This document shows, piece after piece, positions 1-64,000 of a stretch of DNA of 64,000 bases; position 1 is the stretch's first letter, and every line of letters begins with the position of its first letter. The stretch is taken from NCBI GenBank assembly GCA_026874595.1, contig CM049318.1, positions 43,008,456 to 43,072,455 of the forward strand, in the 5' to 3' direction. A program made the translations under genes and the position numbers. This DNA is from Sipunculus nudus. Taxonomy: Eukaryota > Annelida > Sipuncula > Golfingiida > Sipunculidae. A model generated the notes under the pieces. The model saw only the letters and a program-made list of their open reading frames with translations. It ran no database searches and was not told the DNA's origin.

Positions 1-290
1 TGAACCACTCCTGGGGTATGAGCTGTTATCACAACAACATTCAGGTTGACACTGCACATTAAGGATAGGAGGTGGCACAACCTGTCTTTTAGGCACAACT
101 ACATAGGTGAACAAATAACTATGCCAGGTTTTGGAAAGATCGGTCCAATGGTCTCAGAGGAGTTCTCCGAAATAAACACCGCAGCGGTGGAGATGGCGGC
201 AGCGGAACCAATTCAAAAATATAGTATCAGCAAAACTTTGTTTTGGCGGATACTATTAGAAATTTCTAGGTCCAACTGCTACCATTTGTG
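1..290. repeat. End module of a dispersed repeat with terminal hairpin
   Basis: The stretch contains GGAGTTCTCCG, a GCGG/GGCGGC-rich tract and an imperfect hairpin at 223-255 (AGTATCAGCAAAAC paired with GTTTTGGCGGATACT). The same arrangement closes the repeat at 55555-55634, and related ends occur near 40925-40995 and 48980-49050. It lies in ARPC2 intron 6. No coding content was recognised. Confidence 0.6.
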
Positions 291-299
291 CTGATCTGA

Positions 300-1500
300 C
301 TAACAGGATGCTAAAATCATGGTCACACAATATAGCCACAGTGACCTTATTTTGGTTTCCATGAATATATTTTTTTCACTTTTCTAGATCTAACATTTAA
401 GATTATGGCCATATCTGACTTTCTGGGTGCTCAAAATTAGGTTTTACTCTCTTACCTCACAGAATATAGAGCATCAAGTTGTTGAAGGAGATTTGCCCAA
501 GACCTCCTTGAATTATAAGTTAGAAAGGTTCTAGGTCCAACCATTATGATTTGTGCCTATCTAACTTTCACAGTACTTTATTCATTTTTTTTCCCTATAT
601 ATATCTCACAGATTATATGTCACAGTAACCTAATTTCAAGATTCAATGAAGACTTGCTAAGGGCAAATTTTGGATTATACAATACATGATTCTGGATCCA
701 GCATATAAGTGCCCTGTGTGACTGTCTGAGTGCTAAGAATCATTATGTTTGCCAGTAGCTCATAGAATATAGGTCACCATGACCTAATTTCAGATTTAAA
801 AGAGCTCTGTTTAGAACGTCCCTGGATGATATGTCAAAAGATTTCGAGGAAAACGGATATAATTTGTACTGTCTAGCTTGGAGCTCAGAATAAAAAGTAT
901 TTGGTCTGTAGGTTCCCAAGGCATTCTGCCCAGAACCTCCCTGGATGTTGTGTTAGAAGATCCTTGGCTAGTAGATATAATTTGTGCCAATTTGACATTT
1001 GGGGTGCTCAAAATTAAGTTTTCAGCCAGTAGGTCCCAGAGTTTAGGACACCATGACTTAATTTCAGGTTTCTAAGGAGATTTGCCCAGAACCTCCCTGG
1101 ATGTTGTGTTAGAAGATTCTTGGCCAGCAGATGTGTTTTGTGCCCATCTGACATTCAGGGTGTGCAAATGACATCTTTTTCCTATATGTCACAGAATATA
1201 GGTCATGATGACCTAATTTCATGTTCCCAGGACCTCCCTGAATGTTACGTTAATAGATTCTGGGCCTAACAGATACAATGTGATCTCCGACTGACTGTCT
1301 GGTTGCTCAAAATCATTGTTTCGGCCCATAGGTTGCAGAATATAGGTCACTATGACCTTATTTCAGGTTTCCAAGGATATTTGCCGAGGACCTCCCTGGA
1401 TGTACAGTGAGAAGTTTCTCAGTCTAACAGTTACGATTTGTGCCCTGTTAACAACCTGCTGGATGGGTGGGCAGCAGACAAAGGGTGATTGTTATTGCTC
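300..1500. repeat. Tandem array of about 150-170-bp units
   Basis: Roughly seven to eight diverged units repeat in order: CAGAATATAGGTCAC-TGACCTAATTTCAGG, ACCTCCCTGGATGTT, a TTAGAAG-TTCTAGGTCCA block and GATTTGTGCC. The same unit occurs singly or in pairs at 3425-3640, 26290-26480, 26650-26890, 30160-30680, 33330-33570 and 37770-37996. Non-coding intron sequence. Confidence 0.7.
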
Positions 1501-1563
1501 AGAAGTATGTCTTCTCTTGGGCTTGAAAAGAGGACAACACATTTTTTTGTTACAAAATCAAAC

Positions 1564-1657
1564 CTGCATAAAGACTTTGCCTATGACCACATCGTCATCA
1601 TCCTTGAACACTGTGCTGAAGATCACGGTAACGCGGTCTTTCCTGGCATCCACATAC
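1564..1657 (-). CDS. ARPC2: ARPC2 coding exon 6 (last exon in window)
   Basis: The 94-nt exon finishes the Met codon and reads [20 protein letters not shown], then [11 protein letters not shown], the start of the second ARPC2 domain. The acceptor on the minus strand is TTTTTGCAG and the donor is GTTTGAT, a weaker but legal GT. The exon ends in phase 0. The continuation (usually EFKEGR...) is not found in 1-1563, so the remaining exons lie outside the window. Overlapping plus-strand open frames here are shadows of this exon. Confidence 0.94.
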
Positions 1658-1699
1658 CTGCAAAAACAACAAAGGTCACACGCTAAAGATCAAGGTCCA

Positions 1700-2430
1700 C
1701 TTTAATACAAAGACAGTTATAAATACAAGTGTAATAATGCATCACAGAATTGATGCATTGAATTGAAAGCCCTCAAATAAAATGAAATTGATTATTAATC
1801 TCCGAAATCAATTCATTTCTGTTAATTTTTGCATGTACCATCCTGAAGTCCTCTGCAAGCTCTCAAATTGGATGGAGCAGTTTGTGATGTTGAATCCCTT
1901 AATCTTGTATGAATCCTTAATGTACTTTTAAGCTTTTGCTGGTAGACAGCTATACTCATAAATGGTGGTAACAAGCAAATTCATGAAATTAATGTCCCCT
2001 GCTTTGGGCTCTTGTTGTCTTTCATGCTTGATAAGCAAACAAAATTTCAATAGAAAATCTTGAGGACACATGAAAACTTAAATAGATCCACTATGAAATG
2101 TGGAGACATCTGCAAGTGAACATAAAAACTTAAACATCTAGAGAAAATGGACCAAAATTTGATAATTATTTTTATGAGCTGGAGAGAAATATTTTCCAAA
2201 TAGACACTTCAAGGTATGTATGAGAACGATCACTGACCCAAATTTGAATGAAATCGGATAAAATTTAGGAAAGTTATCACACTAAAATAAAAAAAAAACT
2301 GACGGATGGACAGAGACAGACAAACAAACCTGCGGAGCGGGGGACAACAAACAGAGGGAGAGCTACATTATTATTTTATTTTTTTCTAGAATTACTAACA
2401 TCCATTTTGTTCATATTGCTTTATTTTTTA
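1700..2430. other. Intron 5 sequence, nothing recognised
   Basis: AT-rich intron between ARPC2 exon 6 and the repeat cluster. Short GACGGATGGACAGAGACAG-type tracts occur near 2300. No open frame with known similarity and no clear inverted repeat was seen. Confidence 0.5.
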
Positions 2431-2599
2431 AACAAGGCCTACAGGCCTAATGGGAACCTGTGCATTGGGAAATACACCAGGTATAATGCTTCAATGCTAG
2501 ACCATGACTTCTCACGTATATGAACAATGCAGGTACTAAACATTTTGAATAAGAAACAATTACACAAACATCACTGCTGAAATTCTGGCATGGGTACAC

Positions 2600-3300
2600 A
2601 CAACACAACTAGGGACCCATGGGTCTCAACGCTCAGTTGAATTTGTCTATAAGGATATTTTGAAAGAAATTTTTCAGAATGACAGTTCTGTGACCTTAAC
2701 CAATGACCTTGTAACCAAAAATTCTTAGAACTTAATATCCTTGAACTTGCAGCATTAGGATTATTGTAACAATCTTTTAAAAAGTGACCTTGACCTCTGA
2801 CCAGATAACCTCAAATTCTACAGGTTTCCTCACTTTGGGCAAGAAAGCCATGCGTGAACGTTGGAAAGTTCAGGATGAAAAGTTTGATTTACAGTGCATC
2901 CACAATCTTTTTAAAGATGTGGCTTCTGTGACCTTGACCTTTGACCTATGACCCAAAAATCTTTCCCTAGTGGCAGGTTAGCAATATCTTGAAGATGGAA
3001 GGTTTGCGATGAAAAGTTTGGCTTCAAATGCATACACATTCCTTAGTGGTGGGCCATTTATAAGTTAAGTTTGAAACCAATATATCAAACTTAACTGGAG
3101 TTATCATCTGGAAACTAATTTGTGTGGATGGACGGATTGACAGACAGACATACAAACAGACAGGGTGATTAGTATAGGGCATCCACTTGTGATCAATAAA
3201 CACACCAGGTTTTGGGACACCAGATGTAATGACAGCTGAGAAACTGACATGATTGTTGTCATTTTATAGTAAATAAATAGAAAAATATTTGTCAAAATAG
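2600..3300. repeat. GACCCATGGGTC module plus TGACCTTGACC units
   Basis: It begins with a GGGACCCATGGGTC palindrome and a CGCTCAGTTGA tail near 2612. About three diverged units of a TGACCTTGACCTTTGACC-bearing repeat follow, ending in a GACGGATTGACAGACAGACA tract near 3130. The same order recurs at 36468-37530, and parts recur at 44705-45080. Confidence 0.65.
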
Positions 3301-3424
3301 GAAAACCACCACGTTTCAGGAACTGACAAAACTAGTCATGGTCAATATTCAAGGCGAAATTCATGACAAACCATGCATTAATTATCAAGATATTGGAGGT
3401 TTTGTATCAAATTTTTTACTATTC

Positions 3425-3640
3425 TGGGGGGTACTTTCAAGCCCCATAGCTCGAAGGAAAAAGGTCGCAGTGACCTAATTTCAGGTTTCCAAGGAAATTT
3501 TTAATTGACCTCCCTGGATGTTCACTCTGAAGTTTCTAGGACCAGCTGTTATGATTTGTGCCCTGCTAACGGACGGCCGGACGTCCAGACGGACGAAGCG
3601 CCATATCTATACCTCAGTTGACTTACAGTCAGCTGAGCTA
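3425..3640 (+). repeat. Dispersed repeat unit ending in an imperfect palindrome
   Basis: The unit runs from ATTCTGGGGGGTACTTTCA through TAGGTCGCAGTGACCTAATT and GACGGACGAAG to a palindrome-like end with GTCAGCTGAGCTAAAA. Similar units ending in TAGCTCAG...CTGAGCTA lie near 26095, 27140, 33185, 37985 and 50005. Confidence 0.6.
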
Positions 3641-4030
3641 AAAATGATTGTAGCTGGCACCACCAGTCTTGTATACAAAAAGGTTTCAGAGATATATACA
3701 TATGCCCAAGTTCAGACTGATATATCAAACCCCTCCTGAGAAATAAGCAGGGTCACACACTGTGCAAAAAATTATTGTAGGTGGCACCACCAGTCTTGTA
3801 TACGACAAGTATACGATAATTAAAATACGATAGGTATAAATATGCCCAATTTCAGGATGATATATCAAATTCCCTTATAGAAATAAGCAGGCACAAAAGT
3901 CAAACACTGTGCAAATGTCATTGTAGATGGTGACACCTGTCTTGTAAACGAGAAACCCATCAAAGACACATAGACAGGTCAAAATATTAGGCCAATACAT
4001 CAAACTTACATTATGTCTGATGCATGGGGC
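3640..4030. repeat. Tandem about 140-bp units with GGTGGCACCACC core
   Basis: Three diverged units each start near GGTGGCACCACC(A/C)GTCTTG, continue with a TATGCCCAATTTCAGG-TGATATATCAAA block and end in GAAATAAGCAGG. Related units lie at 5340-5500, 10440-10850 and 28200-28640. Confidence 0.65.
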
Positions 4031-4079
4031 TGACCATGCTTAGCGGAGAAAGGCAGTTGCCCCGAGTGAACTGTAACAA

Positions 4080-4440
4080 ATTTGCTAGCTCAGGCTACTG
4101 CACTGAGTGAACTCTTGACCTGCACCTAGCTAGACTGGGTGAACTTTTGACCTGTACCTGGCTGCACTGAGTGAACTCTTGACCTGTTGCCTAATCTGAT
4201 ACAGTTGGCAGTCTGCCAAAGCTATAAATAGATTGGTTCCACATGCAGCCCTGATGGGCATGACACCCATGAGGTGATCACATGGTGCCCATGAGGTGTT
4301 CACATGTCATCCATGAGGGGATCACATGCCTTGTGCTTGGCTGCACTGACTGAACTCTTGACCTATATCTGGCTGCACTGAATGAACTCTTGATCTATTC
4401 CCAAATCTGAAACAGTTGGCAGTTTCTTAATCTATGTAAA
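4080..4440. repeat. Minisatellite, CTGAGTGAACTCTTGACCTG units
   Basis: About 45-bp units with CACTGAGTGAACTCTTGACC repeat several times, followed by GGCAGTCTGCCAAAGCTATA. A second copy of the array lies at 10890-11290. At 4257-4330 there are three copies of a CATGAGGTGATCACATG-type unit of about 28 bp. Confidence 0.65.
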
Positions 4441-4499
4441 TATACAGACACAATCTTGGCCTGTTGACAAATCTGTTTACACATACTGAAAGACTTCGA

Positions 4500-5775
4500 C
4501 TAAAATGCTTTTTTTCAAGCTGAAATATTCATAAACTTTTTATCAAAATATCTAGAAAAATTAAGATTCAGTTCTTTCATTGTTAAAGGTCCAATAATTC
4601 TGCCAAAAATCATTCAAGTAAACTTGAACAAAGGCCACCTAAGAATAATTTTTGTGCCATGTAACAGAAGTTATAATTGAAACAATAATTTTGTAGAAGA
4701 ACAGTTTTGCAGTCCTCAGTTTGAGTTAGACATAATAATGGCCATAAGACCAACTTAAGTTTTTCTTATATGACTGAAAGAACCATGTCCTACGATAATT
4801 CTTTTGAAAAATTGAACGATTCAACTTGGCAGTTTCATCATAAACATTTTAAGCTGAAAGAGGCTAAAATTATGAGGTTTTTGCCCATAAAAAACAGGTC
4901 AATGTAGGTGGCACATCAAAATCTGCAACTTCAAATATGAGGCTTGTGACCAACATTTGCACAATACTTGGTAATGCTAGCTTTTGTTATTTCTGAGATA
5001 ACTATGTCAGTATGCTTACTTGGCCAAATGACCGTTCAAATTCATTTAACTCCACTAAAAATCATCATATGCAAACCATTTGAACAAACTTGAGAGTGCT
5101 TGCCTCTGGGATCATTTCTGTAAAATATTGAACAATTTGGCTGGACCATTTTCAAGAAGACTTTTAAAGGTTTTTCAGCTTTTCCCCTATAAAATCTAAG
5201 TAAATGCAGATAGCAAAAAACATAAGCTGAATCCCACTACATTTGATATGTGACAGATAATTGCATAAAATCTGGGGATGGTAGCTCCTGCAATTCCTGA
5301 GAAATTATGGGTTGATATACAGATGAGAATTATTCAGGGGATTATTCTTGTAAAAGTCTTGTCTTGTACACGATAAAGCTATCCAGTATGGATAAATATG
5401 CCAAATTTCAGGCTGATATATCAAATTTCTCTGTAGAAATAAGCCGGGACATACATTGTGCAAATTGGCCTCAGTGGCATCAGTCAAAAAACGTTTTGCA
5501 GGTTTATAACTCATATGGGAAAATAAAGCAAATTGGCTAAGTTAAGCTTCCAATAACTCAGCCAGAAATCACTGAACCAAAACCATTTGAACAAACTTGA
5601 ATTATCAACATCTAAGGATAATTAATGTGTGAGATTTAAGAATTTGGCCCAGTGGTTTTTGAGAAGAAGATCTTTGTAGCAACTGAGCTAAAATGGGCTG
5701 TTATGGCATATGACTAAATTCAGCTTCCCATAACTCAGCCAAAAGTCACTGAACTGAGACCATTTGAACAAACTT
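4500..5775. repeat. Dispersed repeat units interrupted by the LINE (left part)
   Basis: Diverged units contain CATTTGAACAAACTTGAGAG, GGATCATTTCTGTGAAATATT and ACAATTTGGC. The series continues at 9505-10090 on the other side of the LINE insertion. Similar sequence is seen at 11500-11950. Confidence 0.6.
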
Positions 5776-5782
5776 CAGAAAG

Positions 5783-8700
5783 AAGAAGAAGAAGAAGAAG
5801 AAGAAGTTTATTCGACATAAAATTGTACATATCCATATATTGTATATTCAATGGTTTATATTTTTGTTTTTACTATGTCAGGAGACTGTTGTAAGGATTT
5901 TTTTTCCGCTGACACAACAGCCACCTGCAAACATTTGGTATAAGAAAGTATATATAACTATATAAATATGGATGATTGAACATGTTTGATACATTTACAA
6001 ATAGATGATAATAATTGTTTACAAAAATAGTGAAGGAGATTGAAAGAATTAATGGGTATTTATATGTTAGTTTGTTAATGGAGGAAAGGAAAAACAACGA
6101 AAAATTCTAATTTTTGTTACAGATGTAGCAGTTTGTTTGTGTGCAATTTTCTTTGTATGTATTTATAAAATCTTGTTTGGTGTAATTAATTAATCCTTGG
6201 AGGCTGTGGGTGTAGATTTTATCAGCAATGTTATGGTCAGTTTCATTTATGACTTTTGGTATTTTGTTCCTCAGACTATTGTCTGCTATTTTGGTTCTTG
6301 TTTTATTTGTAGCTAGGGTGTCTTTGTGTCTTGTGTTGTGTCTGTGCGTCATGTTTCTTGTCGATATATTAAACGTTAGGAAGAATTTTGGAAGTGCTGC
6401 ATGACAATAATTATAATAAAATTTTATTATGTTTAATTTGAAAATATCCTTGATTTTTAGGGTTTTTGATGATTTAAAGATTGGTTCTGTGTGTGCATTG
6501 TAGTTGTTATTTGTAATTATTCTTAAGGCTTTTTTTTGTAATTTTTCTAATCTATTTGTGTCAGAACCCCATATTAGGATTCCGTAATTTAATTGGGACA
6601 GAATAAGTGTATCATATATGGTTTTAAGTATGTGTATTGGTAGGTATTGTTTTAATTTATTTAGTACTCCTATGTATTTTGAAATTTTTGATGCAATTTT
6701 GTTTGTGTGTGTTTGCCATTTCATGTGTTCATTTATTGTTATACCCAAGAAATTGAAATCTGATACCCTTTCTATTGGTATTTTATCAATTTTGAGATCA
6801 GGGCTTCCATCTTTTAGAGTTTTATGTTTAGTATGAAAGATCATAAATTTTGTTTTTTGTACATTTAATGAGAGTTTATTAGCATTTAACCAGTTATGTA
6901 CTTTATTTAATTCTTTGTTGATGATGTGTTGGTCTTTTAGTTTGTTGAAACTTGCCAAGGGGTTAAATAATGTTGTATCGTCAGCGTATAGTATGAAATT
7001 AAAATAGTTGCTGCATTGATGTATGTCATTCATATATATTAAGTACAATAGAGGACCCAGGATTGATCCCTGGGGTACCCCGGTGTTTATTGGAAGTTTA
7101 TTTGATTTGTGTCCTTTGTAATCAACGTATTGCGTTCTGTTAGTTAGATAGTTAGTAAGCCATAGTAGAGTTTTTCCTTTAATACCGTAAAATTTTAGTT
7201 TATGTGTTAATATGTCATGATTTAAGGTGTCGAATGCTTTTGATCGGTCTAAATATATTGCGAGTGGCGTATTTCCATTGTCTATTTCTTTATATAGTCT
7301 GTCTGCTAATTCTAATATTGCGTGTTCGGTCGAGTGTTTTTTTCTGAATCCATATTGGCTGGTGTATATTAAGTCATTTGTTTGAAGAAAGTCGTATAAT
7401 TGATTGTATATTATTTTTTCAAATAATTTAGAAATGGTTGGTAATAGTGAAATTGGCCTGTAATTTTCAGGTTCATGAATACATTCTTTTTTGTGAATAG
7501 GGGTTATTTTTAGTTTATCAGGAAATATACCTGTAGTGAGTGACTGATTTATGATTATACTAAGAGGTCTGATAATGGCAGGACTAATTTTCTTAAGTAG
7601 ATTACTGGAAAGATTGTCATATCCTGTACTATTTTTTGGCTTGAGATTGTCAATTATGTTTTGTACTTCCGAGTCATTTACATGTTTAAAAGTTAAAAGG
7701 TTTTTAATGTTTGTACTTTGCTTTTTTTGTGTGTTTAGATATTTCTTGTAGTCTATTTTGTGACTGTTTTTTATTTTGTTTGCCATTTTTACTCCTATAT
7801 TCCCAAAAAAATTATTGAAATGATTAGCTATTTTTGTGGGATTATTTATTTTATCGCCTTTAATTATTACGTATTCGGGAAGGCTTTTTTTCTCTTTTCT
7901 TTGTATTATTTCATTGATTGTTTCCCATGTTTTTTTAATATCTGTTTTAGTCTTATTGAATTTATTGTTGTAGTAATGTTGTTTTGCTTCAAGTATTGTT
8001 TTTTTAAGAATTTTATTGTATTGTCTAAGTTGGTGTTTTTTTGTTGTGAATTCTATGCTATTTGTTTCTGCAGCTCTCATTGATTTATATAATGTATCTC
8101 TATATTTGATTGATTTAATGAGTCCAAAAGTTATCCAGTTTGTTTTTTTTGTCTTGTATTTGTTAAATTTTATTTTCTTTAAAGGCATGTTTTTATTTAT
8201 TGCTTGAGTCAGAATATTTTCTAGAATATTGTAATTTATATTTGGGTTAGAGGACATGTCTAGACTTATTTTATCAACAATTTTAGCGTTTGTCAAGTCA
8301 TTATGGAGGGAGTTTATGGTTTGTGGGGTGATGTTGCGCCTGAGGTTGTAGTGTTGTTTATTAGTTTTTATGTATTGAGCAGCTATATTAATGGATATGT
8401 AACATGGTAGGTGATCAGATATGTTGTTAATAAGAACACCTGACTGGCTGTGGCATGGTGGGACGTTTGAGAATATGTTGTCGATGAGTGTAGCTGAGGT
8501 GTCTGTGATGCGGGTCGGTATGGTTATGTTTGCGTGAAGTCCATGTGCGTGTACTGATTCCAAAAAGTTACGGTGTGCTGTTTTGGTTTTTATTTTGAGT
8601 AGATCTATGTTAAAGTCACCAGCTATAATTATGTCAGAGTTGTGTTTATTGATGTGATAGAGATGCATAGTTAGTTCTTCAATAAATTGGTTGATGTCTT

Positions 8701-9504
8701 CTATATTATTATTATATGGTGGTTTATATATATTGACTAGTTTGATAATTTTATTTGTCTCAGGTATCTTTACCTTTATAAATAATCCCTCCCAGTTTTC
8801 TGTTTTGATAATTGGTTGGTATATTTCATATTTAAATTTTTTATGTAGATATATTATTAGTCCTCCATGTTCTGTGCAGTGTTTGCCTTTGTGTATGCAG
8901 TTATAATTGTTTAGTTGTAGTGTACTTATGTCCGAGTCATTTTGTAACCACGTTTCTTGTAAGCATAGAGCACTGATTTCGATATTATTTGATATTAGTT
9001 CTTCTAGTAGTAGTGATATTTTGTCATGTTTTGCATTTATGCTTTGGCAGTTCAGTGATATTAATGTAAATTTATTTGGTTGTTTTAAGGTTTGGTTTAG
9101 TGTATCTGTAGTGTAGTAGAATGAGTTCGGGTTTTGGATTGTGTGTGTGTATTTATCTGTCTTGTTTTCAATTAAATTTCAGATTTTTGATAAATTATTG
9201 TTGGCTATTCCTCCAAAGTTTTTTAATATGTCTGCTTCATTTGACATGCTTTGATTAAAATTAATAATAATAATTAACCCACTAGGGAACTAAAGAGCGA
9301 CTGTTTGGAGGTAACAGCTGTGGTCAAAAGTATAGAAGTTAGGATCTTAGAATTAAGTTTATATAAATATTCTAGATAGTAAAATATAGATAATAACTGT
9401 ATATGTTACCAGATAGAACGGTTAGAGAGTAATAGTAACAAGTTCAGTAGTATCATGAAAGAAATTAGATTAGAAGTTTGATTTTGTATGCTTTAAAAGT
9501 TTAA
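5783..9504 (-). mobile_element. Non-LTR retrotransposon, CR1/L2-like (Jockey superfamily), nearly full length
   Basis: A 3.7-kb LINE lies in the same orientation as ARPC2, inside intron 5. From its 5' end (9504) it has a roughly 255-bp leader, one long ORF (9247-6107), a 300-bp 3' region and a (TTC)n tail read on the minus strand, seen as (GAA)n at 5783-5806. TCAGAAAG occurs immediately on both sides (5775-5782 and 9505-9512). Removing the element restores a copy of the surrounding dispersed repeat, so this is a true 8-bp target duplication. A microsatellite tail in place of poly(A) fits CR1/L2-type elements. No separate ORF1 was seen, so the insert may be 5'-truncated or lack ORF1. Clade placement is tentative. 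Confidence 0.88.
6107..9247 (-). pseudogene. LINE ORF2: endonuclease plus reverse transcriptase, one internal stop
   Basis: A 1,046-residue frame is interrupted by a single TGA at codon 23 (9181-9179); downstream it is open for 1,023 residues. An apurinic-type endonuclease fold is visible: SLNCQSIN, then LQETWL near 8960, then AGDFNIDL near 8610. Reverse transcriptase motifs follow in order: a PISLLPTISKLFEK block, SKAFDTLNHD, GVPQGSILGPLLYLIYMND, and the catalytic YADD at 6988-6977. The C-terminus ends in a cysteine-rich QTNCYICNKN. These domains nick target DNA and copy the element's RNA into the nick. If translation starts after the stop, the endonuclease is still almost complete, so the stop may matter little. 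The many plus-strand open frames across it are shadows. Confidence 0.9.
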
Positions 9505-10440
9505 TCAGAAAGCACTACCCTAGGATCATTTCTGTGCGATATTAAACAATTTGGCCAAATGGTTTCAGAGAAGAAGGTTTTTTGTAGCTGTCAGTATGAT
9601 ATGGGCACTGATGACCCCCGTTCAAAAAAGGCCGATGCAGGTGGCGTCACCAATACCTGAATTTCAGACATGACTCATGTGACCAACATTGGCATAAAAT
9701 TTGGTGATGACAGCTCCAGCCGTTTCTAAGATTGTAATTTTAGTATGCTTTTTTGGACAGATGACTAAGTTCAACTAGCTGTTACTCGGCCAAAAATCAC
9801 CGAACTTAAACCATTTGAACAAACTTGAGAGAGATTGTTCCAGGGATCATTTCTGTGAAATATTGGACAATTTGGCTGAACAGTTTCAGAGAAGAAGATT
9901 TTAAAAGTTTTTTTTTTGCTTTTTCTCTATAAAATCTAAGAAAATGCAGTTAGCCAAAAAATAAGGAAAATCCGATAGAGTTTTCTAGATGACTAATTTT
10001 TTGCAGAAAATTTCTTGATGCTAACTCTTGCCATTTTCAAGATAGTATGGGTTAATGTACAGACGACAGACGACGGACGCAGGACTAGGCTACACCATCG
10101 CATAAGCTCACAGGTTCGCTAAAAAGTCTGAAACTTACTTCTTTAGTAAGAATTCTGTCGAGAATTGATTTGAAGAGGGCCCTCACAATTGACAGGTTAA
10201 AGGTATGAAAATACCGGCAAAATGCACGAAAAGATCAAAAGATGGTACAGCAGAGCTCCATTTTCCCAAAAGCATTAGGGGACAAGCTTTTTTTTTTAGG
10301 AAAAAAAAACAAACTTTTAGAAAAATAATCATGGGTCTAGTCAAGGGTCATGTTCGACGAAAGTTAATGATTAACTTAATGCCATTTTACCCAGGGAACA
10401 CGTTTTTTTCTTTTCCATCTAAATAATTGACAACCTGGAC
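9505..10440. repeat. Dispersed repeat units, right part, plus unassigned intron
   Basis: This continues the CATTTGAACAAACTTGAGAG series from the left of the LINE up to about 10090, where a GACGACAGACGACGGACG tract ends it. From 10130 to 10440 I see only AT-rich intron with poly-T and poly-A runs. Confidence 0.5.
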
Positions 10441-11290
10441 ATACAAACAAGGCCTACAGGCCTTATGCGAATCTGTGCAATGGGATATACACCAGGTATT
10501 ATGCTACATGTATATGAACAATGCAAGTACTAAACATAATTAACAAGAAGCAAGTACACAAACATTCCTGCTGAAATTCTGGCATGGGTGCACACAACAC
10601 AAAAATGATTGTAGCTGGCACTACCAGTCTTGTACATGATAAAGCTATCCAGTATGTATAAATATGCCAAATTTCAGGCTGATATATCAAATTTCTCAGT
10701 AGAAATAAGCCGGGACATACACTGTGCAAAAGCCATTGTAGGTGGCTATACCTGTCTTGTAAATAAGAAAGCCATCAATGAGGTTTTAGACAGGTCAAAA
10801 TTTCAGGCTAATACATCAAATTTCCCTTGGGTTTGATGCACTGGGCTGACCAGGCTAAGGTGAGAAAAGCAGTTGCCCCTAGTGAACTGTGACAAATTGC
10901 TGGCTCAAGCTACTGCACTGAGTGATTCTTGACCTGCACCTGGCTTGAATAAGTGAACTGTTGACCTGTACCTGGCTAAACTGTATGAATTCTTGACCTG
11001 TTGCATAATCTGACACAGTGGGCAGTCTGCCAAAGCTATAAATAGAATGCAGCTACTGCACTGAGTGAACTCCTGACCTGCACCTTGCTAGACTGAGTGA
11101 ACTCTTGACCTGTTGCATAATCTTGCACAGTTGTCAGTCTGCCAAAGCTATAAACAGATCTGTGCCTAATCTGATGCAGTTGGCAGTCTGCCAAAGCTAT
11201 AAATAGAATGCAGCTACTGCACTAAGTGAACTCTTGACCTGTACCTGGCTGCACTGAGTGAATTCTTGACCTTTTGCCTAATCTGCTACA
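10440..11290. repeat. GGTGGC-type units followed by CTGAGTGAACTC minisatellite
   Basis: Two diverged units of the repeat seen at 3640-4030 are followed by the about 45-bp CTGAGTGAACTCTTGACC minisatellite with GGCAGTCTGCCAAAGCTATAAATAG spacers. The order matches 3640-4440, so the two loci are copies of one composite repeat. Confidence 0.6.
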
Positions 11291-12219
11291 GTTGTGTCAG
11301 ATATGGTATGTGCACCGTACGCTGGTGCCACCTGTCGGGACTTTGTGTGAGTATACTGGCGATCACGTGTCATGTGTGACGTAGTTACTTTGTGAGTTGC
11401 ATTGTGTGCCAAGATGGCTTCCGCTCTGTGATTAAATGTGTTCTCGTTCATTTAGTTCTTCTTGTGTGGTTGTAAACAAACCTAAGGACATACATAGAGA
11501 CACCATCTTGGCCTGTTGGTAAATCTGTTTACACATAAAGAAAGACTTTAGCTAAAATGCCTTTTTTTAAGCTGATTCATTCATAAGACATTTTTAGAAT
11601 AATGATGCAGTCCTTTCATTTTTAAAGGTCTAATAATTGTGCCAAAAATCTTTTAAGTGAACTTGAATGAGGTCCACCTAAGAATCATTTTTGTGCAATG
11701 TTACATAAATTGAATCAACAGTTTTGCAGAAGGAGACTATTGGAGCCCTCAATTTGAAATAGGCTTACTAATGGCCTCAAGACCAACCTATCGTATTTAT
11801 GCGTGTACAAGATGACCCCCTGTGTAAGACAACCCCCAATTTTGAGCCTCAAATTTTGGTACAAATTATTTTTCAACATCTTGGAGCTGCCAGTTACTGA
11901 GGATCACTATGTCAGCATACTGATCACTTTAAAACTGATTATTGAAATGGGATTTTATAATATTTGATTCTTACAATGGTCAGTGGTATATTTTTTTATG
12001 AATCTATAAGTGAAACAGGAAAATTATATAGAAAGGTATGGAGCAGACCAAAACAGCATTTATTAAATATATCAAAGAATGTGTATTATACAATAATTCA
12101 AATGAATATCATAGGAGACAGCAGAGGGTCAATTTTAGGGCCCAAATTTGGGTAAAAAATTATTTTCAGCAAATGTCCAAGAGGTGGCACCCACTAACAA
12201 CTAGATATTTCAGGTACAG

Positions 12220-12880
12220 TAGCATATACTGACACTTGGCAAGCCACTATGGTTTCTTCCATGCACCCTTATTGAGAAATGGACAAAAGGTGGTGCCACC
12301 TGTCTTCCGCAGAAGACAAAGCCATCCAAGATCTTTAGTTAATTTAATTTTTGGACCAATCCATGCATTCCTTTTTTGAGATATTTATGATTTTGTGTGA
12401 TTTTCACCATATATGGCATTATTTAAGGTCAAGGCCACTCTCATAGGAAAGGTCATGACCCCAATCTAAATATTCATCTTCCCATAACCCATGTCTATGT
12501 ATATGCATAATGTGAAAGAAACCTGTCCATTAGTTTTAGCCATCCAAGATCTTTAGTTAATTTAATTTTTGGACCAATCCATGCATTCCTTTTTGAGATA
12601 TTTATGATTTTGTGTGATTTTCACCATATATGGCATTATTTAAGGTCAAGGCCACTCTCATAGGAAAGGTCATGACCCCAATCTTAATATACATCTTCCC
12701 ATAACCCATGTCTATGTATATGCATAATATGAAAGAAATCTGTCCATTAGTTTTAGACTTATAATGCTCACAGTACTGTCAAGTGGCAATGATGGTGTTT
12801 TAAAGGTGCAAAAACAAGAAAAGGACAAAAGGTGGCGCCACCTGTCTTCCGCAGAAGTGCTTACAAGGAAAAAACATGCC
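12220..12880. repeat. Composite repeat with a 218-bp tandem duplication
   Basis: It starts with the CATATACTGACACTTGGCAAGC module shared with 39157 and 46170 and contains two GGTGGYGCCACC palindromes. A segment beginning GCCATCCAAGATCTTTAG at 12321 is repeated at 12539 with few differences, a period of 218 bp. Confidence 0.7.
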
Positions 12881-14118
12881 ATGGCCAAACTTGGGCAAAA
12901 TTTAAGGTACTGGTTTTATATTTATGCTAATAACTTATAAAATTTGAAAAATTCAGAACTAATTTTGGGAATACAATTGAATCTTGATTAAATAATGTTA
13001 TATCCCTGGCAAAAAATCTCTACCTTCAGCAATTCTCATGTTAAGAGAGTAAATATATTTCTTGATTTTTTACAAAGTGCAATATGTTTGGGCCCATAAC
13101 TTAAAACAATTACACAATACTGACATCATTTCTGGCATATGCATAGCGAATGTATAGAAAAATATGTATCTTATATATGATCAAAGTCAGATCAGTGGTT
13201 TTGATATTAGGCAGTCTTAAAGTGTAACAATGGGTTTTTAATGGAAAAATGAAGTTTATTCTTAATATCTCAAAGAAATGCAGTCCTAGTGACCAAACTT
13301 TTGGTGTGGAAGGGGATTTGGGGGGCATCTAACTGTATGTCAAATTTAAGGAACTTAGAGCTGAAGCTGGGGAGCTGAGCTCTAGCAAACTGCATAACAC
13401 TAGCTCGATATAAACAATATGTGACATGGTGCTTGAAAACTTGAATAAAATCTACAGTTTTTGATCAACTGGTTTCAAATTTTTGGTGTTAACAGTTGAA
13501 ATGGTAACAAAAACATATTTTGAAAATTAAATCCACAGCAGTTACAGGAAAAAAACGTGCCATGGTCAAACTTGGGCAAAATTTAAGGTACCAATTTTAT
13601 ATTTTTGCCAATATTTACAAAAGATTTAACAGATTTTGATCTAATTTTTGGTAGACAATTAAATTTTGATTAATTAAAGTTGTATTACTGAAAAAAGTCC
13701 CTACCTTTAACACTTTTGGTCTTAAGTGACCAAATATCTTTCCTGATTTTTTTTACAAAGTCCATTATGTTTGGGCCCATAACTTTTTTAAATTAAATAA
13801 TACTGACTTAATTTCTGGCATGTACATAGGAACCATATAGAGGAATATTTATGGTAAATATGAAGAAAACCAGATGAGTGGTTTTGATATTAGGCAGCCC
13901 TGAAGTGTGAAAATAGATTTCTACTAAAAAATTGAGGTTTTTTCTTAATATCTTGTAGGAAGGAAGTCCTATTGACCCAATTTTCGGCATGGTAGGAGAT
14001 TTTGGGGACATCTAACTATATGCCTAATTTCAGATTTGTAGGTCCAATGGTGTCGAAAAAGTGCCAGTCTTACGGACGGACATCCTGACAGACGTACGGA
14101 TGGACGGACGGACAGACA
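12880..14118. repeat. Third, diverged copy of the 2.3-kb repeat block
   Basis: It shares GTGCCATGGTCAAACTTGGGC, ATGTTTGGGCCCATAACTT and TGATATTAGGCAGTC blocks in the same order as 24780-26110 and 32070-33194, about twice over. It ends in a GGACGGACGGACAGACAG tract at 14100. Minus-strand open frames in it recur in all copies and are repeat-encoded shadows. Confidence 0.65.
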
Positions 14119-14120
14119 GA

Positions 14121-15243
14121 CGCTACAGCCAGATGCGCAACTGCCATATGCGCCAAATTCCAGTTGTGCCTCATGCCATATGCGCAACAAAGCTATATTA
14201 AGCCATAACGAGTCATATTACGTTGTGCTTATAGTAAGTTTGTATCTGTATCACACGGCCCCTACATAATTTTATCGAATGTGGTATATTTTTGCAACAA
14301 AATACGAGCTAAGAAACTCTTTTAGCATTTTCTTTTGAGGTATATGCGGATGGAATCGTATTGTATTCATATAAAATATTTTATATAGTACATGGTATAT
14401 TTTGCAGATAAATAAAAAGACACGGGTTAAAATTCCTGAAAATCAAACTCATAAAATAATGTCGATCTGGCGTCTTCCTTCTAGAATCGTCGAACCGTGC
14501 CGCTACTCTCAAGCAAGATGCAATGTTCAGTTGTGAATAGGATAACACAAAATAAAAAGATGTCGATTAAATCTGATTATTTACAGTTATTAGTGAATTT
14601 CATTAAAAATCCAACAAAACATTACGATGATGTTATTATATCGCAGTTATAACATGCAAGTGCGGTTATATAAGGGCTCATAATCCTTTTAATGTGCTCA
14701 TAACCCATGGACCGTCGCGACACCTTCCCTTTGATGTTCGGAGACCAAACCCGGCGGGGTTTTCAGGGTCAATTAAGCCATAGTGGTGAGTGGTTTCCTG
14801 TTTATCAGTAATACGTGCACTATCACCCACGAAGGCCGGACAATATGACACAATAAATTTCGCCCTTCATATAAATGTATGCCTTTTATCTATATGATAG
14901 TTCATTGTTGGTGTTTCTTAAGTAACGGTGACAAATAAATAAAAATATTCAATGTTCATTAATTTTTATTGACAGATAACGTGACTGTGTCATGGTGATC
15001 GACCGCACGTGTTGTGACAGCACATTGTCTCTCAAAATGGAAAGAGTTTCTTAGCTCGTATTTTGTTGCAAAAATATACCGCATTCGATAAAATTATGAA
15101 GGGGCCGTGTGATACAGATACAAACTTACTATTAGCACAATGTAATATGACTCGTTATGGCTTAATATAGTTTTGATGCGCATATGGCATGAGGCGCAAT
15201 TGGAATTTGGCGCATATGGCAGTTGCTCATCTGGCAGAAGCGT
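14121..15243. mobile_element. Element with about 200-bp terminal inverted repeats, no coding capacity
   Basis: 14121-14322 is the near-exact reverse complement of 15042-15243. Shared blocks include GGCGCATATGGCAGTTG, the TTATGGCTTAATATAG region and AAAGAGTTTCTTAGCTCG. About 720 bp of unrelated AT-rich sequence lies between. Extra GCGCAT-type motifs continue to about 15290 on the right only, so the true right edge may be further out and the left edge clipped. The layout is that of a foldback or long-TIR non-autonomous DNA transposon. No clear target duplication was found. It ends about 100 bp from ARPC2 exon 5's donor. Confidence 0.75.
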
Positions 15244-15341
15244 AATTGACAGGTGCGCATTTGGGAGTAGCGCATCTGGCATGGAATCGACCACAAGTTC
15301 TCAAGGCTGTTGCATGAGGTTGGATTAAATATGGCACTTAC

Positions 15342-15528
15342 ATTGTTTCATCGTCTCGGTAATGGATCACAGCTCGCTTGTGTCCAGACTCTCCCTTCTC
15401 CTGAAATTCAAAATACTTCTCAAACACACTGGCAAAGCAGTTCCGCTTGAGCAGGCCTGCCTTGGTGATGAGCTCCTGGTACTGCTGAGATATCTGTTCC
15501 AGATCGAAAAGGATTGACACACTGTACC
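15342..15528 (-). CDS. ARPC2: ARPC2 coding exon 5 (largest in window)
   Basis: The 187-nt exon completes Gly and reads [12 protein letters not shown], a variable linker, then [18 protein letters not shown], a charged stretch, and [10 protein letters not shown]. It ends in two bases of the Met codon completed by exon 6. The [15 protein letters not shown] and [11 protein letters not shown] blocks are hallmark ARPC2 motifs linking its two alpha/beta domains. The donor is GTAAGTG. The acceptor is TTTTAG at 15529-15530. The first 18 exon bases and the acceptor are the first unit of a 49-bp tandem array that continues upstream to about 16116, so many near-identical potential acceptors precede the real one. 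An open frame continues into the array to 15640, but that part is repeat and not conserved protein. Confidence 0.95.
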
Positions 15529-16116
15529 CTAAAACAAAGCAAATGCATGTCACAAAATGTATTGACAATGACACACTGTACCCTGAAAAAAAGCAAACAC
15601 ATGTCACACAAAAGAACTGAAACACTGTACTCTGAAACAAGCCAAGCGCATGTCACACAAACAGACTGACACACTGTACCATGAAATGAAGCAAACATAT
15701 GTAACACAAAAGGATTGACACACTGTACCCTCAAACAAAGCAAATACATGTCACACATAAGGAATAACCCGCTGTACCCACAAACAAAGCAAACACATAT
15801 CACACAAAAGGATTGACACACTGTACCCTCAAACAGAGCAAACACATATCACACAAAAGGACTGACACACTGTACTCTCAAACAAAGCAAACATATATCA
15901 CACAAAAGGACTGACACACTGTACCCTGAAATGTCGCAAACATATGTCACACAAAAGGACTGACACACTGTACCCTGAAACAAAGCAAATACAAGTCACA
16001 CAAAAGGAATAACACGCTGTACTCTAAAACAAAGCAAACACATATCACACAAATGGATTGACACACTTTACCCTGAAACAAAGCAAATGTATGCCACAGA
16101 AAAGGACTGACACACC
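15511..16116 (-). repeat. 49-bp minisatellite built from the ARPC2 exon-5 splice acceptor
   Basis: Twelve units start at about 15511, 15560, 15613, 15663, 15711, 15760, 15809, 15858, 15907, 15956, 16005 and 16054, plus a partial at 16103. Read on the minus strand, each carries a T-rich tract, TTTGTTT(C/G/T)AG and GGTACAGTGTGTCA. That is the acceptor of exon 5 plus its first 18 coding bases. The first unit is the real intron-exon junction. Ten of twelve units keep the AG; those at 15663 and 15760 have lost it. Confidence 0.9.
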
Positions 16117-16795
16117 CAGACATGGGGTCTATTACAGTTGTTCTATTACTATTACTATTACTATTCTGATATTACTATTACTATTACCACATTTTATCTT
16201 CTGTTACTATTACTATTACTATTACTGGGGTACCTATTACTATTACTATTACTACTACTATTACTTAAACTGATTGGAGGATTCTAGACCTTGCGCAGCC
16301 ATGAGTGCTTTAAACTAGCACTTCAATCACATGTTTAAATAATGTTACAAGCACCTATATCATCCAGTTACCTACACAATTTTCTTATACTGTGTCTGTC
16401 ATTCACAAGAAGCCTGAAGATACTGGAGACCTTAATTATTTCAGCTTCTTTAATTCTGTTTTTTTTTTTTGTATCTTGAAACCTCATTGATCCTTATCTG
16501 TCTATTAACATCAAACATGCCTCTGTTTATCCATGGTTTATTAATCAAAAGTCAGATTGTGCCAGGTAACTTATTTGGCTGTGACCTACTCTGTCCAGTA
16601 CTCTTATGTAATTAGCACCAGTGGTCACTAGCAATGTGGCAGCTGGCCCATGCTTGCCTCAACAATAGACACATCCTGGGCAATTACTGGATATTTGCTG
16701 AGATGCTTCATGATCAAGGGGCTCACAGGAAGTAATAGAAAGTAATATGTATTACTCTATTACTTTGCCTTCTGTTTCTATTACTATTACTATCA
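16117..16795 (+). mobile_element. hAT-like CAGACATGGGGT element, copy A (deleted and right-truncated)
   Basis: The left terminus CAGACATGGGGT and the (TATTAC)n subterminal block match the full copies at 50111, 52973 and 59987. About 1.3 kb of the interior is missing, with left and right parts joined near 16498. The right TIR is replaced by CTCATTTTTTATAAC at about 16795. It interrupts the last minisatellite unit. Confidence 0.8.
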
Positions 16796-16869
16796 AAGCT
16801 CATTTTTTATAACTTATAAGCAGAACATATAATATAAGAGTTAAACTATTTATTAAAAAAATTACAAAT

Positions 16870-17544
16870 TGTGATGTATGTCCGTACGCGATGGCAGGGC
16901 ACTCACGGAAGGACCTTAGAACCATTGACCCAGGAACAACAGGAACGCGTTGACCCGTGTCGCTTACAGTCATCTATTGAACTCCCGCAACAACAAATAA
17001 ACGGACAAAGAGAACGTTTTCATTCATTCATTAACAGCGGTTAAACAACCTGAACTGGAATTTAAAAGTGGATCGATCGATATTGCGTTAAGGTCCACAG
17101 ACACTATAAATACCCTTCATTTAGTGATTTTGAATTGGGTTGCAAACAAGAACTGATATCCAGGGATATCCAGGCCTGATGATGTGTAGTCTCCTTGTGA
17201 TAAGGCGGAGACATTTTGGACGTTTTGGACTTTATTATGGCTGTGCACGGATTATGAACTGAACTTTCGTCATGACTCCTCAGAGCAACCCTGGAGTCAT
17301 TTTTATTTCGTCGAACCAGCACCAGTGACTTTGATTTACAGCAGATAAGTATTTCTTCATTTTGTACCGCACCAAGATTTAGGTATTATGTGTTAGAGAC
17401 TTTGTGTTCATGTATTGTATATATTGTAAATAATGTTTGTTTAAATAATTATATATATTTTGTACTATATTTGTGAGTCAGTTTTTCATTTAACAGCTTC
17501 GTTGTGTGAGTGGAACTCGGGGATGTTTTGTGCTACACGCAACA
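16870..17544 (+). repeat. 5' LTR of the Gmr1-like element
   Basis: 675 bp, TGTGATGTATG to ACACGCAACA. A TATAAATA box lies at 17105-17112 and probably drives element transcription on the plus strand. By eye it differs from the 3' LTR at about nine substitutions and one single-base gap, about 1.3-1.5%. Confidence 0.92.
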
Positions 17545-17549
17545 TAAAA

Positions 17550-17563
17550 TGGGGGCTCGTCCG
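17550..17563 (+). promoter_or_regulatory. Primer binding site, tRNA-Pro type
   Basis: TGGGGGCTCGTCCG, five bases after the 5' LTR, is complementary to the 3' end of tRNA-Pro over its first 14 bases. The following bases (CTTGC) no longer match. It would prime minus-strand DNA synthesis. Confidence 0.8.
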
Positions 17564-17834
17564 CTTGCTTTTCTCTTTTTGGCTCGTTTTCTTTAGGGGT
17601 ATGAATTGGGGTTATTTCTACATTTTTCAAATCATTTTTCTATTTTGAGTATTGATTCAAATATCATAGAGTTTCATTTTTGATGTGAATTTCTAAAGTA
17701 AGAAAGACTCACAGTAAACATTAGTAACATTGTAGTAGATTGTATAATCATATATTTTTTAGAAATAAGTATTTCATATAGTAGAATATTGGTTATTTCA
17801 TATTTTTATATGATAAACTCATAAAAAACTCAAA

Positions 17835-18941
17835 ATGGATATTGATAAATTTATAGTTAATCCCACTACGCAGGTCTTAGACCAAATGAAAAAGGTTGAG
17901 TTATTGGAAACTTGTAACAAATTAAATATAGAAGGAAAACAGTCAATGAGAAAGTCAGAATTAAAAAGGAGAATTGTAGATAATCTTGTGGATAATGATC
18001 TGTTTGAGGATTCCGTTTTGGGATTGTACCCTCCAGAACCACAAAAAGGTGCTGACTCTGGTCAATATGAATATCAATTTAAATTAAAAGAATTAGAAAT
18101 AAATAGAGAACTACAAATGAAAGAACTAGAGTTAAAAGAACTAGAACTCAAACTAAAATTTGATGAGGATAAAAAAGAAAATTCTGCAACGGGTGGAATT
18201 TTAGACCCTAACAGATATATCAGATTAGTTCCCTCATTCAATGAAAAAGAAGTAGATAAATTCTTTCTACACTTTGAGAAAATCGCTAAAAATCTTAGAT
18301 GGCCAATAGAGTTGTGGCCTGTTCTGGCACAAAGTGTATTCACTGGAAAAGCCCAAGAAATATATTCTTCTTTATCTGTAGAAGAATGTTCAAATTATGA
18401 ATCTCTCAAATATGCTATTCTTCATGCATATGAATTAGTGCCTGAAGCTTACAGACAAAGGTTTCGAAATTTACGGAGAACATATACTCAAACTCATGTT
18501 GAATTTGCTCATGAGAAAGAGGTACTTTTTGAGAAATGGTGTAACTCAAAAACCGTGAATTCAGATTATGAGAAATTTAAACAACTGATATTAGTTGAAG
18601 AGTTTAAGAAATGTATTAGAGATGATATTAAGACATATTTAGATGAGAAGGAAGTAATCACGTTACAACAAGCGGCAAAATTTGCCGATGAATTAGCTTT
18701 GACTCATAAGAGTAAATTTGATAAATCAAGAGAAGTTGGTTTTCAAAGACCAAGAAATGTAAATGGTAGTGACAAAAAGGGGAGTCCACCTTGACCCAGA
18801 AAAGAATTTTCTGAGGGTAAAAAGGGTGAGACAAGTGAAAAACCCAGATTGAGGACTGGACCTATCTGCTATTATTGTAAGAAACCAGGACATGTTATGG
18901 CTACATGTCTGAGTCTCAAAAAGAATAGAGACAAGTCTTAA
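17835..18941 (+). pseudogene. gag: gag of the Gmr1-like element: SAP-like, coiled coil, SCAN-like CA, zinc knuckle; internal TGA
   Basis: The first 319 residues (17835-18794) hold an N-terminal SAP-like helix pair (about 10-55), a Glu/Leu/Lys-rich coiled coil (about 76-116) and a capsid core. From residue 206 (YRQRFR) to about 288 there is a SCAN-like five-helix segment with EEFKKCIRDDIKTYL and AAKFADEL. A TGA at 18792-18794 interrupts the frame. The same frame then continues 48 codons to TAA at 18939-18941 and holds a CCHC knuckle (CYYCKKPGHVMATC). Gag packages element RNA into virus-like particles. The TGA may be a CGA-to-TGA mutation; programmed read-through is less likely given the other lesions. 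SCAN domains are reported to derive from Gmr1-like gag, which supports the family call. Confidence 0.85.
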
Positions 18942-18963
18942 GGAAACGTCACCAAATGCACTC

Positions 18964-20238
18964 GTGAATACATACGAGGGCTTGCTTTGTGAACCTCCAT
19001 CAGGGACAGTAGGTTTAAAGGATCCTGTCATTGTGGGAAAGAATAATGACTTTCAGGCTATTCGTAAAGAATTTAAGCCTTTTGTGTCAGAGGGTTTTGT
19101 ATCTTTAAAAAGGGACAGTATTGAACCCGTACCAATCAAAATTCTAAGAGACACTGGAGCGTCTCAGTCTCTATTGTTAGAAAGTGAATTACCTTTCTCT
19201 GATGAGACGGCAACCGGAGAAATTGTATTGGCTCAGGGTATTGAAGGTTCTATTGTTACAGTACCTTTGCACGAAATTATTTTAAAGTCAGGGTTGGCGT
19301 CAGGTCCTGTTAAGGTCGGGATTTTGCCTAGCTTACCCGTAAAGGGAGAGTCTTTATTATTGGGGAATGATTTGGCGGGAGGAAATGTGACGGCTTATCC
19401 TTGTATGGTTTCTAAGCCGAGTACTGACATTATTGATAAGGCGGAATATGAAGAAATATTTCCGGCCTGTGCGGTCACTCGAGCGATGGCTAAAAAAGCC
19501 GATATGGTGGCCGGGAGAGTCACCAATAATATGGCCGTGGACAATAGTTCCACTGTTAAGGCCAATGATATGGCTGTGACGAGAGATGTCACTGGTAAAG
19601 CCAATTATACGGCCGTGGACAAAGGTTCCACTGTTAAGGCCGCACCTAGGGCTATTGATAGCACCATTACGGCTGTGGATGGGAATTCCACTGTTAAAGT
19701 CGATATTAAGGTGGACGTAGATTCCACTGATGAAAAAGCCAATACGGCTATGGTTCATAGGACCAAAAATGATGATAATACGCCTACTGATATTAAAGCA
19801 GATAGAAATATTGTAGATGATGATGTGATAGATTTATCACAAACATTCATGAATGTCACTAACCATGATAATGACCAACCAGCGCTTTCTCGTTCTCAAT
19901 ATGAGAAAAGAGCTGAGAAAATATCGGATGAGACTTTTCCTTTAGGGAATAGGGATAATCTTTTGAAAGAACAAAAGAATGATACAGGTCTTGCACATTT
20001 ATATGATTTGGTATTACCGAGTGAAGAGTTAGACAAGGTATCATCAGGTTATTTCATACTAAATGATATTTTGATGAGAAAATGGAAACCTAAAGATATT
20101 CCCTCAACAGAGGACTGGGCTACAGTAAATCAGATTGTGATTCCTGAAGTGTATAGATCAGAAATAATGAAGATAGCCCATGAATCACCTTTGTCAGGAC
20201 ATTTTGGTGTAAACAAGACTAAAGAAAGGATACTATAA
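18964..20238 (+). pseudogene. pro: Protease, repeat-rich linker and start of integrase (frameshifted)
   Basis: This frame differs from gag's. A retropepsin active site, RDTGASQSLL, has its Asp at residue 63 (19150). A flap and a C-terminal LLLGNDLAGG motif follow, the usual layout of an aspartic protease that cleaves the polyprotein. Residues about 185-270 are degenerate repeats of the type AVDNSSTVKA / AVDKGSTVKA / AVDGNSTVKV, not recognised elsewhere. The C-terminus enters the integrase zinc domain (AHESPLSGHFGVNKTKERIL), giving the two His of HHCC. It then stops at TAA (20236-20238), where the family sequence continues in another frame. The first Met is only the first available one; the true junction with gag is unknown. 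Confidence 0.85.
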
Positions 20239-21427
20239 GGCATTTCTTTTGGCCAAGAATGAATCAAGATATAGCTAGGTTTTGTAAAACTTGTCATACT
20301 TGTCAAATGGTAGGAAAATATAATCATGATTCACCAAAAGCTCCATTACAACCAATTCCAGTCATGGAAGAAGCCATGTCTAAAATTATTATAGACTGTG
20401 TTGGTCCAATGTCAAAAACTAAAATGGAAATCAATATTTGTTGACCATCATGTGTACTGCAACAAGATTTCCAGAGATCATTCCTTTGAGAAATATCAAA
20501 ACCAAAACTATCACTAAAGCTTTGATAAAATTCTTTACAATGTTTGGTATGCCTAAAGAAATTCAATCAGATCAAGGGTCAAATTTTACATCTGGATTAT
20601 TACAACAGTTGACAAATGAATTAGGTGTTAATCAGATCTTGTCAAGTGCATATCATCCGCAATCCCAGGGTGCTTTAGAGAGATTTCATTCTACTCTGAA
20701 AACCATGTTGAAGACTTATTGTTTTCATAACAAGAGGGATTGGGACGAAGGGGTCCCGCTATTGTTATTTGCGGTTAGGGATTCAGTCCAGGAGTCACTC
20801 GGATTTACTCCGTTTGAACTCATGTTTGGCCACACTATTAGAGGCCCATTGAATGTAATCAAAGATCAATGGCTTAGTGAACAAAACAGACGGAAAACCG
20901 TTTTAGATTATGTGGTCACATTCAAAGAACGGTTGAATGATACATGTGAATTAGCAAGACAGAATTCGACTAAAGCTCAAACCAAGATGAAAACATGGTA
21001 TGATAAGAAAGCAAGACATCAGGAATTGAATGTAGGAGATAAGGTACTTGCATTGTTACCAAGTAAAGAAGGTCCATTACAATCAAGATATCATGGACCC
21101 TATGAGATTTATAGAAAGATTAACAATGTCAATTACATCATCAAAACTCCAGACAGACATAAGGGAACTCAATTATGTCATGTGAATATGCTCAAACCAT
21201 ATTTTGAGAGGAACGATACATTAGTGAAACCTGTTTGTATAACATCTGATGATAATGAAATATCAGAAACTACTGATATTTTCAAAGATTTTGAAACAAG
21301 TGAAGACAAGAATGAAAAACCAAAATTAGGTAATTCAGAGATATTGGCAAACTTAGATGTGAAACTAGAACATCTGTCGTCTGAAAAATCTCAAGATTTG
21401 TCAAAATTGTTGAGAAAATATAAATAA
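20238..21427 (+). pseudogene. int: Integrase of the Gmr1-like element (upstream of RT)
   Basis: Two frames make one integrase. The first, from about 20238 to 20444, gives HFFWPRMNQDI, the two Cys of HHCC (FCKTCHTCQ) and the first catalytic Asp (IIIDCVGP, 20394). A shift near 20438 leads into the second, with SDQGSNF (Asp at 20570), GALERFHS (Glu at 20678; D-35-E spacing) and a GPYEIYRKINNVNYII C-terminal SH3-like block at about 21095-21140. It inserts element cDNA into chromosomes. It ends at TAA 21425-21427, which looks like a mutation inside a K-Y-x-IFPDVP sequence, because RT continues in the same frame directly after it. Its position before RT is the unusual feature. Confidence 0.88.
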
Positions 21428-22276
21428 ATATTTCCAGATGTACCTAGTAGAACAAATGTTATATATCATGATGTGGATGGCGGTGATGCAAAACCAATAA
21501 AACAACATCCATACAGGGTTAATCCCGAAACTCTTGCCAACTTAAGAAAAGAAATAGATTACATGTTACAAAATGACATCATCAGAGAGAGCCAAAGTGA
21601 ATGGAGTTCTCCATGTATATTAGTTCCAAAACCAGATAAAAGTTATAGATTTTGTACTGATTTCAGAAAAGTGAATGCTGTAACTAAAACAGATACGCAT
21701 CCCATACCAAGAGTTGATGATTGTATAGATAGGATTGGTAAAGCTAAATATGCAACAAAATGTGACTTACTGAAAGGATATTGGGGTGTTCCTCTGACTG
21801 AAAGAGCGAGAAAGATCTCTGCTTTTGTTATTCCTGACGGATTATATGAATATAACTTAATGCCGTTCAGAATGAAGAATAGTGGAGCTTCATTCCAACG
21901 TTTGATTAATATTTGTATAAACCATCTTGAAGGTGTTGAAGGTTACATTGATGACTTGATTGTATACAGTGATACGTGGTCTGAACACTTGTATAGACTT
22001 GAGAAACTGTTTCAAAGACTGGCTGAAGCTAATCTTACAGTTAATTTGGCAAAAAGTGATTTTGGGAAGGCCAAGGTCATTTATTTAGGTCATGTCATAG
22101 GACAAGGTGATGTAGAACCTATTCAAGCCAAAATTGAGGCCATTATCAATTTCCAGAGACCTAAATCAAAAAAGAGTTTACAAAGATTTCTAGGCATGAC
22201 TGGGTATTATAGAAGGTTTTGTAAAAACTTTACTGAGATAACTACCCCTCTCACAAATTTGTTAAAGAAAAAGTAG
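21428..22276 (+). pseudogene. pol: Reverse transcriptase of the Gmr1-like element
   Basis: In the same frame as the preceding integrase, after its TAA, RT starts with IFPDVPSRTNV, then KQHPYRVNP, IIRESQSEWSSPCILVPKPD and FCTDFRKVNAVT. Next come LKGYWGVPLTERARKISAFV and LMPFRMKNSGASFQRLIN. The catalytic YIDD is at 21944-21955, and the thumb has LQRFLGMTGYYRRFCKNF. These are gypsy-type motifs. The usual Asp in the D-L-x-x-GY block is present (CDLLKGYW). A TAG at 22274-22276 ends the frame, while the same frame goes on into RNase H. It copies element RNA into cDNA. Confidence 0.9.
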
Positions 22277-22656
22277 ATATATATTTGGACTGATGACTGC
22301 GAAGCAGCATTCGAGAAATTGAAGTCGATGATGATCAATACACCTGTCTTGAAAGCACCTGATTTTGACAAAGATTTTAAGTTATGTGTTGATGCTAGCG
22401 AACAAGCAGCTGGTGCTATATTGATTCAAGAAGATAAACAAGGGATTGATCATCCTGTCTGTTATTTCTCTAAGAAATTTAAAGATTACCAGAGAAATTA
22501 TTCCACCATTGAAAAAGAATTATTGGCGCTTATCTTAGCACTGCAATATTTTGAAATCTACTCTTGAGTCTACTCTTACAAGAGTATGACATCAATGTGA
22601 AACACATAAGAGGAAAGGATAATGTCATCGCTGACGCATTATCTAGATGTTATTGA
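22277..22656 (+). pseudogene. RNase H of the Gmr1-like element with internal deletion
   Basis: After the TAG the RT frame continues with IYIWTDDCEAAFEKLKS, LCVDASEQAAGAILIQ (catalytic Asp), VCYFSKKF and STIEKELLALILALQYFEIY. It then meets TGA at 22565-22567. From 22576 another frame gives LQEYDINVKHIRGKDNVIAD to TGA 22654-22656, the normal end of the domain. About 50-60 residues between IY and LQEYD are missing, and CTACTCTT occurs twice at the join (22559-22577), suggesting deletion between short repeats. The nuclease would remove RNA from RNA:DNA hybrids, but this copy is inactive. Confidence 0.82.
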
Positions 22657-23070
22657 TAAATTTGTATATGAATTGTATTGTTAGAGATAGGTATGGATGA
22701 AGATGTTACATTGAGATGCAGTAGCTATTATGCATTATAAGCTCGTAGGATGAATTGTGCATTAGTCACAGGGATATTATTTTGCACAAGTCGTAGTAAT
22801 GTTCGATGGTTGTGTGAGTTATTAGTGTGTGTATTATCACAGTGAAGTTAAAATGAATTGGATAGATTATTTGCATATGTTTGCAAGAAAAGAAATGATG
22901 GCTATTGATGTCAATTATAAATGATATTGTAGATTATAAAAATTTATATCCTCACGTTAACATAATTATATTTCTCATATATATATCATATCACCCAAAG
23001 GTATATATTTCAGATATTATAAAATTTTACTCATGAAAATATCATAAAATTTTCTTTTTTAGGAGCATGG
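22657..23070 (+). other. 3' non-coding region of the Gmr1-like element
   Basis: AT-rich, stop-filled 410 bp between RNase H and the 3' LTR. The bases just before the LTR (AGGAGCATGG) are a short, interrupted purine tract in the polypurine-tract position. Confidence 0.6.
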
Positions 23071-23744
23071 TGTGATGTATGTCCGTACGCGATGGCAGGG
23101 CACTCACGGAAGGACCTTAGAACCATTGACCCAGGAACAACAGGAACGCGTTGACCCGTGTCGCTTACAGTCATCTATTGAACTCCGGCAACAACAAATA
23201 AACGGACAAAGAGAACGTTTTCATTCATTCATTAACAGCGGTTAAACAACCTGAACTGAAATTTAAAAGTGGATCAATCGATATTGCGTTAAGGTCCACA
23301 GACACTATAAATACCCTTCATTTAGTGATTTTGAATTGGGTTGCAAATAAGAACTGATATCCAGGGATATCCAGGCCTGATGATGTGTAGTCTCCTTGTG
23401 ATAAGGCGGAGACATTTTGGACGTTTTGGACTTTATTATGGCTGTGCACGGATTATGAACTGAACTTTCATCATGACTCCTCAGAGCAGCCCCGGAGTCA
23501 TTTTTATTTCGTCAACCAGCACCAGTGACTTTGATTTACAGCAGATAAGTATTTCTTCATTTTGTACCGCACCAAGATTTAGTTATTATGTGTTAGAGAC
23601 TTTGTGTTCATGTATTGTATATATTGTAAATAATGTTTGTTTAAATAATTATATATATTTTGTACTATATTTGTGAGTCAGTTTTTCATTTAACATCTTC
23701 GTTGTGTGAGTGGAACTCGGGGATGTTTTGTGCTACACGCAACA
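23071..23744 (+). repeat. 3' LTR of the Gmr1-like element
   Basis: Direct copy of 16870-17544 with about nine substitutions and one gap. It begins TGTGATG and ends ACGCAACA, then AAAT. Confidence 0.92.
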
Positions 23745-23748
23745 AAAT

Positions 23749-26110
23749 ATTGTCCCAAATATAATTTTTATTAAAAATAATAAGAGAATAGTATGATTTT
23801 TTCAAATAAAATATAACTGCAATGATTATTAAAATAATATTAAAGAATATATTTATGAATGCATTCATTAATACATTTTGAAAGTATTTGCACTGGTATT
23901 CATATACTTTCATTTTTACCTGAATTCCCATTCTTATGAAAGAAATTTTATAATGAGGTACATATTCATATTCGTGTTTAAATATAATTGCAAAGTATTC
24001 GCACCATGTCTGGTATTTATTCAGTTTTCACAAAACAATGATGTTGAGAATCCAGAATATACAAAATTCACACATTTAAATAATGATCATAAGTACCTGG
24101 TTTTATGGCTTTTATTTATATTAAAAAAAATGTAATATATTCATTTTGGACTAATTTCACATCAATGCACTAACTATAGACACAAAAGAAATCTAGATAA
24201 TAATATTATCAACTGCATCTTTGTCTATCATTTATTTCCTTCATATGATCCCTAATGATTAGTAATGAATAATATGATTTACTTTTTTATCATTAAAATT
24301 GAACTGAAAAATACCATAGGTGACTGCATGGTGTTATTTGGAATACATGACATTCTATCCATCGATACAACATTCTTATATCATCGGTAACTGGAAGCTG
24401 ATTTCCTGTTATTATCAACTAACAAATTCCTTTTCTATTTTTCTTTAATTTGTTATTAAAAACCAATAAAAATTTATAAATTTATTGTTTATTCTTATGT
24501 TGTTGGTTAAAACTACTAGATGAGTCGAGTTGGACACCTGGATCAACTGTGGCTGGCAATAAGCTGCCTGGAGCCCCAGTGTATGCCTCGCCTCAAGCAT
24601 GCATAATTTGCTGAAAGTTCAACAAGGTCAACATACAGGTGACTCAAGAGGTGCTACAGAGAGCCAAGGTTTGACATGGTCTCATAAAATCATTAATAAA
24701 AGCTACAATTTTTGGCCAATTTCTTTCATCTTTTTAAACTAAAAAGCTGATATCTTTATGTGTGCATGATATGAAAATTATATCAACAGTGCTCACAGGA
24801 AACAAACATGCCATGGTCAAATTTGGGCAAAATGTAAGGTACTTATTTTATATTTATACTAATAACTTATAAAATTTGAAAAATTCAGAACTAATTTTGG
24901 GTATTCAATTGAATCTTGATTAAATAATGTTACATCCCTGACAAAAAATCTCTAGCTTCAGTAATCCTCTTGTTAAGGGAGTAAATATATTTCTTGATTT
25001 TTTACAAAGTGCATTATGTTTGGGCCCATAACTTAAAACAATTACGCAATACTGACATCATTTCTGGCATGTGCATAGAGAATGTATAGAAAAATAAATA
25101 TATTATATATGATTAAAGTCAGATCAGTGGTTTTGATATTAGGCAGTCTTGAAGTGTAACAATGGGTTTTTAATGGAAAAATGAAGTTTTTCATTAATAT
25201 CTCGAAGGTATTAAGTCCTAGTGACCAAATTCTTGGTATGGTAGGGGATTTTTGAGACATCTAATTGCATGCCAAATTTTAGGAACTGAGAGCTGAAGCT
25301 GGGGAGCTGAGCACTTGCAAACTGCATGACACTAGCTTCATGTAAACAATATGTTACATGGTGCTTGAAAATTTGAATAAAATCTACAGTTTTTGATCAA
25401 CTGGTTTCAAATTTTTGGTGTTTACAGACAAAATGCTAAAAAAAACATGCTGTGAAAATTAAATCCACAGTACTTACAGGAATAAAACGTGCCATGGTCA
25501 AAGTTGGGCAAAATTTAAGGTACCAATTTTTTTTTTATTTTTGTTTATATTTTAAAAAATTTAAAAGATTTTGATTTAATTTTGGGTATATAATTTAATT
25601 TTGATAAATTAAAGTTATATTACTGGAAAAAAAAGTTTATAGCTTTAACATATTTTGTGTTAAGTGATCAAATATCTTTCCTGATTTTTTACACAATGCA
25701 TTATGTTTGGGCCCTAACTTTTTAAATTTACATAATACAAATATAATTTCTGGCATGTACATAGGAACTATATAGAGGAATAATTATGGTAAATATGAGG
25801 AAAAACAGATGAGTGGTTTTGATATTAGGCAGTCCTGAAGTGTAAAAATAGGTTTTTAATAAAAAATTGAGGTTTTTCCTTAATTTCTAAAAGGAACGAA
25901 GTCGCAAAGACCCAGTTTTTGGCTTGGTAGGAGATCTTGGGGACATCTAACATTATGCCGAATTTTGGATTCCTAGGTCATATGGTTTCAAAACGTGCCA
26001 CATCTATGGACGGACAGATGGAGGGACTGACGGACGGACAGACGGACGGACGACAGACAATGGACCACAACTATAGCTCAGATGACTTATAGTCAGCTGA
26101 GCTATAAACC
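23749..26110. repeat. 2.3-kb dispersed repeat block, copy 1 (carries the LTR element)
   Basis: Together with 16800-16869 this matches 30940-33194 over nearly its whole length, from ACTTATAAGCAGAACATATA to the CTATAGCTCAGATGACTTATAGTCAG end. The Gmr1-like element sits inside it. No coding content was recognised, and its open frames recur in copy 2 as shadows. Confidence 0.8.
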
Positions 26111-27150
26111 TATCCTAGATTATTCTTGTAAAGAATTATACCATTCAGCTTGACAGTTTCATCATAAAAGAGGCTAAAATTACAAGGTTTCTGACTGCTA
26201 GAAACAGGTCAATGTATGTGGCGCCACAAAAACTGCAATTTCAAATATGAGTCAGGTGACCGACATTTGCACAAAACTGATCAGATAATGGAGCTTTTGT
26301 AACAAATTTTTTATAATTCTCGGGGGTTCTTCTGAGATCAATAGCTCGTAGGATATGGGAAACACGGACCTAATTTCAGGTTTCCTATGAGAAGTTTCAT
26401 GGACCTCCCTGGATGTCAGGTAAGAAGATTATAGGTCCGAAGGTTATGATTTGTTCCCTGTTAACGGACAACCCGCTTCATTTGCGGGTCTCAAAAATAG
26501 CAAAAAAATGCGTGAAAATTTGAAAAAAAATCCAGGCGGTGCCACCAGTCTGCAGGAACTGAGCTCCATGACCAATATGCATGCAAAGAATCATGACCAT
26601 CAATGCATTAGTACAGATACTGGAGCTTTTGTTTCAAATATTTAATTGTTCTGGGGGGGGGGGGGGTACTTTCAGGCCGCATAGCTCAGAGGAATTGGAT
26701 AACAGAGACCTAATTTAAGGTTTCCAAGGTGATTTTTTTTATGAACCTCTGTGGATGTCAAATTTTAGGTCCAATGGTTATGACTTGTACCCTCTTAATT
26801 GATGACCTGACAGCCGGACAGACAAATGACAGACAAAGAGAGATAGCTATAACTCAGATCACTCTCAGTCAGCCAAGCTAAAAACAGATCAGTGGTTTTG
26901 ATATTAGGCACTCTTGAAGTGTGATAAAGATTTTAAATGGAAAAAAAGATTTTCCTTAGTTTCTCAAAGGAACCAAGTAGCAGTGACCAGGTTTTCGGTT
27001 TGGTAAGAGATCTTGGGGACATCTAACAGTATGCAGAATTTTGGATTCGTCGGTCCAACGGTTTTAAATCATGCCAGTCTAATGGACCCAAAGGCGAACG
27101 GACAATTGACCACGACTATAGCTCAGATGACTTATAGTCAGCTGAGCTAA
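26110..27150. repeat. Dispersed repeat units with palindrome-type ends
   Basis: Two to three units of the ATTCTGGGGGG / ACCTCCCTGGATGTC family are present, with a poly-G run at 26655-26667 and a further piece of the 2.3-kb block. It ends near 27140 in ACTATAGCTCAGATGACTTA and GTCAGCTGAGCTAAAA. Confidence 0.6.
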
Positions 27151-27781
27151 AAATCCACCAATGAAATTCAGCATTGTATTGGTGACCCATGTATGCCAGC
27201 GCATATCTCTCATCTGCCATGTTTGTACAACCGAAAAGACTTGGGTCAACCAATATTGATACTCATTGGTGGAATCAGTCATGTGGTGTGGAATTCCCAC
27301 TATTTGCAAAAGGTTCATGAATGGATCTAAATACTTGCCATTCTGATCATGTCTTGCAGGAAGTGCCCCACAGAGCTGCGCAGCCGGCACACATTCATGG
27401 TGCAGCTGGTGGCTCCTGATTTAGGTGTCCCTCATGACAGGATTTTGGACCAAACATGACTTTCCCTGGCTGCCTTTAGCAGGTGTCTGCTCAAGGTAGG
27501 TCAATATCAGTGGAAAATGGGTCTGGACAATAGACCTGTGTCCGTACACTGCAGGTATCCACTAATGCCAGGGTCCCCTCACGACAGATACTGCTGAACA
27601 CTAATTTTCTAAATGTACTGTTTTATTACAAAAATCCAGGAATAATTATTTTTCCGAGTTTGAACTGAATGAGACTGGATTGTATGTTTATTTGCAGTAT
27701 TAAAATAAAACCATCCCCTCTCCCCCTTTTGGAATATACTAGAGGGTGATGAGGAGGGGTTTACTGTGGCTGGTTTCTTAC
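27150..27781. other. Intron 4 next to exon 4, nothing recognised
   Basis: A relatively GC-rich single-copy-looking intron stretch. A 103-codon minus-strand open frame (27079-27390) has no recognisable domain. No inverted repeats were noticed. Confidence 0.4.
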
Positions 27782-27881
27782 CGTCCTCTGTGGTGGTGAG
27801 GTAGCTGCCATACTCCCTCTTCAGTAACTCATCAGCTCCATGCTCCTGCAGCTCCTTGAAGAACTTAAGGCTGATGCTAAC
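27782..27881 (-). CDS. ARPC2: ARPC2 coding exon 4
   Basis: The 100-nt exon reads [20 protein letters not shown] and on through [13 protein letters not shown], then one base of a Gly codon. The [20 protein letters not shown] stretch is nearly invariant in animal ARPC2 and forms a helix of the first domain. The acceptor on the minus strand is ATGACAG and the donor GTAAGAAA. A GC-richer, stop-free patch stands out from the AT-rich surroundings. The following 12.3-kb intron contains the antisense LTR retrotransposon and, right next to exon 5, the splice-site minisatellite. Confidence 0.95.
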
Positions 27882-27979
27882 CTGTCATAAAAAAACAACC
27901 ATCCATTATTTATACTGGCACACTGCACTATTAAAGTGTCAGCTGGTTGTAACATACAGCAGTCATTTTTCATATTAAT

Positions 27980-28145
27980 CAGTTGTGGCCGAGGGGCCTG
28001 GACAGCTGAGCAGGAAAAGACCCGGCCCTCTCCACTGCAACTTGGGTTCGATCCAATGTGTTGCCATGAGAGTGGGTTGTAGTGGCCCGTCCAAGGTTGG
28101 TGGTACTCTCTGGGTTCTCCAGCTTCTCCTGCTTCAATGCTGACC
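27980..28145 (+). mobile_element. tRNA-derived SINE (intron 3)
   Basis: An A box, TGGCCGAGGGG (27986-27996), and a B box, GGTTCGATCC (28045-28054), lie at normal tRNA spacing. A non-tRNA body with GGTTCTCCAGCTTCTCCTGC follows. The region does not fold as a full tRNA with a recognisable anticodon arm, so a SINE or tRNA relic is the better call. These boxes would be an internal RNA polymerase III promoter. Confidence 0.6.
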
Positions 28146-28199
28146 ATTACTTTTCAAGCACATGTGTAACATGTACATTATAATGCAAGTGGTAAACAT

Positions 28200-28640
28200 T
28201 TTGAACAATAACCAGTTACACAAACATCACTACTGAAATACCGGCATGGGTGCACACAACACAAAAATGATTGTAGGTGGTGCCACCAATCTTGTTACCA
28301 ACAAAGTTATCCCAGATGTTTACATATGCCAAATTTCAGGCTGATATATCAAACCTATCCTGAGAAATAAGCAGGGACATAAACTGTGCAAATAATATTG
28401 TAGGTGGTGCCATCAGGCTTGTATACAACTAAGCTATCCAATATGTATAAATATGCATAATTTCAGGCTGATAGACCAAATCCCCCCTGAGAAATAAGCA
28501 GGCACACACACTGTGCAAAAGTCATTGTTGAGGGGGGGGGGGGGGGGACACCAGTCTTGCGAACGAAAAAGCCATCAAAGATGCATGGACAGGTCAAAAT
28601 ATCAGGCCAATACATCAAACTTCTTTTGAGCCACATGCAC
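28200..28640. repeat. GGTGGTGCCACC-type tandem units (intron 3)
   Basis: Three diverged about 140-bp units with GTAGGTGGTGCCA and TTTCAGGCTGATATATCAAA blocks. A poly-G run at 28531-28547 replaces the palindrome core of the third. Confidence 0.65.
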
Positions 28641-29723
28641 TGGGCTAACCAGGCTATAGGTGAGAAAGGCAGTTGCCCCGAGTGAACCAGAATGAATTGC
28701 TAGGTCCAGCTACTGCACTGAATGAACTCTTGACCTGCACCTGGTCTAAGAGACATGTGGTAAAAGAATGGGGCAGGAAGGACGGATGGATAGAAGAATA
28801 GAAGGACAGGGACCATTTTAGTAGTCCTCCCTCCTACAGAGGGGGACTAATAAACTTGAGTTTTTAGTTCGTTAGACAAGCAAATTAGGTATATATTGCA
28901 CTGAGTAATAAATAAAAATTGTGGGTAGAACCCATTTGATTATGCAGTTAGAAAGAAATGGTAATGAGCCTTTAAGAGTTATTCCAAAATGTGAAAATCT
29001 CAGCTTCAGTATTACAAGTGATACTGACAAAAGATATGGATCATATATAGAACTTTTTAGAAGCCATTCTGGAAGGACTAAAGCTCAGAAGTTTTGAGAA
29101 TGGGTGTCATGGTGAGTTTGAAGAGTTAGGAAGTTTTTGTTCAGTTGTCTGAAGAAACAAGATCACAAGTTCAGGTGTTGCACTTACCTACCGATATGCA
29201 GAATTTGAGATCTACAGCTATAACAGTGTGACTATGTGCCCTGCCCAGCCTGGCAGATGGAATGGACAATGGGTCATCACTATTGCTGAGATGATTAACA
29301 GTAAACTAGGCTCAAATAATAAATGAAATGTTTAAAAATTAAACCCATACACTTACATTTAATATTTAAACCTGTGGACTCATATACAGGTTTCCCCAAT
29401 GATTAGAAGAGACAATGAATGTTCTGTTTTTCCCTGGGGCATAAACAATTTTCAAATGTACAAGGTATGAATATTTGTGGCTGAAGCATATGTTGAAAGA
29501 GCTAAAAGTAATTGTTACAAGTGCCCTTCAGTCAAAGTATAACGTTTCTAAGAATTCCCTGAGTCAAACATTTCATACATGAATCTTATTTTATATTGAA
29601 CCAAGGCCTGGAATTCACCATCAACAAATATTTGATCACTTTCCAACACATGTGCCAGGCAAAACATGACATTCACCAAATCCAAGATGTGCAGCCTTAC
29701 TAATTTAAATAAAAAATTATTAC
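28640..29723. other. Intron 3 remainder, nothing recognised
   Basis: AT-rich intron leading to exon 3's donor. There is a partial CTGAATGAACTCTTGACCTG unit near 28720 and a weak remnant of the dispersed repeat near 29160-29300. Confidence 0.4.
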
Positions 29724-29782
29724 CCTGATTTTGGATTTGTCCCCATCAGGATTTGACATGTGGTACAAGACCCCATCGAAAT
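29724..29782 (-). CDS. ARPC2: ARPC2 coding exon 3
   Basis: The 59-nt exon finishes the Asp codon and reads [19 protein letters not shown]. This matches the conserved FDG-VLYH-SNP-GDK block of ARPC2. The minus-strand acceptor is TTTTCCAG and the donor GTAATA. The last residue is Arg (AGG), where vertebrate ARPC2 usually has Met just before VSISLKF. That is a plausible single-base difference and the exon is otherwise well conserved. It joins exon 4 in phase 0 across a 1.8-kb intron, the shortest complete one here. Confidence 0.93.
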
Positions 29783-29949
29783 CTGGAAAACAAAAAATTG
29801 CTGAGTAAGCATGACATACAGGTAATCATAAAACTGGATTTCTGGGACCATTAGGGCCCTTCAATTGCCAGTTCCTAAAAATGGAAACCCAGTGGCCATG
29901 TTGGATGTCAGATTGCTCTAAAATTTATTACCACAAATAGTCTAAAAAG

Positions 29950-30720
29950 GACCAATCTTTAGAACAAGTGACCCATGGGTCATGACGCTCAGTCGACTGA
30001 CATGTTGACAATATGTCCTTGCTTAGGCAACAATTCAGATAATGTAGGTGGCAGCATCATTCATGCATATAAGCTTAGGTTCATCAAGACCTAAAAGCAC
30101 ACCAACTTTGATGACAATCCAACCAGCCTTTCCTGAGGAATCTGGCAATTGGTGTGTATTTTACATTATTTCTAGGGTTCTCAAATGTACCCAAAAACTG
30201 TGAGAATATAGGTCACCATCTGTGACCCAATTTCAGGTTTTTGTGGAGAACTTCTGAGGAACTCTCAGGCTGTCAAGTTAGAAGTTTCTGGGTACAATGG
30301 TTATGATTTGTGCCCTACTTTGGTATCAATTTTTCAATAATTCTGGGGGGTGCTTATAAACCCCATAGCTCAGATAATACAGGTAACAGAGACCTAATTC
30401 CATGTTTTCACCCAGACTTTTAAGGACCTCACTGGATTTTAAGTTAGAAGATTCTAGGTCCAATGGTTATGATTTGTGCCCTGCTTTTGTATCAAATTTT
30501 CAATTATGCTAGGGGGGGGTGCTTATTAGCCCCAAAACTCAAGAGAATATGGGTAACAGAGACCTTATTTCAGGTTTCAAAAGATATTTTTCAGGCACTT
30601 CCCTGGATGTCAAGTAAGAAGATTCTGGGTCCCGTGGTTATGATTTGTGCCCTGTAAATGGATGACTGCATCTTTAAAGTTCTCAAAAATAGAGAAACAA
30701 GGGACCTATGGGTCACGGCG
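29950..30720. repeat. Three units of the ATTCTGGGGGG dispersed repeat
   Basis: Units near 30160, 30340 and 30510 share TATAGCTCAGA, GACCTAATTTCA, ACCTCCCTGGATGTC and GATTTGTGCCCT. A GGGACCTATGGGTCACGGCG module closes the series at 30699-30725. Confidence 0.65.
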
Positions 30721-30939
30721 CTCAGCTGTTATATATAAGAAGAAAATATGATTTAGAAATGATTTACATGCTGGTTTTATGTGGTAATAAATATAAGCTG
30801 TATTATGAGTTGTTGTTGTTTAGCTTATGTATGATTTTGATAGTATCTTTGGAGACAGGGAAGAGGATTGATTTCATTTATTTTATTAACAAATGGAGGA
30901 GTACTATTGTCACACAGATTTTGACTTGGCCATAAAACT

Positions 30940-33194
30940 TATAAGCAGAACATATAAAATTAGAGTTTAACTATTTAATAAAAAAAATTACAATTATGTC
31001 CCAAATATAATTTTTATTTAAAATAATAAGAGAATCTTATGATTTTTTAAAATAAAATATAACTGAAATGATTATTAAAATAATATTAAAGAATATATTT
31101 ATGAATGCATTCATTAATACATTTTGAAAGTATTTGCACTGGTATTCATATACTTTCATTTTTACCTGAATTCCCATTCTTTATGCAAGAAATTTTATAA
31201 TGGAGTATATATTCATATTTGTATTTAAATACAATTGCAAATTATTCGCACCATGTCTGGTATTTATTCAGTTTTCACAAAACAATGATGTTGAGAATCC
31301 AGAATATACAAAATTCACACATTTAAATAATGATCATAAGTACCTGGTTTTATGGCTTTTATTTATATTTAAAAAAATAAATGTAATATATTCATTTTGG
31401 ACTAATTTCACATCAATGACACAGTAGGAATCTAGATTAATATTATCAACTGCATCTTTGTCTATCATTAATTTCCTTCATATGATCCCCAATCATTATA
31501 ATGAATAATATGATTTACTTTTTTATCATTAAAATTGAACTGAAAAATACCATAGGTGACTGCATGGTGTTATTTGGAATACATGACATTCTTTCCATCG
31601 ATACAAGATTCTTATATCATCAGTAACTGCAAGTTAATTTCCTGTTATTATAAACTAACATATTTCTTTTTTATTTTTCTTTAATTTGTTATTAAAAACC
31701 AATAAAAATTTATTAAGTTATTGTTTGTTGTTATGTTGTTGGTTAAAACTACTAGATGAGTCGAGTTGGACACCTGGATCCACTGTGGCTGGCCATAAGC
31801 TGCCTGGCTGCCCCTGTGTATGCCTCGCCCAAAGCATGCATAATTTGCTGAAAGTTCAACAAGGTCAACATACAGGTGACTCAAGAGGGGCTGGAGAGGG
31901 CCAAGGTCTGACATGGTCTCATAGAAACATTAACAAAAGCTAATTCAGAACTTATTTTGGGTATTCAATTGAATCTTGATTAAATAATGTTACATCCCTG
32001 ACAAAAAAATTCAGAACTTATTTTGGGTATTCAATTGAATCTTGATTAAATAATGTTACATCCCTGACAAAAAAATCTTTAGCTTCAGCAATCCTCTTGT
32101 TAAGGGAGTAAATATATTTCTTGATTTTTTGCAAAGTGCATTATGTTTGGGCTCATAACTTAAAACAATTACGCAATACCGGCATCATTTCTGGCATGTG
32201 CATAGAGAATGTACAGAAAAATATGTATATCATATATGATTAAAGTTAGATCAGTGGTTTTTATATTAGGCAGTCTTGAAGTGTAACAATGTGTTTTTAA
32301 TGGAAAAATGAAGTTTTTTCATTAATATCTCGAAGGTATTAAGTCCTAGTGACCAAATTCTTGGCATGGCAGGGGATTTTTGAGACATCTAATTGTATGC
32401 CAAATTTTAGGAACTGAGAGCTGAAGCTGGGGAGCTGAGCTCTTGCAAACTGCATAACACTAGCTTGATGTAAACAATATGTTACATGGTGTTTGAAAAC
32501 TTGAATAAAATCTACAGTCTTTGATCAACTGGTTTCAAATTTTTGGTGTTAACAGACAAAATGCTAACAAAAACATGCTGTGAAAATTAAATCCACAGTA
32601 CTTACAGGAAAAAAAATGCCATGGTCAAAGTTGGGCAAAATGTAAGGTACCAATTTTTTATTTTTGTTAATATTTTAAAAAAATTTAAAAGATTTTGATC
32701 TAATTTTGGGTAAAAATTTAATTATGATTAATTAAAGTTATATTACTGGAAAAAAGGTCCATAGCTTTACCATTTTTTGTGTTAAGTGATCAAATATCTT
32801 TCCTGATTTTTTACAAAATGCATTATGTTTGGACCCATAACTTTTTTAAATTATATAATACAGACATAATTTCTAGCATGTACATAGGAACTATATAGAG
32901 GAATATTTATGGTAAATATGAGGAAAAACAGATGAGTTGTTTTGATATTAGGCAGTCCTGAAGTGTGAAAATAGGTTTTTAATAAAAAATTGAGGTTTTT
33001 CCTTAATTTCTCAAAGGAACAAAGTCGCAAAGACCCAGTTTTCGGCTTGGTAGGAGATCTTGGGGACATCTTACATTATGCTGAATTTCGGATTCCTAGG
33101 ACTTACGGTTTCAAAACGTGCCACATCTACGGACAGACGGACGGACGATGGACACGGCTATAGCTCAGATGACTTATAGTCAGCTGAGCTAAAA
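30940..33194. repeat. 2.3-kb dispersed repeat block, copy 2 (without the LTR element)
   Basis: This is the uninterrupted counterpart of 16800-16869 plus 23749-26110. At about 30990-31000, TTACAATTATGTCCC marks the site where copy 1 received the retrotransposon. A 65-bp piece starting AATTCAGAACTTATTTTGGG near 31943 is tandemly duplicated at about 32008. Confidence 0.8.
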
Positions 33195-33199
33195 ATTGC

Positions 33200-34640
33200 T
33201 TAAAATTCTAAAATATCCAGGTGGCAACACCAGTATGCAGAATCTGACTGAACACTCAATGATGAATATGCATACAAAGAATTATGGTGATCAATGCATT
33301 AGTTGTTCAGATACTGGAGCTTTTGTATCAAATTTTCAATAATTCTGGGGGGTGCTTTTAAGCCCCATAGCTCAAAGAATATGGGTGACAGAGACCTTAT
33401 TTCAGGTTTCCAAGGAGTTTTTTGATGGACCTCCCTGCATGTCAATTTAGAAATTCCAGGTCCAGCGGTTACGATTTGTGCCTGATTAACGAACAGACAG
33501 ATGACCAAAGGGACAGAAAGACAGACAGACGCCGGACAAAGAGTGATCGCTATTGCTCAGATGACTTTCAGTCATATGAGCTCAAAATGAAGGCAATATC
33601 AAACATGGCTTGACATCAATACTGGAAAGTACTTGCACTGTCAGGTAAGTAACATTTTTTATTCATATACAACTGAAAGAACCCTACTCTACGATAATTC
33701 TAGTGATATATTAAACAATTTGGCTTGATACTTTCATTATAAAACATTTTTTAATGTAGTGGCTGTAAGTGGCTGAAATGTTGATTTTTTTGCCGCTAAA
33801 AACAGCTCCCATTCCACAGTTCTTTTTTGCCCCATGGAAATTCCCTTGAACTGAAAACGAGGTAAGGGGCGTATTATGATGTAAATACATCTGTTGGAAT
33901 AGTGTTATATCTCACTTTAACTGAGTTTTAAAACTTGAAATTTGCGTGGGTTAAGGAAATTACAGTATTTTGGAAATGCATTGGGGCACGGGAATTGCAC
34001 AGACAATAAATTATTTACACCCTGGATCATACCGTGTGAGTCTCAATTTTTTTTTTAATTTGTGTTAAAATCATTTGAGCATTATTGGCTTTATGACCTT
34101 TAAAAAGGTGTCAAGGTCATCTATATTCAAATCCTTGGCCTTCATGAGGTTTATCAATGCTGCGAGTCTGGTGACTGTACCTTTTACTCTTTATATTTTA
34201 TTGTATTAACATCATTTTAGCATTATTGCCTCTGTGACCTTGAAAAATGTGTCAAAGTCATCCATATTCAAACTTACCTAGCCTTTCATGAGGTTTATCA
34301 GCTCTGTGACATTGAACAAATGTGTCAAGGTCATCTATATTCCAATTTGACCTGGGCCATCATGAGGTTTATCAATGCTACGAGTTTGGTGACTGTCCCT
34401 TAAATTGACCTAGAATTTCATGAGTTGCATCAACCGTGTGAGCATGGTAACTGTATGTTATTTTGTTTTTATGTTATTGCATTAACATCATATCTGTGAT
34501 GGATGCTGACCACTTTTATGCCCCCCCCCCCCCCCCCCCCGGATGGTGCCTTAGGCGACGATGGGGGACGAAAAGGAAAGAGAAGGATCATGTGGTAATT
34601 TAAGACAGTCCAGTAAAGTCCATGCATATGTTAATGCATA
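33200..34640. repeat. Dispersed unit plus GTGACCTTGAA tandem units; poly-C
   Basis: 33330-33570 is one more ATTCTGGGGGG unit. From about 34080 to 34420 three units share GCATTATTG, GACCTTGAAAAATGTGTCAA and CATGAGGTTTATCA. A C20-type homopolymer lies at about 34521-34540. Confidence 0.55.
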
Positions 34641-34641
34641 G

Positions 34642-35398
34642 TAGTGTTGGGACGATATGGGTTTTTGATATCATGATAATTATTCAAATTTTATCACGAT
34701 ATACTGTGATATCGAGATAATTTTAATTATATGTAATGGCATTAATAAGCCATCAATAATGATATTTACAACAACCACCTTTAAAGTCTTAACTTTATAC
34801 AAGGGGTTAAGTATTAATATCATTTATACCAATTGTTCCAGTACCACAGAATGACTCATTACGTGATGTAAGTTGCATGAAGGTCCTGCAGGTGTGCAAG
34901 CTTGAGGGGCAGGAAGTCCTGCCCCCATCGTCAATCACCCTTGTCAGAACTTTCCATCAGTTTCCTATAGCTACATAAAAGCCGAATGGAATGTTCGATT
35001 CAGTGGTGACACTTTTATGTTGACATTTTCGTTCCATGCAATAAAAGCATAAATATGTGTACTTATTGCTCTTTCATTATAATGTTATTTTCTCCTGGAA
35101 TTCTCAAGCTTTTGTCCTCTCCGATTCATCCTGCTACTTCCGGACATTTCTGACTAATCCCGAAGTCTGTAAGCACACGGTTCAACCCACACGCGTGTTT
35201 CAAATACATGTGGTTTATATAAATAAATGTGATTCTTTGAAATAAATTTATTTTGTACTTCAAGGGCTTGCTTGTGAATCAAAATCGTGAACAAAAATTG
35301 ATATCGTGGTATCGCGATAATAGGAAAGTTGACGGTATGATAACCGTAGCTGTCAGATATCGTGATAATACCGTATACCCGTAACCATCCCAACCCTA
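34642..35398. mobile_element. MITE-like DNA transposon, 757 bp, TIR TAGTGTTGGGA
   Basis: The left end TAGTGTTGGGACGATATGGG is matched at the right by the complement of TAGGGTTGGGATGGTTACGG. Further inverted ATATCGTGATA/TATCACGATAT motifs lie inside both ends. CATAG flanks both sides (34637-34641, 35399-35403). No transposase is present. TAGTGTTGGG-type ends suggest hAT, but the visible duplication is only 5 bp, so the superfamily is uncertain. Confidence 0.65.
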
Positions 35399-35601
35399 CA
35401 TAGGGAGTGCATGTTTTTATTTTTGCATCATACATTTAATATTAAGTATGGTAACTATGCCAGTGTTTGTGATTTTGTAGTACTACTGCTTAATCTCTGT
35501 AAAATAAACCTGTAATATAACATGACTGACAAAAATGAGTGATAAAATGAACTTATAAAAAGACAAGACTGAAAAGAATATATTGTATTATGGCTACATA
35601 C

Positions 35602-35636
35602 CTGCTACTGTGATGTCGACTAAATCTGGCTTGTTT
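35602..35636 (-). CDS. ARPC2: ARPC2 coding exon 2 (35-nt micro-exon)
   Basis: This 35-nt exon completes the Gly codon from exon 1 and reads NKPDLVDITVA, then one base of an Asp codon. It corresponds to the ARPC2 segment between the first helix and the FDG-VLYH strand. It is preceded on the minus strand by a T-rich tract ending in CAG (35637-35639) and followed by donor GTATGT. It is too short for any ORF caller and was recognised only because its ends fit exon 1 and exon 3 in phase and sequence. It stands between a 27.3-kb and a 5.8-kb intron. Confidence 0.9.
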
Positions 35637-35699
35637 CTGAAAATATTTCATAAAAAGTATGTACATACATCAGTACGGTGTGAGACACAAAGACATTTA

Positions 35700-36468
35700 T
35701 AGGGAACCATGGGTCATGGTGCTCTGCTGAATTTTGTGAAATTTCAGCAAATGCAATATATCCTTATTATTTCTGTTACTGTTTTTATATATAAGCATTT
35801 GAAATGCTAGGAGGAAAAATGATCCTACTATTTGGTGATAATCAAGGATTAAATATATGATTGCCAAACAAATACACTGACATGAGTGCCATGGAAAAAC
35901 CAGTATAGTTTTTTTTTTAGATACTGTGTTGCATATGAAATATTTACAGATGGACAAAAATAACTGATAACTTTATTTCACTTTCTGCTGAGGCAGGGGA
36001 ATAATGATTTTTAGTTTATATTAAATCCTATTTTTCAGCATGTCCTTTATGTCAAGAGAATAAGGATTTTTTTAAAGAATAAAATTCTATCATACTGATT
36101 TTTTTTAATTTTACAAATTTGAAATGCTTGATATCACTCTCTACCTTCAAAATTCCTGTTGAGTAAATATCTTTTCTGATTTTTGACAAAGTACATTATG
36201 TTCAGGCCCTTAACTTCAACAAATCATGCATTATTGACCTAATTTCTAGAATGTGCATAGGAACTATATGCAGGACAAGCTATGCTAAATATAAACTTAA
36301 TAACACTGGTCAGTGATAATCACAGTGGACAGTCTAGAAGTTAGGTATATCAGAAGCTGCCAGAGGCCCTGCGTGCGTGCTGGACCCAGGCTATGGGGGT
36401 AACCTGTGACTAGGGATCGCCTGGCTGGTCTGACAAAGCACGCATTTTTGATTATTAACTAGGGACCA
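35700..36468. other. Intron 1 start (just upstream of exon 2), mostly unassigned
   Basis: It contains a GGGAACCATGGGTCATGGTGC module near 35701 and a short remnant of the ATGTTCAGGCCC/AACTATATG block of the 2.3-kb repeat near 36200. Otherwise plain intron. Confidence 0.4.
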
Positions 36469-37476
36469 ATGGGTCTCGACGCTCAGCTGCATTTGTCTAT
36501 AAGGATATATCATATATGTTTATGAGGTTTTCATAAATATTGGTCCTGTGATCAGTTTGAAGCCAACCTGTCTACCCAAACTGGAGTTATCATCCATAAA
36601 CTGATTTGTGAATGGATGGGCCCTGTGACCTCAACCTTTGACCTTATGACTCCAAAATCAAAAGGAAACTTCCCCTATTGGCAGGTGCACCGTATGTTGA
36701 TGATGAGGAGGATTTAGATGAAAAGTTTGGCTTTAAATGCATCCACAATCTTTCTAAAGTAGTGGGTCCTGTGATTTTGACCTTTGATCTCATGACCCCA
36801 GAATCAACAGTTCTTACTTTAGTGGTGGGCCATATATAAGTCAAGTTTGAAACCAATATTTCAAACCCAACTGGTGTTATCATCTTGAAACTAATATGTG
36901 GATTGATGGCCCCTATGACCTTGACCTTGTGACCCCAAAATCCATAAGTTACTGCCACTATTGGCAGGTGAGCAACATCTGGAAGATAGAATGTTTGGAA
37001 CAGAAAGTTTGGCTAAAAATACATCAACAATCTTTTTAAAGAAGTGGGTCCTGTGACCTTGACCTTTGGCTTTATGACCCCAAAATCAAAAGGGTTCTTA
37101 CATTATTGGTGGGTCCTATATTAGGCAAAATTGAAACCAATAACTGGAGTTATCATTCAGAAACAAATATGTGGACAGATGGGCCCCTGTGACCTTGACC
37201 ATGTGACCCCAAATTCATTTTTGCTCTCCCCATACTGGCAAGTCAGCTGAATGTGCAAAATGAAAAGTTTGGGATGAAAAGCTTGGCTTAAAATGCAGCC
37301 ATAATCATTTAAAAAAAGTGAGTCCTGTGACCTTGACCCTTGACCTCATGACCCCAAAATCATTTAGGTTCTTGCTTTAGTGGTGGGCAATATGTAAGTC
37401 AAGTTTGAAATCCATGTGTCAACACAACCTGGAGTTATCATCTGGAAACAAATTTATGTGGATGGATGGATGGATG

Positions 37477-37509
<33 letters not shown>

Positions 37510-37996
37510 GGTGATTACTATATGGCATCCACTTGTGATCAATTAACACACCAGGTTTTTGGACACTAAATTTAATTACAGCTGAGAAACTGACATGATT
37601 GTTGTCATTTTATAGTAAAAAAAATATTCATTAAAATAACAAAAAATACAGGTGGCGCAACCACTTTTCGGGAACTGACAAAACTAGTCATGGTCAATAT
37701 TCTAGGCATGATTCATGACAATCCATGCATTAATTATCAAGATAGTGTAGGTTTTGTATTATATTTTTAATTATTCTGGGGGGTACTTTCATGCCCAAGA
37801 GCTCGGAGGATATAGGTCGCAGTGACCTACTTTCAGGTTTCCAAGGAGATTTTTTATTGACCTCTCTGGATATTCACTTAGAAGTTTCTAGGTCCAGCAG
37901 TTACGATTTGTGCCCTGCTACAGACGCCTGGACGGGCGACGGACAAAGCGCCATTCCTATACCTCAGTTGACTTACAGTCAGCTGAGCTAAAAACC
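36468..37996. repeat. GACCAATGGGTC module, TGACCTTGACC array, palindrome-ended unit
   Basis: Five to six units carry CCTGTGACCTTGACC, ATGACCCCAAAATCA and AAGTTTGAAACCAATAT, ending in a GGATGGATGGACAGACAAACAG tract at 37460-37510. A dispersed unit follows, ending TTACAGTCAGCTGAGCTAAAA at 37970-37995. The layout is the same as 2600-3640. Confidence 0.7.
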
Positions 37997-37999
37997 CTA

Positions 38000-39156
38000 T
38001 GCTAATTATGGGATTCCTGTGACACGTGATTGTTTCAACCAATGACCATCAAGATGGTCTAATCCATGTCATTGAATGGTAAACAAACATGGTGGATGTG
38101 AGATATGCCCCTACAAACCTGAGGTCTAAATTTGATGGCAAATTGAAATGGTAAGCAACCATGCGAAGATATTTTGGTCTATTACGCAGGATTTGTTAAT
38201 ATGATATTATTAATATGCAAAACAAGGGACCCATGGGTCACTGTACTCAGCTAAAGTTGACCTTGAAGGTGAAATTCTAAAATAAAATCAAATGGAAATG
38301 AAGTTTTAGAGGAAAAGGTAATATAGGCCATAGCTGGTTGACATGATTGGTTTGTACTGATGAGTAAGAAATTGTTGCAAATAATATTTTGTGACCAAAC
38401 CATGCATTTCCTAATGTTAAAATTGAAGCATGTGAGCAGTTTTTGAACAGAGATGTATATTATTACCATGATCATTGGTTGGCTCTTTGATAAATTGTTG
38501 ACAGTTCAGTAGTTTACACATTTGTTCATTTGGATCTATCTTTTATGATACCTGTTATTAAATATATGAGGATTTTTTTATTTTATAAAATGTAAACAGT
38601 TGAAATATAACTAATGTCCCCAGTCCAGAGATGCAAGGACTTGGTGGTGGTGGTGTGGTGTGTGTGTGTGGGGGGGGGGGGGGGGGAGGTAGAATGATGG
38701 GAGTTACAACATCTCTGTATTATTATAGTGTATATCACTTTATGTTCCATGCTCCTGAGGCAAGAGTATATAAACATATACAGCAAACAAAGCCTATCTC
38801 CAATTATGCTGAGGCAGGAAAATAATGAACAAATGTTTGTATTAGATCCTTATTTTTGTATCACATCAATTTTTTTATTATTTAATGTTTATATTTCTTT
38901 ACATTTCCAATATAACGTATATATCTAATATGAAAGTTGATTCATTATTCTAAATTGCATCATCAGAAATCTCATTCTTGTCAGATAATACAACATCATG
39001 CATACACATGTATATTTATTTTTTACCACAAAAATATATCTTTTAAATTTGCAATTATATAAAAACTAAATATTTCTTGGCACCCAGACGATTAATCCCC
39101 CCATCCCCCCCCCCCCCCTTTAAGAATAGGCCCCCTTTCTTCAGCAGCATATACTG
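38000..39156. other. Intron 1, no gene; low-complexity tracts
   Basis: It includes a GGGACCCATGGGTCACTGTA module near 38225, a GTGGTGG/poly-G run at 38641-38688 and a poly-C run at 39097-39117. No coding or mobile feature was recognised. Confidence 0.45.
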
Positions 39157-40995
<1,839 letters not shown>

Positions 40996-41562
40996 ATACT
41001 TGATTAAGATTTGACAAATCTATATTGTGCCTTTATTATCCATAATTTGCTTCATAATTTATAAATTCATGCATACTGATGGGTTTAATTATATTTTAAT
41101 TGTTAAAATCATTTAAAAGAATTGATTTCTTTAAAAATGCTACATTAACAAAACATGGCATCTTCTTGGTTACTCCTTGAATTACTTTTTCAAGGAAAGT
41201 TTTGTATATTAGAGTGGAAACAGCATTACAATTAAGAAAATACAGTGCAAACATTCACAATAACAATCACTGCTGGGTGAGTATTGGGTGGATGGGGGTA
41301 TGAGAATAACTGTACACCTGTTACAGCAGGGGATCTCTCCCAGTCACTGTAACAAATCAGGAACCCTGGCAAAGCTGACTTCCAGACAGACATGGGGTAA
41401 TAGTAATAAGTAATAGTAATTGACTATTACAGCTTTTTCCATGTAATAGTAATAGTAATAGACTCAAAAATTTGAGCTGTAATAGTAATAGTAATAGAAA
41501 CAGAAGGCAAAGTAATAGAGTAATACATATTACTTTCTATTACTTCCTGTGAGCCCCTTGAT

Positions 41563-41740
41563 CTACTAGACTAGATCTAGTATTTTGAGTCACTAGACAG
41601 ACACGGTTGAGGTGGTCCGGGACCACCTAGACTAGACTAGATCTAGTATTTTGAGTCACTAGACAGACACGGTTGAGGTGGTCTGGGACCACCGCCCCGG
41701 CCTGTCTCTGGGACCACCGCCCCGGCCTGTCTCTTTAAAA
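41563..41740. repeat. Small nested insert with internal duplications
   Basis: It is flanked by the 12-mer GAGCCCCTTGAT at 41551-41562 and 41741-41752, present once in sister copies. Inside, a TCTAGTATTTTGAGTCACTA/ACGGTTGAGGTGGTC block is repeated about 64 bp apart, and GGGACCACCGCCCCGGCC is repeated directly. Confidence 0.7.
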
Positions 41741-42862
41741 GAGCCCCTTGATCATGAAGCATATCAGCTAATAAAGCTGAACAGACTCAGTTCTTGTCCA
41801 GTAATTGCCCAGGATGTGCCTATTGTTGAGACAAGCTTTGGCCAGCTGCCACATTGCTGGTGACCACTGGTGCTAATTACATTGGAGTATTGGAGAATAT
41901 TGGACAGAGTAGGTCACAGCCATATAAGTTACCTGACACAATCTGACCTTTGATTAGTAAACCATGGATAAACAGAGGCATGTTTGATGTTAAGAGACAG
42001 ATAAATAGTGTATTATTATTGTGACATGTACATCTTATCTCACATCCATCAATCCATATGCATATTCTGAAATGTACCTAGATTTGTTTTCACAAGCCAG
42101 TTTGCATTTTAATCATACAGACTGCAATAACACACATTCAAGAAAAATATAAAATGGAACCATATAAAGTCACTTTAGAGTGCAGACCCAAAATGTTCAT
42201 GATAAGCTTATGGTGTTTTCACTACCCATAATGTATAGAAGCCTGCAATGCTATCAACTCATACCAGTACTACAATCACTTAGATAAAGTCATACTGCAG
42301 GCACATGTATTATCTAGTTAATTTTTATACATATTCTTTTAAAACTATTCTTTTAATATTTTTCTGTTATTTCATAGTACAAATTTGCAGACATTCAGAC
42401 AATGCCTTCATTCAGTATCTAAAATTATGTAATTAATATTTTGAAAATTAAATGTACCATTTTTTCACAATATTAATTTATTTGATTATATAATATGAGA
42501 ATATAAGTAACTGTTAATATTTTATTATTTAATATCTGAAATTTTGATATCAAATAATTAGAACCTGTGATGTACAAAATTTAAAGTACAAGGTTGTTTA
42601 ATACTAAATTCATTGTGAAAGTGATTTAAATAATATTTAATTTGTTTTGTAAAATTGATGTAAGTTTAAATCACTCTCCATATTCCTAAATTATCCTTTA
42701 CTGGTTTTGCTGCAATGAAGAAGGGCATGCCTGAAGAATAAAAGCCATGCATGCTACCATTATTGTAAAGTTTACCACCTCTCTGTTCGCTCTCAAGAAG
42801 TACTATGCAATGGAATAAAAAATGGCATCACATCCAAATGAACATACACCTAAGAAGATGGG

Positions 42863-43559
42863 ATTACGGTCGTAATGAGCGCGGTCGGGATGGGTGAGCG
42901 GTTCCTGGACGTGGTCGGGATTGGCGTGGTCGGGCTGGGCATGCCGGTTTATACAAAGCAAGATTGGTGCTGCTGGGCATGGTAGCAGTGATTTTATAAA
43001 ATGAGAGGAAATTCATTTAAAATTATCATTTAATTATAAAAGTTGAATAAATATCTGATTGAGGGATCATTTGAAATAAAGCCAGAGAGAGAGAGAGAGA
43101 GAGATTTCACTTTGAGTACTTATGAAAGAAAAAGAATTTCTAGCATTATTGCCCATCACGATGCTGGCCATCGTCAATGCAATCATGAACGTTTCTTTTA
43201 ATAAATATTATATATTTTGCTGGGGAAGTGCATTATTTATGTATAATATAGTGAATGTTTGTGAAGACGAATTTTTACAGCTGTTTAAACAGCATTGTAG
43301 GAAACCTCTGTGCCGCTCATTTACTAAATAATCGGTGTAGGCTTCCTAGTGCCTAGTGAGCAGGTTTTCTTCCTTCGACATACTTCTACAGGTAACTTGG
43401 TTGCTTACATCAACAAATGTTGTTTGGTATTGAAATCGTTTATTATGGAACAAAAATTTTGTTATTTTCAAGGATAAATGTCCAGCAACAAGAATTAGAC
43501 GTGTAAAAAAAGCGTTCAAGGTCGATTTTTTTTGTCGTCCAAACCTGGGAATGTTGTTA

Positions 43560-43602
<43 letters not shown>

Positions 43603-43838
43603 GTACATTGAAATGCATTCTCGTGCAGCTCATCAAAAACCCTCTTATCATCAACCAACTGTTAGAAAATAACAATATTGAGGGAATAAGTAATAAGTTT
43701 CATAAGAGCCGTCGCGTCCATGTCCAGCAGCATCAATCTCGCTTTGTATAAACCGGCATGCCCAGCCCGACCACGCCAATCCCGACCACGTCCAGGAACT
43801 GCGCGCCCATCCCGACCACGCTCATTATGTCTGACACT
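42863..43838. mobile_element. Nested long-TIR non-autonomous transposon, 976 bp, 9-bp TSD
   Basis: GAAGATGGG lies on both sides (42854-42862 and 43839-43847) and occurs once in sister copies of the host element. About 85 bp at the left end, rich in GTGGTCGGGATTGG-type motifs and ending CGGTTTATACAAAGC, is inversely repeated at the right end. A 9-bp duplication plus long TIRs resembles Mutator-like elements. The interior has (GA)n at 43087-43104 and (TA)n at 43563-43600. A 69-codon open frame (43122-43331) has no recognised domain. Confidence 0.75.
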
Positions 43839-44699
43839 GAAGATGGGGTACTTTTGTCTCCAGTTTGGTTCTGTCCAGAATCTTGATGTAAACAGTATTT
43901 TTATTGGATGTATTTATAAGGACTGGGAAACAGGACACAGCCCTACATAAATCCCTCTCTTGATACATACATAAAGGACTGAATTGGCAGCTTTGATACT
44001 AAATAATAATATGCAATAATCATAAATAATTCCTCTGGAGACAATTTTTAGTTACACTGAAAATTTTTATTTATTAACTATGAGAAAGAAGATTAAATCT
44101 AAACGGAAGTATGTACTATAAAATAAATTGATGTGAAATATATATGAAAATAATATAAATTGTACAAGTGTGCATTAAGTTTTAAATCAATGCTTTACAT
44201 ATGCCAGGGCCTTTACAATTGGTTGCTTTTAAATTACATGTATTCAAGAGTTCTTACAATTATCTTATAATTTCGACTTGAAATGCCCCAATAACGATCA
44301 TTTAGGTTTCAAAATACAAAATAAAAAAAAAAACAGAATTAAAGATGCTGAAATAATTAAGATCTCCAGTATCATTAGACTTCTTGTAAATGAAAGACAC
44401 AGTATAAGAAAATTGGGTAGGTAACTGGATGATATAGGTGCTTGTAATATTATTTAAACGTGATTGTAGTGCTAGTTTATAGCACTCATGGCTGCCCAAG
44501 GTCTAGAATCCTCCCATCAGTTTAAGTAATAGTAATTGTAATAGATACCCCAGTAATAGTAATAGTAATAGAAGATAAAATGTGGTAATAGTAATAGTAA
44601 TTTAAGAAATTGATAGTAATAGTGATAGAACAACTGTAATAGACCCCATGTCTGCTTCCAGAGACCAGGAGTGGGCTGCCTGCATCTGGACATAGAAAG

Positions 44700-46169
44700 T
44701 GACCTGAAGAAACAAGGGACCTGAGGGTCATAGCGCTCAGCTGAAATTCATTGTGAGAATATTTTTATAACGTTCAGACAAAATCCAAATTGGGAATCTG
44801 ACCATTATAAACCTTGATCAGGATTTGGTCCAGCCCAAATCCTGATTCCGACTGCAATTTGATATAAAACTGAATAACCTCTTCTACCATGTGACCTTGA
44901 CCTTTGACCTCATGGCAAAAAAAGGGGTTCTTACTTAATTGGTGGGCCTTATATAAATCAAGTTTGAAACCAATATATTAATCCAAAACTTGCATAGTCA
45001 TTTGGGTTAGGGTTAGTGACTCCAATATCAATCAGGTTCTTCCCCTACTGGCAGGTGAGCCACATGTGCAGGTTCGAAGGTTTGGGATGAAACCTCATAG
45101 GTCATGGTGCTCAGCTGAAGTTTGAAATTTTTGTAAATGCGAAATATTCTATAGTAATGTTTTTCATATATACAAGCATTTGAGAACCTAATAGGAAAGG
45201 GGCCCTCCTACTTGGTTACAGTAAAGTTTTAAATATATCATTGCAAAACTAATACTCTGACAAGACTGTCATGAAGAAAAACAGTAAACGTTTTGAGATA
45301 CTGTGATGCATATGAAAAATTACAGATGGACAGGCAAGTGGACAGAATGGACTAATACCTTTATTTCACTTTCACAGGAATAATGTATTAAGTTTATATT
45401 TAAGCCTATTTTTTTAGCATATCCACTTTTTCAATAAAATTTTTTATCAGATCCATTTTTTTTTATTTACAAGTTTTATAAATTTGTAATAAAAAAATCT
45501 GAAAATATAAGTTAAAATATCCGAATTCTAAGTTGGAATCATTATTTATCCAGAGTGTAGCTCATATCAGGTCATATTATGCACACACTATAATTTTATT
45601 ATTTCTAAATCAAAAATGTTTAAAGTGATTTTAAAAGAAAATAATGCCACAACATGGCATCTTCAAGATTATTCCTTGAATCACTATTGAAAAGTTTTGT
45701 ACATTGAAGCTTTCAGTAAATGCTTAATTTTATTCACCGAAATAAAAGATCAAGTAAATCTGATAAAATAAAACCATCTTTTCAAATAAAGTATACACAC
45801 TGTTAATGAGGGACAAACATCATCATTGTGGCAATTACTATCTCAGCTATAACTTTTTACTGGATTTAATAGTCAATTTCACACCTTGTGAAGTTTTTAC
45901 TCTTCTGAAGTAAAGAATTACTTATCTGATGATCATCCATACTTTCATATAGCAATACACCACTTTGTGGACACAATTAAATGTGCACTTTAATCATTGT
46001 AACCCTGGTGGTACAATACAAAATCTAAAATGTAGCACAGCCTAGAAAAAGAATGAATCCAATACAGAAAACTAGAAATTACTTGGCACTGCAGGTGCCA
46101 GAGTATCCCCAGACATAATACGGCCCCCTCCCCCCTTTAAGAAGAGGCCCCCATTTTTAGCAGCATATA
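44700..46169. other. Intron 1, minor repeat pieces
   Basis: GGGACCTGAGGGTCATAGCG near 44709 and one TGACCTTGACCTTTGACC unit near 44892 are followed by a second module near 45100. The rest is AT-rich intron with nothing recognised. Confidence 0.45.
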
Positions 46170-49050
46170 CTGACACTTGGCAAGCAATTATTGTTTCTTC
46201 CATCTATCAATCAATAATCCTTTTGAAGATGTTGGTCCAGTGACCTTGACCTTTGACCTCATGACCCCAAAATCAATTGGGGTCTTGCTTTTTCAATTGG
46301 ACATATATAGGTCAAGTTTGAAATCTATACATCAATAAAAGCAGGAATTATCATCCAGAAACTAATTTTTTGACAGATGGCTCCTGTAGCATTGACCTTT
46401 GACCTCGTGACCCCAAAATTGATATTGATCATCCACTTTGATATATATAAATCAATAGAGGTCTAGATTTATTGATGGGCCAAATATAAGTCAGGTTTGA
46501 AATCCACATATTAATCCAAGCTTGAATTGCCATCTCGGGAACTAATTTTTGGACAGATGGCTCCTGTGACGTTCACCTTTGACCTTGTGACCTTACAATT
46601 AACAGGCGTCTTCCTCTATTGGCAGGGGAACTGTATGTGCAAGATGAAATGTCTGAGATGAAATGTTTGGCTGAAAATGCATCCACAATCTTTTTAACAA
46701 TGTGTCCTGTGACCTTAACCTTTGACCTCATCACCCCAAAATCAATTCGGGTCTTGCTTTTCCAATGGGTCATATACAAGTCAAGTTTGTAATCTATACA
46801 TCAATAAAATCAGGAATAATCATCCAGAAACTAATTTTTGGACAGATGGCTCCTGTGACCTTCACCTTTGACCTTGTGACCTCAAAATTGATAGGGTTCT
46901 TCCTCTCTTGGCAGGTGAACTATATGTGCAAGATGAAAGATTTGAGATGAAATGTTTGGCTGAAAATGCATCCACATCTTTTTAAAGATGTGTCCTGTGA
47001 CCTTGACCTTTGACCTCATGACCCCAAAATCAATTCAGGTTTTGCTTTTTCAATGGGACATATACAAGTCAAGTTTGAAATCCATACATCAATAAAGGCA
47101 GGAATTTTCATCCAGAAACTAATTTTTGGACAGATGGCTCCTGTGACCTTCACCTTTGACCTTGTGACCTCAAAATTGATAGGGGTCTTCCACTCTTGGC
47201 AGGTGAACTATATGTGCAAGATGAAAGATCTGAGATGAATTGTTTGGCTGAAAATTCATCCACAATCTTTTTACAGATGTGTCCTGTGACCTTGACCTTT
47301 GACCTCATCACCCAAAAATCAATTCGGGTCTTGCTTTTCCAATAAAAGCAGGAATTATCATCCAGAAACTAATTTTTGGACAGATGGCTCCTGTGACCTT
47401 CACCTTTGACCTTGTGACCTCAAAATTGATAGGGGTCTTCCACTCTTGGCAGGTGAACTATATGTGCAAGATGAAAGATTTGAGATGAAATGTTTGGCTG
47501 AAAATGCATCCACATCTTTTTAAAGATGTGTCCTGTGACCTTGACCTTTGACCTCATGACCCAAAAATTAATTCAGGTTTTGCTTTTCCAATGGGACATA
47601 TACAAGTCAAGTTTGAAATCCATACATCAATAAAGGCAGGAATTTTCATCCAGAAACTAATTTTTGGACAGATGGCTCCTGTGACCTTCACCTTTGACCT
47701 TGTGGCCTCAAAATTGATAGGGGTCTTCCACTCTTGGCGGGTGAACTATATGTGCAAGATGAAAGATCTGAGATGAATTGTTTGGCTGAAAATTCATCCA
47801 CAATCTTTTTACAGATGTGTCCTGTGACCTTGACCTTTGACCTCATCACCCAAAAATCAATTCGGGTCTTGCTTTTCCAATAAAAGCAGGAATCATCATC
47901 CAGAAACTAATTTTTGGACAGATGGCTCCTGTGACCTTCACCTTTGACCTTGTGACCTCAAAATTGATAGGGGTCTTTCTCTATTGGCAGATGAACTATT
48001 TGTGCAAGATGAAAGGTCTGTGATGAAATGTTTGGCTGAAAATGCATCCACAATCTTTTTAAAAATGTGTCCTGTGACCTTGACCTTTGACCTCATGACC
48101 CCAAAATCAATTGGAGTCTTGCTTTTTCAATAGGACATATATAGGTCAAGTTTGAAATCAATACATCAATAAAAGCAGGAATTATTGTCCAGAAACTAAT
48201 TTTTTGACAGATAGCTCCTGTGGCCTTGACCTTTGACCTTGTGACTCCAAAACTGATATGGATCATCCACTATTGGCAAGTGAGCTATATAATCAAGATG
48301 GAAGACCTGGGATGAAAGTTTGGCTTAAAATGCATCCACAGTATCTTTTAAGATGCGAGTCCAGTGACCTTGACCTTTGACCTCATGACCCTGGAACCTA
48401 TAGGGTTCTTACTTTAGTGGTGGACCATACATAAGTCACGTTTGAAATCCATTGGCTATCAACACTACAGATATCATAAGAGGTGTGTGATTTTCACCAA
48501 ATATGGACACATTAAAGGTCAAGGCCACTCTCATGCTAAAGGTCATGACCCAAATGTAAATAGACCTCATCCCATAACCCATCTCTCTACATGTGCATAA
48601 TATGAAAGAAATCTGTCCATTAGTTTTTGACTTATAATGCTTACAGTACTGTCAAGTGCCAATTATGGGGGTATTACAGACGTAAAAACAAGAAAAGGAT
48701 AATAGTTGGCGCCACCAGTTTCCAGTATATCACAAGGCTATCCAAGATCTTTGGTCTTCTTGATTTTTGGACCAGTCCATGCAAGCTTACTTGAGATATT
48801 TAAGAATTTGTGTTATTTTCAGCAAAAATGGACCTATTCAAGGTCAAGGTCACTCTCCTAGCAGGTGTCATGACCCCATTTTAAATAGGCTTCGTCCCCT
48901 TACCTATATCTATAAAAATGTAAAGTTTGAAAAAGATCAGTGAAATATTTTTTGAGTTATCCCGTTCACAAGGTTTTTCTGCGGCAGTGGCAAGGGTGGC
49001 AGGACCCTTGTGTAACCATAGTATCCCGACTTTGTCTGGGGATACAATTA
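46170..49050. repeat. Tandem array of about 288-bp TGACCTTGACCTTTGACC units with hairpin-type end
   Basis: After the ACTGACACTTGGCAAGC head come about nine units carrying CCTGTGACC, TTGACCTTTGACCTCATGAC, TCAAGTTTGAAATC and GGACAGATGGCTCCTGTGAC. Units at 46765 and 47053 are 288 bp apart. A two-unit block of about 538 bp (47053 and 47591) is nearly identical. The array passes into a GTTGGCGCCACC core (48708) and ends with GTATCCCGAC...GGGGATACAATTAT near 49020-49045. Three 61-codon open frames here are the same repeat read three times. Confidence 0.8.
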
Positions 49051-49448
49051 TAACATTCATCTAGTTTATGCACCAGCTGGGAAAAGGGGGGGGGGGGGGG
49101 CTGGGAGTGCAGGGCAGAGGGTAAGCCTGCTAGTAGTGGCCAAGCTGAGCCAAGGCAAGCTGCCTTGAGAGGGTTAAATAATACAAGTGAAGGCTGTACT
49201 ACTAGGTGGGCCTGATGTAAACAACAATTGACATGGTGTATGACAACTTGAATAAAAGGTTCTCTTTTCAATCAATTTCCTTGTAATTTCAGATTTTAAA
49301 AGATTAAATCCTTATGTATATATGCTGTGAAAATTAAAACAACAGTGCTTACAGGGGAAAAATGTCCCGTAGCCAAAGTTGGTCGAAATTTAAGGTACTG
49401 ATTTTTTTTTATGCTAATGAATTGCTAATGGTTTCAAAAGGTGCCCTG

Positions 49449-49932
49449 TAGTGGTGGGAGTCGGTACCTTTCTCATAATCAATCATCGATTTCAGCAAAC
49501 TGATCGATGATCGATTATTAATCGGTTCAGACAAATATAAAGAAAAATGCAATTATCTGTGAAACTGTACTTCTTTACCAAGCCCGCATGTCTTAGTAAT
49601 TCTACCTTAAGAAAAGAAGTTTTTGCCTTTTTTATATTTTCCTATTATTACCAAGAAATGCTTTTTAAAGTTTCATTTCAATTAATCATAATAATCAAGA
49701 ATTTAACCACAATTCATAACATCTACTTGCTGGCCCTTATGAATACTACTACTGGGTATTATTTTTCAAATTCACTACCAGCAAGGACTTTCATTTTATA
49801 ACTATAACGACGACTGCCGACATGCATACATAGGCCTATATCATGATTATGATGAAATCGATAGTTGCCTTTGGTAATTGAGCGCTTGAAAGTTGCAGCA
49901 AAGCCACTGATTTTCGATAAAACTCACAACTA
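49449..49932. mobile_element. hAT-like MITE, 484 bp, perfect 8-bp TSD
   Basis: TAGTGGTGGGAGT at the left is matched by the complement of TAGTTGTGAGTTT at the right. GTGCCCTG lies on both sides (49441-49448, 49933-49940). CATCGAT/ATCGATG motifs recur inside. The insert splits a unit of the palindrome-ended dispersed repeat, which resumes and ends at about 50005. Confidence 0.72.
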
Positions 49933-50110
49933 GTGCCCTGTTAACGGCCGGATGACTGACAAAGGACCACGACTATAGCTCAGATGACTTATAGTCAGCT
50001 GAGCTAATAACTAATGTAAATGTAATGTAAATATAACTAAAATTTCAATTATTTCTTAATTTTTATTATATCAAATAGTTTTAAAGTTTAACATCTGCAA
50101 TATTATATAC

Positions 50111-52212
50111 CAAACATGGGGTCTATTACAGTTGTTCTATTACTATTACTATTACTATTACTTTCAATTTCTGATATTACTATTACTATTACTATTGCCA
50201 CATTTATCTTCTATTACTATTACTATTACTATTACTGGGGTATCTATTACTATTACTATTACTATTACATGTACTTAAACTAATGGTAGGATTCTAGACC
50301 TTGCGCAGCCATGAGTGCTATAAACTAGCACTACAATCACATGTTTAAATAATATTAAAAGCAACTATATCATCCAGTTACCTATACAATTTTCTTATAC
50401 TGTGTTTGTCATTTACAAGAAGCCTAATAATACTGGAGATCTTAATTATTTCAGCTTCTTTAATTCTGTATTTTTTAATATTTTGAAACCTCATTGATCG
50501 TTATTGGGGTGTTTCAAGTTGATATTATAAGATAATTGTATGAACTCATGAATACATGTAATTTAAAGCAACCCATTGTAAAGGCCTTGGCATATGTAAA
50601 ATATTGATTTATAATTATATGCATACTTGTACATTTTATATTATTTTCATATATATTCCACATAAATTTATTTATAGTACATACTTCTGTTTAGATTAAA
50701 TCTCCGTTCTCATAGTCAATAAATAAAAATTTTCAGTGTAACTAAAATTGTCTCCAGAGGAATTATTCATGATTATTGCATATTATTATTTAGTATCAAA
50801 GCTGACAATTCAATCCTTTATGTATGTATCAGGATAGGAATTTATTTAGGGCTGTGTCCTGTTTCCAAATCCTTATAAATATATCCAATAAATATACTGT
50901 TTATGTCAAGGTTCTGGACAGAACCAAACTGGAGACAAAAGTACCCCATCTTCTTGGTGTATATGTTCATTTGGATGTGATGCCATGTTTTATTCCATCA
51001 CATAATACATCTGGAGAGTGAACAGAGAGGTGGTAAACTTTACAATAATGGAAGCAAGCATGGCTTTTATTCTTCAGGCATGCCCTTCTTCATTGCAGCA
51101 AAACAAGCATAGGATGATTTAGGAATATGGAGAGTGATTTAAACTTACATCAATTTTACAAAACAAAAAAATATTATTTAAATCACTTTCACAATAAATT
51201 TAGTATTAAACAATCTTGTACTTTAAATTTTGTACATAACAGGATCTAATTATTTGATATCAAAATTTCAGATATTAAATAATAAAATATGAACAGTTAC
51301 TTATATTCTCATATTATATAATCAAATAAATTAATATCATGAAAAAATGGTTCATTTAATTTTCAAAATATAAATTAACATAATTTTAGATACTGAATGA
51401 AGGTCTGCAAAATTGGTACTATGAAATAACAGACAAGAATTAAAAGAATAGTTTTAAAAGAATATGTATATAAATTAACTAGATAATACATGTGCCTGCA
51501 GTATGACTTTATCCAAGTGATTGTAGTACTGGTCTGAGTTTATAGCATTGTAGGCTTCAGTACATTATGGGTAGTGAAAACACCATAAGCTTATCATGAA
51601 CATTTTGGGTCTGCACTGTATCTGGTTCCATATTATATTTTTCTTGAAAGTATATTATTGCAATTTGTATGATTAAAATGCAAACTGGCTTGTGAAAACA
51701 AATCTGATTACATTTCAGAATATGCATATGGATTGATGGATGTGAGATAAGATGTACATGTCACAATAATAAAACACTATATTTATCTGTCTCTTAACAT
51801 CAAACATGCCTCTGTTTATCCATGGTTTACTAATCAAAGGTCAGATTGAGCCAGGTAACTTATTTGGCAGTGACCTACTCTGTCCAGTACTCTTATGTAA
51901 TTAGCACCAATGGTCACCAGCAATATGGCAGCTGGCCCATGCTTGCCTCAACAATAGTCACATCCTGGGCAGTTACTGGACAAGAACTGAGTCTGTTCAG
52001 CATTATTTGCTAATATGCTTAATGATCAAGGGGCTCACAGGAAGTAATAGAAAGTAATATGTATTACTCTATTACTTTGCCTTCTGTTTCTATTACTATT
52101 ACTATTACAGCTCAAATTTTTGAGTCTATTACTATTACTATTACTATTACATGGAAAAAGCTGTGATAGTCTATTACTATTACTATTACTTATTACTATT
52201 ACCCCATGTCTG
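50111..52212 (+). mobile_element. hAT-like element, copy C, 2,102 bp
   Basis: It begins CAAACATGGGGT (one mismatch) and ends ACCCCATGTCTG. A perfect 8-bp duplication, TTATATAC, flanks it (50103-50110, 52213-52220). (TATTAC)n blocks lie inside both ends, in the same rather than inverted orientation. The interior is AT-rich with no transposase, so it is non-autonomous. Confidence 0.9.
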
Positions 52213-52220
52213 TTATATAC

Positions 52221-52972
52221 ATATGCAAAATTTAAGGCAGATAAGTCAAACCACTACATGTATATGAGTGATTTTAGCCCGTGGCAGACAAACAGATGGA
52301 CGCTGAACAAAAATGGTTGCAGGTGACGCCACCAGTTTTGCGTATGATAAAGAGCTATGTGAGAACTATACACATGCAAAACTTTGGCCCAATCGGTCAA
52401 ACGGTTCCCAAGATATGAGCTTGGATGTCTGCTGCATAATCTAGAATGCAGGTGGCGCCACCTGTCATAAAATCAAGAGAGCTGTCGGGGATATATAAAC
52501 CTGCAAAATTTTAGGCAGATATGTCAAACCACTGCCGAGATATGAGTGATTTTATCCCACGGCAGACAAACAGACAGGAGCTGTGCAAAAATGGCTGCAG
52601 GTGGCGCCACCAGTTTTGCGTATGATGAAGAGCTATGTGAGATCTATACACATGCAAAATTTTGGCCCAATCGGTCAAACGGTTCCGGAGATATGAGCTT
52701 GGATGTCTGCAGCGTAAACGTGAATGTAGGTGGCGCCACCTGTCATAAAATCAGAAAAGCTATCCAGGATGTATACGCATGCCGAATTTCAGGTGAATTA
52801 GTCAAGTCACTGCAGAGATATGAGTGATTTTAACCCAAGGCAGACGAACAGATGGACACTGTGCAAACATGGTTGCAGGTGGCGCCACCATTTTTTGTGT
52901 ATGTTATAAAGCTCTCCAAGGGCTACATATGTGCAAAAAAATTTTCCTGATCGGTCAAATGGTTCTCAAGAT
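52221..52972. repeat. Tandem array with GGTGGCGCCACC palindromes (left part)
   Basis: Two and a half units of about 280 bp each contain two GGTGGCGCCACC cores (near 52450, 52599, 52730, 52878), an AATCGGTCAAACGGTTC block and AGATATGAG. Element D interrupts the array at CTCAAGAT, and it resumes at 55115. Confidence 0.8.
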
Positions 52973-53332
52973 CAGACATGGGGTCTATTACAGTTGTTCT
53001 ATTACTATTACTATTACTATTACTTTCAATTTCTGATATTACTATTACTATTACTATTACCACATTTTATCTTCTGTTACTATTACTATTACTATTACTG
53101 GGGTATCTATTACTATTACTATTACTATTACATAAACTGATAGGAGAATTCTAGACTGTGCGCAGCCATGAGTGCTATAAACTAGCACTGCAATCACATT
53201 GTTATATTATATATTAATATTAAAAGCACCTATATCATCCAGTTACCTACACAATTTTCTTATACTGTGTCTTTCATAAACAATAAGCCCAATGATACTG
53301 GAGATCTTAATTATTTCAGCTTCTTTAATTCT

Positions 53333-53399
<67 letters not shown>

Positions 53400-55114
53400 A
53401 TATGGAAACCTCAATGATTATTGGGGCGTTTCAAGTCAAAATTATAAGATAATTGTATGAACTCTTGAATACATGTAATTTAAAAGCAACCCATTGTAAA
53501 GACCCTGGCATATGTAAAATATTGATTTATAATTATATGCATACTTGTACATTTTTTATTATTTTCATATATATTTCACATAAATTTATTTTATAGTACA
53601 TACTTCTGTTAAGATGCAATCTTCTTTCACATAATTAATAAATTAAGTTTTCAGTGTAACTAAAAATGGTCTCCAAAGAAATTATTCGTGATTATGTCAT
53701 ATTAATATTTAGTATCAAAGCTGACAATTTAGTCCTTTATGTATCTATCAGAAGAGGAATTTTGGTAGGGATGTGTCCTGTTTCTACTGTTTACATCAAG
53801 ATTCTGGACAGATTCTAAACTGGAGACAAAAGTACCCCATCTTCTCAAGTGTATATATGTTCATTTGGATATGATGCCATGTTTTATTTTATCACATAGT
53901 ACATCTTGAGAGTGAACAGAGAGGTGGTAAACTTTGCAATAATGGTAGCATGCATGGCTTTTATTCTTCAGGCATGCCCTTCTTCATTGCAGCATAACCA
54001 GCATAGGATAATTTAGGAATATTGAGGGAGATTTAAACTTATATCAATTTTACAAAACAAATAAAATATTATTTATATCACTTTCACAATTAATTTGGTA
54101 TTCAACAATCTTATACTTTAAATTTTGTACATAACAGGATCTAATTATTTGATATCAAAATTTCATATATTAAATAATAAAATATTAACAGTTACTTATA
54201 TTCTCATATTATATAATCAAATAAATTAATATCTTAAAAAAAATTTTTCATTTAATTTTCAAAATATATATTAACATAATTTTAGATACTGAATGAAGGT
54301 CTGCAAAATTGGTACTATGAAATAACAGACAAGTATTAAAAGAATTATTTTAAAAGAATATTTATATAAATTAAATAGATAATACATGTGCCTGCAGTAT
54401 GACTTTATCCAAGTGATTGTAGTACTGGTATGAGTTTATATAGCATTGTAGGCTTCCATACGTTATGGGTAGTGAAAACACCATAAGCTTATCATGAACA
54501 TTTTCGGTCTGCACTGCAACTACATCTGGTTCCATATTCTATTTTTCTTAAATGTGTGTTATTGCAATCTGTATGATTAAAATGCAAACTGGCTTGTGAA
54601 AATAAATCTAGGTACATTTCAGAATATGCATATGGATTGATGGATGTGAGATAAGATGTCCATGTCAATTTAATAATATACAATTTATCTGTCTCATAAC
54701 ATCAAACATTCCTCTGTTTATCCATGGTTTACTAATCAAAGGTCAGATTGTGCCAGGTTACCTATTTGGCTGTGACCTGCTCTGTCCAGTACTCTTATGT
54801 AATTAGCACCAGTGGTCACCAGCAGTGTGGCAGCTGGCCCATGCTTGCCACAACAATAGGCACTTCCTGGGCAATTGCTGGACAAGAATTGAGTGTGTTC
54901 AGCATTATTTGCTGATATGCTTCATGATCAAGGGGCTCACAGGAAGTAATAGAAAGTAATATGTATTACTCTATTACTTTGCCTTCTGTTTCTATTACTA
55001 TTACTATTACAGCTAAAATTTTTGAGTCTATTACTATTACTATTACTATTACATGGAAAAAGCTGTAATAGTCTATTACTATTACTATTACTTATTACTA
55101 TTACCCCATGTCTG
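52973..55114 (+). mobile_element. hAT-like element, copy D, 2,142 bp
   Basis: The termini CAGACATGGGGT and ACCCCATGTCTG are flanked by a perfect 8-bp duplication, CTCAAGAT (52965-52972, 55115-55122). The uninterrupted target is visible in the neighbouring unit near 52390. It contains a (TA)n expansion at 53336-53396. No transposase. Confidence 0.92.
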
Positions 55115-55640
55115 CTCAAGATATGAGCTTGGATGTCTGCAGCGTAAACGTGAATGTAGGTGGCACCACCTGTCATAAAATCAGAAAAGCTATCCAGGAT
55201 GTTTAAGCATGCCGAATTTCAGGTGAATTAGTCTAGTCACTGCAGAGATATGAGTGATTTTAACCCAAGGCAGACGAACAGATGGACACTGTGCAAACAT
55301 GGTTGCAGGTGGCGCCACCATTTTTTGTGTATGTTATAAAGCTCTCCAAGGGCTACATTTGTGCAAAAAAATTTTCCTGATCGGTCAAACGGTTCCCGAG
55401 ATATGTGGGTTTATGTGTGGAAACAGATGCACAAACGGACGCAGAGCACGGAGGAAAGGTCAGAGGTCAAAACAAAATCGAGGCGCAGCAGTTCTCATGT
55501 GACCCGAACATAATCCCGGGTTTCGTAAAATTCCGCCCAGCAGTTACGGAGGAGTTCTCCGGACACCTACGCGGCCGCGGCGGCGGCGTGCAGCTGAAAA
55601 CTTAGTATCCGCAAAACTCTGTTTTGGCGGATACAATAAT
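55115..55640. repeat. GGTGGCGCCACC array (right part) closing in a hairpin
   Basis: One more unit is followed by a GC-rich end with GGAGGAGTTCTCCG, GCGGCCGCGGCGGCGGCG and a hairpin at 55605-55634. In the hairpin GTATCCGCAAAAC pairs with GTTTTGGCGGATAC, with one bulged base. The same end occurs at 130-255. Confidence 0.75.
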
Positions 55641-56131
55641 CATACAAAAGAAAGCACTGCAGTTATCCACCAACTCAACCCATTGTTTAAGGTTGTTTAT
55701 ATAATGTAGTTTTGTGTTTTGTCGATTTCGGAACTATATGCATCAGCCTATATCGACCGTAAGTGATGACATGTAAAAATAATAGACGACCAGAACAGCA
55801 AAGTGTAATTGAACTGTATCAGTAAAGATTTTTTCTGTAAACCGAGTTTTTGTGTATTTTTTTAAACCACGGAACGCTTCATCACGCAATGATTTATAGT
55901 TTCCAAGGGCGATTGTTATGAACTGCACACACCTAGGCAACCGGTCCGATCAATTATCCTAAGCATATTTTCCAGCTTGATATTTTTGATAATTAGAACA
56001 ATGTCGTAGGAGATGGAACTACTAAACATAGGTAACAATCATTGCTTTTTTAATCACCTGTTACGACAATCTTTTTACTTGGTAAAATACGAAGCTTTCC
56101 AGCGACATGATGTTGTAAACGTTTACCTGTA
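55641..56131. other. Intron 1 between repeat and gypsy fragment
   Basis: About 490 bp with nothing recognised. It is the left flank of a 5'-truncated retroelement. Confidence 0.4.
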
Positions 56132-56727
56132 CAGGATCCAGACCCAAAGAAAACAGAAGATATCATCAAAATGCCTACCCCTCAAGATAAACAGGATCTG
56201 CAACGTTTTCTGGGCATGGTAAACTTCCTATCAAACCACATTCCAAACTTCTCAAACCACACAGCCATACTCAGAAACTTACTGCCAAAGGACACTCCAT
56301 TCGAATGGGGGGAGGAACACCAACACAGTTTCAATCACATTAAAGAGCTGGTAGCTACCAACTTGTGTCTGCGGTACTACGACCCAAACGAACCTGTGAC
56401 TCTCGAGATGGATGCCTTGATGAAGGGTTTAGGAGCAGCATTGCTGCAGCCAAGTGGCCCAGTTGCTTTTGCCAGTAAAGCACTATCACAAACCCAAGCG
56501 AACTTTAGTAACCTAGAGAGAGAATGCCTTACAGTAATTCATGGTGTTCAGAGATTTCATCACTTTCTCTATGGCCGCCAGTTTACTATCACCTCTGACC
56601 ACAAGCCCCTCGAAATGATTTTGCGAAAACCATTACACTCAGCACCACCAAGGCTACAACGAATGCTCACACAAGTTCAGGGTTATAACTTTAATATTGT
56701 ATATCAACCAGGTAGCCGATTGAGATG
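56132..56727 (+). pseudogene. pol: RT connection and RNase H of the second gypsy fragment
   Basis: It reads PDPKKTEDIIK and LQRFLGMVNFLSNHIPNFS, then the RT-RNase H connection with PFEWGEEHQHSFNHIK. RNase H follows, with MDALMKGLGAALLQ (catalytic Asp), FASKALSQTQANFSNLEREC and ITSDHKPLEMI. It ends just after NIVYQPGS, at TGA 56726-56728, where a deletion joins it to integrase. The catalytic core of RT (Y-x-DD) is missing upstream, so this is a truncated relic. Plus strand, antisense to ARPC2. Confidence 0.85.
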
Positions 56728-57672
56728 AACCGATTGAGATGCATGAGAGGCCCAACAGGCCTTGGATTAAAATTAGGTACAGACCTGTTTGACATTGGAA
56801 CCAAAACCTTCCTCATTATATCAGACTACTATAGTCGCTACCCTGTAGTCAAACAGCTGAGCTCCACCACAACCGCTGCAGTCGTAAAAGCCACAAAGGA
56901 AACTTTTAGCCTCCTGGGAGTGCCCCACGAAATCATATCTGATAATGGCCCACAATTTCTATCAGAATACAACAAGTTCTGCTCCCGTTGGGGGATTACA
57001 CATACCACGTGTAGCCCTCAACACCCACAGTCAAATGGGTTCATCGAAAGACAAATCCGGTACATAAAACCAATCATTCGTAAATGTATTCAAGCCAGTG
57101 GAGACGTTGACCAGGCCCTCCTCAATGTGAGAGCCACACCATTAGATGCATCGTTACCTAGTCCAGCTGAACTTATGTTTGGCAGACCAATACCTACAGC
57201 AATACCAAGCCACTCCGAAAAGCCATCAAATGAGGAGTACAAAGAGCACATTGACAAAGCGGTACTTCAGCAAAAGAAATATGGTGACCAACACACCAAA
57301 GCCCTACCGCCCCTGCTCGCTGGGCAACCTGTTCGTATCCTGAATGCCGAAACACATAGATGGTCCCCTGGACAAATCGTCTCACAGACAGATGATCGCT
57401 CTTATACTGTATTATCAGAGAGGGGAAATGTAATCACCAGGAATCGCAGTCACTTGCGACCGACATCAACATGCCCCATTGACATGGCATGTGATGCTCC
57501 TACAACAGAGCCGCGCCAGGATGAACCACCAATAATCAACAACCTGGAGCCTGCTAAAGACAGCCCTCCTGCCAAACCATTGACTCCTCACCAGAACTTA
57601 CCGCGTGAAAGGAAATCGCGTTATGGCCGGTCCATACGCGCCCCATTACGTTACCAAGAGGATAGCTTGTAA
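56725..57672 (+). pseudogene. int: Integrase (lacking its zinc domain) of the second gypsy fragment
   Basis: An open frame of 315 codons covers most of an integrase core: GTDLFDIGTKTFLIISDYYS (first Asp, residue 20), SDNGPQFLSEYNKF (second Asp, 73) and PQSNGFIERQIRY (Glu, 108). A GQPVRILN...WSPGQIV C-terminal domain and a Pro/Arg-rich tail ending GRSIRAPLRYQ follow. The spacing between the last two acidic residues is one shorter than the standard D-35-E, as if one residue was lost after DNGPQF. The N-terminal HHCC zinc domain is absent, removed with the end of RNase H. The nominal start at 56725 is created by the deletion junction. Not expected to be active. Confidence 0.85.
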
Positions 57673-57854
57673 ATTACGTTTCGCTAAGACTTTAGTAATG
57701 TTAATTACATTTTGCTAGGACTTTGATAAGACTTTTCGTTTTCCAAGAACGATACACTCTCGCAACGCAAAGATTCTGTTTCCTAAGTTTTCTGCACAAC
57801 ATGCTTTACTTGATGCTCGGTGCTTGCTATAATTCTCAAAGATGAGACACGGGA

Positions 57855-58062
57855 TGTAATATTATGAGACACAAAATACGACACTCATATATTCCGCTAC
57901 ACCGGAAGTTATTTATTATCGCCCACCTGTATGATCTATGTGCCGCCAACTTGATATCATTAAAGTTGCTTTCCCATTTAACTCTGTACCAAAAATCTTT
58001 GTTCTGTCTCAATTCTTTTTAAAATGATCGCGAAAAAACAGTGTTTCACGGTTGGTGGAACA
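57855..58062 (+). repeat. Probable 3' LTR of the second gypsy fragment
   Basis: It begins TGTAATATTATGAG directly after a purine-rich GAGACACGGGA tract (polypurine-tract position) and ends TGGTGGAACA at a switch to unrelated repeat sequence. About 208 bp. No 5' partner is present to confirm the edges. Confidence 0.65.
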
Positions 58063-59209
58063 GACTATAGTTAATTTATATACATATTCTTTTAAAACTA
58101 TTCTTTTAATATTTATGTGTAATTTAAGAGTACCAATTATGCAGACCTTCATTCAGCATCTAAAATTATGTTAATTTATATTTTGAAAATAAAATGAACC
58201 ATGATTTTCACGATATTGATTTATTTGATAATATAATATGAGAATATGAGTAACTGTTAATATTTTATTATTTAATAAATGATATTTTGATTTAAAATAA
58301 TTAGATCCTGTTATGTACAAAATTTAAAGTTCAAGATTGTTTTATACCGAATTTATTATGAAAGTGATTTAAATAATATTTTATTTGATTTTTTAAATTT
58401 GATGTAAGTTTTAATATCTCTCCATATTCCTAAATTATCCTAGCTGGTTTTGCTGAAATGAAGAAGGGGAATGCCTGAAAAATTAAGGCCATGCATGCTA
58501 CCAATATTGTAGCCTACTTGGTAAGCCTCCCCAGTGTGACTTACAAGCACTCTATTGAAAATATTGGTGTGCGAGCAAGGACACAGATTTTTAGATAAAT
58601 CATATAATTAGCTTAAAATAAACTAAAATGCGGGTCTTTACCTGGATGTGTGAAACATTTCTTATAAGTAAAACAAGAAAACTTGCAGGTGGCTATTGGC
58701 CCTGCTTGGACCCATTGTTTGCTTGCACTTTCTGTTTTAGTCACTAGATGGTACTATTTCAGGGACGAGGCAATAAATTTTATGCTTGAATTTCCATGAT
58801 GGGTGAGCCTGACACCTAACAGCCAATCAGAAAAAGGACTTTGAAAACTGGCTTTACAATTATCTTATAATTTCTACTTGAAATGCCCCAATAAATAAAA
58901 GAACAGAATTAAAGCAGCTGAAATAATCAAGACTTCCAGTATCATTAGGCTTTCTGTAAATTTCAGACATAGTATAAGAAAATTGTGTAGATAACTTGAT
59001 GATATAGGTGCTTGTAATATTATTTAAATGTGATTGAAGTGCTTGGCTGCGCAAGGTCTAGAAACCTCCAATCAGTTTAAGTAATAGTAATAGATACCCC
59101 AGTAATAGTAATAGAAGATAAGATGTGGTAATAGTAATAGTAATAGCAATATCAGAAATTGAAAGTAATAGTAATAGTAATAGAGCAACTGTAATAGACC
59201 CCATGTCTG
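58063..59209 (-). mobile_element. hAT-like element, copy E (partial)
   Basis: The reverse-oriented left portion of the CAGACATGGGGT family ends ACCCCATGTCTG at 59209, with TAATAG subterminal repeats at 59081-59190. It corresponds to about the first 1.4 kb of copy C, but 58516-58855 is unrelated to the other copies. The other end is lost where the gypsy fragment abuts. Confidence 0.75.
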
Positions 59210-59519
59210 AATTTAATATAACTTAAATTCTTGTGAATAGCATTTCAATTCTCCCAAGATATAAGCGCTGAAACTTGATCAACCATGAATGAACTTTATT
59301 TTATTTGACGATTTATACTTATATTCCAAATTTACCCCTGCCACATTTTTGATATCTCATTTTAGTTATGAGATTTTGGAGAGAATGTCGAATCACTCAC
59401 GCACCCCTGGTTAGCAAAGAAGGTTAAGAGGGCGATATAGTTGATGGGGATAGAGAGAAAAAAGGGGTATAATTTTTTGGGGGGTTTTCAATACATATAT
59501 AACAACTATTTACTGACTC

Positions 59520-59760
59520 CTGTTTCACTCGTTATATTTGTTCATGTGACATCTTGAACTTGGCTGCGTGGAAGTACCTGAAAGAGATGAAATACATGAA
59601 ATATTAGTACACATGACATGACATACAAAGACAGCGGGCTGAATCTGGTCTCGAACCACTGACCGGAGGCATACAACTCCAATTGCATAACCACTATGCC
59701 ACACAGAACTCGTTGCAGAACTGGGGAAAACGGGGGTATTTAAACCTGGATTTAAAAATG
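59520..59760 (-). mobile_element. tRNA-derived SINE or tRNA relic
   Basis: On the minus strand, A box TGGCATAGTGG (59701-59691) and B box GGTTCGAGACC (59657-59647) are perfect matches to pol III promoter boxes, 33 bp apart. A non-tRNA tail extends toward 59520. The acceptor stem cannot be paired well, so a SINE is more likely than a working tRNA gene. Confidence 0.6.
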
Positions 59761-59879
59761 TGATCACGTGGTACACTGTGGGGGCACTACTTCACCAGGA
59801 GTCATGATCATGTGATCAGCGAATCAACTTCGTACGAACACCAAATCGATTGCTTGGTGTAACTAGTTGAAATATGAAT

Positions 59880-59986
59880 CAGGAGAGTAAAAGGTAAAGA
59901 TGAATGATTGTTTACTTTGGTAATTTGAATGAATATGAGTAAATATTGGGGGGAGACCCCCCCCCCCAGGATATGAAAATCAACAT
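59880..59986. repeat. Minisatellite with GGGGGGAGACCCCCC (left part)
   Basis: The unit has GAGTAAATATTGGGGGGAGA, a C-run and GGATATGAAAATCAACAT. It resumes at 62089-62230 with at least two more units. Element F is inserted within it. Confidence 0.65.
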
Positions 59987-62088
59987 CAGACATGGGGTCT
60001 ATTACAGTTGTTCTATTACTATTACTATTACTTTCAATTTCTGGTATTACTATTACTATTACTATTACCACATTTTATCTTCTATTACTATTACTATTAC
60101 TGGGGTATCTATTACTATTACTATTACTGAAACTGAGTGGGGGATTCTAAACCTTGCGCAGCCATGAGTGCTATAAACTAGCACTACCATCACATGTTTA
60201 AATAATATTACAAGCACCTATATCATCCAGTACTACACAATTTTCTTATACTGTGTCTGACATTTACAAGAAGCCTACTGGAGATCTTAATTATTTCAGC
60301 TTCTTTAATTGTGTTTTTTTTTATATTTTGAAACCTCAATGATCATTATTGGGGCATTTCAAGTCGAAATTATAAGACAATTGTATGAACTCTTGAATAC
60401 ATGTAATTTAAAACCAACCCATTGTAAAGGCCCGGGCATATTTAAAATATTGATTTATAATTATATGCGTACTTGTACTTTTTATATTATTTTCATATAT
60501 ATTTCACATAAATTTATAAATTTATTTTATAGTACATACTTCTGTTTAGATTTAATCTTCTTTCTCATAGTTAATAAATAAAAGATTTTCAGAGTAACTA
60601 AAAATTGTCACCAGAGGAATTTCTCATTATTATTGCATATTATTAAGTATCAAAGCTGACAATTCAGTCCTTTATGTATGTATCAGGAGAGGAATTTATG
60701 TAGGGCTGTGTCCTGTTTCCCAACCCTTGTAAATATATCCAAAAAAAATATTGTTCATGTCAAGATTCTGGACAGAACCAAACTGGAGACAAAAGTATCC
60801 CATCTTCTCGGGTGTATATGTTCATTTTGATGTGAAGCCATGTTTTATTCCATCACATAGTACATCTTGAGAGTGAACAGAGAGGTGGCAAAACTTTACA
60901 ATAATATGCTACCATTATTGTAAAGTTTACCACCTCTCTGTTCACTCTCAAGATGTTACGTAGCATGCATGGCTTTTATTCTTCAGGCATGTCCTTCTTC
61001 ATTGCAGCAAAACCAGCATAGTATAATTTAGGAAAATGGAGAGTGATTTAAACTTACATCAATTTTACAAAACAAATAAAATATTATTTAAATCACTTTC
61101 ACAATAAATTTGGTATTTAACAATCTTGTACTTAAAATTTTGTACATAACAGGATGTGATTATTTGATATCAAAATTTCAGATATTTAATAATAAAATAT
61201 TAACAAATAAATTAATATAGTTGGTTCATTTAATTTTTCAAAATATAAATAAACATAATTTTAGATACTGAATGAAGGTCTGCAAAATTGGTACTATGAA
61301 ATAACTACAAGTATTCAAAGAATAGTTTTAAAAGAATATGTAAATAAATCAACTAGATAATACATGTGCCTGCAGTATGATTTTATCCAAGTGATTGTGG
61401 TACTGGTATGACTTTTTAGCAATGTAGGCTTCAATTCACTACGGGTATTGAAAACACCATAAGCTTATCATGAACATTTTTGGTCTGCACTGTATCTGGT
61501 TCCATATTATATTATTTTTTAATGTGTGTTATTGCAATCTGTATGATCAAAATGCAAACTGGCTTTTGAAAACAAATCTAGGTACATTTCAGAATATGCA
61601 TATGGATTGATGGATGTGAGATAAGATGTACATGTCACAATAATAATACACTATTTATCTGTCTCTTAACATCAAACATGCCTCTGTTTATCCATGGTTT
61701 ACTAATCAAAGGTCAGATTGTGTCAGGTAACTTATATGGCTGTGACCTACTCTGTCCAATACTCTCCAATACTCCAATGTAATTAGCACCAGTGGTCACC
61801 AGCAATGTGGCAGCTGGCCCATGCTTGCCTCAACAATAGGCACATCCTGGGCAATTACTGGTCAAGAACTGAGTCTGTTCAGCATTATTTGCTGATATGC
61901 TTCATGTTCAACGGGCTCACAGGAAGTAATAGAAAGTAATATGTATTACTCTATTACTTTGCCTTCTATTTCTATTACTATTACTATTACAGCTCAAATT
62001 TTTAAGTCTATTACTATTACTATTACATGGAAAAAGCTGTAATAGTCTATTACTATTACTATTACTTATTACTATTACCCCATGTCTG
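59987..62088 (+). mobile_element. hAT-like element, copy F, 2,102 bp
   Basis: Termini CAGACATGGGGT and ACCCCATGTCTG, with a perfect 8-bp duplication ATCAACAT (59979-59986, 62089-62096). (TATTAC)n blocks lie inside both ends. A private 44-bp inverted duplication is at 60862-60956. Non-autonomous. Confidence 0.92.
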
Positions 62089-62937
62089 ATCAACATGAGT
62101 AAATATATAAACATGAAGAGTAATTAGTATGAATATGGGTAATTATGGGGGGGAGACCCCACCAACCCCCCCAGGATATGATAATCAACATGAGTAATGA
62201 TTGGGGGGAGACCCCCCAAACCCCCCCTTTGGGTCCTAGAATTATCTAAAAACATTGTATCGAGATGTGATAAATCCGACTGAGAGTTATGCGAGATTGT
62301 GAAGGTGTGAGTTATGCCAAAAGGAAAATAGAGGGAATTATATTTTACGCAACACCGTACAGTTGATCATGGCGGACGTAAAAGGATGTTGATACGACTA
62401 CATGGAGATCGTATATAAAAGATGTATTATGTCATAACCTGTGATTGAGTATAGGTAAGAAAGTGATATTTGAGTAGTATTACACTATTACAGGCAGTTA
62501 TATGTTAGAAAGCGTCCCTTGTTGTGTGACATGGCATAGTCGGCGCTGTATAGGTGCGTGAGTGATTCGACATTCGGGCCGAGATTTTGAATAGGTATCA
62601 GAAAATTTTAACCCATTACAACTTCTTGGCCACACCCCCTTGCTAACAATCAACTTGAGTCTTGACATGTCACAGGAAGTTATGAATGTACGCAGGCAGA
62701 GATTCGCACCTCGGCTCACGGAGCAGTAACATGCTTTAAAGGTTATTCTGATTTTATACAGATGATACTGCACGTATTGTTATTTAGATGGAATATTTTA
62801 CTTGAAGAGTTCCAAGTTGGTTAATTGTACCCGTTTAAATCAGGCCCTGACCAGGAAACAGCTCAGCAACCGAGTCCGAGATGAGGACTGATAGGAGACG
62901 TAATTTTGAGAATTCTGGCAACATTTTACTGACTTAC
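62089..62937. other. Intron 1 next to exon 1: minisatellite remainder, then plain intron
   Basis: 62089-62230 continues the GGGGGGAGACCCCCC minisatellite. From there to exon 1's donor at 62937 no repeat or gene was recognised. Confidence 0.5.
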
Positions 62938-63011
62938 CCTGCAAGAGCATTCTTAAATTTTAGAGACAGTGTATCCTCTATGATTCTATTGTTGATTTCC
63001 AGAAGAATCAT
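62938..63011 (-). CDS. ARPC2: ARPC2 coding exon 1 (start codon, residues 1-24 plus 2 nt)
   Basis: On the minus strand the ATG at 63011-63009 opens the reading [20 protein letters not shown] (residues 1-20), the very conserved ARPC2 N-terminus that forms the first beta strand and helix of its first alpha/beta domain. The exon ends with two bases of a Gly codon at 62938 and is followed by a strong donor, GTAAGTCAG. The start is chosen because family members begin exactly here. The next in-order coding exon is 27.3 kb away, at 35636. There is no sign of damage. Confidence 0.95.
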
Positions 63012-64000
63012 CGTGAAATTCTGTTGGAGGTGTTACCGGTACAACCAGGAACTGTCATGAACTCAGCCGGATGTGGCTCTCACAACTTCCCGTTTCCTGT
63101 ATAGAACGAACCATGATGGAACAAACTATTTTTGCCTGAAATTGCTATAGTGTCAGTGCGATGTAAGCGACAACAAGTGTCAAATCACATGACTTCTAAT
63201 ACTTAAAGAACTATTTTGATGGAAAAAGCATTATGATTGGATAAGGCTTACATGGCTTCAATTTTTTTCAGACAGATATGGGACCAAAATCCTGTTTGTG
63301 CGTCAAGTCCTATAGATGAGAGAGAAATTTGGGCAGTGTGTAAAACCCGGACCCCACGGATCCCGGACCCCGGACCCCAAAAACCAATTTCCACACTGTC
63401 GATTATATATACAGATAAAAACACCCCTGATGCTGATATAAGAACAAAGTAAAGTCCCTCAGTGTTAAAGCTTTGTAAATAACCATTTCAATGAACATTT
63501 TAAGTATACAAAATATTTTGCTGAAGATGGACCCAAACTGCTTGACTTTGATGACTATTCCATTTTTAAAGGACCCTGGAAACCCCGCTCATATTTTCAT
63601 TTATGACTCCATGAGAAAGAATAAGCACTCGTGTCAAACATTAAATATGATTATTTGATATTTCAAGTGAAAATATTCTAGTGCAGGCACACTGAAGTGC
63701 GCCAGCGGTCAATGCATGCGGACCTGAGACTGATATATCGATATCAGAGTTCTTCCACATAACACAGGTTTTGTGTTCCATTCATGAACAACAATGCAAT
63801 TTACTGTTGGTAACAATAAATTTACCCAAAGAAATTTTTAATGACTTGCATTACAAGAAACGACAGGTAAAAACATAATGATTTTATAAATGTTCTTATT
63901 ATACTTTTTATTTCGCTAAACATGAAACAAATAGCAAATATAAGAACATGAAGAAAAAATAAGACAAAATGAAAATAATATAGATACAAAAACACAATAA
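63012..64000 (-). promoter_or_regulatory. ARPC2 5' UTR and upstream flank (boundaries unknown)
   Basis: This stretch lies upstream of the ARPC2 start codon on the minus strand and has no coding exon or recognisable transposon. The first 100 bases (63012-63110) are more GC-balanced and contain CCGG and a CCGGTAC site; a transcription start is likely near here, but no clear TATA box or initiator can be assigned. Around 63345-63380 there is a short GGACCC-rich patch. A separate 5' non-coding exon cannot be excluded. The promoter role is inferred from position only. Confidence 0.45.

Follow-up and report, generated by a model that had tools for sequence, protein, structure and literature searches.

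A minisatellite whose unit spans an intron-exon boundary lies directly in front of exon 5 of ARPC2, an actin-regulating gene, on the minus strand of the window (i.e. the whole 64-kb stretch of DNA analysed here). The array is 610 bp long and is built from a 49-bp unit, in which about 27 nt from the end of intron 4 are joined to nucleotides 1-22 of exon 5. With the real acceptor counted, the AG dinucleotide is intact at 10 out of 12 unit ends. In our judgement this is probably a splice-boundary minisatellite of the mirage kind, in which the acceptor abutting the exon is the one mostly used and the upstream copies are tolerated as decoys. The coordinates of the features are given in Table 1.

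Table 1. Location of the array, its units, the host gene and the adjoining element within the window.
Feature	Position	Strand	Description	Basis
Minisatellite array	15507..16116	minus	12 units 5' of exon 5 plus the 22-nt exon start	TRF, unit cuts, profile
Unit 1	15529..15582	minus	54 bp, adjoins exon 5; acceptor TAG at 15531-15529	
Units 2-11	15583..16072	minus	ten units of 49 bp	unit cuts at AG
Unit 12	16073..16116	minus	distal end cut off by the dispersed element	
+54 acceptor AG	15583..15584	minus	sole intact upstream acceptor with a kept, open frame; 18 residues added	
Dispersed element, (CTATTA)n core	16117..16497	plus	adjoins the distal array edge	
ARPC2 exon 1 (from ATG)	63011-62938	minus		gene model
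ARPC2 exon 2	35636-35602	minus		gene model
ARPC2 exon 3	29782-29724	minus		gene model
ARPC2 exon 4	27881-27782	minus	upstream splice partner; phase GAC G/GG TAC with exon 5	
ARPC2 intron 4	15529..27781	minus	12,253 bp, ends in the array	
ARPC2 exon 5	15528-15342	minus	187 nt	Pfam, tblastn, gene model
ARPC2 exon 6	1657-1564	minus		gene model

The host gene is ARPC2, as an earlier sequence-only reading had proposed: the P34-Arc domain of Pfam was found for exons 4 and 5. The gene model comprises exons 1-6, the remainder of the gene lying beyond the window. When joined, these exons give an open frame of 183 codons; exons 2-6 are each preceded by AG, and every exon is followed by GT. Exon 5 itself is a coding exon of ordinary character. 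Flanked by large introns, exon 2 is a micro-exon of 35 nt, and its acceptor is weak, scoring 2.38 on a rough matrix. Among the matches listed, ARPC2 identity is 83% to a JGI protein, 80% to Uloborus and 77% to Branchiostoma belcheri. Since the last value is only 77%, the host is probably not a Branchiostoma species; a tree of 23 ARPC2 proteins gave no firm placement, and a pairing with Branchiostoma was not rejected (p 0.289). The start of exon 5 encodes GYSVSILF, and the commonest residues at this place in the homologues are GYNVSLLF (119 anchored sequences, from the best 120 of 1339). Because the motif at the exon start is conserved among the homologues, exon 5 presumably came first and the array was derived from it, in agreement with the earlier suggestion that a coding boundary had seeded the satellite.

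TRF, run on the window, reports a repeat at 15507-16115 with a period of 49, 12.3 copies, 80% matches and a score of 739. Cutting the array at the AG gives 12 units: ten measure 49 bp, one measures 54 bp and the one at the distal end is incomplete. A profile built from the units matches the 64-kb window at 13 places, namely the 12 units and the start of exon 5 itself (15528-15507, E 7.7e-5); no further unit copy was found in the window up to E 50. A 49-bp unit repeated about 12 times in front of exon 5, as first described, is confirmed, and the real acceptor is indeed the end of unit 1, where the TAG abuts the exon. The location and the distal end proposed earlier (15511..16116) also stand, and the proper span begins at 15507; the exon-derived part of the unit, put at 18 bases before, measures 22 nt. 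The consensus of the units is GGTACAGTGTGTCAGTCCTTTTGTGTGACATGTGTTTGCTTTGTTTCAG, and the 22 nt with which it starts correspond to nucleotides 1-22 of exon 5. This exon start is identical in the units at 15729 and 15827 and has 1-6 mismatches in the remaining ten. The AG, which the earlier reading had likewise counted in ten units, is lost at 15680 (AT) and 15778 (TG), and 11 of the 12 units retain a TNAY resembling a branch point, the A of which lies 22 nt upstream. All length change within the array is confined to unit 1 (net +5), and the initial 5 nt or so of unit 12 derive from the neighbouring dispersed element. Of the 11 boundaries of ARPC2 exons 1-6, ten match themselves alone, and repetition is confined to the acceptor of exon 5.

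Nine intact acceptors lie upstream of the real one, and we designate them by the number of nucleotides that each would add to the exon. Eight of them run into a stop after the junction, at codon 26 in six cases, at codon 2 for +544 and at codon 71 for +103. The sequence-only reading expected that only every third acceptor would keep the frame, but this does not hold. The +201, +348 and +495 acceptors are at multiples of 3 and yet meet a stop at codon 26 past the junction, whereas +54 is in frame because unit 1 is 54 bp long, and its frame is open. Nor is the array NAGNAG-like, as had also been suggested, since its acceptors are 49-54 nt apart rather than 3 nt. Recursive (ratchet) splicing was considered and set aside, AGGT occurring 0 times on the minus strand of the array.

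The acceptors were scored with an approximate matrix, which gives a rough ranking only. By this approximate measure the exon-abutting acceptor scores 6.72 and is surpassed by four out of nine upstream acceptors, namely +54 and +446 (both 10.88), +544 (7.75) and +103 (6.88), the other five being lower (0.82-5.81). On the same approximate scale the four remaining acceptors of ARPC2 obtain 2.38, 6.75, 8.41 and 11.5, and as a true acceptor of this gene is as low as 2.38, a low score is no bar to use.

The strongest alternative is regular use of the +54 acceptor. The GYSVS motif would then be repeated in an insert of 18 residues encoded by part, or even most, of the ARPC2 mRNA, and the exon would be growing by absorbing a unit of the minisatellite. 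Apart from its open frame and its higher score, this site has a CAG preceded by an unbroken T tract, as compared to a TAG and a T tract interrupted by a G at the exon-abutting site. The net change of +5 falls solely in unit 1, and nowhere else would it restore the frame. Other points speak against this alternative. An insert at the start of exon 5 was found in 0 out of 120 ARPC2 homologues (best 120 of 1339), although all of these are from other species and tell us little about the present one. The ranking comes from a rough matrix, on which the true exon 2 acceptor reaches only 2.38. Restoration of the frame would occur by chance in about 1 in 3 cases and was spotted post hoc; a net change would fall in unit 1 by chance in about 1 in 12, and edge units diverge more in any case. 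Moreover, the insert would be hydrophobic and would lie within a conserved part of the protein. On balance we think regular use of +54 unlikely. We hold it to be just as doubtful that the array is creating a new variant, with +54 being used and indels or changes in copy number shifting the border of exon 5.

A different kind of question is whether the acceptors in the array have been retained by selection. The mean column identity of the units is 0.886, from which 9.4 out of 12 AGs are expected to survive, and 10 are observed. Of the 48 neighbouring column pairs, the AG pair included, 30 are kept equally well or better. Because the observed number is close to the expected one and so many column pairs are as well kept, the retention of AG is about that of unselected decay and there is no sign of selection on the AGs; column conservation thus does not support selection for acceptors. 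This bears on the proposal that selection maintains the array as a decoy, or 'poison', by which stop-bearing transcripts reduce the output of ARPC2. The stops after 8 of the 9 intact upstream acceptors, and the ten AGs still present, speak for it, but the retention matches the neutral expectation and two AGs are gone, and we consider the proposal very improbable.

The differences among units speak about the history of the array. Pairs of units differ by 3-15 out of 49 bases, and units 6, 7 and 8 mutually differ at only 3-4. With unit 12 left out, the mean number of differences is 6.2 between units that are five apart and 8.6-9.0 at lags of 1-4 (p 0.014 for the five-unit lag, from shuffled unit orders in each of which the best among lags 2-7 was chosen). 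As pairs at a lag of five are closest on average, a duplicated five-unit block fits the history of the array.

For the favoured reading, a splice-boundary minisatellite with tolerated decoys, the following course of events may be envisaged. A stretch of about 27 nt at the end of intron 4, together with the adjoining 22 nt of exon 5, would have been duplicated in tandem, perhaps aided by a TTTT held in common at the junction. The copies would then have increased in number through unequal exchange, in part as a block of five units. Each unit would constitute a whole acceptor, with a putative branch point (the TNAY), a T-rich tract and the AG. Most transcripts would use the acceptor that abuts the exon. 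Slips to eight of the nine intact upstream acceptors would lead to early stops and presumably to removal by nonsense-mediated decay, while a slip to +54 would give the in-frame insert. A mostly normal ARPC2 mRNA is expected because amphioxus mirages are reported without disturbed regular splicing: according to the authors, their RT-PCR, like the Adh3 data, suggests that regular splicing is not interfered with (PMC3087553). This analogy is drawn from amphioxus genes and one human allele, i.e. from other organisms. Since four of the nine upstream acceptors outscore the exon-abutting one on the approximate matrix, some use of them would be predicted, against the mirage default.

The dispersed element next to the array has a sharp start, CAGACATGGGG, at 16117. 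Five other copies occur in the window (50111-50504, 44654-44291, 52973-53336, 59987-60349 and 59209-58893), and the copies share this start, one having CAAACATGGGG instead, in unrelated surroundings. This neighbour has tandem repeats of its own, which lends something to the idea that a dispersed satellite, or the tandem portion of some mobile element, landed at the exon by chance and that the unit stems from it. However, the element's other five copies within the window are without the array and stop at the same border, so the array was rejected as a part of the element; zero units are found elsewhere in the 64 kb, and the unit holds 22 nt of conserved coding sequence, which together make this origin highly improbable. 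Least credible of all is an assembly artefact: although there is a single assembly, and an amphioxus mirage was misassembled in a genome draft, the units differ from each other in a way that duplicated reads would not, even if the copy number may be off.

Much of the length of intron 4 consists of insertions such as this dispersed element and an LTR retroelement (16870-23750) whose ends are 98.2% identical. In the LTR retroelement the integrase domains (around 20143-21200) precede the reverse transcriptase and RNase H, and a match to a SCAN domain lies within the first frame. This domain order in a Ty3-like element recalls, we assume, that of Gmr1 elements. Intron 5 holds a LINE-type open frame (6107-9178, minus strand, 1023 codons) with endonuclease and reverse transcriptase, the closest relatives of which are about 49% identical (best 120 of 806). 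Just downstream of exon 5 there is an inverted repeat of about 203 bp (15040-15242 and 14322-14120, 94.6% identical). Long-period tandem repeats are also present in the ARPC2 introns, at 12320-12756 (217 bp), 46475-47343 (288 bp) and 47628-48132 (250 bp).

One acceptor is present here in a dozen graded copies whose frames are known, and nature thus offers a test of spliceosomal choice among nearly identical acceptors. The +54 site is of particular interest as it would reveal whether splice-boundary repeats can extend an exon. If it were used, an exon of a core Arp2/3 subunit would have been caught in the act of growing by way of a splice-boundary minisatellite.

It is useful to compare the array with repeats that affect splicing in other systems, as these are described in the excerpted texts. 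The human TERT repeat VNTR6-1 is an intronic minisatellite that acts via G-quadruplexes about 3.5 kb from the exon (PMC11830802), and CeRep25B of C. elegans is an intronic minisatellite the effect of which on splicing is tied to motif content (PMC4039745). Both are linked to splice choice, as may be the case here, but in neither excerpt is the exon's own acceptor repeated, unlike in ARPC2 (PMC11830802, PMC4039745). Closer in kind is the human CBS allele 844ins68, a duplication of the intron 7/exon 8 junction that gives mostly normal mRNA (PMC2630376, PMC1334203). The sites concerned are called donors in the text of PMC2630376 and a 3' splice site in a title cited there. Like the array it has similar acceptors in tandem (two of them); unlike the array it is one polymorphic duplication of 68 bp (PMC2630376, PMC1334203). 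Human minisatellites at exon-intron boundaries are described as able to alter splicing (PMC2812944). These are likewise minisatellites at boundaries, with units of about 30 bp in about four copies, but they lie in segmental duplications and mostly concern the formation of new introns, and the excerpted account includes no acceptor array preceding a constitutive exon (PMC2812944).

The nearest counterparts are the mirage minisatellites of amphioxus, found in Adh3 and in the globin genes BflGb6 and BflGb9; in BflGb6 the 3' end of an intron is repeated together with the 5' part of the exon (PMC3087553). The resemblance extends to several features. Firstly, both are minisatellite-like tandem duplications across an intron-exon boundary of the host gene. 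Secondly, splice signals are kept: many amphioxus units retain them as potential cryptic sites, and here the AG persists in most units (PMC3087553). Thirdly, the inner units are homogenised and the edges are not (PMC3087553); in our array identity to the consensus is lowest at the edges, 0.80 in unit 12 and 0.86 in unit 1, although unit 5 ties the latter (0.86). The differences, as far as the excerpted description goes, are in the gene (ARPC2 as opposed to Adh3 and globins), in the copy number (12 units as compared to 6 and 3 in two BflGb6 haplotypes) and in the unit length (49 bp as compared to 150-160 bp in BflGb6 and 10-72 bp in Adh3) (PMC3087553). The kind of repeat is therefore already known from the earlier descriptions of mirages and of human boundary repeats. 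What the present array adds is a further case in a gene that is widely conserved, from an animal that is probably not a Branchiostoma species, so such arrays would not be limited to the amphioxus and human genes described in the excerpted texts.
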